Positions 1 to 64,000 of a stretch of 64,000 nucleotides of DNA are shown one piece after another (positions within the stretch are counted from its first letter, which is position 1; each line of letters opens with the position of its first letter). This DNA comes from Clostridia bacterium (lineage in GTDB: Bacteria > Bacillota > Clostridia > Peptostreptococcales > Anaerovoracaceae), in NCBI GenBank assembly GCA_030537495.1, contig JAUNMH010000006.1, positions 1-64,000 of the forward strand. The letters run 5' to 3'. The translations under genes were made by a program, and so were the position numbers. The notes beneath the pieces were generated by a model that searched no databases, was not told the DNA's origin, and worked only from the letters and a program-made list of their open reading frames with translations.

Positions 1-83
1 CCGATGAGATAAAGCATGAATCACACAACGTGGCGAAGCCACTCTTGTTCCAATGCTTTTTCGAATAGCGCCCTCAGGACATA

Positions 84-503
84 TTACTCGATGGTAATTG
101 CAGTGCTTACAGGAGACTTCTTAATGTCTTCCTTAGGAACAATGATGTTCAAAACACCATATTCATATTTTGCTTTAATGTCTTCTGGCTTAATGTCGCC
201 AACATAGAAGCTACGTGAGCAAGAACCAGCATAACGTTCCTGACGTAGGACACGACCCTTCTTGTCTTCTTCATCTTTATCCAAACCTTTTTCAGCGGTA
301 ACTGTTAGGTAACCATCCTTAACATCAAGGCTGAGTTCCTCTTTCTTGAATCCAGGAAGATCTACAGATAGGCGATAAGCTTTTGCGTCATCAGTTTCCC
401 TAATATCTGTCTTCATTAAGTTTCTACCGTTCTTACCAAATAGTGGACTGTGACCACCAAAGAAATCCTCAAACATATTTTCTCCATACATTACTGGTAA
501 CAT
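84..503 (-). CDS. hsp20: Hsp20/alpha-crystallin family small heat shock protein
   Basis: A 139-residue ATP-independent holdase chaperone that binds unfolding proteins in the cytoplasm. The alpha-crystallin domain covers roughly residues 30-135: it opens with MKTDIRETDDAYRLSVDLPG-like sequence (Lys-Thr-Asp-Ile, then the DLPGF turn), and ends with the GVLNIIVPK strand typical of the family. The C-terminal tail lacks a clear IxI motif beyond 'ITIE'. The length is normal. The start is supported by GGAGGAA 6-7 bases upstream on the minus strand. A small hairpin (GTGGC/GCCAC, positions 30-42) lies beyond the stop but lacks a good T-run, so the terminator is uncertain. No CIRCE element was found upstream. 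Confidence 0.95.
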   Translation of the reverse strand: MLPVMYGENMFEDFFGGHSPLFGKNGRNLMKTDIRETDDAKAYRLSVDLPGFKKEELSLDVKDGYLTVTAEKGLDKDEEDKKGRVLRQERYAGSCSRSFYVGDIKPEDIKAKYEYGVLNIIVPKEDIKKSPVSTAITIE

Positions 504-727
504 AATTCATTCCTCCATTCTTTTGAACTCTTAGCACATATATCTATATATGAAGCTTCTGATACGGAACCCCGTACCAAAAGCATTGCTTTCTTAACTT
601 TCTAAGTCTATTTTAGGTCTAAAAGGTTGAATGTACAATAAACCAGCAGTATAATAAATCAAAACTTACTTGTGCAATTAGTACAATATTAAGCGCTTAT
701 CGCAGTATTCGGAAGGGGATGTGCAAA

Positions 728-1957
728 ATGAGCAATATATTAAGCAACGGAACTTGGAATAAGAACTGCCTTAACGAATTGATGTCGATTTTCTTCGCTG
801 AGGATGATTTGGGAAACCTGGTAACTGCTGCGGGGAATATGCTTGAGAGCCCACTTATTGTCGTTGATGATACCTTTCATGTTGTGGCTCATTATCAGAC
901 ACATGATTTTATCGATAGGATATTTCAGGATTCAATAATGCATAGAGAAATCTCATATGAAATTGGTGCAATTATCAGTCAGAGCGAAACCTTGACTGCG
1001 GGAAACCCGGATTATGTTAAGCTAGATGAAAGTCCATATCGTCGTCGTTTTGCGCCTCTTATGAGTTCGGGGGTAAGACTGGGGCACCTTATTTGTGTAG
1101 ACATAAATGGACACCTGAAGGAGGTTCCTAACGAAACCTGGCAGGTGGTTGAAGAAATTTTGGCAAAGCAGATGTTTATTGAAGAATGTCGGCAGGACAA
1201 GCCCTTTGAGACGGCAGAGGCTGTTTTGATGCATCTTCTGGATGGTGGATTCACTTCGGCAGCCTATTTTCGTCTGCAAGCGGCGTCTACTTACCTTGCC
1301 GATTTTCACCCGACTGGATTTGCGTTGATTAACTTGGCCACCTACCATAAGGAGTATCTCAGCAGTCAGCACCTGAAGGAAGAACTTCTATCTAGGTTTC
1401 CTCACTCTCACCCTTTACTATATCGTGGTGATGTCTTCTTATTTCTACATAGAAAGGCGGAGCCGAGTGAGTTTGCTGTGGTGGCGGAAGAATTTGGTCT
1501 CAAGGTTGTTTTGACAGATGGGCTTGCTGACCTGTTTGAGTTGCCGGGGCTTTATCGCACGGCTTGTGAGGCGTTGGAATTGGTGAGTGGGGAGCGCTTT
1601 CGTGGTAAAAATGTTTTTACAGTAGAACAGCTACGCACCTTATTACTTTTGAAAAACTTGAAGGGGCGCAAGGACCTTGTTGCTAAGGAAATACGCGAGC
1701 TAGCGGCCCATGACAAGACGAAAGGAACAAGCTATTGTGAGACTCTTTATTATTATTTGATTTGTTGTCGTTCTTTGCAGAAGACTTGCGATATGCTATT
1801 TACCCATCGAAACACAGTGCTTTATCGAATTCGGAGGATGAAGGATGATTTTGGAATCCCACTTGATGATCCTTTAGCACATGCAGATTTGTTATTTGGT
1901 GTGGCGTTGCTGTTATTTGAAGAAAGGGGCGCTGATTTCTTCTTGCAAGGAGGATGA
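728..1957 (+). CDS. PucR/CdaR-type transcriptional regulator
   Basis: A DNA-binding regulator of the PucR family. The C-terminal 60 residues carry the family's helix-turn-helix (HTH_30): 'LQKTCDMLFTHRNTVLYRI' followed by the usual 'DP..HADLLFGVALLL' ending. The N-terminal half looks like a GAF/PAS-type sensory region but I cannot name a ligand. The start was placed at the second Met (728), because GGAAGGGG at 711-718 is 9 bases from it and abuts the earlier ATG at 719. Family members often control purine, amino-acid or sugar-acid catabolism. The following EFR1 ferredoxin gene is 83 bases downstream with its own promoter, so a regulatory link is only possible, not shown. Confidence 0.85.
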   Translation: MSNILSNGTWNKNCLNELMSIFFAEDDLGNLVTAAGNMLESPLIVVDDTFHVVAHYQTHDFIDRIFQDSIMHREISYEIGAIISQSETLTAGNPDYVKLDESPYRRRFAPLMSSGVRLGHLICVDINGHLKEVPNETWQVVEEILAKQMFIEECRQDKPFETAEAVLMHLLDGGFTSAAYFRLQAASTYLADFHPTGFALINLATYHKEYLSSQHLKEELLSRFPHSHPLLYRGDVFLFLHRKAEPSEFAVVAEEFGLKVVLTDGLADLFELPGLYRTACEALELVSGERFRGKNVFTVEQLRTLLLLKNLKGRKDLVAKEIRELAAHDKTKGTSYCETLYYYLICCRSLQKTCDMLFTHRNTVLYRIRRMKDDFGIPLDDPLAHADLLFGVALLLFEERGADFFLQGG

Positions 1958-1985
1958 ATATGTCCAAGAAGACCATAAATGGGCT

Positions 1986-2013
1986 TTGAAGAGGTTCTGA
2001 GTTGATATATAAT
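1986..2013 (+). promoter_or_regulatory. Predicted sigma-A promoter of the EFR1 ferredoxin gene
   Basis: TTGAAG (1986-1991), a 16-base spacer and TATAAT (2008-2013), about 28 bases before the start codon. A ribosome binding site AAGAAGGG follows at 2026-2033. Confidence 0.55.
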
Positions 2014-2040
2014 AATTGAAACGAGAAAGAAGGGTGATAT

Positions 2041-2829
2041 ATGATTTTATGTTTTTCAGGAACAGGCAACAGCCGTTACATTGCAAGGCGCATTGAGAAA
2101 GCGCTGAATGCTGATGCATTAACAGACTTAAATGAGAAAATCAAGACTGGGGATACGAAGGCTTTAATGACAGGCGGTGATGTGCTCCTTGTAGTTCCCA
2201 CCTACGCATGGCGAATTCCAAGAGTCGTTTCTGAATGGATAGCCCAAACCGAGTTTACTGGCGCTCAGCGAATTTGGTTTGTAATGAACTGCGGAAGCGA
2301 AATTGGAAATGCAGCTGATTTCAATAAAAGAATTGCAGAATCAAAAGGGCTACGTTATATGGGAACAGCGCAGATTATAATGCCTGAGAATTATATTGCA
2401 TTGTTTAATGCACCGCAAAATGAAGAGGCGATAGAAATCGTCAAGGCGGCAGAACCAGCAATTGAGCAGGTAATTAAATGCATTAAAGAGGGTAGAGAAT
2501 TTGATGCGCCTAGACGAAATATCTACGATAGATTTATGAGTAAATCCGTAAATCCAATTTTCTATAAATTAATTGTCAAGTCCAAGGCCTTCAGCGCAGA
2601 TGAGAATTGCACTGGTTGCGGGCAGTGCGTCAAGCTTTGTCCCATGAACAACATTAAGCTTGTATCATCAAGTGCAGATGCGGAGGAACGCCTTGTTCTA
2701 AAACCTGCATGGGGTACAGCTTGCACTCACTGCATGGCTTGCATTTGCTATTGCCCGGCAGAGGCAATAGAATACGGCAAGAAGAGTGTGGGAAAGCCAA
2801 GATACAATTTCGAAATGCTGGATTACTGA
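2041..2829 (+). CDS. EFR1 family flavodoxin/ferredoxin fusion
   Basis: A 262-residue electron-transfer protein with an N-terminal flavodoxin-like FMN domain (the phosphate loop is 'FSGTGNSRYIA', residues 4-14) and a C-terminal pair of 4Fe-4S clusters (CTGCGQCVKLCP and CTHCMACICYCP, residues about 190-240). The EFR1 type is common in anaerobic Clostridia and is thought to shuttle low-potential electrons; the partner here is unknown. The length is normal for the family. The start is supported by the strong upstream ribosome binding site. No obvious partner enzyme sits beside it; the next gene downstream belongs to the Wadjet operon with its own promoter. Confidence 0.9.
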   Translation: MILCFSGTGNSRYIARRIEKALNADALTDLNEKIKTGDTKALMTGGDVLLVVPTYAWRIPRVVSEWIAQTEFTGAQRIWFVMNCGSEIGNAADFNKRIAESKGLRYMGTAQIIMPENYIALFNAPQNEEAIEIVKAAEPAIEQVIKCIKEGREFDAPRRNIYDRFMSKSVNPIFYKLIVKSKAFSADENCTGCGQCVKLCPMNNIKLVSSSADAEERLVLKPAWGTACTHCMACICYCPAEAIEYGKKSVGKPRYNFEMLDY

Positions 2830-2879
2830 AGCGTTGGATTTCTAAGCGCTGGATTAGCACTGAACTGCATAGATTATTC

Positions 2880-2908
2880 TTGCCCTCAAATAGAGAAACA
2901 TGTATAAT
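2880..2908 (+). promoter_or_regulatory. Predicted sigma-A promoter of the Wadjet operon
   Basis: TTGCCC (2880-2885), a 17-base spacer and TATAAT (2903-2908). Transcription would begin near 2915, about 80 bases before jetA and just ahead of the inverted repeat at 2920-2956. Confidence 0.6.
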
Positions 2909-2919
2909 TAACATATAAG

Positions 2920-2956
2920 GTTCGTTGCATGGACAAAGTAACGCAATGCAACGAAC
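2920..2956. promoter_or_regulatory. Perfect 11-bp inverted repeat in the jetA leader
   Basis: GTTCGTTGCAT (2920-2930) and ATGCAACGAAC (2946-2956) form a perfect 11-bp inverted repeat with a 15-base loop. It starts a few bases after the predicted transcription start. There is no T-run after it, so it is not a simple terminator; it could be a repressor operator or a leader hairpin. A related half-site (ACGCAACG) follows at 2960-2967. Confidence 0.5.
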
Positions 2957-2996
2957 ACAACGCAACGTGATTATATAAGAAAAGGAGCCTTAACAG

Positions 2997-4487
2997 GTGC
3001 AGATAACAGATAAATTAATCAAACCTTTAACTGAAGTGAAATATTTAAATGCGGATAATGTCAGCAGATATCGCTGTATTATGCGCATTTTTTTTGAAAA
3101 CTATGAGAAATTGAGGTACTGGCTGTATCAGGAAGATGTCTATGAGGAAATGATAAAAATTCCTATGTGGGAAGACTATAGGCCGGAGCAGTGTCAGCAA
3201 GATTTGGCAATGCTGACGGAGTGGAAAAACCTGAGCACCATACAAGATACCAGAAAGGTATCATCCATAGAAGAGTTTAAAAACAAGAAATACCGGTACC
3301 AGATGTCAGAGTACAGCGTCGAAATAGAACGACTGGTGCTTCGCCTCGAAAATTTATTAGTAGAAGGCGCATCACTTGAGCCTACGCTACTAGAACGAAT
3401 CCGCATCGCAGTGGAGAAGTTCCCGGAAATGGCTAGGGTAGACAAAGACAAGGTGTACACCTGGTGGACTGACATGAACAACGACTTCGTGCGCCTCAAT
3501 CAAAACTACCAGGATTACATTCGCGACCTCAATAGTGTGAAAGCTGAGGAAATGATGCATACAAAAGAATTCCTCGTATTTAAAGACAGGCTTATTGAAT
3601 ACTTGAGAAATTTCATCAAAGGACTGCAGCGAAATGTAGGAGTAATAGAAGAGTGCCTAAGAAACCTTAAAGATGAGGACAAAGAGGAAGTTTTTAGCAA
3701 AATCGTGGAATATCAGATGTCGATTCCTAGGTTGGAAACTGAAGTTTCGGAGAAGGCCCTGGATGAAAATATAAGGGGTCGATACCAAAGCATTTTCAAC
3801 TGGTTCGCGGGAATTGAAGGACAGGGTAATGAAGCCGGAAAACTTTTCGATGCTACAAATGACATAATCAGAAGAATAACCAGATATGCTGCGCAGCTAA
3901 GCGAAAAAAACTCTCTAGGCGCAAACAGAAAAGAAGAATATAGAAAGGTTGCAGAAATCTTTATGCGCTGCGAAGACGTTTTAGAAGCCCATAAAATGTC
4001 TGCAATGGTTTTTGGCATGGAAAAAACCTACCACCTTTCGGGAGACGGGCAGCGAGAAACCGATAGCATGAACAGAGGCGTGTATGAGGAAAATTCTGTC
4101 TGCCTGGACTTAAAGCCAAGGGTACGTACATACAAGGAGAAAACCGCAAGAAGTGCAATTTCAGAATCTTATGAAAAAAAGAAAGAACTGAGAAAACAGA
4201 TGCTTCAGCAGCAGAGAGAGGATATGGAAAAGATTAAAGCCATTGAAAATGACGGCATAATAGACTTTGATAATCTGCCAGTTCTCGAACCAAGAATTAG
4301 AGAAATTCTGCTAAAATGGCTTTCAGATGCCTTAGAATCTTCAGATTTTTCAGCAAGAACCGACGATGGAAGAGAATATTCTCTTGATAGGAGCAATATG
4401 AAGGAAAAGTGTGTGGTAAGGTGCGAAGACGGCAATTTCACCATGCCTAAAATGAGGATAATTTTTCAGAAGGAGGCTGGGATATGA
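2997..4487 (+). CDS. jetA: Wadjet system subunit JetA (MukF/kleisin-like)
   Basis: First gene of a four-gene Wadjet operon, an SMC-like complex that recognises and cleaves small circular DNA such as plasmids. JetA is the kleisin-like subunit that bridges the JetC heads. The 496-residue protein has a winged-helix-like N-terminus ('VSRYRCIMRIFF', '...LTEWKNLS...', 'YQMSEYSVEIERL') and a long helical middle, a pattern I associate with the TIGR02677 / Firmicutes JetA families rather than with DUF3375 of type I. It uses a GTG start with AAAGGAG 8 bases upstream. It overlaps jetB by 4 bases. The assignment rests mainly on gene order and the unmistakable jetC and jetD. Confidence 0.8.
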   Translation: MQITDKLIKPLTEVKYLNADNVSRYRCIMRIFFENYEKLRYWLYQEDVYEEMIKIPMWEDYRPEQCQQDLAMLTEWKNLSTIQDTRKVSSIEEFKNKKYRYQMSEYSVEIERLVLRLENLLVEGASLEPTLLERIRIAVEKFPEMARVDKDKVYTWWTDMNNDFVRLNQNYQDYIRDLNSVKAEEMMHTKEFLVFKDRLIEYLRNFIKGLQRNVGVIEECLRNLKDEDKEEVFSKIVEYQMSIPRLETEVSEKALDENIRGRYQSIFNWFAGIEGQGNEAGKLFDATNDIIRRITRYAAQLSEKNSLGANRKEEYRKVAEIFMRCEDVLEAHKMSAMVFGMEKTYHLSGDGQRETDSMNRGVYEENSVCLDLKPRVRTYKEKTARSAISESYEKKKELRKQMLQQQREDMEKIKAIENDGIIDFDNLPVLEPRIREILLKWLSDALESSDFSARTDDGREYSLDRSNMKEKCVVRCEDGNFTMPKMRIIFQKEAGI

Positions 4488-5629
4488 AAGAGCTGGAAGT
4501 TTTGATGAACAAGCGATGGGTGCTGAAATCTGAAGATAAAGACTTGTACTACAGGGTGAGAGACGCCTTGGGTGAGGTACGAAAGTACTCTAATGAGAAG
4601 TTGGGGTGCCAGATAATCGACAATGCGCTAATGGTAAAAATGGAGAAGATTCCTGTGATTCCTGAGAGTTTTATGGGGATTAAGGAGTTTTCCTCAAGGG
4701 AAGAGTATGTGTATTTGTGCGGACTGCTCATGTTTCTTGAGGATAGAGATGCACAGGAGCAGTTTATTTTGTCACAGTTGACGGAGTATATTTCTGCAAA
4801 TATGCCGGGAGAAATTTCAGGCTGGACTGTGTATACCAATAGAAGGCGATTGGTGAGGGTCCTTAGGTTTGCTGTTGCACAGGGAATAATGGGAGTGACT
4901 GACGGCACAGATGAGATGTTTATGGACGATGCCGAAGGGGAAGTTTTGTACGAGAATACAGGGACATCCAGGTACTTTATGAGAAATTTCTCGAAGGATA
5001 TAATGACTTATAGTGCGCCGGAAGATTTCCGAGAAAGCGAGTGGTTTGGTATAAATGAGGACAGAGGGCCGGTGAGAAGGCATCGTGTGTATAAAAGGCT
5101 TCTATTTGCACCTGCAATGTACAAAGAAGACGGCTCTGAGGAGGACTTCGAGTATTTGAAAAACTACGGCAGGAGGGTAGCTGAGGAGCTTGAGCAGCTA
5201 ATGGACTGTCACGTGCACATCCACAGGGGCAGCGCATATCTCATTGCTGGGGACGATTGCAGAATCGGCGAGACGTTTCCGGGCAATAATTCCCTGGCAG
5301 ACATCGTGCTGCTGTGCAACGGCGCCATTCGAGAAAAAATAGAAAACGGTGAGTGGGAGACGGCTAGAGACGAAATGTGTACGGTTAACATTGTCCAATT
5401 CGACTCCATGATCAAAACCATCAAAGCCAACCACGGAGCTGGTTTTTCGAAGCAATACCGCGATATGCCCGAGGGTGAATTTGTAAAAACTGTAACCAAC
5501 GAAATGGAAAAATGGATGTTTATTAAACAGGAAAAAAATCAGCAGCAGATAAAAATCTGCCCGCTGGCAGGAAAAATAGAAGGCCGTTATCCGGCAGATT
5601 TTACAGGAGGAATTTCCCATGAACAGTAG
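4484..5629 (+). CDS. jetB: Wadjet system subunit JetB (MukE-like)
   Basis: Second Wadjet subunit, equivalent to MukE, which binds the kleisin JetA and helps the complex hold DNA. The 381-residue protein is longer than type I JetB and has paired winged-helix-like segments ('RRRLVRVLRFAVAQGIM', residues about 125-141, and 'GEVLYENTGTSRYFMRNFS' shortly after), which resembles the TIGR02678 / DUF2398-type family. The ATGA overlap with jetA and the 11-base overlap with jetC indicate translational coupling and fixed stoichiometry. I see no catalytic motif, as expected for a structural subunit. Function is inferred from position between JetA and JetC. Confidence 0.75.
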   Translation: MKELEVLMNKRWVLKSEDKDLYYRVRDALGEVRKYSNEKLGCQIIDNALMVKMEKIPVIPESFMGIKEFSSREEYVYLCGLLMFLEDRDAQEQFILSQLTEYISANMPGEISGWTVYTNRRRLVRVLRFAVAQGIMGVTDGTDEMFMDDAEGEVLYENTGTSRYFMRNFSKDIMTYSAPEDFRESEWFGINEDRGPVRRHRVYKRLLFAPAMYKEDGSEEDFEYLKNYGRRVAEELEQLMDCHVHIHRGSAYLIAGDDCRIGETFPGNNSLADIVLLCNGAIREKIENGEWETARDEMCTVNIVQFDSMIKTIKANHGAGFSKQYRDMPEGEFVKTVTNEMEKWMFIKQEKNQQQIKICPLAGKIEGRYPADFTGGISHEQ

Positions 5630-8600
5630 ATGGCAGGCAAATAAAATAGGCCTCATAAATTTCTGGTACTATGACGAGCAAGAATTTCCTTTTGTAAAGG
5701 GACGAATGCTTTTAAGAGGTTCTAATGGATCAGGTAAATCAGTTACTATGCAGAGCGTTGTTCCTCTGCTTTTGGACGGTAATATGAGTCCTGAAAGACT
5801 TGACCCTTTTGGCTCAAGAGATAGAAAAATGAGTAGTTATCTTCTCGAAGAAGACGATGGAAGAGAAGAGAGAACCGGATATTTGTATCTGGAATTCAAA
5901 AGACAGGAAAGCGATATTTACCTTACTATTGGTATGGGAATTCGTGCGCGCAGAGGTAAGCCATTGGACAAATGGTACTTTAGCCTGACTGATGGAAGAA
6001 GAATAGGGAAGGACTTTTTCCTATATAAAAACATGGGCGAAAAGGTGACTCTTTCTAAGCGCGAGCTGGAAAACAGAATTGCAGAGGGCGGAAGAGTTTT
6101 CGACAGGCAGGCTGATTATATGGAATATGTTAATAAGCAGGTATTTGGCTTCGAGACTGTTGATGAATACAAGGAAATGCTTGACCTTCTGATTCAGCTG
6201 AGAACACCTAAGCTTTCCAAGGATTTTAAGCCATCGGTAATTAACGATATTCTTAGTGATTCCCTTCAGCCGCTTTCAGATGATGATTTGCGCCCTATGT
6301 CTGAGGCCATAGAAAATATGGACAATTTAACAATGAACCTGAAGGGCAGAAAAGAAGCATATGAAGCAGCAGGAAAAATTAATTCAGTACTTGGCAAGTA
6401 CAATAAATTTATGCTTTACGACAAGGCTGGACGCTTTATTCAGGCTAAGGATGAACTGACGGCAGAAAATAAGGCTCTGCAATCATATAGAGAAAGCTTA
6501 AATGAATGCAGAGTTAAGGTAAATGAGCTAGAAGCCGAAATAGACAGCATCAATATTAGAAAGGAAACCCTAGAGAAAGAAAGAGAATCTCTCAGCAAAA
6601 GTGACGCTGTTGCCTTAAAAAACAGAGAAACCAAGCTTTCAGAAGAGATTGAAGATTATAGCCGTATTATAAAAAAGAAAGAAAATATTCTTGCTGACAA
6701 GGAAGCCAAGTATGTAGACTTAGAGAACCAAAAGAAAAACGAAGAAAACCGTAAATACGAAAAAGAAAAGGAAATCGACGAAAAACTGGACAATATGGAA
6801 AGTGATGCGGAGGACATGGCTTTCCAGGAGTTTGAATTCATGCGCGGGGAGCTAACTGAGGATCTGGAAAGGGAATACAATTTCCAGACTCATAACAAGG
6901 ATTTGCAACTGGTAAAAGAGCGTATCATCAAGGGTGAGAGCATTCTTGCAGAAGTCGAGCAGCTGAACCAGGAGAAGGAAGAACTTGTGAAGAAAAGAGA
7001 CCGCCTGACTCGGGAATTGGATACTCTTCAGCGCAAAATTTCCGAACTTGAGTCAGTAATGCTTCAGGTTCAGAACGAGTGGAAAGAAAATCTTTTCAAG
7101 TGGAATGACGAAAATCACCAGCTGAAAATGGACAAAAACGAGCTTATGGAGCTTAGCACCTTCGCAGACCACTACAACGAAAGCTCAGACTTTGCGACTG
7201 TCAAAAGCATAGTCTCCGGTAGATGGATCGATATCAAAACCAACTTGGACGCAGAAGCTCGCAGTATCTCCTTGGAAATCAAGGAGAAGAAGTCTCAACT
7301 GGAAGAAGCGAAGAAGGAACTGGCGGAATGGGAAAACCAAAAAGAGCCAGTGCCTCCACGTTCTGAGGCTGTAATCAGAAATAGAAAAAGACTTGAAGAC
7401 GCAGGAATTCCATATCATGAATTCTATAAGGTAATTGAGTTTGGGCAGGACCTTAATGAGGAGGCTTGCAACAGGCTGGAAGAGGCTTTAATGAATATGG
7501 GAATTCTTGACGCCATTGTTGTAGATGAGCAGTACAGAAAGCAGGTTTTGGAACCAGTCAAGGGTTGCGAAGACAGATATTTGTTTGCTTCTAAGTCTGC
7601 ACCTAGGAAAAGCTTGCTTGATGTACTTGAATTAAACGATGAAGTCAACGACATTTTCTCCAATCAGCGCATTGCAGGAATCTTAGGAAGTATAGCCTAT
7701 GATGGAGACGAGGGAATATCTGTATCAGAAGACGGAACTTATTATATGGGAGTTTTGACCGGAACTGTTACAGGTGAACATGAGGCTGGATTCCTGGGAA
7801 CTAGAGCGAGGGAAAGAAATAGACAGGCGCGAATGGCGGAATGCCGAAATCTGATGGTTTTGATCGAAGAGGAGATTGCGAAGCTTGAGGGTAAGGGAAG
7901 AACACTGGACGAGAGAATGGCTGAGCTTGAGGGAGAGTACGGTAGGCTCCCTAACGACGCGGATATGAGGGTGGCGTTTAGATTGCTTGCGGATGAGGAG
8001 CGAAAGCATGAGGCCTTGAAGGGCGAGACTGAGGGGCTGGATGAGAGGCTGTCTCTTTTGATTGACGAAATTAAGGATAAGAAGACGGATGCCATTGAAA
8101 TCGCGCGAAAGGTATATTTGGATTGCACTTATGAGGCCTTCAGGCGGGCTAAGGTGGCGGTGGATTCCTATGAGAAGGCTTTGATAGGGCTGCAGTCGGC
8201 TCATGAGCTGTTGCTTAGAAGTGTGGAAACTTTGGGGCAGATAGCGAGTAGCTTGGAGGCCATGGATGAGGATTTGGACCAGGTTCGCTATGATATTGGC
8301 GAGGCTGAGCGCAAGCTCAGGGCTGCTGCGGAGGAGCGTGCGTCTATTTTGGAACAGTTGAAATTAACTGATTACGAAGCTATTCGTGAGAGACTTGATG
8401 AGTGTGTAAATTGGCTGAGTGCCTATCCTGGCAGGCTTCAGGAATGCGTAAGGCAGCAGACTCAGAAGCATGACGAAATGAATTCTGTTAGGGAAAAAAT
8501 TGCAACTAGTGAAAAGAAAATTGTGGTATGCGAGGGTCGAAAGGCTTTCTTTTCTAAGTGCTACGAGCAGGAGCGAAAGTTGGGATATATTGAAATTCCA

Positions 8601-9731
8601 GAGGAAATTGGTGATGATGCAAAGGGTGTTTATCGATATTTGCAGAACGACGTTAGGAACTTGAAGAAAGATGTTTTGACTATGAACATCAGCTCAACCT
8701 TCATGGAAAATAAGGTTTTCCTTGGTGAGTACAAGCCGACTCAGGTTATTCATTTTGCAGAGCTGGATGATGATGCGCGTCGCTACGCATCAGAGGAATA
8801 TTCACCTCAGAGAATGGATATTGTGGCAAGGTATCAGGGCACTGACGTTTCTTTTGCAAGTCTGATTTTGCATCTAGATGAAGATATTTCGGAGCTGGAA
8901 AACTTGATTAAGGATGGAGATCGCGAGCTTTTTGAAGATATTTTAGCCAATACTATTAGCCGTAAAATCAGGGGCAAAATTAACTCGTCAAATATGTGGG
9001 TTCAGAAGATGAATGCTTTGATGAACAGCATGGATACGTCTAGCAGCTTGAAGTTGAGTTTGAGATGGAAAAGTAAGACTGCGGATAATGAAAATCAGCT
9101 TGACACTCGCGAGCTTGTGGAACTGTTGAAAAAAGACTACAGGGTTATGAGTGAGGACGAGGCGGAGGCCCTGTCGAATCACTTTAAGTCAAAGGTTGAA
9201 GAGGCGAGACGAAATGCTCGGGACAGTGGTGGAATGGTGTCCTTTTATCAGATTATGAAGGAGACTTTGGACTACAGAAAATGGTTTGAATTCCAGCTGA
9301 TATCCCAGAAAAAAGGTGAACGCCAGAAGGAACTTACAAATAGTGTCTTCGGCACTTTCAGTGGTGGAGAAAAGGCCATGTCTATGTATGTGCCTTTGTT
9401 CTCTGCAGTTGTTGCCAAGTATCAGGGTGGCAGAGAGGATGCACCGAGATTGATTTCCTTAGATGAGGCTTTTGCAGGAGTCGATAATAGAAATATTCGC
9501 GATATGTTTAGGCTGATGGCACAGTTTGGTTTTGATTTTATTATTAACTCCCAGGTGCTATGGGGCGACTGCGATACCTTGGATGCGCTGGCCATTTACC
9601 AACTTGTGCGTCCTGAAAACGCCAAGTTTGTAACAGTTATGCCATATCTGTGGAATGGCTTCAGCAGGGAACTTTTGGACAGCGAGGAAGATGTTGAAGA
9701 AAGAGGAACAGAAATTGAACAGCTTTCATAA
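5619..9731 (+). CDS. jetC: Wadjet system SMC-like ATPase JetC (MukB-like)
   Basis: The 1370-residue motor of the Wadjet complex. Walker A is 'RGSNGSGKSVTMQS' (residues about 34-47), the ABC signature is 'FSGGEKAMSMYVP' and Walker B is 'LISLDEAFAGVD', both near the C-terminus (about 1246-1293). Between them are very long charged coiled coils interrupted near residue 600-720 by a globular hinge-like part. This layout, including the opening 'RWQANKIGLINFWYYD', matches the TIGR02680 family. ATP hydrolysis would drive loop extrusion, and circles small enough to be fully extruded are passed to JetD for cleavage. The start overlaps jetB; the stop overlaps jetD. Confidence 0.92.
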   Translation: MNSRWQANKIGLINFWYYDEQEFPFVKGRMLLRGSNGSGKSVTMQSVVPLLLDGNMSPERLDPFGSRDRKMSSYLLEEDDGREERTGYLYLEFKRQESDIYLTIGMGIRARRGKPLDKWYFSLTDGRRIGKDFFLYKNMGEKVTLSKRELENRIAEGGRVFDRQADYMEYVNKQVFGFETVDEYKEMLDLLIQLRTPKLSKDFKPSVINDILSDSLQPLSDDDLRPMSEAIENMDNLTMNLKGRKEAYEAAGKINSVLGKYNKFMLYDKAGRFIQAKDELTAENKALQSYRESLNECRVKVNELEAEIDSINIRKETLEKERESLSKSDAVALKNRETKLSEEIEDYSRIIKKKENILADKEAKYVDLENQKKNEENRKYEKEKEIDEKLDNMESDAEDMAFQEFEFMRGELTEDLEREYNFQTHNKDLQLVKERIIKGESILAEVEQLNQEKEELVKKRDRLTRELDTLQRKISELESVMLQVQNEWKENLFKWNDENHQLKMDKNELMELSTFADHYNESSDFATVKSIVSGRWIDIKTNLDAEARSISLEIKEKKSQLEEAKKELAEWENQKEPVPPRSEAVIRNRKRLEDAGIPYHEFYKVIEFGQDLNEEACNRLEEALMNMGILDAIVVDEQYRKQVLEPVKGCEDRYLFASKSAPRKSLLDVLELNDEVNDIFSNQRIAGILGSIAYDGDEGISVSEDGTYYMGVLTGTVTGEHEAGFLGTRARERNRQARMAECRNLMVLIEEEIAKLEGKGRTLDERMAELEGEYGRLPNDADMRVAFRLLADEERKHEALKGETEGLDERLSLLIDEIKDKKTDAIEIARKVYLDCTYEAFRRAKVAVDSYEKALIGLQSAHELLLRSVETLGQIASSLEAMDEDLDQVRYDIGEAERKLRAAAEERASILEQLKLTDYEAIRERLDECVNWLSAYPGRLQECVRQQTQKHDEMNSVREKIATSEKKIVVCEGRKAFFSKCYEQERKLGYIEIPEEIGDDAKGVYRYLQNDVRNLKKDVLTMNISSTFMENKVFLGEYKPTQVIHFAELDDDARRYASEEYSPQRMDIVARYQGTDVSFASLILHLDEDISELENLIKDGDRELFEDILANTISRKIRGKINSSNMWVQKMNALMNSMDTSSSLKLSLRWKSKTADNENQLDTRELVELLKKDYRVMSEDEAEALSNHFKSKVEEARRNARDSGGMVSFYQIMKETLDYRKWFEFQLISQKKGERQKELTNSVFGTFSGGEKAMSMYVPLFSAVVAKYQGGREDAPRLISLDEAFAGVDNRNIRDMFRLMAQFGFDFIINSQVLWGDCDTLDALAIYQLVRPENAKFVTVMPYLWNGFSRELLDSEEDVEERGTEIEQLS

Positions 9732-11127
9732 TGATTTGTACGGGAAATGCCTCGGTCACCATGGCAGTGCCGAGAGTGTTCATAATACTCCAGAAAACGC
9801 TGACCATGCCGATCGCACTAACCACGCCGATACGTTGAAGGCTTGCCTGGCCTATTTCCGAGAAGATGATGTATGGGTAAAAATCTTCCGAGGCTTTCGC
9901 GAAAAGTATAGGTCTTATGGCAGATTCGCCGGCAAGGTTGTTGTAAAAAATCTTAAGGCACAAGATATAGAAGTGCTTGAGGGTTTCTTCTGCAAGAGTT
10001 TTCACGGGCGAAAAAGTGCTACCATTTCAGCGGAGAAATTCACTCAGGCCCTTGAGAATAGCCGTTACGCGGAGGTGACTCCTGAGGAAATCCTGGAGGC
10101 TTATTTTGGCGAGCCTTTACTTGGCAAGGCAGAGGAACTGCGCCGCTTGGAAGATAAAGTAAGAGAAATCGAAGCCGAGTACATTACTGAATTTGCCGGA
10201 ACTTCAGCAGAACCTTATTTGGTAGATTTTGAGGATATTATAAAAACACCTAGCCCTAGCAATACGCGTGAATGGAAGCGACAGCTTTGGCTTTGTGCTG
10301 AAATTCATAATGCTTTGCCTTATCACTTTGATGAGAAGATGTATCTGGCTGTCTTTGCGGCCGGCGTATGTGGAAATCCGCATGCTTTCGATGCAGGGAC
10401 TAGCGACGGAGCGCTTCTTTATAAGGTGGTGGAACACGATCTAAAGATACGTAACCTTGAAGTTTCTGCGTCAGGTTTATTCCCTGCATATAAACGTCAA
10501 AAAAGCTATTTGCTAGCTGGAATTATGATTGACGATATTTCTAATTATGCTTTGCTCTACAATGTTCGTGGCCTTAAGGCAGATGGAGAGAGGCATAGGG
10601 GAATAGAGGGGTTCTTTGAGGAAAAAAGCATAATGCAACTTCCTCTTAACGTACTTGCAGATTTGTCTAGTATGGAATGTGTGGATAATGAAATCTATAT
10701 TGTAGAGAATCCTTCTGTATTTGCAATGCTTTGTGGTCAAATTAAGGACCGTTCATGTATGTGTATGAACGGTCAGCCAAGACTTGCAGGGTTGATGGTC
10801 TTGGATTTGCTAGCTAAGTCCAGAGCAAAGGTCTATTATTCTGGGGACCTTGATCCGGAAGGCTTGCTTATTGCGCAAAAACTTGCGCAATATTATGAGG
10901 AGAAGTTTAGAACGCCTGGCGATGATGCGGCAGGCGATGAAGAGGAATTTTCATTTTGGCATATGAAAGCCGAAGACTATGAAATCTGCAGGTCCGAAGA
11001 ATTGTTATCAGACCGCAGGCTCAAAATCCTTGAAAATATAGGTGATGAGAGACTTATTCCAGCAGCCGGTGCCATTAGAAAATTTGGAAAAGCAGGATAT
11101 CAGGAGAATATTGCCTGGATTAAATAG
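9691..11127 (+). CDS. jetD: Wadjet system nuclease JetD (Toprim)
   Basis: The DNA-cleaving subunit of Wadjet, related to the topoisomerase VI / Spo11 Toprim fold. The Toprim hallmarks are present: a Glu in 'IYIVENPSVFAML' and the DxD motif in 'YYSGDLDPEGLLIAQ' (about 60-100 residues apart in the C-terminal half). The N-terminal half would be the arm that contacts the JetABC core. The start is uncertain: ATG 9691 is the best in-frame Met, lying inside the end of jetC, while a TTG at 9736 and an ATG at 9655 are alternatives. The gene closes the operon. No nuclease residue appears lost, so the system looks intact. Confidence 0.88.
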   Translation: MLKKEEQKLNSFHNDLYGKCLGHHGSAESVHNTPENADHADRTNHADTLKACLAYFREDDVWVKIFRGFREKYRSYGRFAGKVVVKNLKAQDIEVLEGFFCKSFHGRKSATISAEKFTQALENSRYAEVTPEEILEAYFGEPLLGKAEELRRLEDKVREIEAEYITEFAGTSAEPYLVDFEDIIKTPSPSNTREWKRQLWLCAEIHNALPYHFDEKMYLAVFAAGVCGNPHAFDAGTSDGALLYKVVEHDLKIRNLEVSASGLFPAYKRQKSYLLAGIMIDDISNYALLYNVRGLKADGERHRGIEGFFEEKSIMQLPLNVLADLSSMECVDNEIYIVENPSVFAMLCGQIKDRSCMCMNGQPRLAGLMVLDLLAKSRAKVYYSGDLDPEGLLIAQKLAQYYEEKFRTPGDDAAGDEEEFSFWHMKAEDYEICRSEELLSDRRLKILENIGDERLIPAAGAIRKFGKAGYQENIAWIK

Positions 11128-11176
11128 ATGGAATTAGGTAAGAGAGTTGAGAAGAAGAAAAAATGTGAAGAAAATA

Positions 11177-11219
11177 TTTGCTTGCGTTTGCTTGCAAATG
11201 CAAGCGAACGGTATATAAT
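11177..11219 (+). promoter_or_regulatory. Toxin-antitoxin promoter with palindromic operator
   Basis: TTTGCTTGC occurs twice in tandem (11177-11185, 11187-11195), and its near-complement GCAAGCGAA follows at 11200-11208, forming a palindrome. TTGCAA (11192-11197) and TATAAT (11214-11219), 16 bases apart, make a promoter buried in these repeats. The layout fits autorepression by the antitoxin or toxin-antitoxin complex. Confidence 0.65.
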
Positions 11220-11261
11220 AAGAATAGGAGATAAATTGTTTTACGACAAGGAGATGAAATT

Positions 11262-11567
11262 ATGGCTAATACATCAGCAATATATGCAAGGATAGATACT
11301 GAACTTAAGAATAATGCCGAGGGAATTCTGTCACAATTGGGAATTTCTCCTTCTAGTGCTATTCAGATGCTGTATAGTCAGATTGTGCTTAACAATGGTA
11401 TGCCATTTGAGTTGCGACTACCTGTATCCAAGCCTGTGGCAATAGGTGCGTTAACGAGAGAAGAACTAGATCGAGAACTTCAGAAAGGCGTAGCTTCTAT
11501 AAAGGCAGGGAACGTGTACTCGGAAGATGAAGTTGACGAAATGCTTGCTAGGGAGTTTGGAATATGA
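11262..11567 (+). CDS. RelB/DinJ family antitoxin
   Basis: A 101-residue antitoxin that should bind and neutralise the toxin encoded immediately downstream and repress the shared promoter. The N-terminal 45 residues ('IYARIDTELKNNAEGILSQL' then 'GISPSSAIQMLYSQIV') are the ribbon-helix-helix of the RelB/DinJ family. The C-terminal part ('TREELDRELQKGVASIKAG') is the flexible toxin-binding tail. AAGGAGATG lies just before the start. The stop overlaps the toxin start by 4 bases (ATGA), giving translational coupling. Confidence 0.92.
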   Translation: MANTSAIYARIDTELKNNAEGILSQLGISPSSAIQMLYSQIVLNNGMPFELRLPVSKPVAIGALTREELDRELQKGVASIKAGNVYSEDEVDEMLAREFGI

Positions 11568-12010
11568 CAGAACAATACAAGGTGAATTATTCACGTGACG
11601 CAATTGAGGACTTAAGAGGAATATACACGTATATAGCAGAAACTTTTCGTATGCCTCAAAGCGCCGCGTCTCAATTGCAACGAATCCGGAAGAAGATTAG
11701 TTCATTAGAATTCATGCCTGCCCGCCACAAAATTGTCGAATGGGAACCCTGGGACACATTGAAGATGCATCAGCTACCTGTGGATAACTATGTTATATTT
11801 TATATGATTAACGAGCATGAAAATGCTATCAATGTGGCACGTATACTATACAAGGGTAGAGACATTGAAAATATCTTGTGTGACTTAAAACTAGAAGTGC
11901 AAGAGAGCACTTGGATAACTGGAAATGAGAAGAATAGAAATATTCTGACTGATGATAATTTTCCAGAATACTCTAGTAAAATTGAAGCAAAGATAGAATT
12001 AGACCAATAA
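11564..12010 (+). CDS. RelE/ParE superfamily toxin
   Basis: Toxin partner of the preceding antitoxin. 'YKVNYSRDAIEDLRGIYTYI', 'RIRKKISSLEFMPARHK' and 'VDNYVIFYMINEHENAINVA' follow the RelE/ParE fold in order, and the 'RILYKGRDIENIL' ending is typical. Most members cut mRNA on the ribosome, a few poison gyrase; the sequence alone does not decide. At 148 residues it is about 45 longer than usual because of a C-terminal tail with no recognised motif. A terminator follows at 12058. Confidence 0.9.
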   Translation: MTEQYKVNYSRDAIEDLRGIYTYIAETFRMPQSAASQLQRIRKKISSLEFMPARHKIVEWEPWDTLKMHQLPVDNYVIFYMINEHENAINVARILYKGRDIENILCDLKLEVQESTWITGNEKNRNILTDDNFPEYSSKIEAKIELDQ

Positions 12011-12057
12011 TATAATTCTGCACGTGATTTGAAGCAAGCGAATATGTAACTACAGTG

Positions 12058-12091
12058 GGGCATCTGAATGCATATGGTAGGTGCTCTTTTT
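12058..12091 (+). terminator. Probable terminator of the toxin-antitoxin operon
   Basis: GGGCATC (12058-12064) pairs with GGTGCTC (12080-12086) through G-U-tolerant pairing, followed by TTTTT. Confidence 0.5.
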
Positions 12092-12140
12092 GAATTTAAT
12101 TCCAACAAATCCAAGTCAACCAACTGACCGACATTTACAA

Positions 12141-12182
12141 CCTGGATTCCCGAATATCCACACTAGCATTCGGGAATCCAGG
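12141..12182. repeat. Perfect 15-bp inverted repeat
   Basis: CCTGGATTCCCGAAT (12141-12155) and its exact reverse complement (12168-12182) are separated by 12 bases. No T-run follows on either strand, so it is not an ordinary terminator. It sits 20 bases upstream of the promoter at 12202. Confidence 0.7.
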
Positions 12183-12201
12183 ATATACGATAATTTCTGC
12201 C

Positions 12202-12230
12202 TTGACATTGTTAGGGAAAAAGAGTATCCT
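12202..12230 (+). promoter_or_regulatory. Predicted sigma-A promoter for the 204-aa gene and cstA
   Basis: TTGACA (12202-12207), 17-base spacer, TATCCT (12225-12230), about 70 bases before the start codon. Confidence 0.6.
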
Positions 12231-12299
12231 AGTAAACAGAACTTATAAAATTGTTGTAGACAACAAAAAATAAGATAAAAAACTATAGAAAGAAACAAA

Positions 12300-12914
12300 A
12301 TGACTAAAGAAAAGTTTATAGAAAGGCTGAAACGCTTTTATGCTTCAACCTTCGACCTTGAGGAAAATTACATAGTCGGCAGCACCGGCGGCACAGATCG
12401 TGGCGGCACTTGCGGCACTGGCGATGCCAAAGAGTTTCCTCTTTACGGACACTTTAACGTAGATAACTCGCGTTATGTTCTCTCGAAAAAGGCGAAACTT
12501 TGGGAGGCAAACTGCCAGGAGCACCTTTTCATTGATGTGCTTGATGGTTGTAATGACGTTGACGCAGGCAATCTCGCCTGCGACGAGCCAGCGTTAAAGC
12601 ACAAAGACTACCTGAATCACCTGGACAAGCTGCTTAAGGAAACCATTGAGCCGGAGTTAGTCAGACATGGAGAAAAGTACCCGCCGGCAAATCATATGTA
12701 TTCATACATTACGGTGGTTTTGATAACCGATAAACCCTTGGATAGTGAATTTGCCAAGGCCGTGAAATCGTACAAATTTAACAAAACCTACAAATTTAAC
12801 ATCCGCGGATACATGGACACACGCCTCGTTCTCATGTCCACAGCGGACAAAACTGTCATCACCAATCGGGCAGCAGCAGACTTGAAAAAAGCCTTCAAGC
12901 GCCTGGTTGTATAG
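12300..12914 (+). CDS. Conserved protein of unknown function upstream of cstA
   Basis: A 204-residue soluble protein. I do not recognise a named domain. It begins with a helical 'TKEKFIERLKRFYASTFDLEENY', has a Gly/Thr-rich insert at residues about 26-42 (runs of GGT, GGTCGTG) that looks like a local expansion, and contains well-patterned segments such as 'FPLYGHFNVDNSRYVLSKKA', 'EPELVRHGEKYPPANHMYSY' and 'IRGYMDTRLVLMSTADKTVI' that look conserved. It has no signal peptide or membrane segment. It lies 35 bases before cstA under one promoter, so a role linked to peptide/pyruvate uptake is likely by context only. Confidence 0.65.
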   Translation: MTKEKFIERLKRFYASTFDLEENYIVGSTGGTDRGGTCGTGDAKEFPLYGHFNVDNSRYVLSKKAKLWEANCQEHLFIDVLDGCNDVDAGNLACDEPALKHKDYLNHLDKLLKETIEPELVRHGEKYPPANHMYSYITVVLITDKPLDSEFAKAVKSYKFNKTYKFNIRGYMDTRLVLMSTADKTVITNRAAADLKKAFKRLVV

Positions 12915-12949
12915 GATATTATATTTTATCATTAGGAGGATTTATAAAC

Positions 12950-14611
12950 ATGAGCAGTGTAATGCTACTATTGATTTCCATTGCTGTGTTCGTAATTGCA
13001 TATGTAACTTACGGATCATACCTTGCGAAATCATGGGGTGTAGACCCTAAGAGAAAAACTCCGGCTTACGAAATGGAAGACGGAGTCGACTATGTGCCAG
13101 CAAAGAGAGCTGTGCTACTAGGTCACCATTTTTCATCAATTGCAGGAGCAGGCCCAATTAACGGACCTATTCAGGCAGCAGTTTTCGGATGGATCCCTGT
13201 ATTTTTGTGGATTGTAATCGGAGGAATTTTCTTCGGAGCAGTGCAGGACTTCAGTTCACTGTTTGCATCAATCCGTCATAAGGGAAAATCTTTGGGAGAA
13301 ATTATTGAAGTAAATATCAGCCATAGAACAAAACTGTGCTTCACAGTTTTCGCTTGGTTGGTTTTGATACTGGTAGTGGCTGCATTTGCAGACATCGTTG
13401 CGGGCACCTTCGCCGGCTTCAACGCAGAGGGTGGCACAGTTGCCGCAAACGGTTCAGTTGCAACAGCTTCAACCTTATTTATTCCACTGGCAGTGGGCTT
13501 CGGTCTTTTCAACAGAAGATCAAATCACCTGCTTGTTAACACAATTGTAGGCGTGGCACTTTTGGTTGTTTGCATCGGCATCGGCCTTGCGTGTCCGGTT
13601 TATCTAACAAAGACAACATGGTTAATCGTGGTATTTGTATACATTTTCGTTGCATCAGTTGCACCGGTTTGGATTCTGCTTCAGCCAAGAGATTACCTGA
13701 ACAGTTTCCTACTTTATTTCATGATTATAGCGTCAGCTGTTGGAATTCTGTTCACTAATCCGTCCATGGAACTTCAGGGTTTCACAGGCTGGAACAGCTC
13801 AATTGGAAGCATGTTCCCATTCCTGTTCGTAACAGTTGCATGCGGAGCAATTTCCGGTTTCCACAGCCTGATTTCATCAGGAACAACATCCAAGCAGATT
13901 TCCAGCGAAGGCGACGCAAAGGCTATAGGTTATGGTTCCATGCTAATTGAGTGCGTTTTGGCCGTAATCGCTTTGATTGCAGTAGGTAGCGCATCTATGG
14001 ACAGTTGGGCAGGAATGACTCCGCCACAGGTTTTTGCTTTCGGCATTTCATCCATGCTAGGAAAAATTGGTTTTCCAGAGCACACAGCTACAACTATTTT
14101 GATGCTTGCAATTTCAGCATTTGCCCTGACTTCATTGGACACTGCAACACGTCTTGGCAGATTCCTATTCCAGGAAATGTTTGCAACTAAAAAAGATGGT
14201 TCGCCAAGCATCTTAAGCAATATGTATGTGGCAACACTTGTTACCATTGGTGCAGCAGCACTTCTGACCGTTGCTGGATACACAAGAATCTGGGCGCTGT
14301 TCGGCGCATGCAACCAGCTAGTAGCAGTTCCTGCGTTCCTGGCAGTAGCTTGCTGGCTGAAGAGACAGGGCCGCAAGCACAGCATGTTCTACATCCCAAT
14401 GTTCTTCATGCTAGTAACTTCGGGCTCCGCCCTAGTTCTTAAGTTCATCAGCAACACAAAGCTTCTGATTGCCGGCCAGGGAACAGCAATCGTCGAGGGT
14501 CTGCAGTGCGGACTAATCGTACCAATTCTCGTACTAGTCGTAATCTTAGCAATCGACGGATTCAAGGTTCTCTTCGGTTCAACATCAAAACCAGCAGAGA
14601 CTGAAGCGTAA
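12950..14611 (+). CDS. cstA: CstA family carbon starvation / pyruvate-peptide transporter
   Basis: A 553-residue polytopic membrane protein of the CstA family, which imports pyruvate or peptides when preferred carbon is scarce. The signature 'LGHHFSSIAGAGPINGP' lies near residue 60, and about 15 hydrophobic helices span the rest, including 'GFHSLISSGTTSKQI' near residue 305, another family hallmark. The length is that of the shorter clostridial CstA rather than the ~700-residue E. coli protein. The start has TAGGAGGA about 10 bases upstream. A terminator at 14656 ends the unit. No btsSR/ypdAB-like two-component genes are next to it. Confidence 0.93.
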   Translation: MSSVMLLLISIAVFVIAYVTYGSYLAKSWGVDPKRKTPAYEMEDGVDYVPAKRAVLLGHHFSSIAGAGPINGPIQAAVFGWIPVFLWIVIGGIFFGAVQDFSSLFASIRHKGKSLGEIIEVNISHRTKLCFTVFAWLVLILVVAAFADIVAGTFAGFNAEGGTVAANGSVATASTLFIPLAVGFGLFNRRSNHLLVNTIVGVALLVVCIGIGLACPVYLTKTTWLIVVFVYIFVASVAPVWILLQPRDYLNSFLLYFMIIASAVGILFTNPSMELQGFTGWNSSIGSMFPFLFVTVACGAISGFHSLISSGTTSKQISSEGDAKAIGYGSMLIECVLAVIALIAVGSASMDSWAGMTPPQVFAFGISSMLGKIGFPEHTATTILMLAISAFALTSLDTATRLGRFLFQEMFATKKDGSPSILSNMYVATLVTIGAAALLTVAGYTRIWALFGACNQLVAVPAFLAVACWLKRQGRKHSMFYIPMFFMLVTSGSALVLKFISNTKLLIAGQGTAIVEGLQCGLIVPILVLVVILAIDGFKVLFGSTSKPAETEA

Positions 14612-14655
14612 CTTCATATATAGGTGACCGCGGTCACTGTGAAGAAAATTAAACT

Positions 14656-14697
14656 GGGTCACAGACGGCAGATACAAGCCGTCTGAACCCTTTTCTT
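14656..14697 (+). terminator. Rho-independent terminator of cstA
   Basis: CAGACGGC (14662-14669) pairs with GCCGTCTG (14678-14685), extended by GGGT/ACCC outside, and is followed by TTTTCTT. A separate palindrome GTGACCGCGGTCAC lies just before it, around 14623-14638. Confidence 0.75.
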
Positions 14698-14755
14698 AAC
14701 TTGGCAAAGATATTTCTTAATTTTGCAACGGTATTTCTTAATTTAGTTGTCTCGC
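14691..14755. repeat. Three imperfect 21-bp tandem repeats upstream of a promoter
   Basis: The unit TTTCTTAAyTTnGCAAnGrTA occurs about three times in head-to-tail order (starting near 14692, 14713 and 14734), the last copy degraded. They end directly before the -35 box at 14758, a spacing of two helical turns per unit, as for a cooperative regulator binding site. Confidence 0.5.
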
Positions 14756-14757
14756 TA

Positions 14758-14787
14758 TTGACAAGAAGCCTGTTAATTATCTAAAAT
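14758..14787 (+). promoter_or_regulatory. Predicted sigma-A promoter of the flippase-like gene
   Basis: TTGACA (14758-14763), 18-base spacer, TAAAAT (14782-14787), about 32 bases before the start codon. Confidence 0.6.
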
Positions 14788-14818
14788 AATAAGAATAGCG
14801 ATAAATAGAAATGGTGCG

Positions 14819-15841
14819 ATGATGGAAGGTAAAAAAAAGTATTTTTGGGAAGTGCTTTTTCTTTTGGTTATTTTCGTGGGAACCCTTTATGGCGTTTTTC
14901 ATGGAGAGGACCTGGGAGAGAGCATTGCAATAATTAAACAAGTAAATGACATATACCTGCTACCGGCCGTAGCATGCGTTATATTTTTTATATGGGGAGA
15001 ATCAATTATTATCCACTATATGATGGGGACCTTGAAAATCCATTTGAAAAAGTGGACTTGTTTTCTTTTTTCATCTGTAGGATTTTTCTTCAGCTGCATA
15101 ACGCCGTCTGCATCGGGAGGTCAGCCGGCGCAGGTTTACTATATGAAACGTAAAAACATTCCGATTCCAATCTCAACTATTGTCCTTATGGTAATCACGA
15201 TTACCTATAAGGCTGTGTTGGTTTTGATCGGGGTGGCGCTGATAATCTTCGGTCAGGGCTTTATTCATAAGTATCTTATGGGAATAATGCCGGTATTTTG
15301 TTTGGGGATTTTCCTAAATGTGGGATGCGTGGCGCTTATGCTGATTCTTGTTTTTGATCCAACGCTGGCTAAGAAGCTTATAAATTGGGGGCTTGTGGCT
15401 CTGGAGAAGATGCACTTAGTGCGCTACAAGGAGAGCATTCACAACAAATTGGAATCGGCTATGGTAAAGTACAGGGAGTCAGCCTCATATTTCAAGGAAA
15501 AGAAGGAAGTGATAATTCACGTTCTGCTTATCACTTTTGCGCAGAGAATTGCACTTTTCCTTTCAACGTATTTTGTTTACAGGGCTTTTGGCCTTGACGA
15601 CTTCTCGGTTTTCACCATTGTAATGTTGCAGGCGGTAATATCTATATCCGTTGATATGCTACCATTACCAGGCGGAATGGGTATTACAGAAAAATTATTT
15701 TTGACTATTTTTGTCCCTGTTTTTGGTGTGAAATTCTTATTACCGGGTATGATTTTAAGCAGAGGTTTAAGCTATTATACTGAGCTAATACTTAGTGCTG
15801 TTTTGACAATTGTGGCGCATTTTACCATTAGGGAAGAATAA
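14819..15841 (+). CDS. Lysylphosphatidylglycerol synthase-type flippase domain protein (UPF0104)
   Basis: A 340-residue integral membrane protein of the family that forms the N-terminal flippase half of MprF. About eight hydrophobic helices are visible. Conserved family stretches are 'SGGQPAQVYYMKR' (near residue 100) and 'PLPGGMGITEKLF' (near residue 282). No aminoacyl-transferase domain is attached, so it is the stand-alone form; these have been linked to lipid translocation and glycolipid traffic, but the substrate here is unknown. The start codon is the first of two adjacent ATGs and has only a weak ribosome binding site. It seems to be a single-gene unit. Confidence 0.85.
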   Translation: MMEGKKKYFWEVLFLLVIFVGTLYGVFHGEDLGESIAIIKQVNDIYLLPAVACVIFFIWGESIIIHYMMGTLKIHLKKWTCFLFSSVGFFFSCITPSASGGQPAQVYYMKRKNIPIPISTIVLMVITITYKAVLVLIGVALIIFGQGFIHKYLMGIMPVFCLGIFLNVGCVALMLILVFDPTLAKKLINWGLVALEKMHLVRYKESIHNKLESAMVKYRESASYFKEKKEVIIHVLLITFAQRIALFLSTYFVYRAFGLDDFSVFTIVMLQAVISISVDMLPLPGGMGITEKLFLTIFVPVFGVKFLLPGMILSRGLSYYTELILSAVLTIVAHFTIREE

Positions 15842-15935
15842 GGCGCTGGGGCGCAGCGCGCGTGTGAACAGTAGGGTGCTGGGAGTTTTGATAGACATTT
15901 TTAGGAAATGATTAATTGTGGGAGGAGAGACACTC

Positions 15936-16481
15936 GTGGATAAGAAAGAAAATGTGAATATTTTTATGCAGGATTCAAAGAAATTGGACTTTGAGGATTA
16001 CATGAAGTACGAAAAGGGCAGTCGTGGGAACTTAGGCGAGGAGCTGCCGGTAATCGTGTACAGAATGATGGAGTATTCGGTCATGGAGGAGTTGGTGCAG
16101 CGTTTTGGCCGTGAGGAGCAGGTGGACATTTTCCGCAGTGCTGGCTACAGGGCCGGAGCATATTTTGCGAAAACTTTCTTGAATTTGGAACAGCCTTTGG
16201 ATTCGTTTATTAGCGAATTGCAGAGAACTATGGAAAACCTGAAGATTGGCGTTCTGCGAATTGAGAGGATTGAAGAGGAGACCGGTCACATTATTTTGAC
16301 TGTGTCTGAGGACGCTGATTGCTCAGGATTACCGGTTCTTGGCGAGACAGTGTGCAACTACGACGAAGGCTTTATTTCCGGAGTCCTTTCCACTTATTCC
16401 GGCAGAGAATACACCGCTGTTGAAGTAGACTGCTGGGCTACAGGCGACAGGGTTTGCCGCTTCCATGTGGACTGCAAGTAA
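15936..16481 (+). CDS. V4R (4-vinyl reductase) domain sensor-like protein
   Basis: A soluble protein of about 181 residues. The C-terminal half is a V4R domain: 'GETVCNYDEGFISGVLS' and the closing 'EVDCWATGDRVCRFHVDC' hold the conserved Cys pair and the GD..CRF motif. V4R domains bind small molecules or metals and commonly act as sensors. A GTG start at 15936 was chosen since GGAGGAG lies 8 bases before it; the upstream GTG at 15918 precedes that site. The diguanylate cyclase 80 bases downstream is a natural output partner, suggesting a two-protein sensor, though this is inference. Confidence 0.85.
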   Translation: MDKKENVNIFMQDSKKLDFEDYMKYEKGSRGNLGEELPVIVYRMMEYSVMEELVQRFGREEQVDIFRSAGYRAGAYFAKTFLNLEQPLDSFISELQRTMENLKIGVLRIERIEEETGHIILTVSEDADCSGLPVLGETVCNYDEGFISGVLSTYSGREYTAVEVDCWATGDRVCRFHVDCK

Positions 16482-16561
16482 GCGTATGGAAAACCCGCTG
16501 ACGCAGCAGATGCGCGCCGGGAAAATTCTGAAAAAGTAGGGAAACTGAAAGAGGTGAGTTT

Positions 16562-17473
16562 ATGGGAAATAGAAATAGCGATATTTTGTATGAATACTTA
16601 AGAAGCATTCTCTATGATACAGAAATAAAAACAATAGACATAGACGAGTTGGACGAATCTTTCAAAAAACTTGGAATGGGCATGCAGTTCCTTGAGCAGA
16701 CCGTGACCGAACTGAAAGAGTATTCTGCGGCCCTGTCCAGCGGTAACTTGTCAGTTGAGCCGCCGTCAAGGGAAAATTTTCTGTGCGAAAATCTGAAAAC
16801 CATCCATTCAAACCTGAACCACCTGACTTGGCAGGCAAAACAGGTTGCCAAGGGCGATTACAGCCAAAAGGTATCTTTTCTTGGTGAGTTCTCAGAGGCC
16901 TTCAACACCATGACGAAGCAGCTGAGCGACCGCGAAGCCTCGCTGAAAAAGGAGATCGAGCTGGAGCGTGAGAACAAAAAGCTCATCAACGAAATTGCCA
17001 ATGCCGACAGGCTTACAGGTATAGGAAACCGTTACTATTTCTTCCGCAAGGCGGATCAATTAATGCACGAGCCATCAAAACTCACTTTCTGCTATTGCGA
17101 CCTAGATCACCTGAAGCACGTAAACGACACCTTCGGCCACGCCGAAGGCGATTGGTATATAAAGACCTTTGTGAAAACCATTAAAAACTATATTAGAAAG
17201 ACTGACATTTTCGCCCGCATCGGCGGCGACGAATTCTGCCTGGTCTTCCCAAACTGTCCTAAGGACATAGTCGCTGATAAAATGAACAAGGCTCAGGCCG
17301 AGTTCGCTGGCGAAGCTATTGCCATGGACGTCAGCAAGCCTTATGCTATGAATTTTAGCTTTGGCATTGTGGAAATTGAGTCAGCTGCTGAAAATCATTC
17401 GGTGGAGGAAATTTTGAAAATTGCTGATGCTGTTATGTATGAGCAAAAGAAATTGCATAAGGAAACGATATGA
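16562..17473 (+). CDS. Diguanylate cyclase with HAMP-like N-terminus
   Basis: A 303-residue soluble GGDEF enzyme that makes cyclic di-GMP from two GTP. The active site 'RIGGDEFCLVFP' is intact (near residue 222), and RKTD placed five residues upstream of GGDEF is a standard inhibitory I-site, so product feedback is expected. Residues about 85-145 ('QVAKGDYSQKVSFLGEFSEA' and following) resemble a HAMP helix-helix linker without membrane segments. The ribosome binding site AGAGGTGAG is close to the start. It follows the V4R protein and could be its output; cyclic di-GMP commonly governs type IV pili, and a pilus locus lies 9 kb downstream. Confidence 0.92.
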   Translation: MGNRNSDILYEYLRSILYDTEIKTIDIDELDESFKKLGMGMQFLEQTVTELKEYSAALSSGNLSVEPPSRENFLCENLKTIHSNLNHLTWQAKQVAKGDYSQKVSFLGEFSEAFNTMTKQLSDREASLKKEIELERENKKLINEIANADRLTGIGNRYYFFRKADQLMHEPSKLTFCYCDLDHLKHVNDTFGHAEGDWYIKTFVKTIKNYIRKTDIFARIGGDEFCLVFPNCPKDIVADKMNKAQAEFAGEAIAMDVSKPYAMNFSFGIVEIESAAENHSVEEILKIADAVMYEQKKLHKETI

Positions 17474-17480
17474 GTTAAAG

Positions 17481-17511
17481 GGCCTTGCGTGTGAAGCGCA
17501 TGGCTTTTTTT
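17481..17511 (+). terminator. Terminator after the diguanylate cyclase
   Basis: GGCCTTGCG pairs with CGCATGGC(T) (one mismatch) and is followed by seven T. Confidence 0.75.
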
Positions 17512-17610
17512 GTGGTGAGAGCACGTGGGCGGAATTAGATAGCTGTAGTTATAGATGTTTAACGAACCTCTATAATTGTAAACTTCGTAAAGAGTAGATG
17601 TTGACTTGGA

Positions 17611-17663
17611 GTTAACCTGAAAAATAAATAAGGTTGACAATAACTGCCGGCATGTGGTAACAT
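17611..17663 (+). promoter_or_regulatory. BirA operator overlapping the biotin operon promoter
   Basis: GTTAACC (17611-17617) and GGTTGAC (17632-17638) are inverted half-sites with a 14-base spacer, the form known for BirA operators in Firmicutes. The right half overlaps the -35 box TTGACA (17634-17639); TAACAT (17658-17663) with an upstream TGG is a plausible extended -10 at 18 bases. Binding here should block transcription when biotin is plentiful. Confidence 0.75.
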
Positions 17664-17701
17664 TTTAGATGACGAAAATATTAATAAAAGAAGGAATGAA
17701 A

Positions 17702-19708
17702 ATGGGTAATGCAAGAGGAACCAGGGACCAGCTCCTTGAGTTGTTTGAAAAAAATAAAGGAAGTTATTTTTCTGGAGAGGAAATTGCCGAGAAGCTTGGA
17801 ATTTCAAGGACTGCGGTTTGGAAGGCAGTTCAAAGCTTGAAGAATGAAGGTTACAAGATTGAGGCTGTTAGAAATAAGGGTTATAGCTTGGCGACGGATA
17901 CAGATATTTTGTCAGCGCAAGGCATCGAGAAATACCTGAGGGACGCAGTGGGCGTCGGCGACGAGGCAGGCGCTGGCCGTAACGGTAATGCGAAGGTGAC
18001 GCTTAATGTGCTTTCAGAGGTGGATTCAACAAATGTAGTTGCAAGGGAGAAGGCGACTGCAGGTGCACCAGATGGATACACTGTTGTTGCGGGGAGCCAG
18101 ACCAAGGGCCGAGGACGCATGGGACGTGCATTTTACTCGCCTGCAGGCACTGGAGTGTACATGAGTCTGGTTTTGAGACCGAAGAACTTCAGCCCGCAGA
18201 ATGCTGTGAAGCTTACGACTATGGCGGCAGTTGCAGTATGTCGCGCAATCGAGAAGGTGTCTGGCGAAAAGGCTGAAATCAAGTGGGTTAATGACGTTTA
18301 CGTTCGCGGCAAAAAAGTTTGCGGAATTTTGACAGAGGCATCATTTAATTTGGAAGATGGAAGTTTGGAATATGCTGTTTTGGGCATCGGAATCAATGTG
18401 TTTCCGCCAAAAGGTGGTTTCCCAGAAGATGTGAAAAGTGTGGCTGGGGCTGTTTTTCGCGAGGCAGAGAGCGACGGTAAAAACCGGCTGACAGCGGAAT
18501 TCCTAAATTCGTTTATGGAAATTTACAATAAATTCAGCCAAAACGGTGACGAAAGTTACGTGGACGATTACAGAAATCGCAGCTTCGTAATAGGCATGGA
18601 CGTGAAGGTTGTCAACGGCGAAAAGTCGCGCAACGCAACGGTTCTAGATGTTGATCACGACTGCCGCCTGGTGGTCGAGTTCGAGGACGGCCTTCGCGAA
18701 AGCCTATACTCCGGCGAAATCAGTCTTCGTGTTCCAGGCGTGCACTACGACGAACAGCTATCAAAACTCACTGATTCCATCATTTCGGGCTCGCGCTTAA
18801 CCCGAAATGACGACCTGTCAATTCTGTTAAAAGCGGATTTAGAAGAACTTTGCAACGGCGCCGATGAAATTAGAAAAAAATTCTGCGGCAACAAAGCAGA
18901 CCTTTGTACAATTGTCAATGGAATGAGCGGAAGATGTAGCGAAGACTGTAAGTTTTGTGCACAGTCCTGTCACTACAAAACAGGTGCACAGGAATACGGA
19001 TTTATAAGCACGGAAGAAATTCTTGAGCACGCTAAAAGAAATGAAGCTGCAGGGGTTCATCGCTATTCAATAGTGACTTCGGGTAGAAGTTTGAAAGGCG
19101 AGGCCCTTGAGTCGGCTTTGATCGCCTATGAAACCCTGAGGAAAGAGACTGGCCTTAAATTGTGTGCATCCCACGGATTGCAGACAGTGGAAGAGTTTAA
19201 GCGAATGAAGGCAGCGGGAGTTGACCGTTGTCATTGCAACATCGAGACGTCGAAGAGGTATTTCCCACAGGTTTGCACGACCCACACCTATGAGGAAAAA
19301 CTGGAGAATATTTTGCATGCCCAGGAGGCGGGTTTGCAGGTTTGCTCTGGCGGAATCATTGGAATGGGCGAGACCTGGGAAGATAGAATCGAGATGGCTT
19401 TGAGCTTGGCGGAGCTAGGAGTTGACTCTATTCCGCTGAATATTTTGCAGCCTATTGCGGGCACGCCATTTGAAGGTCTGAGGCCGATTTCTGACGAAGA
19501 TATTTTGAGAACTGTGGCAATTTTCCGTTATTTGAATCCGACAGCTTTGGTTCGAATTGCTGCAGGAAGAAAGAGATTTCCAGGCGGCGGAAAGATTTTG
19601 TTCCGCTCGGGAGCGAATTCCGCAATCACAGGTGACATGCTGACCACAACTGGCACAGGAATCGCCGAAGATGTTAGGATGATGAAAAAATTGGGTTACG
19701 AGATTTAA
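17702..19708 (+). CDS. BirA-BioB fusion: biotin repressor/ligase joined to biotin synthase
   Basis: One uninterrupted reading frame of about 668 residues holds two biotin enzymes. Residues 1-70 are the BirA winged helix ('GEEIAEKLGISRTAVWKAVQ'). Residues about 90-340 are the biotin-protein ligase, with the biotinyl-AMP loop 'GRGRMGRAFYSPAG' and 'KWVNDVYV'. Residues about 350-668 are BioB, a radical SAM enzyme that inserts sulfur into dethiobiotin: the cluster motif is CSEDCKFC, with further Cys in 'LKLCASHG' and 'QVCSGG' and the Arg of 'VRIAAGRKRF'. The ATG at 17702 has AAGGA 6 bases before it. Both halves are near full length. An assembly artefact is unlikely as the join is in frame with a natural linker. 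Confidence 0.92.
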   Translation: MGNARGTRDQLLELFEKNKGSYFSGEEIAEKLGISRTAVWKAVQSLKNEGYKIEAVRNKGYSLATDTDILSAQGIEKYLRDAVGVGDEAGAGRNGNAKVTLNVLSEVDSTNVVAREKATAGAPDGYTVVAGSQTKGRGRMGRAFYSPAGTGVYMSLVLRPKNFSPQNAVKLTTMAAVAVCRAIEKVSGEKAEIKWVNDVYVRGKKVCGILTEASFNLEDGSLEYAVLGIGINVFPPKGGFPEDVKSVAGAVFREAESDGKNRLTAEFLNSFMEIYNKFSQNGDESYVDDYRNRSFVIGMDVKVVNGEKSRNATVLDVDHDCRLVVEFEDGLRESLYSGEISLRVPGVHYDEQLSKLTDSIISGSRLTRNDDLSILLKADLEELCNGADEIRKKFCGNKADLCTIVNGMSGRCSEDCKFCAQSCHYKTGAQEYGFISTEEILEHAKRNEAAGVHRYSIVTSGRSLKGEALESALIAYETLRKETGLKLCASHGLQTVEEFKRMKAAGVDRCHCNIETSKRYFPQVCTTHTYEEKLENILHAQEAGLQVCSGGIIGMGETWEDRIEMALSLAELGVDSIPLNILQPIAGTPFEGLRPISDEDILRTVAIFRYLNPTALVRIAAGRKRFPGGGKILFRSGANSAITGDMLTTTGTGIAEDVRMMKKLGYEI

Positions 19709-19738
19709 TGCATGAGATATTATGAGAGGTATTAGGTA

Positions 19739-20317
19739 ATGAACGGATCAATAAATAAAACTATGAACAAGAACGTGAAGGTTAACAACAAAACTTACAT
19801 GCTCACAGTAACTGCTCTAATGACTGCAGTTACATGCGTGCTGGCTCCTATGTCAGTTCCAATCGGGCCGGTTCCGATTTCTCTGACAAACCTGGCAATT
19901 TACTTTGCACTATATTTGCTGGGATGGAAGATGGGAACTGTAAGTTATATTGTTTACCTTATTATCGGAATTGTAGGCGTGCCTGTTTTTTCAGGATTTA
20001 CGGGCGGTTTTGCTAAGCTCCTTGGGCCAACAGGGGGATATATTATCGGATTTATACCAATGGCAATTATTGCAGGTTTGGTAATTGAAAAGAGCGGAAG
20101 CCGCATTCTTCACTTTATTGCAATGGTCGTTGGAACTGCAGTATGCTATGCCTTTGGAACCGCTTGGTTCTGCGTAGTTATGAAGTCTGATGTGGCAGCC
20201 GCACTAGGCATGTGCGTTTTCCCATTCATTCCTGGGGACATCGCTAAAATTGTAATCGCAATGGTGGCGGGCCCCATCTTAAAGAAGCGAATCCAAAAGG
20301 CCGGCGTACGCCTGTAA
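19739..20317 (+). CDS. bioY: Biotin transporter S-component BioY
   Basis: A 192-residue membrane protein, the substrate-binding S component of an ECF-type biotin importer. Six hydrophobic helices, the 'VPIGPVPISLTNLAIYFA' segment and the 'FAKLLGPTGGYIIGF' loop are typical of BioY. It is 30 bases after the BirA-BioB fusion in the same transcript, so the unit joins sensing, ligation, the last synthetic step and uptake of biotin. The energising EcfA/EcfT proteins are not in the window. No bioA, bioD or bioF is nearby, which suggests the cell imports biotin or dethiobiotin. Confidence 0.93.
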   Translation: MNGSINKTMNKNVKVNNKTYMLTVTALMTAVTCVLAPMSVPIGPVPISLTNLAIYFALYLLGWKMGTVSYIVYLIIGIVGVPVFSGFTGGFAKLLGPTGGYIIGFIPMAIIAGLVIEKSGSRILHFIAMVVGTAVCYAFGTAWFCVVMKSDVAAALGMCVFPFIPGDIAKIVIAMVAGPILKKRIQKAGVRL

Positions 20318-20357
20318 GGGCGGCGCCGGGCCTGCCGAAAAGCCAACCAAATCCGGC

Positions 20358-20390
20358 AGACATGTTAGAGACATGTTAAAGACATGCTAG
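20358..20390. repeat. Three tandem 11-bp repeats
   Basis: AGACATGTTAG, AGACATGTTAA and AGACATGCTAG follow each other exactly head to tail between the convergent bioY and hydrolase genes. An outer CTGCCG/CGGCAG pairing just before it may form a hairpin. Confidence 0.7.
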
Positions 20391-20433
20391 ATATTCAGAT
20401 CTGCCAGATATGTCGTTATTATTCTTTAACGTA

Positions 20434-21207
20434 TTAGAATCTCAACGACAAGCAAGTCAAGCTTCCATCGATTTTCTTGAACTCAGTTGTGTCAATTAGC
20501 ATGACTGGGTAGCCCAGGTTTTCGATAATTTTCTGAGTTTTAGGATGACCTGCGGGAACGAGGACTGTGCCGTTGATGTTCAGACTGTTGATGGCGTAGA
20601 GCTCGTCGGGATCAACAACGAAACGGTTAAAGTCCTTAAAAGCAGGTTCATCGTTCATAACCGATGTGACTAAAATATTGTTATTTTCCAGGTAAACCGC
20701 AAAGTCCTTAAGGTGCAGACCTTCAGTAACTGGGACGGTTGTAGTGGTATAGCCAAACTTTGACACGATGTCGCTAAACTGCTTGGCACCCTCTTCGTTG
20801 GTTCTATCGGAAAGTCCAACATAGAAGTGTTTGTCAACTAACATAACGTCGCCGCCCTCCATGGTGCCAGGCACTTCAATATGGAAAATCTGCGAATCGT
20901 CATAAAATTTTCTGATTGTTTTGATGATTTCGTATTTTTCTCCATTTCTTGAATCTCTCGCCGGGTTGGTGATAACGGCGCAGCCTTCCATTACAACTGC
21001 GGGATCTTCAACAAAACATGAATCCGGGAATCTCTCGTCTGCCTCAAGATCTGTAACCTCCAAACCTAGCTGGCGCAACGTTTCCACATAGTTGTCATGC
21101 TGCTTTACAGCCGCCTCATAGTCAGGCGTTCCCTCACAAAACTGACCTGTTGAAATTCCATCAATGAGTGCCTTGCAAGGCTTTTTCGTAATCGCTTTTG
21201 TAAACAT
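20434..21207 (-). CDS. Dimethylarginine dimethylaminohydrolase / arginine deiminase-like enzyme
   Basis: A 257-residue amidinotransferase-superfamily hydrolase. DDAH turns methylated arginines into citrulline and methylamines. The catalytic Cys is in 'DGSLTCLSLRF' at the C-terminus, the His in 'VTEGLHLKDF' (near residue 165) and the acidic pocket in 'PGTMEGGDVML'. 'FPDSCFVEDPAVV' is also typical. Length and layout fit DDAH better than the 400-residue arginine deiminases; the true substrate could be another guanidino compound. It is transcribed divergently from a LysR regulator that probably controls it. Confidence 0.88.
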   Translation of the reverse strand: MFTKAITKKPCKALIDGISTGQFCEGTPDYEAAVKQHDNYVETLRQLGLEVTDLEADERFPDSCFVEDPAVVMEGCAVITNPARDSRNGEKYEIIKTIRKFYDDSQIFHIEVPGTMEGGDVMLVDKHFYVGLSDRTNEEGAKQFSDIVSKFGYTTTTVPVTEGLHLKDFAVYLENNNILVTSVMNDEPAFKDFNRFVVDPDELYAINSLNINGTVLVPAGHPKTQKIIENLGYPVMLIDTTEFKKIDGSLTCLSLRF

Positions 21208-21300
21208 ATCAAAACCTCCAAATCTAATTTATTCTACTAATTTATTGACTTCATTGTACCCCAAGTATACAATACAAAATATGTATTCGTAAAACGCAAG

Positions 21301-21323
21301 TTACTCATAGTTTCCATGAGTAA
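21301..21323. promoter_or_regulatory. Candidate LysR operator
   Basis: TTACTCAT (21301-21308) and ATGAGTAA (21316-21323) form an 8-bp inverted repeat with a 7-base centre, containing the T-N11-A form of LysR sites. It lies between the divergent hydrolase and LysR genes, close enough to the LysR start for autorepression. Confidence 0.55.
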
Positions 21324-21345
21324 TAGTCATAGAAAGGATTGCCAA

Positions 21346-22239
21346 ATGAATATAACACAGTACGAGGCTTTGATAAAAACCGTTGAAACCGGCACTATGA
21401 CTCAGGCTGCCGAGGAGCTAGGTTACACCCAGTCCGGCTTAACACGAGCAATTAACGCCTTGGAAAATGAATTAAATCTACAACTATTGATAAGAGGGAG
21501 AAATGGTGTAAAGCTAACCGCCGAGGGAGAGCTAATTTTACCATACATAAGAACCATACTTCATGACCAGCGCAGATTGCAGGAAAGAGTGGGAGAAATC
21601 AACGGCCTTAGAGAAGGGCTTATAAGAATTGGCACATTCAATAGTGTGTCTGCACAGTGGCTACCGGGCATGATAAAAAGCTTCCGTGAGGATTTTCCGG
21701 GCATTCGCTTCGAACTTCTTCATGGCACAGATGCGCAGATTGTCAGCTGGGTTGCGGACGGCCGAGTGGATGTGGGTTTTGTTGCCTACCCGACGGCTAG
21801 CGACCTCGATTCGGACTTCCTCTACCGCGATCCCATTGTGGGGATTTTCGCAGAGAACGACACTAACGCCGGTCTGGAGAAATTCCCCGTATCAAAACTC
21901 CCAGAGCTCCCCTACATTTCCCTGAACGAAGGGGTGGAGGACGAGATAACTGCCATTCTCGATCAAAACAGAATTAACCTGGATGCAAGTTTTATTGAAA
22001 GTGACGATCACGCCGTTGTAGCAATGGTTGAGCAGGGCCTTGGAATGAGCTTGATGTCAATTATGATGTTGCAGGGTTTCAACCGCAGAATTGCAACCGT
22101 TCCATTGGATCCACCTGGCTATCGTGATTTGGGAATTGCTTGTAGAAACAGGAAATTGCTTTCTAAGGCGGCATCTATGTTTTATAATTATGCGTGCAAG
22201 TGGGTTGATGACTGGGCATGGGATTTAGTGCAACGCTGA
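21346..22239 (+). CDS. LysR family transcriptional regulator
   Basis: A 297-residue regulator. The winged helix-turn-helix is at residues 10-40 ('GTMTQAAEELGYTQSGLTRA'), followed by the linker helix and a periplasmic-binding-protein-like effector domain to the end. The start at 21346 has AGAAAGGA 8 bases before it; an earlier in-frame ATG (21316) would fall inside the inverted repeat and lacks a site. It is divergent from the dimethylarginine hydrolase-like gene, which by the usual LysR arrangement is its target, with an arginine-related compound as a possible effector. Confidence 0.93.
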   Translation: MNITQYEALIKTVETGTMTQAAEELGYTQSGLTRAINALENELNLQLLIRGRNGVKLTAEGELILPYIRTILHDQRRLQERVGEINGLREGLIRIGTFNSVSAQWLPGMIKSFREDFPGIRFELLHGTDAQIVSWVADGRVDVGFVAYPTASDLDSDFLYRDPIVGIFAENDTNAGLEKFPVSKLPELPYISLNEGVEDEITAILDQNRINLDASFIESDDHAVVAMVEQGLGMSLMSIMMLQGFNRRIATVPLDPPGYRDLGIACRNRKLLSKAASMFYNYACKWVDDWAWDLVQR

Positions 22240-22281
22240 TTTTAATTGAGAAAACTTAGAATTTTATGTAAATACGGAATC

Positions 22282-22310
22282 TTGACAAACGTGAAAATTT
22301 GCATGATAAT
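22282..22310 (+). promoter_or_regulatory. Predicted sigma-A promoter of the ABC exporter operon
   Basis: TTGACA (22282-22287), 17-base spacer, GATAAT (22305-22310), 90 bases before the first gene. Confidence 0.65.
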
Positions 22311-22399
22311 GAAAAAGGAAGAGAAGGCATTTTTAAGAAAGTTTCAAGTTATTTAATGTTACGAAGTTGGAAGTTATGAGTTATTAATAGGGGGAAAAT

Positions 22400-23347
22400 A
22401 TGCTGGACAATGAGAAAGGCTTTGAAAACAGTTATGAGAATTATGATGACAACATAATTGAAATTGACAATCTTAGCAAAACCTTTGGTGATGTAAAGGC
22501 AGTTGACAACCTAAGTTTCAGAGTAAAGACAGGGGAATTTTTTGCATTTTTAGGTGTTAACGGAGCTGGCAAAAGCACGACAATTTCAATGATTTGTAGC
22601 CAACTGGCGCCCGATAGTGGTGAGATTAGGGTTGGCGGTTATGATGTGAAGAAGAATAGCCAAGACATAAAGAAAATGATAGGCGTCGTTTTTCAAGACA
22701 GCGTTTTGGACAAGCCTTTAACGGGGATGGAAAACCTGAAATGCAGGGCAGCTATGTATGGAATAACAGGTAAAGCTTTTGAGAAAAGGATTGAGGAACT
22801 TATTGAGATTTTCGACTTAAGCGAATTTATCAACAGGCCTGTGGGAAAACTATCCGGCGGACAGAGGAGGAGGCTGGACATTGCAAGGGCACTTATCCAC
22901 AGACCGGAGCTTCTAATACTTGATGAACCAACGACGGGGCTTGATCCGCAGACCAGGAAGCTGATTTGGGCAATAATAGATGGACTTAGGAAGAAGGAAA
23001 ACTTAACGGTATTTTTGACAACGCATTATATGGAAGAAGCCGCGGCTGCAGGTTTTGTTGTGATTATCGACCACGGTAGAATTGTTGCGGAAGGGACTCC
23101 GTATGAGTTGAAAAATGCATATGTTAAGGACTATATTTCACTGTACGGAGTTACGCTAAAAGAGGTAGAGAAACTCGATATTGCATATGAGAAAATACGT
23201 GATGGATATAAATTGGCCGTTAAAAACCCGAAGGAAGCTACGGAGTTAATCATTAAATATCCCGGAATTTTTAGGGATTACGAAATAGTAAAAGGTGGTA
23301 TGGACGATGTATTTTTGGCAGTAACAGGAAGAACATTAGGGGGGTGA
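22400..23347 (+). CDS. ABC transporter ATP-binding protein (ABC-2 / DrrA type)
   Basis: A 315-residue ATPase of an exporter. Walker A 'GVNGAGKSTTISM' (near residue 52), Q-loop 'VVFQDSVLD', signature 'KLSGGQRRRLDIARAL' and Walker B 'LLILDEPTTGLDPQ' are all intact. The extra C-terminal 90 residues are typical of DrrA-like drug, lantibiotic or lipid exporters. It pairs with the permease 6 bases downstream. No substrate gene or bacteriocin precursor is seen nearby, so the cargo is unknown. The ribosome binding site is AGGGGG. Confidence 0.93.
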   Translation: MLDNEKGFENSYENYDDNIIEIDNLSKTFGDVKAVDNLSFRVKTGEFFAFLGVNGAGKSTTISMICSQLAPDSGEIRVGGYDVKKNSQDIKKMIGVVFQDSVLDKPLTGMENLKCRAAMYGITGKAFEKRIEELIEIFDLSEFINRPVGKLSGGQRRRLDIARALIHRPELLILDEPTTGLDPQTRKLIWAIIDGLRKKENLTVFLTTHYMEEAAAAGFVVIIDHGRIVAEGTPYELKNAYVKDYISLYGVTLKEVEKLDIAYEKIRDGYKLAVKNPKEATELIIKYPGIFRDYEIVKGGMDDVFLAVTGRTLGG

Positions 23348-23353
23348 AAAATA

Positions 23354-24247
23354 ATGAGAACTTTGGTGGTTTTGATAAATAGAAACAGAAAACTTTTCCT
23401 CAGGGACAAGGGTATGTTCATATCTTCTATGATAACTCCGTTAATTCTCATTGTGCTTTACGGAACCTTCCTGGCAAATGTATACAAAGATTCTTTTATG
23501 AGTAATATCCCGAAATCTATATGCATTTCGGAGTCACTAATTGATGGAACCGTTGCAGCGCAACTGGCAGCGGCTTTGCTTGCTGTGTGCTGTGTTACCG
23601 TTACTTTCTGTGTAAATCTTACTATGGTTTCTGATAGAGCCAGCGGAGCGAGGAAAGATTTTGACATTTCACCTATTAAAAAAACGGAGATATACATAGG
23701 GTACTTTCTTTCTACAGTAATTAATTCCCTTATGATTAACTTTCTTGCACTTGCTTTATGTTTGGGATATGTTTGGAAGATGGGGTGGTATCTTTCAGCA
23801 GGTGATATTGTACTTCTTGTTATAGATATAGTTCTGCTTGTTTTGTTCGGCACAGTACTGTCTAACATAATTTGCTATCCATTAAAAACACAGGGCCAGA
23901 TGTCCGCAGTCGGAACAATTGTAAGCGCCGGATATGGTTTTATTTGTGGTGCCTACATGCCTATTTCAAGCTTTGGTAGCGGGCTCCAAAAAGTACTTAG
24001 CTGTTTGCCGGGAACTTATGGAACCTCACTTCTTAAAAATCACATGCTTAGAGGTGTTCTAGATGCAATGGTCGACGAAGGTCTTCCCAAAGAAGTAGTA
24101 AGCGGAATTGCCGATTCGCTGGACTGCAATCCAACATTTAATGGCTCAGTTGTTGGAACCGGAATGATGGTAGCTATTATGGCAGGCAGTATAGTGATAT
24201 TGGGAATTATATATTTGCTCATTAGCGCTATGCCAGAGAAAAAGTAG
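23354..24247 (+). CDS. ABC-2 type transporter permease
   Basis: A 297-residue membrane protein with an N-terminal helix, a short extracytoplasmic part and about five further helices, including the conserved 'GQMSAVGTIVSAGYGFICGA' region of ABC-2 permeases near residue 185. It forms the channel for the ATPase encoded just upstream; two copies of each would make the exporter. The ORF abuts the ATPase gene, so they are co-translated. Substrate unknown. Confidence 0.9.
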   Translation: MRTLVVLINRNRKLFLRDKGMFISSMITPLILIVLYGTFLANVYKDSFMSNIPKSICISESLIDGTVAAQLAAALLAVCCVTVTFCVNLTMVSDRASGARKDFDISPIKKTEIYIGYFLSTVINSLMINFLALALCLGYVWKMGWYLSAGDIVLLVIDIVLLVLFGTVLSNIICYPLKTQGQMSAVGTIVSAGYGFICGAYMPISSFGSGLQKVLSCLPGTYGTSLLKNHMLRGVLDAMVDEGLPKEVVSGIADSLDCNPTFNGSVVGTGMMVAIMAGSIVILGIIYLLISAMPEKK

Positions 24248-24318
24248 TGAAGACATTGTAGCTGATTGCAATGAGAAAGTCTTTGAGGATTGCAATGAGA
24301 AAAGATTTAAGAAATAAC

Positions 24319-24346
24319 TTGAAAATCTTTTGAGAAGTGTTATCAT
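24319..24346 (+). promoter_or_regulatory. Predicted promoter of a small membrane protein gene
   Basis: TTGAAA (24319-24324), 16-base spacer, TATCAT (24341-24346). The short sequence GATTGCAATGAGAAA occurs twice just upstream (24264-24278, 24288-24302) and its core recurs at 24693-24704 before the thioredoxin gene. Confidence 0.5.
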
Positions 24347-24400
24347 AGACTGAAAAACAGTAGCAATCTGAGAGATTATGAAAAACTAGGGGGAATGAAT

Positions 24401-24619
24401 ATGCTTACATTATGTGTCATAGGGATTATAGTTTTAGGGTTTAACCTTTTGTCACTTGCATTTAAAGCAACCTGGGGGATTATGAAGGCAATACTATTTG
24501 TTATGTTCTTGCCAGCCACTTTTTTTATTATGCTTGCTGCAGGCCTAGCATCTCTGGTATTTCCAGCTGTAATTATTGGGTTGATTGCATCATTTATTTT
24601 GCCAAGAATTGGCAACTGA
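24401..24619 (+). CDS. Small membrane protein of unknown function
   Basis: A 72-residue, strongly hydrophobic protein with two to three predicted membrane helices and almost no charged residues ('LCVIGIIVLGFNLLSLAF' at the start). The second ATG (24401) is preferred because AGGGGGAA lies 6-7 bases before it. It has its own promoter and lies between the ABC exporter and thioredoxin. I do not recognise the family. Small size without a clear SD-linked partner makes toxin-like or membrane-accessory roles possible, but nothing in the sequence decides. Confidence 0.6.
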   Translation: MLTLCVIGIIVLGFNLLSLAFKATWGIMKAILFVMFLPATFFIMLAAGLASLVFPAVIIGLIASFILPRIGN

Positions 24620-24826
24620 TGAAATGTTTAAGTTCTGAAAACTGGGTATAATACAGTTAACTAGAATAAACTTAGGTAATTGCAAAAGGAAATGCAATGA
24701 GAAACACATTGAGAAATATATTAGGAAAGCGATGTGTGAGGGAACAGGTCATATAAAGTAATATGACCTATAAAACAAAATTTGGAAAAAACGAAATAAA
24801 GCAAATGTTAAAAGGAGGAACTAGAA

Positions 24827-25132
24827 ATGGCAGTTATAAATATTACAAAAGAAAATTTTGAGCAGGAAGTTTTGAAATCTGATAAGACAGTTTTGTTGGA
24901 TTTCTGGGCAACATGGTGCGGACCTTGCCAAATGGTTAGCCCTATTGTAGATGAAATCGCTGAGGAAAGATCCGACATTAAGGTTGGAAAAATCAATGTT
25001 GACGAGCAGCCAGAACTTTCAATTCAGTTTGGCGTAATGAGCATCCCGATGCTTGTGGCAATGAAAGATGGCGAAGTTGTCAACAAGGCAGTAGGTGCAA
25101 GACCTAAAGAAGATATCTTGGGTCTGATATAG
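24827..25132 (+). CDS. trxA: Thioredoxin
   Basis: A 101-residue thiol-disulfide reductant. The active site is WCGPC (residues 29-33 in 'FWATWCGPCQMVSP') and the cis-proline loop 'GVMSIPMLVAMKDGE' is present. Length and fold pattern are those of a typical cytoplasmic thioredoxin. AAAGGAGGAAC lies 8 bases ahead of the start. A strong terminator follows, so it is probably a single-gene unit; no thioredoxin reductase is adjacent. Confidence 0.96.
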   Translation: MAVINITKENFEQEVLKSDKTVLLDFWATWCGPCQMVSPIVDEIAEERSDIKVGKINVDEQPELSIQFGVMSIPMLVAMKDGEVVNKAVGARPKEDILGLI

Positions 25133-25160
25133 GTCACAAAAAAATAATCAATACAAGCAA

Positions 25161-25202
25161 TAACCGCCTCGTGATTGTATCACTGTAAGGCGGTTATTTT
25201 TG
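25161..25202 (+). terminator. Terminator of the thioredoxin gene
   Basis: TAACCGCCT (25161-25169) pairs perfectly with AGGCGGTTA (25188-25196), followed by TTTTT. Confidence 0.85.
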
Positions 25203-25410
25203 TGACTTATTGTTATCTTTGCCGAATGTGTATCCGACACAAAAGCATGCAATTTTCATGTATAAACACAGGAAATATACAGCATTATATCACCTCGGCT
25301 CAAAAAAACATTGAATATTTGGTGCTCAAATGATAATATATAAGTTGTCGTAAACAACTAGGTTATTGACTAGATAAATAAATTATTAAACAATTGAATT
25401 AAAAGAAAAT

Positions 25411-25767
25411 AGCTTTTGTGGCAAATGCGCGACCCGCAGAATGCAGAAAATATGGTAGCAAGCAAGCTGCCGAATACGTCGACTGAATTCTAGGACACGC
25501 ATTCTTGTTCAACGCTGAACAAGGGAATCGGGTGAGAGTCCCGGACACGTGGATAGACTGCTTTAACAAGCAGAATTCCTTAGTAGCTGTATGTACAAAG
25601 TACTGATTCCACATAATCCTAAACTGAAAAGTAGGTTTATGTGCGGTGAAAACCGGTCATTGGAAGGGCTGTAGTGGCCCGGAGAGAAGGCGAAGCAAGT
25701 GCGTTGGATAATGCAAATATCCTGAATGTATAAGTCAGAAGACCTACAAAACATAAAGGGCAAAAGC
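25411..25767 (+). promoter_or_regulatory. Cobalamin riboswitch-like structured RNA
   Basis: A 360-base leader with the ordered landmarks of a cobalamin riboswitch. AAGGGAA (25521-25527) is followed by CGGG-TGAGAGT-CCCG (25529-25543), the GGUG..A..CC core hairpin. A GTCATTGG ... GAGAAGGCG segment follows (25657-25692). A B12 box AAGTCAGAAGACCTAC (25732-25747) matches the consensus AGYCAGGARACCTGCC at 13 of 16 positions. GCTTTTG (25412-25418) can close the structure with CAAAAGC (25761-25767). Inner hairpins include CTTGTTC/GAACAAG, CTGCTT/AAGCAG, CGGT-GAAA-ACCG and GGATA/TATCC. It is longer than usual, with added stems between the core and the B12 box. Two terminators follow. No B12 gene lies downstream; the next gene is an 81-aa repeat protein. 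Confidence 0.72.
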
Positions 25768-25792
25768 CGTGATATCGTCACGGTTAGTTTTT
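25765..25792 (+). terminator. Terminator overlapping the riboswitch closing helix
   Basis: AGCCGTGA (25765-25772) pairs with TCACGGTT (25778-25785), followed by AG and TTTTT. Its 5' arm shares bases 25765-25767 with the predicted closing helix of the riboswitch, a layout suited to ligand-dependent attenuation. Confidence 0.7.
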
Positions 25793-25831
25793 GGTGCAAA
25801 GCCGCACTTACAACGCCTATAGAATTTACCC

Positions 25832-25862
25832 AAAAGCGATGAAATTATGTCATCGTTTTTTT
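25832..25862 (+). terminator. Second terminator after the riboswitch
   Basis: CGATGA (25837-25842) pairs with TCATCG (25850-25855), extended by A-T pairs, followed by seven T. Confidence 0.7.
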
Positions 25863-25951
25863 AGTATCTTTATGTTTCAAGGTCTCCATAAATTCTACCA
25901 TTCACTACTCACCATCCACACTACCACATTAGCTAGGGAGGAGGTTTACAA

Positions 25952-26197
25952 ATGTTAGCTGAGGAGAGATACGGCACCTACAGCAGGATGAGCGATGACG
26001 AGTTATTGCAACTTGTTAGAACATATGCCGAGGAAAATGGCAGAGAGCCGACGAAGAAAGATTTATCTTACAGTGGCGAACTAAAGAAAAGGTTTGGGCC
26101 CTGGAACCGCATGCTGGAGAAAGCAGGCACTAGACAGGTGAGCGCGCACTACCTGGAAAAAAGAGAGCGCAGAAGACAAAAGCGTTGTGCAAGATAG
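25952..26197 (+). CDS. Small protein with a homing-endonuclease-associated repeat
   Basis: An 81-residue basic protein. 'MSDDELLQLVRTYAEENGRE' then 'PTKKDLSY', 'LKKRFGPWNRMLEKAGT' matches the pattern of the homing-endonuclease-associated repeat, a helical DNA-binding unit usually found beside HNH or in DNA-associated proteins. No nuclease motif is present. GGGAGGAGG precedes the start by 8 bases, so it is likely translated. It lies between the cobalamin riboswitch-like RNA with its terminators and the pilus operon, and is closed off by its own terminator. Function unknown; it could be a regulator or a remnant of a mobile element. Confidence 0.7.
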   Translation: MLAEERYGTYSRMSDDELLQLVRTYAEENGREPTKKDLSYSGELKKRFGPWNRMLEKAGTRQVSAHYLEKRERRRQKRCAR

Positions 26198-26235
26198 CTG
26201 GCGCTCGCAATTACAAATAAAGGGGTTAGTATATA

Positions 26236-26264
26236 AAATGTCATCTATATAGGTGGCATTTTTT
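26236..26264 (+). terminator. Terminator before the pilus operon
   Basis: AATGTCATC pairs with GGTGGCATT with G-U pairs, loop TATATA, followed by TTTT. Confidence 0.7.
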
Positions 26265-26265
26265 C

Positions 26266-26294
26266 TTGCCTTAGCTGTTCAAAAATGGTAAACT
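26266..26294 (+). promoter_or_regulatory. Predicted promoter of the type IV pilus operon
   Basis: TTGCCT (26266-26271), 17-base spacer, TAAACT (26289-26294), directly after the terminator and about 70 bases before pilB. Confidence 0.55.
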
Positions 26295-26362
26295 AAGATG
26301 TACAATTACACGCACAAAAGTGCATAAAAATCAAAACTAGCAAAAGAAGGCGAAGCTGAAAT

Positions 26363-28078
26363 ATGGCAAAATATAGACGATTGGGTGAGCTGCTTATAGC
26401 AGCGGGAACAATTACAGAGGAACAGCTAGAAAGAGCGCTTGAGCTGCAGAAAGGGACCAAGGAACGACTTGGGTCGGTTTTGATAACCAATGGAATCATT
26501 ACAGAGGGGCAGTTAATTGATGCGCTGACTATGCAGCTGGGAATCGATGCGATTGACCTGACGAAAGTGAATATACCGACTGAGCTGGCGAACGCTGTGC
26601 CGAAGAATATTGCGAAACAGTATCAAGTTGTGCCGGTTAAGGTTGTGGGGGATGAAATCTATCTGGCAATGAGCGACCCGCTGAATTTTTATGCCCTTGA
26701 AGAGGTTAGAAAGGCCGTACATAAGAGGGTAATCCCTGTCGTTGCAACAGAGTCGGCAGTAGATAGAGCCATTAGAGTGCTATACGGAAACGAAGGTGTA
26801 GCCAAGGCCATAGAGGAAATGAAGAGGGATTCGTCAACTATGAGTGCAGGCTCAGGAAGCCAGACGGATATGACCTTTGTGTCCAACCAGCTGGGCGAGG
26901 ATGTTTTGGACAGCGCACCGGCTATTAGACTGGTAAACTCATTAATTGAGAGAGCAATTACAGAGCGCGCCAGCGATATTCATTTAGAGCCACAGGAAAA
27001 TGACCTGAGGGTGAGAATGAGAATCGACGGAATGATGAGAGAAATCCTTAGAATTCCAGGGGAATTTAAGGCCACAGTTATCTCCAGATGGAAGGTAATG
27101 AGTGGAATGGATATTACGGAAAGAAGAGTCCCGCAGGATGGAAGATTCAGTGTAACCATGAAGGATAAAGAACTCGACCTTCGTGTGGCTACACTGCCTA
27201 CAATATATGGGGAAAAAATCGTAGCAAGACTGTTAGATAAGACAGGCGGCTGCGTTAAGAAAAATGAACTTGGGCTATCTGGTGATGACGAGGCAAAATT
27301 CAACAAGTTGCTTAAGCACCGCAATGGAGTTATCCTCATAGTAGGACCTACTGGAAGCGGTAAGTCAACTACAATGTATGCCATGATTAATGAACTTAAC
27401 ACGCCAGAGGTGAATCTGGTGACACTGGAAGACCCAGTGGAATACAACGTTGTAGGAATCAACCAGGTACAGATAAATGAGAAAACAGGTATGACCTTTG
27501 CGAATGGTTTAAGGTCAATTTTGAGACAGGATCCGGACATCATAGCAGTGGGAGAAATCCGTGATGGCGAAACCGCTGAAATTGCTATGAGAGCAGCAAT
27601 CACAGGCCATATGGTTTTGTCCACCATACATACAAACGATGCTCTAGGCACCATAGAGAGACTGGAAGACATTGGCGTCGAAAGCTATCTAATCGGTAGC
27701 GCCGTAAAAGGCGTAGTGTCCCAGAGACTTTTGAGAAAAATATGCCCGGACTGCAAGAAGGCATACACACCTGATGCAGAGGAGCTTAGAGACCTGGGAT
27801 TAGAGGGCGAAGAAGGACTGAAGCTATACAAAGGTGCAGGCTGCCCTAACTGCTTTAACACGGGATACAGAGGCAGAACCGCTGTCTTCGAAATGCTGGA
27901 AATTAACGGCAAGGTTCGCGATTTAGTATCCAAAAAAGCATCACGAGAAGTCATTGAAGAGAGTCTCACGGGTGAGGGTTCGTCGTTCGTCTCACTGAGG
28001 GACAACGCGATTCGCCTAGTCAAGGCGGGCAAAACCACCAGCGAAGAGGTTCTCCGTGTCGTGAATATGGAGGAATAA
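26363..28078 (+). CDS. pilB: Type IV pilus assembly ATPase PilB
   Basis: A 571-residue hexameric GspE-family ATPase that powers pilus extension at the inner face of the membrane. It carries the N-terminal MshE/T2SSE_N domain ('RLGELLIAAGTITEEQLERA'), Walker A 'GPTGSGKSTTMYAM' (near residue 330), the Asp box, Walker B 'DPDIIAVGEIRDGETAE', and the tetracysteine zinc site (CPDC ... CPNC, about residues 460-500). All motifs are intact and the length is usual. It is the first gene of the pilus cluster and is followed by pilT after 6 bases. No cyclic di-GMP-binding MshEN motif was checked in detail. Confidence 0.95.
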   Translation: MAKYRRLGELLIAAGTITEEQLERALELQKGTKERLGSVLITNGIITEGQLIDALTMQLGIDAIDLTKVNIPTELANAVPKNIAKQYQVVPVKVVGDEIYLAMSDPLNFYALEEVRKAVHKRVIPVVATESAVDRAIRVLYGNEGVAKAIEEMKRDSSTMSAGSGSQTDMTFVSNQLGEDVLDSAPAIRLVNSLIERAITERASDIHLEPQENDLRVRMRIDGMMREILRIPGEFKATVISRWKVMSGMDITERRVPQDGRFSVTMKDKELDLRVATLPTIYGEKIVARLLDKTGGCVKKNELGLSGDDEAKFNKLLKHRNGVILIVGPTGSGKSTTMYAMINELNTPEVNLVTLEDPVEYNVVGINQVQINEKTGMTFANGLRSILRQDPDIIAVGEIRDGETAEIAMRAAITGHMVLSTIHTNDALGTIERLEDIGVESYLIGSAVKGVVSQRLLRKICPDCKKAYTPDAEELRDLGLEGEEGLKLYKGAGCPNCFNTGYRGRTAVFEMLEINGKVRDLVSKKASREVIEESLTGEGSSFVSLRDNAIRLVKAGKTTSEEVLRVVNMEE

Positions 28079-28084
28079 CGAAAA

Positions 28085-29131
28085 ATGCTAAGTATAGTTG
28101 AAATGGTTGAGATGGCAAAGGAGGCAGGGGCCTCAGACATCCATCTCATTTGTGGAATACCACGTAAATATAGGTTGGCAGGTCGTCTGGAAAACATGTC
28201 AGAGGAAGTGCTTACAGAAGAGGATTGCGTGAAATACGCAAAGGAACTGGCGGGAAAGGAATATGATAATTTCTTAGAAGTTGGGGAACTGGATAGCGCT
28301 GACACTTTTGCAGACAACAGATGTCGTATACATATATTTAAGCAGCAGGGAATTCCAAGCATTGCCATTAGACTTCTAAGAGAAGAAATTCCGAAGCTTG
28401 AGAATCTAGGACTTCCGCCTGCAGTGCCTGAACTGGCTGATTTACATAAGGGAATTGTGCTGGTTACGGGAGAGACAGGAAGCGGAAAATCCACGACTCT
28501 GGCGGCTTTGATAGACAAAATAAACCACAGCAGGAAGGCGCACATTGTGACGCTGGAGGACCCGGTGGAGTACATATACAAGCCGGACCTTTGCGCTATT
28601 AATCAGCGTGAGGTGGGCAAGGATACGGAGTCTTTTGCGTCGGGGCTGAGAGCCAGCTTGCGTGAGGACCCGGACGTAATTCTCATCGGAGAAATGCGTG
28701 ACCGTGACACTATTGAAACGGCAATAATGGCGGCGGAAACCGGTCACTTGGTTTTCGGAACTTTGCATACCGGTAGCGCGGCTGACTCCATAGACCGTAT
28801 GGTTCAGGTTTTTCCGGAGGGGATGCAGAATCAGATTAGATTGCAGCTTTCCATGTGCCTGGAGGCGGTTATTACTCAGCAGCTGGTGCCTGACAGAGAC
28901 GGCGGTAGAGTTCTTGCTTGCGAGGTTATGAGGGTTACGGATGCTATTAGAAATCTCATTAGAACGGGCAAAACTCCGCAGATTTCCAATGCAATTCTGA
29001 CTAGCGCAGATATGGGCGGTCAGACTATGGATCAAGCTCTTGTAAAGCTAGTGGCTTCACGAAAAATTAGTAGATTCATGGCAACTCAATATGCTAGCGA
29101 TCCGGAATACATTAAGAAGAATGCTTTTTAG
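28085..29131 (+). CDS. pilT: Type IV pilus retraction ATPase PilT
   Basis: A 348-residue hexameric ATPase that depolymerises the pilus and so drives twitching motility and DNA uptake. Walker A is 'GETGSGKSTTLAAL' (near residue 129), Walker B 'DPDVILIGEMRDRDTIETA', and the PilT-specific 'AIRNLIRTGKTPQISNAI' is present near residue 290. It is co-transcribed with pilB. Having PilT means the pilus is retractile rather than a fixed secretion pseudopilus. Confidence 0.95.
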   Translation: MLSIVEMVEMAKEAGASDIHLICGIPRKYRLAGRLENMSEEVLTEEDCVKYAKELAGKEYDNFLEVGELDSADTFADNRCRIHIFKQQGIPSIAIRLLREEIPKLENLGLPPAVPELADLHKGIVLVTGETGSGKSTTLAALIDKINHSRKAHIVTLEDPVEYIYKPDLCAINQREVGKDTESFASGLRASLREDPDVILIGEMRDRDTIETAIMAAETGHLVFGTLHTGSAADSIDRMVQVFPEGMQNQIRLQLSMCLEAVITQQLVPDRDGGRVLACEVMRVTDAIRNLIRTGKTPQISNAILTSADMGGQTMDQALVKLVASRKISRFMATQYASDPEYIKKNAF

Positions 29132-29196
29132 CAGCGTGCATAATGATTGAGTTGACTTTTATGATATATTTCATATGGGGAAAGGGGTGAGGTACC

Positions 29197-30408
29197 CTGC
29201 AAACTTACAAATATACGGCGATTTCTCATGACGGTGAGAAGGTTTCCGGAATTATAGAGGCTTTTAACGAGATGGACGCGGCGGACAGAATCAAGCGTAA
29301 TTGTGACGTGGTTCTCAAGCTGGCGGAAGTTAAGGAGAAAGAAGGGCTTTTGCATAAGGACATAAGTAAGCCAAAGCTGAATCGCAAGGCTTTTACTATG
29401 ATGTGTAGTCAGTTTTCTATAATTCTAAATGCGGGAGTTCCTGTTGCCAGAACGGTTCAGCTTATTGCTGACAAGACTACAGACAAGCATCTTAAGAAGC
29501 TACTTGTTAGCGTGACTGAAGATGTAAAGGGCGGAAGAACTTTATCTGCCAGTTTTGCTGAACATGGCGAGGGGCTGTTGCCCGAGACTTTTGTAGAAAC
29601 CATTTCGGCCGGCGAGGAGTCGGGTAATGTGGACAAATCCTTCGAGAGCATGTACAGGCATTACGACAAACAGGTGAAAATGAGGGGCAAGGTTAAGCAG
29701 GCGCTGACCTATCCGGTTTTCGTAATTTTGATTGCGATTGTCGTTGTAATAGTGCTAATGGTCAAGGTTGTTCCTACATTTACCAATATCTTTGAGGAAT
29801 ACGGAGGCGAGCTTCCGCTGATTACGAGGATGCTAATTTCCATGTCCTACTTTTTCCAGAAAGCAGCATTGCCAATTTTGGTAATATTTATGCTTGCTTT
29901 TATCATCTTAAAATTGTATAGTAATACGGAGAGTGGTCGCCTAAAAATGGCACGTTTCCAGCTTAAATTGCCGGTTCTGGGTAATATATCCCGGCTTAAT
30001 GCGGCAAGCCAATTTGCCAACACTCTTACAATGATGCTTAGTGCAGGGCTTCCTTTAACTAAGGCGGTCCTCATTACGAGCCGTGTTCTGGACAATTACT
30101 ATATGAGCAAGGAAACCGGAAAGCTTACGGCTAGCCTCGAACAGGGCTTGACTCTGGGTGGCAGCATGCGCGAGGCCGACTACATGCCAGATATCCTAGT
30201 TGACATGATAGCCGTCGGCGAAGACACCGGTGAACTGGAAAAAACGCTCAAAACCATTTCCGCCTATTATGACGCGGAACTGGAAATGGCAATCCAAAAC
30301 GCCTTAAACAAGATGGATCCAACCATCCTGGTAATCCTGGCAGCCATTGCCGGATTCATCGTAGTTGCAGTCTACGTGGCGATGTTTAATATGTATAGTA
30401 TTATGTAG
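29197..30408 (+). CDS. pilC: Type IV pilus platform protein PilC (apparent CTG start)
   Basis: Inner-membrane platform protein of the GspF/PilC family on which PilB and PilT act; about 403 residues. Two T2SSF domains are visible, each with the 'SAGLPLTKAV' or 'NAGVPVARTV' type motif, and three to four membrane helices. The family N-terminus (Tyr-x-Tyr-x-Ala-x5-Gly) is encoded from 29203, well before the first ATG (29272). A stop at 29188 leaves CTG at 29197 as the only plausible initiation codon; GGTGA (29186-29190) is spaced 6 bases from it. Starting at 29272 would remove 25 conserved residues. Confidence 0.9.
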   Translation: MQTYKYTAISHDGEKVSGIIEAFNEMDAADRIKRNCDVVLKLAEVKEKEGLLHKDISKPKLNRKAFTMMCSQFSIILNAGVPVARTVQLIADKTTDKHLKKLLVSVTEDVKGGRTLSASFAEHGEGLLPETFVETISAGEESGNVDKSFESMYRHYDKQVKMRGKVKQALTYPVFVILIAIVVVIVLMVKVVPTFTNIFEEYGGELPLITRMLISMSYFFQKAALPILVIFMLAFIILKLYSNTESGRLKMARFQLKLPVLGNISRLNAASQFANTLTMMLSAGLPLTKAVLITSRVLDNYYMSKETGKLTASLEQGLTLGGSMREADYMPDILVDMIAVGEDTGELEKTLKTISAYYDAELEMAIQNALNKMDPTILVILAAIAGFIVVAVYVAMFNMYSIM

Positions 30409-30595
30409 GATAGGCCCGCGGGGAAGTTGCGAGGCAAGCGCGGAAGCGCTGGATAGCTTGGAAACGCTAAAAATCCTGTGAGAACACTGGACGGGCGTGG
30501 ATGCGCTGGAAAATGTTAATTTGGTTATTAGGCTTAACCTCCCAGGGAGAGCCAAATAATATATAGCGATTAAATTATAAGAAGAGGAGATACCT

Positions 30596-30973
30596 ATGAA
30601 AATGACAAAGAAAAACAAAAAAGGTTTTACATTAGCAGAACTGCTAATCGTAGTGGCTATCATTGCAGTACTAGTAGCGATTGCAATTCCTATTTTCACT
30701 AGCCAGTTAGAGAAGTCAAGACAGGCAACAGATGCTGCTAATATCAGAGCTACATATGCGCAGGCTATGGTAAATTACATGGATGGTGGTGATAAGGCTG
30801 CTAGTGCTACATCTGATGCTGTAATGCAGAGCGATAAGTGGGACAAGATGCCAGATGGAACTAAGATTGCAAATAAAGATGTTAACGCTACTAACTTCAA
30901 GAAGACTAAGGGAAAGAAAATGATATGTAGCATTACGGCTACAGGAGAAGTGTCATTTACAGCTGAAACGTAA
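30596..30973 (+). CDS. Type IV major-type pilin 1
   Basis: A 125-residue prepilin. A short basic leader ends in Gly, then 'FTLAELLIVVAIIAVLVAIA' begins the mature protein with Phe1 and the conserved Glu5. The rest of the hydrophobic helix and 'PIFTSQLEKSRQATDAANIR' follow. The C-terminal domain is small (about 90 residues) with no Cys pair. PilD would cleave and N-methylate it. GAGGAG lies 6 bases from the start. The 187 bases between pilC and this gene hold no gene; they contain ATTTGGTT/AGCCAAAT, a weak hairpin near 30520-30558. Confidence 0.93.
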   Translation: MKMTKKNKKGFTLAELLIVVAIIAVLVAIAIPIFTSQLEKSRQATDAANIRATYAQAMVNYMDGGDKAASATSDAVMQSDKWDKMPDGTKIANKDVNATNFKKTKGKKMICSITATGEVSFTAET

Positions 30974-31001
30974 TTATTGAGTATCGAGAAAGAAATTATG
31001 T

Positions 31002-31397
31002 ATGAGAAAGAATAATAGAAAAGGCTTTACTTTAGCTGAATTATTGATTGTTGTAGCTATTATTGCAGTACTAGTTGCGATTGCAATTCCGATTTTCACT
31101 AGCCAGCTTGAAAAGTCAAGAGAAGCTACAGATGCTGCAAACATCAGAGCTGCATACGCACAGGCTTCAGTTGAGGTATTAGAAACCGAAAAGGCTGTTA
31201 CATATAAAGTTAACATGGTGCAAACTGATGCGGGATTCAAAAGTGAAGGCGTCAAAGATGCTAAAATTGGTGGTAAAACATTAAGTAGTGTTACAGATGC
31301 AAAAAACGACAAACCAGTTTATGTTACAGTGAACACAGAAGGAACAGCACCTACTATTGACACAACCCCGGTTACAGATGCAAAGAATTTTAACTAG
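31002..31397 (+). CDS. Type IV major-type pilin 2
   Basis: A 131-residue prepilin with almost the same first 60 residues as its upstream neighbour ('GFTLAELLIVVAIIAVLVAI', '...IPIFTSQLEKSREATDAANIR') but an unrelated C-terminal domain rich in Val, Lys and Thr. The shared N-terminus at the DNA level suggests duplication and exchange among pilin genes in this locus. Glu5 is present. Two terminators follow (31421, 31489), so transcription from pilB or a nearer promoter ends here. Confidence 0.93.
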   Translation: MRKNNRKGFTLAELLIVVAIIAVLVAIAIPIFTSQLEKSREATDAANIRAAYAQASVEVLETEKAVTYKVNMVQTDAGFKSEGVKDAKIGGKTLSSVTDAKNDKPVYVTVNTEGTAPTIDTTPVTDAKNFN

Positions 31398-31420
31398 AAA
31401 ATAGAATAAATATTGAATTT

Positions 31421-31451
31421 AGGGCCTTCATAATACAATGAAGGCTCTTTT
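31421..31451 (+). terminator. Terminator after the paired pilins
   Basis: AGGGCCTTCA pairs with TGAAGGCTCT (one G-U), loop of 8, then TTTT. Confidence 0.75.
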
Positions 31452-31488
31452 ATGTGGTGCGCTCGGCAAGCACACCACTAGATAAGCA

Positions 31489-31518
31489 CCCTCGCCAAAG
31501 ATGATGGCGAAGGTTTTT
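31489..31518 (+). terminator. Second terminator after the pilins
   Basis: CTCGCCA pairs with TGGCGA(A)G(G), followed by TTTTT. Just before it, GTGGTG/CACCAC (31454-31479) forms another hairpin. Confidence 0.55.
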
Positions 31519-31600
31519 CTATATCATAGAGTGAAAATGGGTTAAAACTGCAGGTTTCTTGCATATAAAGAAAGGACGCATCGGCATTAAGGGATGGCAA

Positions 31601-31900
31601 ATCTATCATTCTTGGTAACATTTGAGGTATTTTGATGTGCCCAGTACCAATGATGAAATTTGCTGCGTATGCATATACGATACGATGCATAAAAAGTGGA
31701 AGCGAATGGCATTTTACACCTTGATACAACGAGAATTGATAGGGAATAATGGTAAATATAGAAATGTCTTGAAATATAGATAGTGCTGATATTGTTGATA
31801 AAGCGGATTCTTAGGAAAATCCATTAGCGTGCGGCAGAGAATCTTGATGTTTTGGTACTGGAGAGAGCGAATGGTATCGAATGTGCCAGAAATGATAGAA
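31601..31900. mobile_element. MITE-like inverted-repeat element, family 1, copy A
   Basis: Left end ATCTATCATTCTTGGTAACA, right end ATGTGCCAGAAATGATAGA, imperfect inverted repeats. Inner inverted repeat CCAGTACCA (31641) and TTTTGGTACTGG (31850-31861). About 296 bp between CTATC and GATAG. No coding sequence. The same ends occur at 49719 and 59623. Confidence 0.7.
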
Positions 31901-31945
31901 TGGAGAATGGAATCTGAGATGAATGAAATATAAGTGCATTGAAAT

Positions 31946-32690
31946 AGCCGCCAGAGATGGCGGCTTGGTTGATTTTATATGACTTTTGCAATCTTGCTTG
32001 TCTATGGCGCTGGGGTATAAAAGACTATGCTATCCCATTTGTCACCATAACTCCAGGTTGTATAAGCGTTTGTTTTTAAATCCTTGAAGGTAAACGATTT
32101 TGCATCTAGGCTTTCGACATATACAACCGCGCCAGGTGGCTTGATGTAAGGCCCTGCTCCTGTTCCTAGATGATCATGAATCTCATAGCTTCCGTCTATT
32201 TTTTTGACTAAGTAGCCTGCATAACTTCCACTGTCTTCTATGCTTAATTTATTTTCAGTTAGGTAGTGCATATAATTTGTAAGGATTGGAAAGTTTGCAT
32301 TATCCCAGTCAATGATTACTCCATTTTTAGCATTGTATGTCACGGTGCAGGTTCCACCTGCTTTCGGATAATTCTTCCAATGAGTTTTGTCAGTAGATTT
32401 TATGCCACCTAGGGTAATTGGCATTGGCCTTTGCCAGTAGTCTTTTTTTGCTTTAGCTCGATAGAACGGCTGTAGGTTTTGATACCTTCGCAGTCTGTGT
32501 CGCTGTTTGCGTCGGTCATAATCTCGGCATAGGCGGAGCGGACGTTGGTACGCCTGCGATTATTATTAAAGGTTCGTCAAGGGTAAAGCCTTTTCTCTGA
32601 TGTATGATAATACTCACTTGTAATTTTTGATATAGGTGTGGTAATGTGGGTTAACCTCTGAATTCGAAGGGATTTTTTGTATCCAGATGC
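31946..32690. repeat. Left direct repeat flanking the DpnII system
   Basis: This stretch repeats 36141-37075 in the same orientation: the hairpin AGCCGCCA/TGGCGGCT, the whole pilin reading frame (degenerate here), and the upstream string GTGGGTTAACCTCTGAATT (GTGGGTTAACCTTTGAATT in the right copy). The left copy is shorter through internal deletions. Confidence 0.8.
32002..32605 (-). pseudogene. Degenerate copy of the 225-aa pilin
   Basis: Closely matches the intact minus-strand pilin at 36199-36876 over its globular domain ('MPITLGGIKSTDKTHWKNYP', '...KWDSIVFYTPAP'). Three lesions are visible: the start ATG has become ATA (32603-32605); most of the hydrophobic N-terminal helix and the segment after it are deleted, leaving 'GFTLDEPLIII'; and one base is lost in the A-run of the Lys-Lys codons near 32449, shifting frame. 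The last 140 codons are open. It cannot make an assembled pilin but could act as a silent sequence donor for recombination with the intact copy. Confidence 0.85.
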
Positions 32691-32729
32691 TGTTATTCTA
32701 AAAGAACGAGAAAATGTGGGTATAGACCT

Positions 32730-33506
32730 TTGATATTAGATGGTGTAGTATTAGATTCCAAAACAACCAAGGGGGCGATAATCATAGAATTACAACCAAG
32801 AAATTTTACTCCTGAGCAGACAACGATTTGGTCTTTTCCAGACCGGGGGAAATGGGCAACACATTCAGGAAAGTATCGAGGTAATTGGTCACCGTATGTC
32901 CCAAGAAATTTGATGCTACGCTATTCGAAACCTGGGGACTGGGTATTGGACCAGTTTTCGGGAAGTGGAACGACGCTAGTAGAAGCTAAATTATTAAATC
33001 GTAACGCTATAGGGGTAGATGTAAATCCGAAATCAGTTGACTTGTCTAAAGAAAATTTGGATTTTGAATGTGAAACAAGTTCAAGGATTGTTGTAAGAAA
33101 TGGTGATGCTAGAACTTTATCGTTTATTCGAGATGAGTCCATCGATTTCATCTGCACGCATCCGCCGTATGCTGACATAATAAAGTATAGTGATAATATC
33201 GGCGCAGATCTTTCGTTATTTAATGAGCAAGACTTTTTGGAAGCTATTGATGAGGTTGCAAAGGAAGCGCATCGCGTATTAAAACATGGTAAATGTTGTG
33301 CAGTTATGATGGGAGATAAAAGGCGAAAAGGAAACGTAGTTCCTTTGGGATTTCAAGTGATGAATACATTCTTAGATGCAGGTTTTAAATCAAAGGAAAT
33401 AATTATCAAAGAGCAACACAATTGTAGATCTACGAGTAAATGGACAAATATAGAACGAGATTTTTTGCTTTTAGAACATGAGTACATTTTCGTTTTTTAC
33501 AAGTGA
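32730..33506 (+). CDS. Site-specific DNA methyltransferase accompanying the DpnII system
   Basis: A protein of about 258 residues with the AdoMet-binding loop 'DQFSGSGTTLVEA' (near residue 74) ahead of the catalytic 'THPPYADIIKY' (near residue 146), so motif order is I then IV. 'WSFPDRGKWATHSGKYRGNW' is a conserved opening. It is an amino-methyltransferase (adenine-N6 or cytosine-N4) of unknown target. The start is uncertain: TTG 32730 lacks a good ribosome binding site. It lies next to dpnM but a good promoter separates them. It may extend host protection or belong to a lost restriction system. Confidence 0.8.
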   Translation: MILDGVVLDSKTTKGAIIIELQPRNFTPEQTTIWSFPDRGKWATHSGKYRGNWSPYVPRNLMLRYSKPGDWVLDQFSGSGTTLVEAKLLNRNAIGVDVNPKSVDLSKENLDFECETSSRIVVRNGDARTLSFIRDESIDFICTHPPYADIIKYSDNIGADLSLFNEQDFLEAIDEVAKEAHRVLKHGKCCAVMMGDKRRKGNVVPLGFQVMNTFLDAGFKSKEIIIKEQHNCRSTSKWTNIERDFLLLEHEYIFVFYK

Positions 33507-33534
33507 GTTTTGACGCTAGAGGACAAAGCTGGCG

Positions 33535-33563
33535 TTGCGAAAAAAGCGAATTTCCCGTATAAT
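33535..33563 (+). promoter_or_regulatory. Predicted sigma-A promoter of dpnM
   Basis: TTGCGA (33535-33540), 17-base spacer, TATAAT (33558-33563). It starts a transcript about 25 bases ahead of dpnM, separate from the upstream methyltransferase. Confidence 0.65.
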
Positions 33564-33593
33564 AAAATAAAATGTAGAGAGTTGGAGGTATGT

Positions 33594-34427
33594 ATGATAA
33601 ATAAAAAAGTAGTGCCATTTGTAAAATGGGCAGGTGGCAAGAGACAGTTAATGGATAGAATATCAGAACGAATGCCTCTAAACTATAATAACTATTATGA
33701 GCCCTTTGTAGGCGGAGGCGCAGTATTGTTTGGAATACAGCCAGATTGTGCCGTAATTAACGATTTAAACGCTTCTTTGATTAATACGTACAGAATAATT
33801 GCGAATAGGCCAGAGGATTTCATTGCGACTATAAATCGGTTAGACTCGGAAATGAGTGAAGATGGAAAAAACTATTATTACAATTTAAGAGAACGCTATA
33901 ATGATAAGCTAATGAAATCTGAGTTAGATGTTGAAATGGCAGCTTTATTTGTATTTATCAATAAGCATTGCTTTAACGGGCTGTATCGAGTTAATGGTAA
34001 GGGTTTATTTAATGTCCCATACAATAATAGCAGAAAGAAATCAATAGATGAGGAATCCATACTGGCAGTATCTGAGTACTTGAAAAAAATCAAAATTTTG
34101 CAAGGAGACTTTGAGGTGGCTTGCAAGGACGCCCAAAAAGGAGATTTTGTATTTTTAGACAGTCCTTATGCACCGCTAAATCCCTCAACGTTTGAGTCAT
34201 ATACGAAAGAAGGTTTTGATGTTGAGAGTCATGTGAGACTTGCTAACCTGTATGATGACTTAACTGGAAGAGGATGTTATTGTATGCTTACAAACCATAA
34301 CACCGAATTCATTAATGAACTTTATGAAAACAAAGGGTATAGAATAGATGTAGTTAGCGTTAAAAGGATGATCAATTCTGATTCTTCTAATAGAACAGGA
34401 GAAGAAGTAATCATCTGCAATTACTAA
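33594..34427 (+). CDS. dpnM: DpnM-type GATC adenine methyltransferase (Dam family)
   Basis: A 277-residue class-alpha DNA adenine methyltransferase. 'VPFVKWAGGKRQLMDRI' opens the AdoMet domain, 'YYEPFVGGGAVLFG' is motif I, and the catalytic motif IV appears as 'DFVFLDSPYAPLNP', DSPY in place of the usual DPPY. Length and order match DpnM of the DpnII system, which methylates adenine in GATC. The start (33594) has GGAGG 6 bases upstream; the longer upstream frame has none. The gene is followed by dpnA after 11 bases. A Dam-like orphan role is less likely given the full set of partners. Confidence 0.9.
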   Translation: MINKKVVPFVKWAGGKRQLMDRISERMPLNYNNYYEPFVGGGAVLFGIQPDCAVINDLNASLINTYRIIANRPEDFIATINRLDSEMSEDGKNYYYNLRERYNDKLMKSELDVEMAALFVFINKHCFNGLYRVNGKGLFNVPYNNSRKKSIDEESILAVSEYLKKIKILQGDFEVACKDAQKGDFVFLDSPYAPLNPSTFESYTKEGFDVESHVRLANLYDDLTGRGCYCMLTNHNTEFINELYENKGYRIDVVSVKRMINSDSSNRTGEEVIICNY

Positions 34428-34438
34428 TGGGGTAGCAA

Positions 34439-35242
34439 ATGGAAAGATTGCTTGGAAAAAATCAGGAACTCTTTTATGAGGACGCAAATTCACAGTTAGT
34501 TCTAGGGGACTCAATGAAGATTCTACCTAGAATTAAGAAAGAAAGTGTAGATATGATATTCGCAGATCCACCTTATTTCCTGAGCAACGATGGTATTTCG
34601 TGTAAAGGCGGACGAATGGTTTCTGTTAATAAGGCATCCTGGGATAAGCTGAGCGAAGGTCAAACCCAATTAGTTGATAAACACAAGTTCAACAGAATGT
34701 GGATTAGGCGATGTAAACGGGTTATGAAACCTAATGGAAGCATTTGGATTTCCGGCACATTGCATAATATATATTCGATTGGGATGGCTCTTGAACAGGA
34801 GGGCTTCAAGATAATAAACAATATTACATGGCAGAAAACAAATCCACCGCCGAACCTTGCTTGCAGGTGTTTTACGCACTCGACGGAGACTATACTGTGG
34901 GCGCAGAAAGCGGATAAGAAGTCTAAGCATTATTTCAATTATGATTTGATGAAGGAACAGAATGGTGGCAAACAGATGAAGGACGTTTGGACGGGCAGTC
35001 TAACAAAACCATCGGAAAAAAGAGCAGGAAAACACCCGACGCAAAAGCCAGAATACCTGTTAGAACGAATTATTTTAGCTTCCACCAAACCAGGAGACAT
35101 TATATTGGATCCATTCTGTGGTTCAGGAACAACGGGAGTGGTTGCCAATAGGTTAAGTCGATTTTTCATAGGTATTGATAATGCGGAAGAATATTTAGAC
35201 ATTACAAGAAAACGACTGGAGATGGAACAACATGAAAAATAG
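34439..35242 (+). CDS. dpnA: DpnA-type DNA adenine methyltransferase
   Basis: A 267-residue class-beta methyltransferase: motif IV 'MIFADPPYFLSND' (near residue 40) precedes motif I 'ILDPFCGSGTTGVVA' (near residue 223). Size and place agree with DpnA, the second GATC methylase of the DpnII system, which also acts on single-stranded DNA and protects incoming transforming strands. This fits an organism with retractile pili and possible natural competence. It overlaps dpnB by 11 bases. Confidence 0.92.
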   Translation: MERLLGKNQELFYEDANSQLVLGDSMKILPRIKKESVDMIFADPPYFLSNDGISCKGGRMVSVNKASWDKLSEGQTQLVDKHKFNRMWIRRCKRVMKPNGSIWISGTLHNIYSIGMALEQEGFKIINNITWQKTNPPPNLACRCFTHSTETILWAQKADKKSKHYFNYDLMKEQNGGKQMKDVWTGSLTKPSEKRAGKHPTQKPEYLLERIILASTKPGDIILDPFCGSGTTGVVANRLSRFFIGIDNAEEYLDITRKRLEMEQHEK

Positions 35243-36095
35243 AGATTTTGATGCGTGGCTGGAGAAGTTCAGAGCTAGTATTTCAAGCTATAGTTACTAC
35301 ATAGATTTTGACAAAGTTGTAAGTAATGTAGAAAAGATTAAGGCAGAATTAAACATTTTGAATTCACTTATAGGCTCAAAACAAATCGAAGAAGATTTTG
35401 AAAGGATAGTTGGGAGGTATCCTGAGACTTTATCGTGTATTCCGCTACTGCTTGCGGTAAGGGGAAGCGAAATTTATGCGCAGGATGACGATGGTGCATT
35501 CTTGTACAATTTTAAGAACATGAATTATTCTGTAGAGCAATACAAGATATTCATGAGAAAAACTGGATTATTTGATATGATTGAAAATCACATTCTAAAT
35601 AATCTAGTGGATTATGCATTTGGCATTGAAACAGGACTAGACTCTAACGGAAGAAAGAACCGAGGCGGTCATCAGATGGAAGACTTGGTTGAGCGACATA
35701 TTGAAGCGGCAGGTTTTGAACGAAATGTTGACTATTTTAAGGAGATGTATCTAGTGGACATAGAAAGGAAATGGGGATTGGATTTATCTGCGATTTCCAA
35801 TGAGGGCAAGGCTGCCAAACGATTCGATTTTGTTGTAGCAACTCCGGCTAAAATCTATGCAATTGAAACTAATTTCTATACCGGAGGTGGATCCAAACTA
35901 AATGAAACTGCCAGAAGCTACAAGATGCTTTCACAGGAAGCGGATTCCGTTGAAGGTTTTAGCTTTGTTTGGTTTACAGATGGCATTGGATGGAAAAGTG
36001 CAAGAGGCAACCTTAGAGAGACTTTTGACGTTATGGAGCATATCTACAATATTGATGATATGGAGAATGGAATTATGAAGGAGATTTTTAAGTAA
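35232..36095 (+). CDS. dpnB: DpnII family type II restriction endonuclease (GATC)
   Basis: A 287-residue nuclease that should cut unmethylated GATC. The C-terminal half has the family's PD-(D/E)xK-like core: 'KRFDFVVATPAKIYAIETNF' then 'YTGGGSKLNETARSYK' and 'FSFVWFTDGIGWKSARGNL', close to the DpnII pattern. The N-terminal half is helical. Length equals DpnB (288). All three genes overlap or nearly touch, in the classical M-A-B order. The system appears intact. It lies between two copies of a pilin gene, a sign of insertion or duplication around it. Confidence 0.92.
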   Translation: MKNRDFDAWLEKFRASISSYSYYIDFDKVVSNVEKIKAELNILNSLIGSKQIEEDFERIVGRYPETLSCIPLLLAVRGSEIYAQDDDGAFLYNFKNMNYSVEQYKIFMRKTGLFDMIENHILNNLVDYAFGIETGLDSNGRKNRGGHQMEDLVERHIEAAGFERNVDYFKEMYLVDIERKWGLDLSAISNEGKAAKRFDFVVATPAKIYAIETNFYTGGGSKLNETARSYKMLSQEADSVEGFSFVWFTDGIGWKSARGNLRETFDVMEHIYNIDDMENGIMKEIFK

Positions 36096-36140
36096 TCTCA
36101 ATCTCTATAGTCAAAATAAAAATATGTGTGATTATTGCAA

Positions 36141-36162
36141 AAGCCGCCAGAGATGGCGGCTT
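36141..36162 (-). terminator. Terminator shared by dpnB and the minus-strand pilin
   Basis: AAGCCGCCA (36141-36149) pairs perfectly with TGGCGGCTT (36154-36162). On the minus strand it is followed by TTTTGC, on the plus strand by TTGGTTAGTTTT, so it may work both ways. Confidence 0.65.
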
Positions 36163-36198
36163 GGTTAGTTTTCGTATGACTTTTGCAATCTTGCGAGT

Positions 36199-36876
36199 CT
36201 ACGGCGCTGGGGTATAAAAAACTACGCTATCCCACTTATCACCGTAGCTCCAGGTTGTATACGCGTTTGTGGTTATGTTCTTAAAGATAAATGACTTTGC
36301 GTCTCGGCTTTCGACATATACAACCGCACCCGATGGCCTGAGGGAAGGTGATGCACTTGTTGATAGATGATCATTAATCTCATAGGTTCCGTCTGGATTT
36401 TTGACTAAGTAGCCTGCATAACTCTCACTGGCTTCTATGCTTGATTTATTTTCAGTTAGGTAGTGCATGTAATTTGTAAGGATTGGAAAGTTTGCATTAT
36501 CCCAGTCAATAATTACTCCGTTTTTAGAACTATATAACACGGTGCAGGTTCCACCTGCTTTCGGATAATTCTTCCAATGAGTTTTGTCAGCAGATTTTAT
36601 GCCACCTAGGGTAATTGGCATTGGCCTTTGCCAGTAGTCTTTTTTCTGCTTTAGCTCGATAGAACGGCTGTAGGTTTTGATACCTTCGCCGTCTGCGTCA
36701 CTGTTTGCCTCGGTCGTAATCTCGGCATAGGCGGAGCGAACGTTGGCGAGGTCGGTGGACTCTCTGGATTTTTCCAGTTGTGATGTGAAAATTGGAATTG
36801 CAATTGCAATAAGTACAGCGATTACAGCAACTACAATTAGAAGTTTTGCAAGGGTAAAGCCTTTCTTCTGATGCAT
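36199..36876 (-). CDS. Type IV pilin with Lys at position 5
   Basis: A 225-residue prepilin on the strand opposite to the rest of the pilus locus. After the leader 'MHQKKG' the mature part begins 'FTLAKLLIVVAVIAVLIAIA'. The conserved Glu5 is Lys here (codon AAA; neighbours have GAA), a single-base change. The globular domain (about 160 residues) is larger than in the other pilins and holds one Cys ('GGTCTVLYSS'). Glu5 is needed in many pilins for efficient assembly and N-methylation, so this one may be poorly assembled, cap fibres, or be on the way to decay like its copy at 32002. Confidence 0.88.
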   Translation of the reverse strand: MHQKKGFTLAKLLIVVAVIAVLIAIAIPIFTSQLEKSRESTDLANVRSAYAEITTEANSDADGEGIKTYSRSIELKQKKDYWQRPMPITLGGIKSADKTHWKNYPKAGGTCTVLYSSKNGVIIDWDNANFPILTNYMHYLTENKSSIEASESYAGYLVKNPDGTYEINDHLSTSASPSLRPSGAVVYVESRDAKSFIFKNITTNAYTTWSYGDKWDSVVFYTPAP

Positions 36877-36947
36877 GATAATTCTCCCTTGTGTGTTTTT
36901 AGATTTTGTGATGTAAATCTACACATATGATACCACTTTTGGAGATA

Positions 36948-36976
36948 AAAAACAAGCCACTGCGGGGCAGTGGCTT
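36948..36976 (-). terminator. Terminator-like hairpin in the leader of the Lys5 pilin
   Basis: AAGCCACTGC (36954-36963) pairs perfectly with GCAGTGGCTT (36967-36976) around a GGG loop. On the minus strand it is followed by GTTTTTT. It lies 70-100 bases ahead of the pilin start, so it either ends transcripts from upstream or acts as an attenuator. Confidence 0.65.
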
Positions 36977-37094
36977 GGAGGTGAGAGCCTATATTGGAGC
37001 TAAGGGAGTTTTGATATTCACACGAATCAAAGGTGTGGTAACGTGGGTTAACCTTTGAATTTGCAGGAGGTTTTCGTAGCTAGATGGTTCTATT

Positions 37095-37359
37095 TTGGAG
37101 GAAGTGAAAAATGTGCATGTACCGAAAAGCGTTGTTAAAAAGTGGCTAAGAGTAAGAGATGCAATTGAATTCCTTGGTCTTTGGGAGACTATTCACAATC
37201 CCAATTTTAAAGGGGTCGAATTCGGCTCCTTTAGAAAGGAAGCAGGAAGAAATGAAACGAATGATAGAACTCAGAGAACTTGCCAGAACGCAACTGATGT
37301 CAATAGAAAAACTGAACAAGACAGGTATTAAGAACCTAGAAGATAAGTCAATGAAATAG
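37095..37359 (+). pseudogene. Remnant of a KilA-N domain protein
   Basis: The first frame encodes 'VKKWLRVRDAIEFLGLWETI' and 'HNPNFKGVEFGSFRKEAGRN', which is the opening of a KilA-N DNA-binding domain, then loses frame. The other forward frame, open to 37359, encodes 'MKRMIELRELARTQLMSIEK', resembling the C-terminal helix of such proteins. The middle of the domain is missing, so this is an internally deleted and frameshifted gene of phage or mobile-element origin. It is located at the edge of the duplicated pilin segment. Confidence 0.65.
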
Positions 37360-37515
37360 AATGGCATGTTATGAGATGGGCATCAAAATGAAGAAAAAAT
37401 ATTGCTTTTTGGAGAAAAAAATAGGATAATATAAAAGATATTTATTTCGTGAGTATTTATACATCATGAGTTATATAGGTGATAAAGGAAAAATTTTCGC
37501 GAAAGGGGCAGAATT

Positions 37516-37908
37516 ATGAGAAAAATGAAAAAGAACAGAAATGGTTTTACATTAGCTGAATTGCTGATTGTAGTTGCAATTATCGCAGTACTGGTTGCAA
37601 TTGCAATTCCAATTTTTACAGCCCAATTACATAAGACGCGGGTAGCTACAGACTGGGCGAATCTAAGAGCTTATTACGCAGAACTGCAGGTGGATTACAT
37701 GACCACGGAAAAACAGAACCCGAGTGTGCCGGTAGATTGGCATTCAAACCCTGCATATGATTGGACATCCATTACGCTATTGACTGGAGAGAAGATATCC
37801 ATGGAAACTGGGAAATGCGCAGTGAGCTTTAACAAAGATAGTGGATATAGTATAAGTTATGTCTGCGACAAAGGGCATACCGAATGTAACCTGAAACTGG
37901 GAAAATAA
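37516..37908 (+). CDS. Type IV pilin 4
   Basis: A 130-residue prepilin with the standard start 'GFTLAELLIVVAIIAVLVAI' (Glu5 present) and a short globular domain with two Cys near the C-terminus ('GKCAVSF', 'VCDKGHTEC' gives three in total), which could form a disulfide loop as in many pilins. The helix continues 'PIFTAQLHKTRVATDWANLR', more divergent than pilins 1 and 2. GAAAGGGG lies 8 bases from the start. Terminated at 37932, so expressed on its own. Confidence 0.92.
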   Translation: MRKMKKNRNGFTLAELLIVVAIIAVLVAIAIPIFTAQLHKTRVATDWANLRAYYAELQVDYMTTEKQNPSVPVDWHSNPAYDWTSITLLTGEKISMETGKCAVSFNKDSGYSISYVCDKGHTECNLKLGK

Positions 37909-37931
37909 ACATCAAAATACTGCAAATATAT

Positions 37932-37965
37932 AGCACCAATTGGAGTTCTCCGAAAGGTGCTTTTT
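37932..37965 (+). terminator. Terminator of pilin 4
   Basis: AGCACC (37932-37937) with GGTGCT (37956-37961), inner TTGGAG/CTCCGA, followed by TTTTT. Confidence 0.7.
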
Positions 37966-38229
37966 AAAATGAATGATGATTGTTGGAAACAATTTATATA
38001 AACCAAAGGAATAAGTGGGTTTGTGAATTGCCTTCTATAGCTTTAGAACTTGTTGACCTTGCGCCAAACGCTTATTCTTTTGAAATAAGGTGCGGAATTT
38101 TTACGCGATTTTATAAAAAGGGGGCACAGGGTGCAAGAGGCAACAAGCTGATGGTATATATTACAATAAAATGGAAATAAATGCGTGTAGAAAAATTCCA
38201 TTTTGGCACGATTGACAGATAATCATAAA

Positions 38230-38348
38230 TAGGGTGCGAGAATTGGAAGATAATGGGTGCGGGACTAGGGCGATATTGCATCGTTGAGCGAATAAGCTTG
38301 CACCCAATTACCTGTTTTTTAGAATTCATGTAAAATTCCCGCACCCTA
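38230..38348. repeat. Long-range inverted repeat between pilin 4 and pilD
   Basis: TAGGGTGCGAGAATT (38230-38244) and AATTCCCGCACCCTA (38334-38348) pair over 15 bp with one mismatch. A second pair, TGGGTGC (38254-38260) and GCACCCA (38300-38306), nests inside. The whole 725-base stretch 37909-38633 has no convincing gene; this could be a structured RNA or a small inverted-repeat element. The rest, 38400-38560, is GC-rich and unassigned. Confidence 0.55.
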
Positions 38349-38563
38349 CCGCCTAAAAAATCCAAATCATGTAACTTTTCTGCACCCAAATAGGCAACTG
38401 TCATAAATCATGCCAAATCTGGCACGCCACGGCAATTTCGGAGGAAAAGGTGCAAGAGTCCCGTAGCTCGCAGCGGGCGTGCATGTAGAAAGGCGCAGTT
38501 CGCAGGTTCACTGTGGCTAGATGCGCGAGCATATGCGCAGCAGGGGCGCTGACCTGGTGCGGG

Positions 38564-38590
38564 CGTTGATTTTTTCTTGAAAAATCAACG
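38564..38590 (+). other. Perfect 11-bp hairpin upstream of pilD
   Basis: CGTTGATTTTT (38564-38574) pairs with AAAAATCAACG (38580-38590), followed by GTTTTGG. It may be a weak terminator insulating pilD from upstream transcription. Confidence 0.5.
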
Positions 38591-38633
38591 GTTTTGGAGT
38601 AAAATAGTAATATATATGTCATGATGGGGGAAA

Positions 38634-39467
38634 GTGGCTTTGTCGATATATGATGATAAGTTTATAACTATATATTTCGTTCTGATTGCAGGTATTTTGG
38701 GGCAGGCTTTGGGGTCATTTCTTAACTGTGCGGCCTATAGAATTACGCAGGGAGAATCCTTTGTGAAGGGTCGAAGTAAGTGCACTGCGTGTGGACATGA
38801 GCTTGGAGCGATGGACCTTGTTCCGGTGCTGAGCTGGGTATTGCTGAAAGGGCGCTGCAGATACTGCGGTGAAAAGGTTTCAGCTAAGTACCCGATTACA
38901 GAATGTGTATTTGCCATACTGTGCATTATATGTTTGTTGAAGTTTGATTTGACAGTGATGTGCGGAAGAAATTTAGTGTTGCTGAGCTGCTTGTTTTGTT
39001 TGGCGCTAGTGGATTTGGACAGCTTCATTATTCCGGATGGATGTCTGATTGTGGCGGTCATTGCATGGATTGCAGGCGCGGCATTGGATTTCGAGGAATA
39101 TGGCGGGCTGCACGGAATTGGCATGAATGTACTGGCGGCGGTAATTATTGGGGGCGGCATGTTGGCCATATCCTTGATAATGGATAAGGTACTAGGGAGA
39201 GATAGCCTGGGCGGCGGCGACATTAAGCTTTTTGCGGTAATGGGCCTTTACCTGGGGTTGATTGGATCTATGTTTGCGCTGATTCTGGCGTGTATGCTGG
39301 GACTGCTGTTTGCAGCGGCGCGCAAGGGCAAGAGCGAGAGCGATACAAGTCAAGAAGACGACGGAAAACAAATACCTTTTGGGCCGGCCATCGCTGCAGC
39401 GACATGCATCATGTTGCTGTTTGGGGATCAGGCGGTTCAGTGGTATATGGGAATAATAGGAATCTAA
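38634..39467 (+). CDS. pilD: Prepilin peptidase / N-methyltransferase PilD
   Basis: A 277-residue membrane aspartic peptidase (family A24) that cleaves prepilin leaders after Gly and methylates the new N-terminus. The N-terminal cytoplasmic loop has the zinc-type CTACGHE ... CRYCGEK pairs. The two catalytic Asp are in 'LALVDLDSFIIPDG' (near residue 125) and 'GGGDIKLFAVMG' (near 195). It has about eight membrane helices. The GTG at 38634 lies only 3 bases from GGGGG, so TTG 38640 may be the true start. It should process all pilins of the locus. It begins the run pilD-pilM-pilN-pilO. Confidence 0.95.
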   Translation: MALSIYDDKFITIYFVLIAGILGQALGSFLNCAAYRITQGESFVKGRSKCTACGHELGAMDLVPVLSWVLLKGRCRYCGEKVSAKYPITECVFAILCIICLLKFDLTVMCGRNLVLLSCLFCLALVDLDSFIIPDGCLIVAVIAWIAGAALDFEEYGGLHGIGMNVLAAVIIGGGMLAISLIMDKVLGRDSLGGGDIKLFAVMGLYLGLIGSMFALILACMLGLLFAAARKGKSESDTSQEDDGKQIPFGPAIAAATCIMLLFGDQAVQWYMGIIGI

Positions 39468-39477
39468 GGAGAAAAAG

Positions 39478-40482
39478 ATGGCTAGAAATTTATTGGGAAT
39501 AGATATAGGCGGGAACTGCCTTAAGTTGGTTTTGACCAATGGGACGAAGATTTTGAATGCCGTGTGCGTGGAGATGCCGGATAATCTTGTGATTGATGGC
39601 AGAATTGTTTCGCCGGATGCTATGGCGGATTTGATTCGAGAGACCATGAAGGCAAATGGAATGAAGTGCAGAGACGCGGCGCTGTCAGTGTATGGGCCAA
39701 GTGTGTACGTGAGAAATATCACCATGCCGCAGATGAGCGTGGAGCAGCTTGAGTACAATTTACCTTATGAATTTAAGGACTACATTAATGACGAGCTGAA
39801 AAATTATGTTTTCGACTACGCTATGCAGTCCACGCTTGAGGAGCTGGAAATGGGCACAGGCGAGCGCGGAACCATGGACCTTTTCGCCGTTGCGGTTCCT
39901 AAGGAAATGCTGCAGGAGAGAAGCAATTTGTTGAGAAAGGCAGGACTGAAACTTGTGAAGGCCGCTCCTGATGTTAGTGGATATGCGTCATTGATTAGGC
40001 TTATGGACCCAGAGGGTGTGCGTAGAAAGAGAGAATACTGCGTTATTGACCTGGGGTACAACAGCATCGGAATGGACATGTACCGAGGCGATTGCCACAT
40101 GATTACGAGGGTGCTGGACTACGGGCTTCACGAAATGGAGAACATCGTTGCCGACATCTTCAACGTTGACATTCACCTGGCACATACATACTTCCTCAAG
40201 AATCACGAAGACTGTCAAAACCATGAGAGATGCAAGGATATGTACGATAGCATTGCCGTTGAGATGCTTCGTGCGGTGAACTTCTACTCCTTCAACCACC
40301 CTGACAGCGATTTATCCGATATCTGGATTTGCGGCGGAGGTGCGGAGATCCCACCACTTATGGACACTATCAAAACAAGATTAGAGATGGAAGTCCACAG
40401 TGCTGCGGAGTTGATTCCAGACGGAGATAAGCTTGGAAGAGCCAGCCTGTTTGTACAGGCAGTAGGCGTAACTCAGGATTGA
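39478..40482 (+). CDS. pilM: Type IV pilus assembly protein PilM
   Basis: A 334-residue actin-like cytoplasmic protein that forms the inner ring linking PilN/PilO to the motor. The phosphate-1 loop is 'LLGIDIGGNCLKLVLTNG' at the N-terminus and the adenosine loop is 'IWICGGGAEIPPLMDTI' near residue 285; 'YCVIDLGYNSIGMDMY' is the second phosphate loop. Length and motifs are usual. It starts 10 bases after pilD with AAGGAG. Confidence 0.92.
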   Translation: MARNLLGIDIGGNCLKLVLTNGTKILNAVCVEMPDNLVIDGRIVSPDAMADLIRETMKANGMKCRDAALSVYGPSVYVRNITMPQMSVEQLEYNLPYEFKDYINDELKNYVFDYAMQSTLEELEMGTGERGTMDLFAVAVPKEMLQERSNLLRKAGLKLVKAAPDVSGYASLIRLMDPEGVRRKREYCVIDLGYNSIGMDMYRGDCHMITRVLDYGLHEMENIVADIFNVDIHLAHTYFLKNHEDCQNHERCKDMYDSIAVEMLRAVNFYSFNHPDSDLSDIWICGGGAEIPPLMDTIKTRLEMEVHSAAELIPDGDKLGRASLFVQAVGVTQD

Positions 40483-40500
40483 ATTAGGAAGGTGAAGAAA

Positions 40501-41214
40501 TTGGCTAAGAATGTTTTTGGTAGAAATAAAAGTGAAAAACCTTCGGCTAAGAAGAATCAGGTGAATCCAAGCCATATGCCGTACAAGAGAAGCGTAAACC
40601 TGATGGCCGTTGGGCAGAAACCTATTGACAAGAAGGTTGCGCTACCTGCAATTATAGCCATTATAATTGTGGCGGCGCTAATTGGAAAGTTCGCTGTTGT
40701 TGATAGACTTATGGCGGCATCTGAGGCTCAGGGGCGCGTGGACTCTATGCAGGCGGAACTGGCTGAAGGATATGAGACAATTAAAAGCTATGGGGATGTG
40801 GCTGATAAATATGCACACTACACCTATGAGGATATGACCGCTGAGGAACTGTCACAGACAGATAGAATGAAAATACTGCAGCTTGTAGACGATGAAATTC
40901 TAAGTCACTTGAATATCAGTAGCTGGGCTATTAGCGAGAATCAGATTCAGGTTGTAGTTGTTGGTAGCACATTGCAGAGAATCAACGAGATTGTTCAGGA
41001 CGTTGAAAAACAGAGCATGGTTGACTACTGTAGCGTAGAGAAGGCAGCTACAGGTGAGCTGGCGGAAGTGCAGACTAGCGGCAGGGTTACAGCGCAGATA
41101 ACCATTTACTTTAAACCTGGCAGTGTTTCCGCAGGCAGTACTTCTGAAGGAAATACTGCAGAAAGCACTGCAGGCGCAGTCGCTGCGGACGAAAATTCAG
41201 AGGAAGGGGAGTAG
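40501..41214 (+). CDS. PilN-like type IV pilus assembly protein
   Basis: A bitopic membrane protein of about 237 residues: a basic N-terminal tail ('YKRSVNLMAVGQKPIDKKVA'), one membrane helix ('LPAIIAIIIVAALIGKFAVV', near residue 45), a coiled coil and a ferredoxin-like domain with a Ser/Glu/Ala-rich end. 'SVNLM' fits the NLL-type motif by which PilN binds PilM. Sequence similarity to classical PilN is weak; position between pilM and the PilO-like gene is the main support. TTG 40501 was chosen because AGGAAGG is 8 bases away; GTG 40492 is an alternative. Confidence 0.78.
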   Translation: MAKNVFGRNKSEKPSAKKNQVNPSHMPYKRSVNLMAVGQKPIDKKVALPAIIAIIIVAALIGKFAVVDRLMAASEAQGRVDSMQAELAEGYETIKSYGDVADKYAHYTYEDMTAEELSQTDRMKILQLVDDEILSHLNISSWAISENQIQVVVVGSTLQRINEIVQDVEKQSMVDYCSVEKAATGELAEVQTSGRVTAQITIYFKPGSVSAGSTSEGNTAESTAGAVAADENSEEGE

Positions 41215-41220
41215 TTGAAT

Positions 41221-41823
41221 ATGAAAGTTTTGAGTAGAGATTTCACAATGAGAGAAAAAATACTCCTTTTGGCTCTGGCGGTTTTGATAATTGGAATCGG
41301 ATATTATAAATTAATTGACGAGCCGGTGCGTAGTACTATTGCAAATGCTAAGGCGGAGGAAGCAAACCTGCAGATGGAGCTGACTGCTGTGCAGACAAAG
41401 GTTGCAGCACTTAAGAAGATGGAGTTTCAGCTTGAGAATATGACTTCGGCAGATAAGGATTTCATGCCAAGCTACAACAACCGAAAGACTGAAATCAAGC
41501 AGTTAAATGATATTTTGCAGAATGCGCAGAGCTATTCTGTTACTTTTGATAGCATTACCCGCGAGGGAAATCAGATTCGCAGAAACTTCACCTTACAGTT
41601 TACAACGAATAGATATACTTCAGCAGAAAGCATCTTGGATAGGCTGGATGACGGCCCATATCGTTGCAAACTCAACGAAGTTCTTTGCACCTCCGAGAGC
41701 GGAAATGTGCATAATGGAGAAATTTCAGTTAGTGCAGTGGCGACTTTCTATGAAACAGTTGTTGGGTGCACTGACGAGGCGGGACTTCCTGCGGAAACAT
41801 CCGAGGCGGGGAACGCTGAATAA
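41221..41823 (+). CDS. PilO-like type IV pilus assembly protein
   Basis: A bitopic protein of about 200 residues with one N-terminal membrane helix ('ILLLALAVLIIGIGYYKL'), a coiled coil ('NAKAEEANLQMELTAVQTKV') and a small alpha-beta domain. This is the usual build of PilO, which dimerises with PilN in the membrane. The gene directly follows the PilN-like gene. The name rests on architecture and order rather than on strong sequence signatures. Confidence 0.78.
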   Translation: MKVLSRDFTMREKILLLALAVLIIGIGYYKLIDEPVRSTIANAKAEEANLQMELTAVQTKVAALKKMEFQLENMTSADKDFMPSYNNRKTEIKQLNDILQNAQSYSVTFDSITREGNQIRRNFTLQFTTNRYTSAESILDRLDDGPYRCKLNEVLCTSESGNVHNGEISVSAVATFYETVVGCTDEAGLPAETSEAGNAE

Positions 41824-41859
41824 GTTTTGATAAAAATATGGGAACGATGGGATTAAGTT

Positions 41860-44800
41860 ATGACTAAACAATTGAGAAAAAAAGACAATTGTAATAAGAG
41901 AAACAAAGGGTTTTCACTGGTAGAAGTCCTTGCCACTATTGCGATTCTATGCATATTGATGGCGGTGGGGGTTGTGGCCTATACATCATGGCAGAAAACG
42001 GCGGAGTTTAACTACAATAACGAAAACGCAAAGACCATTTACACGGCCCTTCAGAGCGAGCTATCAGCACAGAAATCCGGAAACAGCCTTGGCCCAGTGG
42101 AAAAAAACCTCAAGAATTGGAGTGCTTCCGATGACGAAAATACCAAGGCTTATTGTGGTGCTTTGGACGACGACCTTCTATCAAAACTCACTCTTGCTGA
42201 CATAACTTTGGAAATCATCAATGATAAAGGTGAAAGTGAGACCCTCAAACAGGTTGCGAAAACGGGCACGACCTACGAGGAAATCTACAAGGGTCTGGGC
42301 AGCAGCGTGAAGCGCAAGGTTTATTACCTTAAGGCGACGGCTGCGGATTGGGCCAAGTATCTGGACGACGATGCTAACAACGATCAGCCTCAGGCCAAGC
42401 TACTTTACGACTTGCTTTCACAGTGCTTCAACGAAAAGGATAGAGCATTTTTGGATGGCTCCGTATGCATTGAATTCGATGCGTCAGAGGGCCTGGTGTA
42501 CTCTGTTTTCTACTGCAAGGGCGACAAGTCCAACTTGAACTATAACGTGGGAGCCGAATACAATATGATTAACAGAACCAAGGCGGCCCGCAAGGACAAC
42601 GGCCTGGTTGGCTACTACGGCGTGCGCAATCTTGCCATGGTCGGCGATTTGCTTCTCGGCAGCCCGAAGCTTGAAAATGTAAAGCTAAACAACGAAGAGA
42701 CGCTGAATCTCTCATTTAAGACAAGCATGCCCGCAGCTACATCCAAGCTTACTTACGAGGTTTTCCTTTACGACTCTAAGGACACAGAGGGGAAAAAACC
42801 TCTTGTTGGAATTCGCATGAATAAGCTGGAAAAGGGCACTTCCCTGAAGAACAAGGTTTATGATCTGAAGAGTACGAAGAAGGCGGAAGCCACTGCGGCT
42901 GTGGGAGCTTTGATCGCGGACTGTGAAGTGACGAAATACTATGAGGATGGCGGAAAATCCAAGGCAGGCGAGCAGAGATACATGACCTTCCCTGCGTGGA
43001 TTGATGCAGATGGTAAGGTTACTTTGGTTCTCGATGCCGTTGATTTCAATGTGGCATCAGAGAGCAAGCAGGCAGCGTATAAATCGTATTTGAATTCAAA
43101 GAATGCAGCGTCTGTGGCGGGAGCTGTGCCTGCTAAGGGTAAGTTTGTGTCAGGCCTATATGATACTTTTAGCATTTACCGTCTTGGAATCGAGGATCAC
43201 GACAATATTTACTGCACAGTGCAGGGTATAGGTGGCAATTACAGGCCGACTAAGGTTGAAAAATCAAATGATGCAAATAGAGCTTTTGCAAAATCTACTA
43301 CTGCTGAGCATAAGTTTGAGCTTGGGCTTTCCAGACACTTGTACAATGTGAGATTTGAGGAAACTGCGGCAAGCCGTAATCCTTCGGCTAATTACGAGTA
43401 TGCTTTAACCGGCGGATTTAGCTGGAAGAAAGCCACTGCAATTACTACGGATACAGAAAATACGGCAGCAGGAGACACAAGTCTGGGTAATGTCTATGCA
43501 ATTGATCCTGACCTGTTTAACGGAATAAACTCCGCGGAGGCTGTGATAAAGAGCGGCGAAACCACAGGACTGTCAGCTTCCTTTGGAACAATTGGACAGA
43601 AAATCTGCGTAGGCAATTATGAGAACAGTCAGGATAAGATTTTGGCAGGAAAAGATGCTGCCTTTCCTTCGCTGACAGGGCTGAGGGCGAAGTCCGTGGT
43701 TACGTCAGATGTATCATCCGGAAAGGGCTACAGAATTTCAAACCTTGTAATCGACAAGGATGCTAACGATAAGTGGATCAAGGCTTCGGGCACTTCCGGA
43801 ACCACCTCAACATCCACAGCCAAAACAGAATCGACAGGATTATTCCTTGAAAATAGCGGAAAGATTTCAAAGGTAATCCTTGAAAATATTAAGGTAAAAG
43901 GTGAGGAGAAGACAGGCGCATTTTGCGGTATAGACAAGGGGACCTTAAACAATTTATCTGTTTATTCCCGCGATGAGGCTGATAAGATTAAATCCGACGC
44001 AAGTACCGTGGAAGGTACTACAGAGGTTGGAGGAATTCTAGGAGCTTGGGAGAATAAAAAGAGCTTTGAAGCTTTACAAACCCTAAACAATGAGGCGACT
44101 GTAATCGGTAGTAAGCTTGTAGGGGGAATTCTAGGCCGATTGACTCTTAAGGAAAATGAAAAGAAGAGTCTAACTATTACTGAATGTGAAAATAAAGGTG
44201 TAGTTTTAGGCAAGAATGCCGAATCTTCGTTTATAGGTGGAATTGCAGGAATGATTGGAAAACCAGGGAACGACAAGAATCATCTTGGAGATTATGGAGT
44301 TACAATTACAAATTGTAAGAGCGAACCTATATATGTTAATGACGAACAAAAGAAAAACAGAAACGGCTACTGCGTAGGTGGAATCGTTGGATTCTGCTAT
44401 AACGGACAGGTAAAAAGCAGTTGCAAAGTCAAGAAGAATAGTCTGATTACAGGTGGAAACTACGTAGGTGGAATCATTGGAATGTTCACTGGAATTGTTG
44501 ATATGCAGACCGTCGCAACAGAAGGTACAGGTAACAGCGAGGCGAATGTTGCAGGCAAAAACTATGTTGGTGGTGTTGCTGGATGCTCGAGTGCACTAAA
44601 AGTAGAAGGTAAAACTCTATCACAGTGGATTTTGGACAATGGTGATAACTGGTATACCAAGCTAACAGGTAAAATGCTTGAAATTGACGAGTCAAATCCT
44701 ACTGCATCTATAAAAGACTGGCTTGCTAATGGGGAAATTACTGGCGATTCAGATGGAAAATATACCGGTGGTGTTATTGGATACAATTGCGGAGAATTAG

Positions 44801-47800
44801 CTTACTCTGGAATTGAGGCATTAGAAGGCAAAGTCACTGGTGGAGATTATGTTGGTGGCTTAACGGGATATAATGCTGGCACTGTAATGACAGTAAATTC
44901 TGTATCTGTTAAACGCAAGATACTTGGAACGAACTACATAGGTGGCTTGACAGGCTATAACGGAGGTGTTCTAGGCGACGGAGATAATCACAACATTAAG
45001 TCTAATGAGACTGTTGACGGAAAAAGCTTTGTTGGCGGAATCGTAGGATATAATGATACCGATGCGGTTATCCACGGTAATTGCGACCATTCTGACGAAC
45101 AGAAATATAGAGTCAAAGGCTCTGGAAGTTTTGTTGGCGGGTTAGTTGGCGTAAATTGCTCTGTTAACACAGCGCAACACCTTGAAAGCAGCAATGCAGT
45201 TACGGTTACGGGCAAATACTGCGTCGGCGGTCTCATGGGTGGAAATGTCTTACGCAGCAACGGCTCAGTAGAAGTAAAGAACAAAACCATCAAAGCCAAC
45301 GTCACCGCAGGAGGAGGCGTGGCCGGCGGATATATCGGATATAATAAGATGTTAGGAAGTACATCTGTTAGCAAAGCAGAGCTGAGAGCTGGACTTACGA
45401 AGCTCGCAGATAGCCTTAGCAATAAGGGTGATTATGCAGGAGTTATGGAACTTCTAGCTTCTGAAGTTGTGGCAGATGGCAACCTAACGAAGGGCAAAAT
45501 GGTCATATCGTCAACTAGCGATGAAGCAGGAAAGATAAAGGGTGGAGTGTTCTCAGGCGGATTTATCGGATATAATGCTGACAATACTAAGTTGACTATG
45601 GGCAAACTTACCAATAAGGCAGAATGGGTTGAAGTTACTAGCAAGATTAAGGGAACGCAACTATATAATGTGCCAGAATCAGTGGTGACTAATTCCGGTT
45701 ATGGTTTTGTAGGCGGAATCATTGGATACGTCGGCGAAAATACAACACTGAAGACATGCAAAAACGAGGGTACTGTCAAGGGTGGAACCTACACTGGTGG
45801 CCTTTGCGAAGTCAATAAGGGAACCATTGAAGATTGCACTGTATATGCCCCTATTACCGATGCAAAGACTGAAAGAGTTGGTGGCCTTTGTGGTGTTAAT
45901 TTTGGAACTGTAAAGAATCCGAAATTTGGTGGTAATAAGGTCGTTGGCAGCAGTGGAACCGGAGGCATAGCTTCCGAAAATTACGGAACAATCAATGTAA
46001 CTAACAAAGATTTTGGAACTGTATCTGTTGAAGGTGGAACAGGCTCTGATGTTAAGAACATTGGCGGAATCGTAGCATATAATATTAAGTTGACGGATGC
46101 CAAATACGCAGGAAAGATTAGTTTTACGGATAATAGCACAGCGCTAGAAAAGGTTAAGGTTGATGTAACTGCAAGTGATGCTAGCAATGTTGGTGGAATC
46201 GTTGGTCAGGATCGTGGTGGCTCTGTCAATACATCTGATGAAAAAGGTAAATTTATTAAGACTACAGTCACTGGAACTGTAATTGGAAAAAACTCTGTAG
46301 GCGGAGCAATTGGAACTACTGGAAATACAGCAGCAGGCGTGACTGGATCAGTAATTACTGGTTTTGACGCTGACGTGGGGCTGACTGTAACCGCAAGCAA
46401 AGATAATGCTGGCGGAGTTGTCGGAACTATGGCTTCGGAGAGCGTTATTGTAACTGAATGTGTGAACAATGGTAAAGTTGAGAGCAATCAGTACGCAGGA
46501 GGAATCGTTGGAAATGCAAGCGCTGGCACGGGCACAATTACGAACTGTGAAAATAAGGGAAAGCTTAGCATTGCTAAATACCTAGGCGGAATTGCCGGAG
46601 GCGTTTCGTCAGATAATATGACCGTTAGTGACTGCGTAAATAATGGCAAAACCGGCAATAATGAAACAGAATATGCCGGTGGTATAATCGGTAAAATCTC
46701 GGCACAGAAGGCTGTTGTAACAAAGTGCGTGAACCATGAATCAGTTGAGGGCAAGCGATATGCCGGCGGAATTGTCGGTGGCGTAGCGCATGAGGGTGAA
46801 GTTGTTGCGACTATTTCTGAATCCAAGAATTTCGGGGAAATCAAAACCACCGGAGAGGGTGCAGGCGGAATTGTTGGCGGTAACGGCGCTCATTACTTGT
46901 TTATCACAGATAGCTTCAACAAGAACGCTGTAAAATCAGAGGGCAACGCAGTAGCTACAGGCCTTAATTGCAACGCAACTGTTGGAGGAATTCTAGGCAA
47001 GAGTAACGGACAGGAAAACATTTTCAGATGCAGAAATTACGGTGAATCAACTTGTGGAGCAGATGCAGGTGACAAAAACAACGCTTCTGGAATTGCAAGC
47101 AATTTCAATGACATGGTTGAATGTTTCGATTTCAGACCAAGCAGTGTGAGCAAGTTGACAACCGGAGATGATGAGCCGAGGTATTCATATTTTTATAGTA
47201 AGGCTATGGAGTCGATTTTTGAAGGTGAAGATAAATCGTCTGAGAATTTTTGGCTCAGACAATATAGAAGAGGATGGGCTCTTGCTGCAAGTGTAAAAAC
47301 TGCTTTCAAATCAAGAGTTGACGAGCTAGGTAGGAAGGGCTTACCTGTTGGAATCCATAAATATACATTCCCGGATGACTATGTTTTTTCAAGCTATAAG
47401 ATATGGGACAATATATACAACCCTGTATTTGAAAAAACTATACCGGGAGTGGCAATAGAGGATTTAAAGAAATTTGATTTGGATCAAAGCAAGGAAGTAA
47501 CAGAAGGCTTTAATATTAGCAATGAGTTGTATAACGTCATGGAAAGTTATAAATCCGGACTCGGATATGTAGAAGATTACTTTAAGCGTAGCCAACCTGA
47601 AAAGGAAACTAAGAAGGTCAGTGGTATTGGCGTATCTCAGAACGGGAAAAAACTATCGGCAACTTGGAAAGAAACCAAAGACGCTTATGGTTACAAGGTT
47701 ATGGTAGCCTTTGTTGGGGGTACATCTGGAGCGCAGATTTTACACACAAGCTATCTAGTACCTTCAGAGTCTTGGTCATGCGAGATTCCAGATGAATGGT

Positions 47801-47964
47801 ACAACTATGGCTCTAAAGGCACCGTTGAATTACACGTATTTGTTAGAGCGGTATACGCAAGTGAATTGCCAAGAAAAAACCAACTGTTTGATTTGACAAA
47901 ATGGGAAAGCGAAAATCCAGTGAACAATGGCGACTTCATAAATAAACTAATAAAGATTAAATAG
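41860..47964 (+). CDS. Giant prepilin with GLUG repeats, probable pilus-tip adhesin
   Basis: A 2034-residue protein with a class III prepilin leader: basic residues, then 'KGFSLVEVLATIAILCILMA', with Glu at +5. It is therefore predicted to be cut by PilD and built into the pilus, although it is over ten times the size of normal pilins. Residues about 240-720 are a mixed region. About 723-1712 hold some 28 repeats of the form GG-I/V/L-x-G ('VGGIVGYN', 'AGGIVGNA'), each 25-60 residues apart, matching the GLUG motif of surface adhesins (beta-helix-like). A fibronectin III-like domain lies near 1895-2000. It heads the minor pilin genes. Confidence 0.9.
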   Translation: MTKQLRKKDNCNKRNKGFSLVEVLATIAILCILMAVGVVAYTSWQKTAEFNYNNENAKTIYTALQSELSAQKSGNSLGPVEKNLKNWSASDDENTKAYCGALDDDLLSKLTLADITLEIINDKGESETLKQVAKTGTTYEEIYKGLGSSVKRKVYYLKATAADWAKYLDDDANNDQPQAKLLYDLLSQCFNEKDRAFLDGSVCIEFDASEGLVYSVFYCKGDKSNLNYNVGAEYNMINRTKAARKDNGLVGYYGVRNLAMVGDLLLGSPKLENVKLNNEETLNLSFKTSMPAATSKLTYEVFLYDSKDTEGKKPLVGIRMNKLEKGTSLKNKVYDLKSTKKAEATAAVGALIADCEVTKYYEDGGKSKAGEQRYMTFPAWIDADGKVTLVLDAVDFNVASESKQAAYKSYLNSKNAASVAGAVPAKGKFVSGLYDTFSIYRLGIEDHDNIYCTVQGIGGNYRPTKVEKSNDANRAFAKSTTAEHKFELGLSRHLYNVRFEETAASRNPSANYEYALTGGFSWKKATAITTDTENTAAGDTSLGNVYAIDPDLFNGINSAEAVIKSGETTGLSASFGTIGQKICVGNYENSQDKILAGKDAAFPSLTGLRAKSVVTSDVSSGKGYRISNLVIDKDANDKWIKASGTSGTTSTSTAKTESTGLFLENSGKISKVILENIKVKGEEKTGAFCGIDKGTLNNLSVYSRDEADKIKSDASTVEGTTEVGGILGAWENKKSFEALQTLNNEATVIGSKLVGGILGRLTLKENEKKSLTITECENKGVVLGKNAESSFIGGIAGMIGKPGNDKNHLGDYGVTITNCKSEPIYVNDEQKKNRNGYCVGGIVGFCYNGQVKSSCKVKKNSLITGGNYVGGIIGMFTGIVDMQTVATEGTGNSEANVAGKNYVGGVAGCSSALKVEGKTLSQWILDNGDNWYTKLTGKMLEIDESNPTASIKDWLANGEITGDSDGKYTGGVIGYNCGELAYSGIEALEGKVTGGDYVGGLTGYNAGTVMTVNSVSVKRKILGTNYIGGLTGYNGGVLGDGDNHNIKSNETVDGKSFVGGIVGYNDTDAVIHGNCDHSDEQKYRVKGSGSFVGGLVGVNCSVNTAQHLESSNAVTVTGKYCVGGLMGGNVLRSNGSVEVKNKTIKANVTAGGGVAGGYIGYNKMLGSTSVSKAELRAGLTKLADSLSNKGDYAGVMELLASEVVADGNLTKGKMVISSTSDEAGKIKGGVFSGGFIGYNADNTKLTMGKLTNKAEWVEVTSKIKGTQLYNVPESVVTNSGYGFVGGIIGYVGENTTLKTCKNEGTVKGGTYTGGLCEVNKGTIEDCTVYAPITDAKTERVGGLCGVNFGTVKNPKFGGNKVVGSSGTGGIASENYGTINVTNKDFGTVSVEGGTGSDVKNIGGIVAYNIKLTDAKYAGKISFTDNSTALEKVKVDVTASDASNVGGIVGQDRGGSVNTSDEKGKFIKTTVTGTVIGKNSVGGAIGTTGNTAAGVTGSVITGFDADVGLTVTASKDNAGGVVGTMASESVIVTECVNNGKVESNQYAGGIVGNASAGTGTITNCENKGKLSIAKYLGGIAGGVSSDNMTVSDCVNNGKTGNNETEYAGGIIGKISAQKAVVTKCVNHESVEGKRYAGGIVGGVAHEGEVVATISESKNFGEIKTTGEGAGGIVGGNGAHYLFITDSFNKNAVKSEGNAVATGLNCNATVGGILGKSNGQENIFRCRNYGESTCGADAGDKNNASGIASNFNDMVECFDFRPSSVSKLTTGDDEPRYSYFYSKAMESIFEGEDKSSENFWLRQYRRGWALAASVKTAFKSRVDELGRKGLPVGIHKYTFPDDYVFSSYKIWDNIYNPVFEKTIPGVAIEDLKKFDLDQSKEVTEGFNISNELYNVMESYKSGLGYVEDYFKRSQPEKETKKVSGIGVSQNGKKLSATWKETKDAYGYKVMVAFVGGTSGAQILHTSYLVPSESWSCEIPDEWYNYGSKGTVELHVFVRAVYASELPRKNQLFDLTKWESENPVNNGDFINKLIKIK

Positions 47965-47987
47965 TAAAACGGAAAGAAGGTGGGCCG

Positions 47988-48554
47988 ATGAGAAAACTGA
48001 ATAGTAAAAAAGGCAGTTCTATGGTAATTGCGCTAGTTACGATATTGATTGTTACTCTGGCCTGCCTCTCTCTTTTCATGACCATGTCTGCTGTGACAAG
48101 GAAGGCTGGTAGCAGTGTGCAGATGGAGCAGGCTAGGATTGCTGCGGCATCTGCTAGCCAGGTGATTCAAAAGCAAATTGAAGAGGGTGTGACTGTAACG
48201 AAGGACAGCTCTGGAAGCACTGGAGGCGAGACTTATACGGCTACAGTTAACAATCAAATTTCGCAATACATATATGATGAACTTGGGAATGAGACGAAAA
48301 CCTTCAACTTGGATGCTCCTATTGAATTTCCGAAGAGTTACTCTAAGTGTGATTTGAAAATGACCATATGGAAAGGATCCGAAGATGGAGCTAGCGCTGA
48401 AGGCGGTAGCAGTGACAATACTCTTTATGTAAAGGTTACTGCAAAGGTTAGTGGCGTAGGCGGAGCAGAAAGCTGTAGCCTGACTTCGAGTTTTGATAGT
48501 TGGGAACTTGAAAATGGCATGAGCTGGTGGAAATACTCTGGGGAGATGAGATAG
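47988..48554 (+). CDS. Minor pilin / PilX-like protein
   Basis: A 188-residue protein with 'KKGSSMVIALVTILIVTLAC' at the N-terminus, the PilX-type start in which the residue after Gly is Ser and no Glu5 is present (GspK/PilX proteins share this). The rest is a Ser/Gly-rich globular domain. It follows the giant prepilin by 23 bases with AAGAAGGTGGG upstream. Together with the two next genes it should form the priming or tip complex that carries the large adhesin. Confidence 0.8.
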   Translation: MRKLNSKKGSSMVIALVTILIVTLACLSLFMTMSAVTRKAGSSVQMEQARIAAASASQVIQKQIEEGVTVTKDSSGSTGGETYTATVNNQISQYIYDELGNETKTFNLDAPIEFPKSYSKCDLKMTIWKGSEDGASAEGGSSDNTLYVKVTAKVSGVGGAESCSLTSSFDSWELENGMSWWKYSGEMR

Positions 48555-48556
48555 GC

Positions 48557-48970
48557 ATGAGATTATTTGGTAAAAATGCTATGGGGAAAACAGTCGTTAG
48601 CAAAACGGATATAAGGGAGAGCTCAAAGAGGAAGCTGCGCAGTTCTAAGGGGACGACGCTGGCGGAGACTTTGTGTGCTTTTATCATCGTTGTGCTGGCG
48701 CTGACGATGCTGGGCAATGTAATTGTTCAGGCGTGTAATACGGTGAAAGTTAGCGAAAATATGGAAAAAGAGAACCAGGCTGTTTTGGAAAACTACTGGA
48801 AGGGCACTGTAACAGGTGTTGGAGCGGCTGCTGATACCAAGGGTGCCCTGAAATTTACGGATGCAGATGGCAAGGATATTTCAATGAATGTGACGATAAA
48901 TGAGCACGAATATAAGAATGCCGATGGAAGCTATACTAGTGCCATTTATGATTTTAGCGAGTATAAGTAG
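48557..48970 (+). CDS. Minor pilin (PilV/GspI-like)
   Basis: About 137 residues. The leader is unusually long and basic (about 33 residues), ending 'KLRSSKG', then 'TTLAETLCAFIIVVLALTML' with Glu5 conserved. The globular domain is small. The ATG at 48557 is chosen since GGAGATGAG precedes it; an upstream in-frame ATG overlaps the previous gene by 28 bases. Part of the three-gene minor pilin set. Confidence 0.8.
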   Translation: MRLFGKNAMGKTVVSKTDIRESSKRKLRSSKGTTLAETLCAFIIVVLALTMLGNVIVQACNTVKVSENMEKENQAVLENYWKGTVTGVGAAADTKGALKFTDADGKDISMNVTINEHEYKNADGSYTSAIYDFSEYK

Positions 48971-48993
48971 ATAGAGACTGGGAGTTTTGATAT

Positions 48994-49674
48994 ATGAGGA
49001 TTCTTGGGAGGATGCTAGGCGTTAAGACCCTGGGAAAACTGAAGAACAAGAAGGGTGTTTCTCTTGCGGAGATGCTGGTTTGTGTCATACTTGTCAGCCT
49101 GATTTCGATGATGACGTGCACAGGGATTTTGACCTCTTTTCGCGTAGGTGGGCAGGTGAGCAAGGTGGCTTCGGTGCAGTCGGTTAGCGATACCATTATG
49201 AACCGCATTACGGGGGAACTGTCTGACGCGTATGCGGGTGACGTGTATCTGGCAGCTGGAGAGTCGCCGGTGGTGGCTTTCTATGGGAAATCCGGAGCGC
49301 CTATGTATATTACAGCATATAATAAACCCGATGTGGATTGGAATTCCAGGGCCGGAGATGCAGGCAAGGGATATTTGATGGTTTACTATTGTGGCGCCTT
49401 GCAGACAGATGGCTCAGTTAGTCCGTCGATTTGGACTATAGATAAGGGCGCATATATGGGATTTGCTATTGATTCCCTGACTTTTTCCGATGCAGGTGAG
49501 AAGGAAAATCATCCTCTGGTAAAAGTGAAGCTTAAGATGAAGGCTGTAAATGGAGATAAGACTTATAGTGCGGAAAAGATTATCTGCTGCTATAACCTGG
49601 AGGCCAGCAATATGAGGGTTGTAGATGATGTGGACAAGATTCTTAAGGTGGAGAATTTCTCGGATATTTTGTGA
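48994..49674 (+). CDS. Minor pilin (PilW/GspJ-like)
   Basis: A 226-residue prepilin. The leader ends 'KNKKG' and the mature start is 'VSLAEMLVCVILVSLISMMT' with Glu5. The globular domain has two Cys near residue 200 ('KIICCYN'). It closes the pilus cluster. The intergenic stretch to gpmI (413 bases) contains only the inverted-repeat element B. Confidence 0.82.
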   Translation: MRILGRMLGVKTLGKLKNKKGVSLAEMLVCVILVSLISMMTCTGILTSFRVGGQVSKVASVQSVSDTIMNRITGELSDAYAGDVYLAAGESPVVAFYGKSGAPMYITAYNKPDVDWNSRAGDAGKGYLMVYYCGALQTDGSVSPSIWTIDKGAYMGFAIDSLTFSDAGEKENHPLVKVKLKMKAVNGDKTYSAEKIICCYNLEASNMRVVDDVDKILKVENFSDIL

Positions 49675-49718
49675 CCTGTCAATTAAGCTATCAGGTTAGC
49701 AGGCGCAGGCGTGGATTA

Positions 49719-49996
49719 ATCTATCATTTCTGGCACATTTGGCACATTTTGAATGCGCCAGTACCAAAGCGAGGTCGCTATTAGTGTCGAAAACCTTGAT
49801 TTGGAATTTAATGTAAATTGCATCATAAAAATAATACCCCTTTTCGAGTGAAAAAACGTCGAAAAGGGGTAACTTTTTTGAAATTCTTTGAAACTGTAAA
49901 ATAATGTATGCGCATTTAACATCGAAAAGCCATTTAGAACGGGACTTTTGGTACTGGACAAGTCAAAAGCCCTTGTATGTGCCAGAAATGATAGAT
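49719..49996. mobile_element. MITE-like inverted-repeat element, family 1, copy B
   Basis: The cleanest copy: ends ATCTATCATTTCTGGCACAT and its exact reverse complement (20 bp, perfect). A second perfect inverted repeat, CCAGTACCAAA (49758-49768) and TTTGGTACTGG (49947-49957), lies exactly 39 bp inside each end. The middle holds the hairpin listed separately. No reading frame of note. It occupies nearly all of the gap between the convergent pilus and gpmI genes. Confidence 0.78.
49836..49880 (+). terminator. Strong bidirectional hairpin inside element B
   Basis: ACCCCTTTTCGA (49836-49847) pairs perfectly with TCGAAAAGGGGT (49859-49870), followed by AACTTTTTT. With convergent genes on both sides it could serve as terminator for the pilus operon and for gpmI. 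Confidence 0.7.
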
Positions 49997-50088
49997 TTGG
50001 CATCGTCTGATTGAGATGCGAGCGTAAATCCCTATAGAATTTGCTACGCATTTTTATATTAACATTTACAACGCCGCCACACCGCCTA

Positions 50089-51633
50089 TTATTTCAGCAA
50101 GCTAACGCCGTTCATTTCCTTTGGAATTTCAAGGTCCATGAGGGTTAGCATAGTGGGTGCGATGTCAGCTAGTTTGCCACCATCAGCTAGGGCATCAGCG
50201 CCTTTGAGGCCCTCGGAGTCGCCAGAAATCCATACTAGCGGAACCTGGTTTAAGGAGTGGGCTGTAACTACATTGCCTTCGCTATCCATCATGCAGTCGG
50301 CATTTCCGTGGTCTGCAGTTAGAAGGATCTGGCCGCCTTTTGCAAGGACTGCATCTACGATTTGAGGTACGCATTTGTCAAGAGCTTCGATGGCGGCAAC
50401 AGCTGCATCCATTACGCCAGTGTGGCCTACCATGTCAGCGTTGGCGAAGTTTAAGATGATGCAGTCATATTTGTCGGATTCGATTTGTTCAAGAACTTTT
50501 TCAGTTACAGTGAAGGCACTCATTTCAGGCTGCAAGTCATAAGTTGCAACGCTTGGAGAAGGTACAAGGATACGGTCCTCGCCCTTGCAAGGTTCTTCTA
50601 CGCCACCGTTAAAGAAGAAAGTTACGTGAGCATATTTTTCGGTTTCGGCGATTCTAAGCTGAGTCAGGCCTAAAGATGAGATGTAGTCACCGAAAGTATT
50701 TGACAGTTTTTCCGGTGGGAACGCAACTAGGACGTTAGGCATAGTAGCGTCATATCTAGTCATGCACACGTACTTAAGGTTGTCGATTTTCTTCTTTCTA
50801 TCAAAACCAGCAAAGTCATTATCAACAAAGCTTCTTGTGATTTCTCTCGCTCTGTCTGGTCTGAAGTTGAACATTACCATAGCGTCGCCGGAGTTTACAG
50901 TTCTATTTACGCCGTCGATAACAGTTGGCTTTACAAACTCGTCGTTTTCATCGCGAGTGTAGGCACTGTCCACTGCGGCACATCCAGTTGCAGCCTCCAT
51001 GCCCTGGCCAAGTGTCATTGCATCATAAGCAAGCTGAACTCTTTCCCATCTATTGTCCCTGTCCATGGCGTAATAACGGCCGGAAATCGTTGCAATTTCA
51101 CCGATTCCTACCTGGTTCAAGTGTTCCTGAAGTGCAGTGATGTACTGGTTTGCACACCTTGGCGGAACGTCACGACCGTCAAGGAAACAGTGGATGAAGA
51201 CCTTCTTCACACCCTTCTTTTTCGCCATATCGATCAAAGCAAACAGATGTGAAATGTGGCTGTGCACTCCTCCGTCTGAAAGAAGCCCCAGAAGATGAAG
51301 AGCTGAGTCATTGGTAATGACATGGTCCATTGCTTCATTAAAAGCAGGATTCTCAAAGAAATCCCCGTCCTCAATGGACTTGGTTATTCTAGTTAATTCT
51401 TGATAAACGATTCTTCCAGCACCGATATTTAGGTGTCCAACCTCTGAATTTCCCATTTGACCTTCAGGTAGACCAACAGCAAGGCCTGAGGCATTTAGCC
51501 TTGTCCATGGGTATTTTTCAAAGATTTTATCAAGATTTGGTTTATATGCATTTCTGATGGCATTGGCTTCACTTAGATTGTCATTGATGCCGTAGCCGTC
51601 AAGAATCATAAGCATTGTAGGTTTTTTTCTCAC
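50089..51633 (-). CDS. gpmI: 2,3-bisphosphoglycerate-independent phosphoglycerate mutase
   Basis: A 514-residue manganese-dependent glycolytic enzyme that interconverts 3- and 2-phosphoglycerate. The first metal site and nucleophile Ser are in 'MLMILDGYG' and '[13 protein letters not shown]' (near residue 62). The later metal ligands are in '[12 protein letters not shown]' and '[11 protein letters not shown]'. Length and motifs are standard. It uses a GTG start with AGGAGG just upstream. Transcribed divergently from addA. No other glycolytic gene is next to it. Confidence 0.97.
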
Positions 51634-51671
51634 GTTAGATTTCCTCCTGTATACTAATCATTATTGATTTC

Positions 51672-51699
51672 ATTATATCAAATTTTTTGTTATAATCAA
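51672..51699 (-). promoter_or_regulatory. Predicted promoter of gpmI
   Basis: On the minus strand TTGATT (51699-51694), 16-base spacer, TATAAT (51677-51672). Its -35 overlaps a plus-strand TATAAT (51691-51696) that is the likely -10 of addA, so the two promoters may interfere. Confidence 0.6.
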
Positions 51700-51755
51700 G
51701 GGAAGAGGATATACGTAAACCTTAAACATAGAATTTCAAGGAGAAACAGGCAAAA

Positions 51756-54700
51756 ATGAAGTGGACTGATAAACAAAAGCAGGCAATTGAAGCGAGAAAT
51801 TCAAATATATTAGTAGCGGCGGCAGCAGGATCTGGAAAGACTGCTGTTTTAGTTGAGCGAATTAAGAGACTGATTATAGAAGATGGCGTGCCTATTGACA
51901 GAATGCTGGTAGTAACCTTTACCAACGCGGCAGCTGCCGAAATGAAAGAAAAAATCAGAAATGCCATATACAAAGAAATAGAGGAAAATCCTGAGCAAGC
52001 ACCGGCATTAAGAGAGCAGCTAAACCTGTTGACAAGAGCCAACATCAGCACATTCCATGCCTTTGCACTAGAAATTATCCGAACCTTCTTTTACAACCGT
52101 GACATTGAACCAAACTTTGCAATATGTGATGACTCTCAGAGGACAATCCTTAAAGAAGATGCAATGGACAACCTTATGGAAGAGTGCTTCGAAGAGGGAA
52201 AACCTGCCTTCCATGAATTCCTGGACAAATATAGTTCAAGCAGAAATCAGCGCAAGGTTAGAAATATAATTGACGACACATACAACTCCCTGCAGGCACT
52301 TCCTTACCCTTGGAAATGGCTAGACGAAAATATAGACGAACTTAGGAGAACTCCAGAGGAATACGAAGGTTCTCAATTAGAAAAACAGATAAACGCAATT
52401 CTTTTAAGAACTGCAGAAGAAATCTTAGAAACAGTAAAAAGGAGGGAAGAAATTCTATCAGGCTACGGCCTCGACAGACTCAGTCAGAAGGTTTATGAGA
52501 AAGAAATTTTGCCTCTGGAAGAGGCCTGGGACGGTTTTAGTAGAGATGGGGACATGAGCTACTTGAAGGGCGCCATTTTGCATTTCGAAACGGACCGCCT
52601 TACAGCTAACAAAGAGGAAAAAGAAATCTACGCTGACTGCAAGGGGCAGGTTCAGGATTTGGGAAAAACGGCGAGAGAGCTGGCTAAGGGCGTAGGCGAT
52701 TACCTGGATTGGGAGGTTTTGCGCCAGAGCATTGAGGACATGAATGCTACGGTGCCAGAAGCCGAGACCTTGAGAGAGCTGTTAGTGGGTTTTGATATAA
52801 GGTTTATGGCTGCCAAGGCGGAGAAAAATCTGGTGGATTTCGGCGACATCGAGCATTTTGCATTGTCGATTCTGGAGGACGAAGAAGTCAGTAATTATTA
52901 TAGGGAAAAGTTTGAGTACATTTTCATCGACGAGTACCAGGATACCAACGTTCTGCAGGAGGAGATTATTTCGCGAATTAAGCGGGATGACAACCTTTTC
53001 ATGGTTGGCGATATCAAGCAGAGCATCTACAAGTTCAGACTTGCGGAGCCGGAAATTTTCCAGCGAAAGTATGAAGAATATTCTCACGCTGACAAGTCCA
53101 TGAAAATCGACCTTAATCAAAACTTCCGAAGTAAGTCAGCCATTCTTCAGGGCATTAACGATATCTTTGAGGAAATTATGGACGGCTACGATGATGATGC
53201 CAGACTTTATCCAGGCATCGACTACGACGGACCGTATAATTACATGCCGCAGACAATTATTGTGGACACTGAGAATATGGCTGACGCGGACCCTAGCATC
53301 TTGGAGCTGAATAAAACAGAAATTGAGGCCCTTAAAGTTTGCGACATAATTGAAGACCATTTAGGGAAGCCTTTCTACGATCACAAGGCAGGCGTGGAGA
53401 GACCTCTCGAAAAACGTGACATTGTAATACTTATGAGAGGCGTGAGAAATTACGCAGGCACTTTTTATAACATATTGAAGAGCAGGGGAATCGATGCCTT
53501 TGTTGACGACAGCGATGGGTATTTTGACACTATGGAAATCAATGTTTTCCTGAATTTGCTTAGCGTAATCGACAACAGACATCAGGACGTGCCTCTAATT
53601 AGCGTGCTTCATTCAGAGATTTTTAACTTCAGTTCCTCTGAACTTGCACGTGTGAGGGCCCAGTTCAAGACAGGCTCTTATTGTGATGCTTTCATAGCTT
53701 ATAGCCGTGAGGGACATAATGAAGATTTGCGCAAAAAATGTATATCGGCGCTTAACGATATGACAAAATGGAAGGAACTTTCAGCGACTATGCCTCTTGG
53801 AAACTTCCTGTGGAAGCTGCTTACGGAAACCGGCTATTACATGCAGATGGGTAGTATGCCAGGTGGTGCACAGAGACAGGCAAATCTGAGGGTTTTGGTC
53901 GACAAGGCGGAAAGCTTCAGCAGCGACAGACAGGTTTCTCTATATGGTTTCATCAGATATATTGAGACGGTTAAAGAGAAAAAGGTGGACATTGGCCAGG
54001 TGAAGCTTCTTGGCGAGCAGGACGATTTGGTTCGAATTATGACTATACATAAGAGTAAGGGCCTTGAATTTCCAATGGTTATCGTTTGCGGCATGGGCCG
54101 CAATCTCAATTATACAAAAATGGAGGCCGGCGTTTCTATGCACAAGGACGTGGGTCTGGGTCTGACACTTGTAAACTATGAGGAAAAGTGGCTGAAAAAA
54201 ACTCTCATCCAGCAGCTCATCGCTCGCCGCGTGAAGCAGGAGGAAGTGGACGAAGAAAAACGTATTCTTTACGTTGCAATGACTCGTGCCAAGGACATTC
54301 TATACATGGTCGGCACCTCGCGTAAAACTGAGGATTTCACTGCCAACGCTGGCTTTAAGATCGGCGACAAAAACTATCTTAGCATGGTTGGCTTTACCCC
54401 GAACAAAACCATCATACCTGCAACAGCCCTTACTTATAGTGAAGAGGACCGTAACAGCAGGCCTGTAATTGATGAGCATATTCTCGATGACGAGACTCTT
54501 TCCAAAGAGCAGCGCGCAGAAATCCTTCGCCGCCTAAATTATTCATATCCTTACGAGGCGGCAACCCTGGAGAAACAGAAGTATTCCGTAACGGAGCTGA
54601 ACAAGCTACGTCGCCAGGCCGGTAATGGGGAAATCGCTGGAGCTGACGCCGAGCATGTGCGTGAGGTATCTCTAAAGGCGCCTAATTTCCTAGGCACCGA

Positions 54701-55226
54701 TCGCAAACTTAGCGCTGCTGAAAAGGGACTGGTTTACCATAGCATAATGGAGCATTTAGACTTTGGCAGAGCTGTGGACGAAGGCATGGCTTATGTGAAA
54801 GAAGCTGTGGAGGAAATGGTGACTCTGGAGGTTTTGACCGAGGAGGAGGCTGGCGCAGTGTGGCTGAAAAACATTTTGGACTTCTTTGGGACAGGTGTGG
54901 GACAGCGTGCGGCTGCGGCATTTAAATCTGGTAAGCTGGCGAAGGAGAAGCCGTTTGTGCTGAAAACGAAGCACGACGGCGATGAAATTTTGGTTCAGGG
55001 TATTATTGACTGCTTCTTTGAGGAAGAGGGCGGTTATGTGCTTGTGGATTACAAAACCAACTGGATTGATCCGTCAAAATCTCAGGAGGAAGAGTTTGCG
55101 CGCCTGCGCGAGACTTACGGCGAGCAGCTGCGAATTTACGCCAACGCCATTGAAAAGGGCAAGGGCAAGGCCGTGAAGGAAGCATACTTGTATTTGGCAA
55201 ATGCAGGGCTGGTTGTGGAGATGTAA
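51756..55226 (+). CDS. addA: AddA helicase-nuclease
   Basis: A 1156-residue UvrD-like helicase with a C-terminal RecB-type nuclease, which processes double-strand breaks for recombination. Walker A is 'VAAAAGSGKTAVLVERI' (near residue 20), motif II is 'YIFIDEYQDTN', motif III 'FMVGDIKQSIYKFR', and the nuclease motif is 'YVLVDYKTNWID' near the end. Somewhat shorter than typical AddA (about 1200-1240). In most Firmicutes addB lies immediately upstream in the same operon; here gpmI is there on the other strand, so AddB must be elsewhere or replaced. The downstream SNF2 gene is broken. Confidence 0.95.
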   Translation: MKWTDKQKQAIEARNSNILVAAAAGSGKTAVLVERIKRLIIEDGVPIDRMLVVTFTNAAAAEMKEKIRNAIYKEIEENPEQAPALREQLNLLTRANISTFHAFALEIIRTFFYNRDIEPNFAICDDSQRTILKEDAMDNLMEECFEEGKPAFHEFLDKYSSSRNQRKVRNIIDDTYNSLQALPYPWKWLDENIDELRRTPEEYEGSQLEKQINAILLRTAEEILETVKRREEILSGYGLDRLSQKVYEKEILPLEEAWDGFSRDGDMSYLKGAILHFETDRLTANKEEKEIYADCKGQVQDLGKTARELAKGVGDYLDWEVLRQSIEDMNATVPEAETLRELLVGFDIRFMAAKAEKNLVDFGDIEHFALSILEDEEVSNYYREKFEYIFIDEYQDTNVLQEEIISRIKRDDNLFMVGDIKQSIYKFRLAEPEIFQRKYEEYSHADKSMKIDLNQNFRSKSAILQGINDIFEEIMDGYDDDARLYPGIDYDGPYNYMPQTIIVDTENMADADPSILELNKTEIEALKVCDIIEDHLGKPFYDHKAGVERPLEKRDIVILMRGVRNYAGTFYNILKSRGIDAFVDDSDGYFDTMEINVFLNLLSVIDNRHQDVPLISVLHSEIFNFSSSELARVRAQFKTGSYCDAFIAYSREGHNEDLRKKCISALNDMTKWKELSATMPLGNFLWKLLTETGYYMQMGSMPGGAQRQANLRVLVDKAESFSSDRQVSLYGFIRYIETVKEKKVDIGQVKLLGEQDDLVRIMTIHKSKGLEFPMVIVCGMGRNLNYTKMEAGVSMHKDVGLGLTLVNYEEKWLKKTLIQQLIARRVKQEEVDEEKRILYVAMTRAKDILYMVGTSRKTEDFTANAGFKIGDKNYLSMVGFTPNKTIIPATALTYSEEDRNSRPVIDEHILDDETLSKEQRAEILRRLNYSYPYEAATLEKQKYSVTELNKLRRQAGNGEIAGADAEHVREVSLKAPNFLGTDRKLSAAEKGLVYHSIMEHLDFGRAVDEGMAYVKEAVEEMVTLEVLTEEEAGAVWLKNILDFFGTGVGQRAAAAFKSGKLAKEKPFVLKTKHDGDEILVQGIIDCFFEEEGGYVLVDYKTNWIDPSKSQEEEFARLRETYGEQLRIYANAIEKGKGKAVKEAYLYLANAGLVVEM

Positions 55227-55262
55227 ATGAAATGTAATGGGGAAAAAAGTAATGAATATTAG

Positions 55263-57654
55263 ATGGAAATTCTTGTTTGCCACAAAATACTGGAAAGAGG
55301 ATACGATTACTATGCCGAAGGCAGAACCTATGGAATGGAGGTAGCAAGAAGGAAACGGGTAGGGCATAGTACGTGCAAATATAGTGTATTTGGACACACA
55401 ATGTATCATGTTCAAATAGTAGTCGGCAGAGATTCTATTGAGAGCCTAAATTTAGATAAGATAACTGAAGGAATTTTCATTGGTGAGAATACACTGAAAG
55501 AAGCAAAAGAACTGATTCTTATGGAGAACTCAAAGTATGCATAGCTGAGGGAACATATCTCGATAATGAAGGCCGGGAAAGCAATCTGCAAGTTAGATTT
55601 TCTAGAGATGTTTTTGTCAGTAATGCTTGTGGTGTGATGGGATGTGAAAATTTTTCGTTTTTTTCAGATCAATATTATTATTTGTCACACAATGAGAATA
55701 ACGAGGAATTTAACAAAACCCCCGGCTTATATTACCCAGAATTAAAGGGAACACTTCCTCTATATGGCAGAACTCTAGATGCATTCTTTCATATGATGAA
55801 GGAAAAAACCTTCCCATTTGTCCGCAAAAGAAATAACCAAAAAATTAAAGGTATGGCGGGATGCTGTGAAAAATGTCCAGATATAGAGATTCAGATGGAA
55901 CCTGTCTAGGGCCCTTCTGAGGAATTTGACGGCATCATACTTAGGGGCGAACTCCCTAATATGGTAGACGGAACAGAATACAAATATTTTTTCAACGACA
56001 AAAATTTAAATCGCGCAGACCAGGATAAGCTGAATCTGCACGATTTGATGCGCGAAAACAATCATAGCAAAGAGATTCGATTTACTGTCGGACGTCGCAA
56101 CCTGCCAGAATTCTATTACCGCGTGCTACCTGAACTGGAAGAAATCGCCGAGATCAGCATCGTAGATGGCGACATAATCGAAAGCAACTTATCCCCTGAA
56201 GCGGAGTTTACATTCTTCCTTGATGCGGAGGATGGCGTGATGTCTTGCAAACCTGTGGTTCGGTACGGCGAGCATCAAAACTCACTCTTTGGGCTTGAGC
56301 CTGTAGTGGCGTCTGACGAAAATATGCAGACCCCGGTTTATGGTGTGTATCGTGACATAAGTATGGAAAGGGAAGTGCCAGAGGCTTTGCAGGGTACATT
56401 GCGTAATTATCAGGAATTTGGATATAAGTGGCTCAGAACAGTTGAAGATTATCGCTTCGGAGGCATCTTGGCTGATGATATGGGACTTGGAAAGACGTTG
56501 CAGATGATAGCGGTTTTGATCGCAGCGAAGGAAGAGGGGCGCATAGGCACGGCGCTGATTGTGACGCCTGCATCGCTTGTGTATAACTGGAGAGAAGAGT
56601 TTGGGAAGTTTGCGCCTGAGCTTTCTGTCAATGTCGTTGCAGGGACAAAGAGCGAGCGTGAGGCACAGATTGAGAATGCCGAGAACGTTGATGTCTTAGT
56701 AACTTCTTATGACTTGCTGAAACGTGATATTTTATTGTATGGGGAAAAGGAGTTCTCCCATCAAGTTATTGACGAGGCTCAGTATGTAAAAAATCACACT
56801 ACTGCGGCGGCTAAGTCGGTTAAGGCTATTAACAGCAAGGTTCGTTTTGCCCTGACTGGTACGCCTATTGAGAACAGACTGAGCGAGCTTTGGAGTATTA
56901 TTTTGCGTCGTTTGAAGCAGGACGTTCTCAATGATTTGCCTGACAAGAATGAGGAAATTTGCTATGTTCACTTATTAGACAAGCAGCAAAAGCTTTATGA
57001 TGGACAGGTTGTGCATATGAAGCAGATGTTGGAAGGGCAAAATGACGAAACATTTCGCAAGAATAAGATTGCAATCTTGGCTGAAATCACAAGGATAAGG
57101 CAGATATGTTGCGATCCGTCACTTTGTCTTGATAATTATGACGGGGAATCGGCTAAACGTGAGGCTTGCATAGAATTGTTGAAGAGTGCCATTGATGGTG
57201 AGCACAAGGTTCTTGTGTTCTCTCATTTCCGTTCACTTTTGGAACTTTTGGAAGAGGATTTACAGCGCGAGGGCATTGATTATTACAAGATTACTGGCGA
57301 GACAAAGAAGGAAGAACGTGTGAACCTTGTTAAACGCTTTAACAAGGATAAGAACCCAGTATTCTTGATTTCTCTAAAAGCAGGAGGAACAGGTCTAAAC
57401 TTAACTGGCGCTGACATTGTCATCCACTTTGACCCATGGTGGAATTTGGCTGCCCAAAACCAGGCACTGACCGTGCACACAGAATTGGTCAGACCAAGGA
57501 AGTTTCTGTCTACAAGCTTATTGCTAAGAATTCAATTGAGGAAAAAATTCTTAAGATGCAGGAAAGCAAGAGTGCCTTAGCAGACGAAATCCTCAGCGAA
57601 AGCACCGGCGGCTTAATGAGTATGAGTAAGGATGAGCTCCTAGAGCTGTTGTAA
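55263..57654 (+). pseudogene. Decayed SNF2-family helicase with SWIM-type N-terminus
   Basis: Once a large SWIM/SNF2 helicase, now in several pieces. The first 93 codons ('ERGYDYYAEGRTYGMEVARR') match the N-terminus but the Cys-rich SWIM motif is missing. A change of frame follows, then an in-frame stop at 55907-55909. The ATPase core is largely open: Walker A 'ADDMGLGKTLQMIAVL', 'VIDEAQYVKN'. After 'ENRLSELWSI' roughly 40 residues of helicase are deleted. A one-base loss near 57465 shifts the final part ('[20 protein letters not shown]') to another frame, closing at 57654. Four separate lesions make function very unlikely. Confidence 0.85.
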
Positions 57655-57743
57655 CAGGCGGTACCTCGAGAGACGAGGTATCGCAGGCGGTGTGCTTTTG
57701 CGTATCGCAGGCGGTACTCGCCATGAGTTTTTTGCAAAAAAGC

Positions 57744-57771
57744 TTGATTTTTCAGGCACTTGGTATATAAT
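57744..57771 (+). promoter_or_regulatory. Predicted promoter of the secreted protein gene
   Basis: TTGATT (57744-57749), 16-base spacer, TATAAT (57766-57771). Just upstream, GCAGGCGGT recurs three times between 57655 and 57718. Confidence 0.6.
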
Positions 57772-57826
57772 ACTTAATAGCGTATTGTCGTTTTTTAAGA
57801 GGTACTTAGAAAGGGAGCATATAGCA

Positions 57827-58621
57827 ATGAAAAATCATAGACTTTGGGCTTTGATGCTTTCTCTGGTGCTTGCCTTGACAATGAGTTTTGGCGGCATGGA
57901 GAGTGTATTTGCCGAAGAGGTTGACGATGAGCCGACTGATACTCCGTCAGTTCAGCTGGTTCCCGTTGAATCTGAAGATTCTACTTCCTCATGCTACGAA
58001 GTTGTGGTTTCGGAGAGAGGTTACCTTGAAATCAGTTTCCCTGCTGGTGAAGAGGACGTCGAACTGAGCTACGACACTAAGCTTTTAAACTACGAAAAAG
58101 AGTCTCTAGTTGGTGACGACTGGCAGACTATTACCGCTGAAATGGATTACACTGCATGCTATGGTGTATCTGCTGGAACTTATTATCTTGTAGTGAAGGA
58201 CGGCATATTGGGCGACGAATTACCCACAGCTGTTTTTGAACAGATTGATAATGAGAGTGGAAGCACTAAGGCTAAAGCTGTTTCGATTTTCAAAGGAAGA
58301 GCCGAAAAGGAAGGTGTCGTTATTGCTAAGCAGAAAGTCGGCACGTGCCAGTGGTACAAGTTCAGGGTAAACAAAGCTCAGAAGGTTTCTATTAGACTTT
58401 CTGGCAAGACTAATGGAAAGGGCCTGAAGTTCACAATCGTGAGCAAGAATGGTTCATCAGTTGTTAGAACAATCGATTCTGAAAATGCTGTCAGAAATGT
58501 AAGTCTATATTCGATTGTGAACAAGAAAGAGCAGAAAGTGCTTTCTCCAGGAACTTACTGGATTAAAGTTCAGAAGCTCGATGAAGCATCTAGTGGCTAC
58601 TATTCTATTAAATGGAAGTAA
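57827..58621 (+). CDS. Secreted protein of unknown function
   Basis: A 264-residue exported protein. The signal peptide is clear: 'MKNHRLWALMLSLVLALTMS' then 'FGGMESVFAEE', with cleavage likely after Ala ('VFA-EE'). The mature part is acidic at first and then has two similar beta-rich parts, the second ('GTCQWYKFRVNKAQKVSIRL' and 'LSPGTYWIKVQKLD') resembling the bacterial pre-peptidase C-terminal (PPC)-like domain, often found on extracellular proteins. No catalytic motif or anchor was seen. AAAGGGAG lies 9 bases from the start. Confidence 0.8.
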   Translation: MKNHRLWALMLSLVLALTMSFGGMESVFAEEVDDEPTDTPSVQLVPVESEDSTSSCYEVVVSERGYLEISFPAGEEDVELSYDTKLLNYEKESLVGDDWQTITAEMDYTACYGVSAGTYYLVVKDGILGDELPTAVFEQIDNESGSTKAKAVSIFKGRAEKEGVVIAKQKVGTCQWYKFRVNKAQKVSIRLSGKTNGKGLKFTIVSKNGSSVVRTIDSENAVRNVSLYSIVNKKEQKVLSPGTYWIKVQKLDEASSGYYSIKWK

Positions 58622-58630
58622 AAACTCAAA

Positions 58631-58662
58631 AATCCTCGAAGCATAGCTTCGGGGATTTTTTT
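58631..58662 (+). terminator. Terminator of the secreted protein gene
   Basis: AATCCTCGAAGC (58631-58642) pairs with GCTTCGGGGATT (58646-58657), one G-U, followed by seven T. Confidence 0.88.
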
Positions 58663-58695
58663 GTGGAAGCGCGCTTGGCTGCGACTGCCCACAAT

Positions 58696-58982
58696 TTTAC
58701 TGGATGTGTCACAAAGTGGATTCTGAGATGACGACGGGTACAATTTTTCTGTTAGACCGGCGAAAATCAATAATTTTTAAGGGGAAATGGCACTTGTTGC
58801 TGCAACGGTCGTGTTAAAAACTGGCAAAAACCGATAAAATTACCCACAATCGACGTAACTGTTGTTGAATGTGGGTAATGATAAATGTCTGATGCAGTTG
58901 TATGATTAATCCTTGAGGAAATTCGCAGAGCGAGTTGTACCCGTAGCTGCTGATAATTTAAGCTAGTGACACATCCAGTAAA
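58696..58982. mobile_element. MITE-like inverted-repeat element, family 2
   Basis: Ends TTTACTGGATGTGTCAC (58696-58712) and its exact reverse complement (58966-58982), 17 bp. A second perfect inverted repeat ACGGGTACAA (58734-58743) and TTGTACCCGT (58935-58944) begins exactly 38 bp inside each end, the same plan as family 1 but with different sequence. Length 287 bp, no gene. It abuts the stop codon of the TetR gene. Confidence 0.75.
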
Positions 58983-58985
58983 TTT

Positions 58986-59561
58986 CTACTTTGCAAAAAG
59001 CTCGGCCACTTTCTTTGTATCAGCAATGAATCGTTCAATGTCGATGTCCTTGTTGCCCAAGTGCTTTTGAAGCAAGAGTCCATCTGAAATAACTAGAAGT
59101 AGCCATGCAATATACTCCGGATCCAAGTCGGAATCTTCAGAAATTGCACGTTCTGAAATTTTTTCCGCAATTAAGCTGGCGAATTTTCTATATCTCGCAT
59201 TAAGCATTTCTTTTAATTGATCATTTCCTGAAACAGCCTCAAATATGAAGTGAATCCTCATATCGATTTCATTAGTATCACGCTGCAAAACGTACATAAC
59301 CAAGCGCGGCAGTGATGTGTCCTTAGCCGCGTTGGATGTCCAGTCTATAAATTCCTGCCATTGTTCATCTAAATATTTATCCATTATATAAAGAAGCATG
59401 GAGTCTTTGCTTTTAAAGTGATAATAAAGAGTGCCTTTGGAAATCCCTGCTTCACTTGCAATTTCTGAAGTGGAAATCTCTGCAAAGGACTTTGAAATCA
59501 TAAGTTTTTCCAATGCTTCCGTTATTAATTCTTTTACATTATCCTTTCTTGGGGCTGCCAT
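58986..59561 (-). CDS. TetR/AcrR family transcriptional regulator
   Basis: A 191-residue repressor. The N-terminal helix-turn-helix is textbook: 'FAEISTSEIASEAGISKGTL' then 'YYHFKSKDSMLLYIMDKYL' (residues about 22-62), and the all-helical ligand domain follows. The ligand is unknown. It is divergent from the flavoprotein operon at 60173, whose promoter carries a palindrome at 59977-59998 of TetR type, so that operon is its likely target. The start has AGGAGGAC upstream on the minus strand. Confidence 0.93.
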   Translation of the reverse strand: MAAPRKDNVKELITEALEKLMISKSFAEISTSEIASEAGISKGTLYYHFKSKDSMLLYIMDKYLDEQWQEFIDWTSNAAKDTSLPRLVMYVLQRDTNEIDMRIHFIFEAVSGNDQLKEMLNARYRKFASLIAEKISERAISEDSDLDPEYIAWLLLVISDGLLLQKHLGNKDIDIERFIADTKKVAELFAK

Positions 59562-59622
59562 AAGTCCTCCTATGTTTATGTGCTATTTTGTTTGCTACGC
59601 AACCTTGTTGCGGGCGTTGGCA

Positions 59623-59900
59623 ATTCTATCATTTCTAGGACATTTGATGATTTTCTAGTCTACAGTACCAAAATCATGAAAAGTACCAGTCAATCAGAGC
59701 TGAAAATTCCCATTATTTAACATCCAAACTTATTTGGCGTATCCTGATATCTAAGTTTTTCTTATTTTAGGACGATAATAATGTTTAAAAATGTAAAGAT
59801 ATCCAAATCATTCCTGAAAATTTCCTCGTATCGCAAATAGACGTGCTATCTTTTGGTACTGGATAGGTCATAAACCTGAAATGTGCCATAAATGATAGAT
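59623..59900. mobile_element. MITE-like inverted-repeat element, family 1, copy C
   Basis: Ends ATTCTATCATTTCTAGGACA and ATGTGCCATAAATGATAGAT, slightly diverged inverted repeats; inner pair CAGTACCAAAA (59663-59673) and TTTTGGTACTGG (59851-59862). About 273 bp between CTATC and GATAG. It lies between the TetR gene and its putative target promoter. Confidence 0.72.
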
Positions 59901-59934
59901 CTCACTATCAGATACTATTATATATGTTTTCTCG

Positions 59935-59998
59935 TTGACTGAAAACAGGAATTTTGGTATCATATTTGTATAGAAATAGTCGGTTAATTGACCGACTA
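59935..59998 (+). promoter_or_regulatory. Promoter and palindromic operator of the flavoprotein operon
   Basis: TTGACT (59935-59940), 17-base spacer, TATCAT (59958-59963). TAGTCGGT (59977-59984) and ACCGACTA (59991-59998) form an 8-bp inverted repeat with a 6-base centre, starting about 7 bases after the expected transcription start, where a TetR repressor would block elongation or initiation. The leader to the first gene is about 200 bases with no clear feature. Confidence 0.68.
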
Positions 59999-60172
59999 CG
60001 GGCGGAGGCGCGGAGTTACAGACTATTGAGGGTTAGACCTTAGTAGAATTCAAGGCATTGCAAGTGCCCCAGCATGCGCCATGGCGGTACGCATCAATGG
60101 CGCACAGCAGGGATCAGGCGCTAAGGAAGGGTGACAAGTGCCACAGCAGTTTCACGGAATGGAGATGATTTT

Positions 60173-62017
60173 TTGAAGCTAGAAAAAAAGCTAAATAATA
60201 CATTAAGAGATGCACGGCAGAAATACGGAGAAAGCGTTAACGTGCATGTTGAGGATAGATCAATAATTGTTGAAGGAGTCCTGGACACCTGGCAGGATGC
60301 TGTGGATTTATGCAGCATGTTCGCAGAAGTTAGCACTAGCGCCGGTAAAGGCAACTGTGCGTCAGACGCCGACACGAATCAAGGCACAGGTAGCAGTGCG
60401 CAGGCAGAAGGACGCAGGCATAATAGAGTACGCGGCTGCGGACCCATTGCCAGACACGCGGGCGGCTACCATGTTGTAAACAACACCACGGTAAAGGGCC
60501 TTGAAAAAGAGGAAATCAGATTGCCAAAAGTCAGGGATAATAGTCTGGAAGGTGAACACCCTGATGTGCTCATAATTGGCGGCGGAATTTCCGGAGCTTC
60601 AATTGCTAGAGAACTGATGAAGTGGAAACTAGATGTGCTACTTGTAGATAAGGAAGCAGATGTGGCGTTGCATGCGTCAGGCAGAAATGATGGAGAAGTT
60701 CATCCTGGAGTGGACCTGGGCAAGGGAACATTGAAGCAGGAATATGTGGTAAAAGCAAACAGAATGTTCGACCAGGTTTGCAGTGAGCTGAGCGTGCCGT
60801 TTAAGCGAGTTGGGCAGTTTGTTGGTTTTTTCGATAAGAAATTATATTTGCCAATTAAGATGTTCGCATTCCAGAGAAAACACCTTTGTGGAGTTGACGA
60901 TACAGTGGTTCTGAGCAAGGCAAAGATGAAGGAAATGGAGCCATCATTAAGTGATGATTTCCAGTTTGCCCTTTACAATCCATACGCGGGTTCAGTTTCC
61001 CCATACGAGTTGACCATTGCATATGCAGAAAATGCGTGCACTAATGGCGCGAGAGTTTCCTTAGAAACAGCGGTCCTGGATATGGATGTTTCCAATGGGA
61101 AAATCAATAGCGTAAAAACAAATAGGGGCACAATTTACCCTAAGCTTGTAATCAACGCTGCGGGAGTTTTTTCAGAAGATATTGCGGCAATGGCAAAAGA
61201 TAGGTTTTTCTCCATACATCCAAGACGCGGAACCAATTCCATTTTAGATAAAAATAAAGGAAAAAGTTTCGGTACTATTGCTTCGTGGAAGACCCTAGGC
61301 GGAGCCCATGCACACACAAAGGGTGGCGGAATCGTCCATACGGTTAGCGACAACTTGCTCATCGGTCCTGATGCAATAGAGACTCACGAAAAGGAAAATT
61401 TCGAGACACGTCAGGAGTCCATTGACAATATATTTGAAAAGCAAAAGAAGACATGGAAGGATCTGTCCGAAAACGATATAATCACATATTTTACAGGAGT
61501 TAGAGCAGCGACCTTCGAGGAGGATTACGTAATTGAGGCCGGTCGAAAGACCCACAACCTGATTCACTGCGCCGGCATTCAGTCGCCGGGGCTGACGACG
61601 GCACCGGTTGTAGCCATTGACGTTGCAAAGTTAGCCGTGGACACACTGGCAGCACACGGCGAGCAGATTCACACAAATGCCAACTTCGACTCAGTCCGCA
61701 AGGGTATCCCAAAGGTATCAAAACTCACTAAGGAAGAGAGAGCTGCCTTGATTAAGGAAAACCCAGACTACGGAAAAATCGTCTGCAGATGCGAGGAAAT
61801 CAGTAAGGGAGAAATCCTAGATGCCCTTCGCTCACCATTAGGTGTGTGCTCAGTAGATGGCGTGAAAAAGCGCGTACGTCCGGGAATGGGCAGATGCCAG
61901 GGCGGATTCTGCATGCCACTTGTAAGCAAGATTATAAGTGAAGAACTAGAAATTCCGTTAGAGGAAGTCTATAAAAACAACAGTGACAGCGTCATAACCT
62001 ATGGTAAAATTAAGTAA
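60173..62017 (+). CDS. GlpA-like FAD-dependent oxidoreductase with [2Fe-2S] domain
   Basis: About 614 residues in three parts. Residues 1-55 ('KLNNTLRDARQKYGESVNVH', 'IIVEGVLDTWQDAVDL') look like a small BON-type fold not usual for the family, followed by a low-complexity linker. Residues about 130-500 are the DAO-type flavoprotein with 'VLIIGGGISGASIARELMKW' as FAD loop. The end has the BFD-type cluster site CRCEEI ... CQGGFC. This resembles anaerobic glycerol-3-phosphate dehydrogenase GlpA or related dehydrogenases. TTG 60173 is chosen (GGAG 10 bases upstream); GTG 60131 is possible but its site abuts it. Confidence 0.85.
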   Translation: MKLEKKLNNTLRDARQKYGESVNVHVEDRSIIVEGVLDTWQDAVDLCSMFAEVSTSAGKGNCASDADTNQGTGSSAQAEGRRHNRVRGCGPIARHAGGYHVVNNTTVKGLEKEEIRLPKVRDNSLEGEHPDVLIIGGGISGASIARELMKWKLDVLLVDKEADVALHASGRNDGEVHPGVDLGKGTLKQEYVVKANRMFDQVCSELSVPFKRVGQFVGFFDKKLYLPIKMFAFQRKHLCGVDDTVVLSKAKMKEMEPSLSDDFQFALYNPYAGSVSPYELTIAYAENACTNGARVSLETAVLDMDVSNGKINSVKTNRGTIYPKLVINAAGVFSEDIAAMAKDRFFSIHPRRGTNSILDKNKGKSFGTIASWKTLGGAHAHTKGGGIVHTVSDNLLIGPDAIETHEKENFETRQESIDNIFEKQKKTWKDLSENDIITYFTGVRAATFEEDYVIEAGRKTHNLIHCAGIQSPGLTTAPVVAIDVAKLAVDTLAAHGEQIHTNANFDSVRKGIPKVSKLTKEERAALIKENPDYGKIVCRCEEISKGEILDALRSPLGVCSVDGVKKRVRPGMGRCQGGFCMPLVSKIISEELEIPLEEVYKNNSDSVITYGKIK

Positions 62018-62038
62018 GAGCAGAGAAGGTTTGAATAG

Positions 62039-63541
62039 ATGAAAAAATATGATGTAATTGTAATAGGTGGAGGTTCTGCAGGACTTTCAGCAGCCATAGA
62101 GGCTAAGAAATGCAATGCAGATGTACTTCTTATAGAAAGAGAAGCCAGACTGGGAGGCGTACTGAAGCAGTGCATACATGATGGTTTTGGTCTTGTGAGA
62201 TTTGGAAAAAAACTCTCAGGGCCAGAATATGCTCAGAAATTTATAAGGGAATTTCACGAGCTGGGAATTGATTATATGACGACAACCTTCGTTACGGAGA
62301 TAAAGAAAGACAAAGGCGAGTACGAGCTGACATATGTAAATGAGGAAGGCCTAGACTATTGCAAAACCAAGAGCGTAGTCCTTGCAACAGGATGCAGAGA
62401 GAGGACAGCTAAGCAGGTTTTGATACACGGGACGAGGCCGGCAGGAGTGTTCTCAGCGGGAACTGCCCAGCATTATGTGAACCTTTTGGGGCAGATGCCG
62501 ACGAAGAAGTGCGTGATTCTCGGCAGCGGTGATATCGGCCTGATTATGGCGAGAAGGTTGACGCTAGAGGGTGCTGAGGTTGTTGGTGTCTATGAGGCGA
62601 AGCCAACGCCGTCTGGTCTGGAGCGAAATATAGTGCAGTGCCTTGATGATTTTGATATCCCGCTGATGCTTTCACATACGGTGACTAGAGTTTTTGGTCA
62701 CGACAGGCTTACAGCCGTTGAAATCAGCCAGGTTGACGAGAATATGAGGCCAGTTGCGGGCACGGAAGAAATTATTCAGTGCGACGCTTTGATCTTGTCC
62801 GTTGGATTGATTCCGGAAAATGAGGTGGCCAAGGAACTGGGCGTTACCATAGATGGCAGAACTAGAGGACCGGTGTGCGATGAAAACATGATGACCGATG
62901 TTGAGGGAATTTTCTCCTGCGGCAATGCGTACCATGTTTTCGACTTGGTTGACTATGTGTCAAAGAACGGCGAGACGGCCGGACGCGGCGCAGCCAAGTT
63001 TAGCCAGGGTAAGCTTTCAAGCAAGGCAGTTGGTGGCGCGAAGGGCGGTGCAACAGGCAAGGCAGCAGACGTAGCCGAAAAAAACGCGAACGGTGAAGCA
63101 AAAGCAAGCGCGGCAGGTGCAGCCGAAAAAACTGCAAGCAGCGTGGGAAGCGTGGGGACTGGAGGTTTTGATAAAAACGTAAGAAACATGACATGCATAG
63201 TTTGTCCGAACAGCTGCAAACTGAGAATCGAGAAGAAGGACGGCGAGCTCATTGTGACGGGGCACAGGTGCGTGAGGGGCGAGGCCTTCGCAATTTCGGA
63301 GATGACGCACCCAATGAGAACCCTGTGCAGCAGCGTGGCAAGCGTCTTTGAAGAGGCGCCGGTGGTGCCAGTGAGAACCTCCGACGAGATTTCTAAGGAC
63401 AAGATGTTAGAGTGCATGGAAGAAATAAATAAGGTGGTTTTAGCGGATAGGCTGGGAGAAGGCGACGTGGTTATCGGCAATGTCCTTGGACTTGGCGTAG
63501 ACGTTATTGTGACGAGCGATATTTTGAGAGGAGAAAGTTAA
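62039..63541 (+). CDS. Pyridine nucleotide-disulfide type oxidoreductase fused to a DUF1667-like domain
   Basis: A 500-residue flavoprotein. Residues 1-310 are an NAD(P)/FAD oxidoreductase: 'VIVIGGGSAGLSAAIEA' binds FAD, 'CVILGSGDIGLIMARRL' binds NAD(P), and 'GIFSCGNAYHVFDLVDYVS' closes the fold. An Ala/Gly/Lys linker of about 60 residues follows. The last 120 residues, from 'MTCIVCPNSCKLRIEKKDGE' on, are a DUF1667-type Cys domain (CxxCxxxC then HRCVRG), usually a separate gene next to this enzyme. In operon with the GlpA-like protein 21 bases upstream, it likely passes electrons from that dehydrogenase to NAD or another carrier. Confidence 0.88.
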   Translation: MKKYDVIVIGGGSAGLSAAIEAKKCNADVLLIEREARLGGVLKQCIHDGFGLVRFGKKLSGPEYAQKFIREFHELGIDYMTTTFVTEIKKDKGEYELTYVNEEGLDYCKTKSVVLATGCRERTAKQVLIHGTRPAGVFSAGTAQHYVNLLGQMPTKKCVILGSGDIGLIMARRLTLEGAEVVGVYEAKPTPSGLERNIVQCLDDFDIPLMLSHTVTRVFGHDRLTAVEISQVDENMRPVAGTEEIIQCDALILSVGLIPENEVAKELGVTIDGRTRGPVCDENMMTDVEGIFSCGNAYHVFDLVDYVSKNGETAGRGAAKFSQGKLSSKAVGGAKGGATGKAADVAEKNANGEAKASAAGAAEKTASSVGSVGTGGFDKNVRNMTCIVCPNSCKLRIEKKDGELIVTGHRCVRGEAFAISEMTHPMRTLCSSVASVFEEAPVVPVRTSDEISKDKMLECMEEINKVVLADRLGEGDVVIGNVLGLGVDVIVTSDILRGES

Positions 63542-64000
63542 ATGAGCAATAAACCATATGTAGATTTTGAGCCTAAATGGGTGAAGACACCGGCCCCAGC
63601 AAACAGCTACAGATCAATTTTTAGATGGGGCGACCCTGATTTTGTAAAGTATCCGAAGGAATCCCTTTACAAGCTGATGAAGGAAAGATTCGTTATGACT
63701 GACGAGGATTTCAAGAATTATACAGGCAGCATCGGCATGGAAGAAGTTAAGCTTGACATGCCATCAAAACTTGACCAGGTTCACATCGACGCTCTAAAGG
63801 AAATCGTTGGCGAGGACTTCATCACTACTGAAGATTATCCGAGACTTGCTGTTGCATACGGCAAAACAGGCTACGACGCGCTAAGACTTAGAGCCGGACA
63901 GATCGATTCGCTTCCTGACGTAGTTGTTTATCCAGACACTTCCGAGCAGGTTGAAAAAATCGTAGAATACTCAACTCTGCACAACATTCCTCTTTACGTT
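63542..64000 (+). CDS. FAD-linked oxidase, N-terminal part (cut by window end)
   Basis: The reading frame starts at ATG 63542 directly after the previous stop and runs off the window at 153 codons. 'RSIFRWGDPDFVKYPKESLY' and 'DALRLRAGQIDSLPDVVVYP' followed by 'DTSEQVEKIVEYSTLHNIPL' are the start of an FAD-binding (PCMH/VAO type) domain, as in alkyldihydroxyacetonephosphate synthase or D-lactate/glycolate dehydrogenases. The context of two glycerol-3-phosphate dehydrogenase-like proteins favours an alkyl-DHAP synthase or related ether-lipid step, but this is only inference. GAGAGGAG lies 8 bases from the start. Confidence 0.85.
   Translation, partial: MSNKPYVDFEPKWVKTPAPANSYRSIFRWGDPDFVKYPKESLYKLMKERFVMTDEDFKNYTGSIGMEEVKLDMPSKLDQVHIDALKEIVGEDFITTEDYPRLAVAYGKTGYDALRLRAGQIDSLPDVVVYPDTSEQVEKIVEYSTLHNIPLYV

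What the first reader, a model, noticed from the sequence alone, without database searches (positions are those of the whole stretch)
41860..47964. 2034-residue prepilin with about 28 GLUG-type repeats
A class III prepilin leader with Glu5 is followed by a roughly 1000-residue repeat region and a fibronectin-like end. It lies between pilO and three minor pilins. Normal pilins are 100-230 residues. The natural reading is a giant tip adhesin carried on a minor-pilin complex, comparable in principle to PilY1 but built into a pilin. Repeat units are similar enough for copy-number change.
Basis: partly seen in the sequence, partly recalled or inferred. Interest (0 to 1): 0.65.

Follow-up and report, generated by a model that had tools for sequence, protein, structure and literature searches.

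The report
Giant modular pilin with beta-solenoid arm
A gut-type Gram-positive bacterium carries, inside its type IV pilus gene cluster, a pilin subunit about ten times the usual size whose extra mass is a long coiled beta-solenoid, probably held out at the pilus tip to bind something, and related giant pilins sit at the same place in many Bacillota although standard domain searches mostly miss them.

Summary
ORF 41860-47964 encodes 2034 aa with an unambiguous class III prepilin leader (NKRNKG|FSLVE, Glu5), exactly 28 strict GLUG-type motifs (shuffles: mean 1.6, maximum 6) and a place between pilO and three small pilins, the first of which lacks Glu5 like GspK. Two details fail. No fibronectin domain is detectable at the C-terminus. 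The repeats are too diverged for copy-number slippage (no tandem array; best unit-to-unit DNA identity 55%).

New here: the repeat profile matches the solved beta-helix of IgA1 proteases (E=2e-8), and the repeat model matches 3n6z (E=1.6e-4). A conserved ~500-residue N-terminal scaffold occurs in giant prepilins of 600 to more than 2880 aa that follow pilM-pilN-pilO directly in 13 of 41 named loci (Lachnospiraceae, Emergencia, Baileyella, Solobacterium-type). The genome has no secretin and no sortase.

Best reading: a modular minor pilin (known concept: PilB and PilC of Streptococcus sanguinis) that joins a K-I-J-like tip complex and displays a ~200 kDa solenoid. Tip position and adhesion are inferred. 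I rate it a new variant of a known kind: an undescribed, widespread family of extreme size that domain-library surveys would largely miss.

The parts
41860..47964 (+). Giant prepilin gene, 2034 aa; mature protein about 213.5 kDa
   Evidence: in-frame stop upstream
41860..41910 (+). Class III leader peptide, 17 residues ending in Gly (MTKQLRKKDNCNKRNKG), cleavage expected before Phe, Glu at +5
41911..42720 (+). Pilin module: alpha-1 helix (model residues 20-73, pLDDT about 75-82) and conserved head, about residues 18-287, aligned with other giant prepilins
42721..43359 (+). Conserved spacer region (about residues 288-500), strands, weak Ig/FN3-like structural matches only
43360..44001 (+). Presumed N-cap and first turns of the solenoid (about residues 501-714), aligned with relatives at RHLxNL and GLF/ISNL motifs
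   Evidence: inference
44002..47073 (+). GLUG-type repeat array, 28 strict motifs (residues 724-1713), predicted beta-solenoid, residues about 715-1738
47074..47961 (+). C-terminal region (residues 1739-2034), no relative found in 61 genomes, no domain match, fold not predicted
47988..48554 (+). Small pilin without Glu5 (KKG|SSMVI), GspK-like (K)
48527..48970 (+). Small pilin (SKG|TTLAE), GspI/PilV-like by length and sequence (I); true start may lie further in
   Evidence: assignment to I is inference
48994..49674 (+). Small pilin (KKG|VSLAE), GspJ/PilW-like (J)
   Evidence: assignment to J is inference
38634..41823 (+). pilD, pilM, pilN, pilO-like genes directly upstream
26363..30408 (+). pilB, pilT, pilC of the same cluster
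30596..31397 (+). Two major-pilin-size prepilins (125 and 131 aa)
37516..37908 (+). Further prepilin, 130 aa

Best explanation
The protein is a modular type IV minor pilin of extreme size. PilD cleaves the class III leader; Glu5 and the alpha-1 helix let the pilin module join the three small pilins encoded next to it (K-like without Glu5, I-like, J-like) as the fourth subunit of the tip-initiating complex, roughly the place of H. Because its mass cannot be packed inside the shaft, it sits at the tip and carries outward a ~1000-residue GLUG beta-solenoid plus a lineage-specific C-terminal region that binds a surface, a host glycan or protein, or another cell; PilT retraction would then pull on that attachment. 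Shown by sequence: leader, Glu5, repeats, synteny, conserved scaffold, homology of the repeats to a solved beta-helix. Inferred: cleavage, tip position, partner contacts, adhesion.
For: Leader and Glu5 with curated matches. PilB, PilT, PilC, PilD, PilM, PilN and PilO-like genes all in the same cluster and strand. A prepilin of more than 600 aa follows pilM-pilN-pilO directly in 12 of 41 named loci, plus one cut by a contig end; they share a ~500-residue N-terminal scaffold with 17 invariant columns including Gly-1 and Glu5. K-like pilins without Glu5 are encoded in the cluster of most relatives whose minor pilins are in view, 14 of 14 aligned lacking Glu5. The repeat profile hits the IgA1 protease beta-helix, E=2e-8, a region described as a beta-helix in PMC9637739; the model of the repeats, pLDDT 66-83 over residues ~1526-1665, matches 3n6z at E=1.6e-4, probability 1.00. 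No sortase and no secretin in a 99.9% complete genome, no LPxTG and no second membrane segment, so wall display by another route is not apparent. Precedent: S. sanguinis PilB/PilC grafted modules at the tip (PMC8179133, PMC9934059).
Against: No experiment. The pilin head itself is modelled only moderately (mean pLDDT 52.7; Foldseek gave no pilin match). Assignment of the small pilins to I and J rests on resemblance. The C-terminal region, the likely binding end, has no detectable relative or domain, so ligand binding is a guess. Many Bacillota with the same pilMNO genes lack a giant prepilin there, so it is not essential to the machine in general.
Confidence: 0.7

Rival explanations
1. The giant prepilin is cleaved and stays in the membrane as a surface protein, with the pilin N-terminus serving only as a membrane anchor; it is never built into filaments.
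For: Its mass (213.5 kDa) may hinder extrusion; the genome has no sortase, so a pilin-type anchor could replace wall anchoring. The same organism has two other GLUG giants of 2891 and 3291 aa without a prepilin leader and with signal-peptide-like N-termini, so GLUG surface proteins need not be pili.
Against: Glu5, needed for filament docking rather than for anchoring, is invariant in the aligned giants. The gene is tied to pilO and to K-I-J-like pilins in many lineages. The pilin head (residues ~200-287) is conserved, which an anchor alone would not require.
Confidence: 0.15
2. It is a pilus subunit, but the solenoid is a spacer or cap for priming and holding the tip, or a carrier for DNA or another secreted protein, rather than an adhesin. 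(This shares the tip-pilin part of the best explanation and differs in function only.)
For: In Thermus ComZ a beta-solenoid inserted in a pilin is thought to bind DNA, and CofB carries a separate secreted adhesin (discussed in PMC8179133). GLUG beta-helices in IgA1 proteases act as a gate, not as a binder. A DpnII system lies within the cluster, and such systems can coexist with transformation (own knowledge).
Against: The size range (615 to more than 2880 aa) and the divergent distal parts against a conserved scaffold fit a diversifying ligand-binding surface better than a structural cap.
Confidence: 0.25
3. Chance or annotation artefact: the leader is a fortuitous fusion of a pilin start with a GLUG protein, or an assembly chimera.
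For: GLUG proteins occur elsewhere in the genome.
Against: The same leader-scaffold-GLUG architecture recurs at the same position in independent genomes including the isolates Emergencia timonensis and Baileyella intestinalis, and in other families.
Confidence: 0.01

Closest known systems
Modular type IV pilins PilB and PilC of Streptococcus sanguinis (PMC8179133, PMC9934059)
   Same: Class III leader and pilin module with a grafted bulky module; monoderm host; encoded with PilM, PilN, PilO; small partner pilin without Glu5 (PilA there, K-like here); tip display proposed.
   Different: Processed PilB is 50.5 kDa with a vWA module; PilC has a lectin module; here about 213 kDa with a repeat beta-solenoid. 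Partners here resemble K, I and J rather than PilA alone. The survey in that paper required an InterPro match for the extra domain, and its most extreme listed case was an 860-residue protein with 12 motif copies.
ComZ of Thermus thermophilus (large beta-solenoid in a pilin, discussed in PMC8179133)
   Same: A beta-solenoid carried by a pilin.
   Different: There the solenoid is inserted into the pilin sheet and linked to DNA uptake; here it follows the pilin module and appears much longer (comparison from the paper's description, not tested here).
PilC/PilY1 tip adhesins of diderm type IVa pili
   Same: Very large effector at the tip on a minor-pilin complex (as proposed here).
   Different: PilY1 is not a pilin and has a C-terminal beta-propeller; none is found here. 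PMC9934059 states it is absent from monoderms.
GLUG beta-helix of M26 IgA1 proteases (6xja, 6xjb, 7uvl) and Bacteroides ovatus 3n6z
   Same: Repeat profile and predicted fold.
   Different: No HExxH metalloprotease motif in this protein; no protease domain found.
Tad/Kil pili with exchangeable tip complexes in Myxococcus (PMC12075869)
   Same: Minor pilins with large extra domains forming a tip complex that decides what is recognised.
   Different: Tad (type IVc) system with different pilins and partners.

Membership tests
Type IV (pre)pilin | Class III signal peptide: short basic leader ending in Gly, hydrophobic alpha-1, Glu5 | tested here: met
   PF07963 28.2 bits (cut-off 21.2), TIGR02532 25.4 (cut-off 16.3)
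Type IV (pre)pilin | Pilin fold (long alpha-1 packed on an antiparallel sheet) | tested here: inconclusive
   Helix 20-73 and strands 200-220 modelled at pLDDT about 75-80, rest poor; Foldseek gave no pilin match
Type IV (pre)pilin | Encoded with a prepilin peptidase and assembly machinery | tested here: met
   PilB, PilT, PilC, PilD, PilM, PilN, PilO-like genes in the same cluster
Type IV (pre)pilin | Cleaved by PilD and polymerised in the filament | not testable with these tools
   needs experiment
Modular pilin | Pilin module fused to a module not specific to pilus biology | tested here: met
   Repeat profile matches the IgA1 protease beta-helix, E=2e-8; Foldseek 3n6z E=1.6e-4
Modular pilin | Grafted module has a direct role in a pilus function such as adhesion | not testable with these tools
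   needs experiment
GLUG repeat (PF07581) | Match above the curated cut-off of 20.5 bits | tested here: inconclusive
   hmmscan of the protein 16.2 bits, below cut-off; genome search gives one stretch 23.2 bits, above it
PilC/PilY1 | C-terminal beta-propeller domain; not a pilin | tested here: not met
   No such Pfam match at E<=0.1, and the protein has a pilin leader
M26 IgA1 protease | HExxH metalloprotease motif | tested here: not met
   No HExxH in the protein
Sortase-anchored surface protein | LPxTG-type signal, hydrophobic C-terminal tail, sortase in the genome | tested here: not met

The most novel reading that the evidence does not exclude
A widespread, undescribed family of giant prepilins (about 600 to more than 2880 residues) is a common tip effector of type IVa pili in many gut-type Bacillota: one conserved scaffold subunit takes the fourth place in a K-I-J tip complex and carries interchangeable beta-solenoids that decide what the pilus grips, so that these monoderms do with one giant pilin what diderms do with PilY1.
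Probability: 0.45. Interest if true: 0.7.

Novelty: new variant of a known kind. Interest (0 to 1): 0.52.

Why it matters
Which pilus component binds in clostridial type IV pili was described as unknown in PMC6916266. A conserved, locus-defined family of giant tip candidates would give a direct target in common gut genera. It also suggests that modular pilins reach 200-300 kDa, and that surveys relying on Pfam or InterPro matches miss them: most relatives here give only the N-methylation motif. How a pilus machine handles a ~200 kDa subunit through peptidoglycan becomes testable.

Tried and rejected
Copy-number slippage of repeats: tested and not supported. Cross-strain copy-number comparison: not possible, one genome per species is held and, of 12 other genomes sampled from the genus, only one (Emergencia timonensis) has the locus. 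Fibronectin end: no Pfam match; model below pLDDT 50; weak Ig/FN3 structural matches came instead from the N-terminal model and none had E<=0.001. Relatives of the C-terminal region: none in 61 genomes or in all ORFs fetched. Genome scan with the whole protein: no relative; the scan with a PilM alignment worked. Direct PDB sequence search with the repeat region alone: nothing; the profile of 11 segments found the IgA1 protease beta-helix. Literature: no paper found pairs GLUG with type IV pilins in the sense meant here, and searches on Lachnospiraceae pilins and on giant prepilins gave nothing relevant. A protease reading from the IgA1 protease match was rejected (no HExxH). Promoter and terminator scans were at background.

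Full report
What is there. The open reading frame 41860-47964 (+) encodes 2034 residues. Its ATG is fixed by an in-frame TAA six bases upstream. The N-terminus, MTKQLRKKDNCNKRNKG|FSLVEVLATIAILCILMAVGVVAY, meets the curated cut-offs of both the Pfam N-methylation motif (28.2 bits against 21.2) and NCBIfam TIGR02532 (25.4 against 16.3). The only stretch hydrophobic enough for a membrane helix begins there, and there is no LPxTG signal. The mature mass is about 213.5 kDa.

Repeats. Exactly 28 GG[ILVAFY]x[GE] motifs lie between residues 724 and 1713; shuffling the region 2000 times gives a mean of 1.6 and a maximum of 6. Glycine spacing peaks near 30-32 residues. Conventional domain detection is weak: one GLUG match of 16.2 bits, under the 20.5 cut-off, with hmmscan, and 23.2 bits for a stretch at the same place in the genome search. 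The units are old and diverged at DNA level: Tandem Repeats Finder reports none, the best ungapped 87-base identity is 0.55, and the longest exact repeats are under 18 bases. The claim that copy number can change easily is therefore not supported.

Fold of the repeats. A profile of 11 GLUG segments from this protein and its relatives matches solved IgA1 proteases at E=2e-8 (6xjb, 6xja, 7jgj), within the region that PMC9637739 describes as a beta-helix. The AlphaFold2 model of residues 1436-2034 is poor overall (mean pLDDT 47.9) but regular and fairly confident, 66-83, over residues ~1526-1665, with strands recurring every 29 residues. Foldseek's only match at E<=0.001 is 3n6z, a putative Bacteroides ovatus IgA1 protease (E=1.6e-4, probability 1.00), followed by the same IgA1 protease chains. 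Sequence profile and model thus agree on a beta-solenoid. There is no HExxH motif, so this is not a protease of that family.

N-terminal part. The alpha-1 helix (20-73) and part of the head are modelled at pLDDT 75-82, but the 720-residue model as a whole is weak (mean 52.7) and Foldseek returns no pilin. The pilin assignment therefore rests on sequence and synteny.

C-terminal part. Residues 1739-2034 have no relative in 61 genomes or among all ORFs fetched, no Pfam match and no confident model. The 'fibronectin-like end' is not confirmed.

Neighbourhood. pilB, pilT, pilC, prepilin genes, pilD, pilM, pilN and a pilO-like gene lie upstream on the same strand. Downstream come three small pilins: K-like (188 aa, position 5 is Ile, weak GspK match), I-like (147 aa) and J-like (226 aa). 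The gaps before and after the giant gene are 36 and 23 bases. All 14 K-like pilins aligned from this and related clusters lack Glu5, the property attributed to the capping subunit of tip complexes (PMC9934059, PMC10191384). The genome (1.92 Mb, 99.9% complete) has no secretin and no sortase. Seven N-methylation motifs are found in it, six of them in this cluster.

Relatives. One genome assigned to the same genus as the window has a contig of the same length and coordinates as Emergencia timonensis SN18 (2,288,933 bases), so the window comes from a relative of Emergencia. A PilM-based scan of named genomes gave 41 loci. In 12 of them the next gene after pilM-pilN-pilO is a prepilin of more than 600 aa, and a 13th is cut by the contig end: Lachnospiraceae (at least 2842, at least 2880 and 2673 aa), Emergencia timonensis (1405), Baileyella intestinalis (1768), a Solobacterium genome (2174), Erysipelotrichia, Candidatus Scybalomonas (855) and unnamed Clostridia. 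Four of these records are the same genomes as unnamed handles used earlier and are not counted twice. Further cases turned up in other genomes without named records: 2568 aa (L030), 846 (L073), 933 (L070). An alignment of 13 N-terminal scaffolds, the window's included, has 17 invariant columns, among them Gly-1 and Glu5. In a class-wide sample of 196 genomes, five besides the window's own have a match in an open frame of more than 600 aa (2224, 1893, 2780, 676, 636). The family is widespread but patchy. Nine full or near-full relatives scanned against Pfam give the N-methylation motif and at most a marginal GLUG match, so a survey that needs a recognised second domain would miss most of them.

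Interpretation. The modular pilin concept is established: PilB and PilC of S. sanguinis carry adhesive modules, and more than 1200 such proteins in 264 architectures were counted, the most extreme cited being 860 residues with 12 motif copies (PMC8179133). The present protein works, most likely, on the same principle at a much larger scale: a pilin module that assembles with K-, I- and J-like pilins, a conserved middle region, and a long solenoid ending in a unique tip. The best match of its repeat region among everything fetched is a GLUG giant without a prepilin leader in its own genome (28% over 265 aa), which fits solenoids being exchanged between surface proteins. PilY1 is an analogue of role, not a relative.

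What remains inferred: PilD cleavage, incorporation, tip position, contacts with K, I and J, and what it binds. A membrane-retained surface protein is the main structural rival and is testable by mass spectrometry of purified pili.

Verdict. It is a new variant of a known kind: a conserved family of giant modular pilins hardly visible to domain libraries.

Noticed in passing
window 32730-36095: A DpnII-type restriction-modification set (N6/N4 methylase, D12 methylase, second methylase, DpnII endonuclease) sits inside the pilus cluster between two copies of a pilin gene region: 613 bp at 31938-32548 and 36134-36746 are 89% identical.
   Followed up: partly
window 36199-36876 and 32002-32424, minus strand: A 225-aa prepilin on the opposite strand has Lys instead of Glu at position 5, and its partial copy lacks the leader: possibly silent or decaying pilin copies that could feed recombination.
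   Followed up: no
L027:1423-10098 and L028:2357-12232 (own genome, contigs C9 and C36): Two further GLUG giants of 2891 and 3291 aa, with signal-peptide-like N-termini and no prepilin leader, in a genome without a recognisable sortase.
   Followed up: partly
L085:10864-14382 minus: A 1172-aa K-like prepilin start without Glu5 (AGSVLIYALVALL) carries 7 GLUG-type motifs: the same module grafted on the capping subunit itself.
   Followed up: no
L106:12279-21026 and L118:14031-20900: In a goat jejunum Bacillota genome the gene after pilM-pilN-pilO is a giant (at least 2915 aa) with a signal peptide instead of a prepilin leader, and a similar giant lies near the same genes in L118: candidates for a non-pilin tip protein in a monoderm.
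   Followed up: no
genome G124 (same family): 57 N-methylation motifs in one 2.0 Mb genome, mostly 200-280 aa prepilins scattered over many contigs.
   Followed up: no
L071:2796-9263: A 2155-aa prepilin without GLUG motifs and without pilus genes recognised nearby.
   Followed up: no
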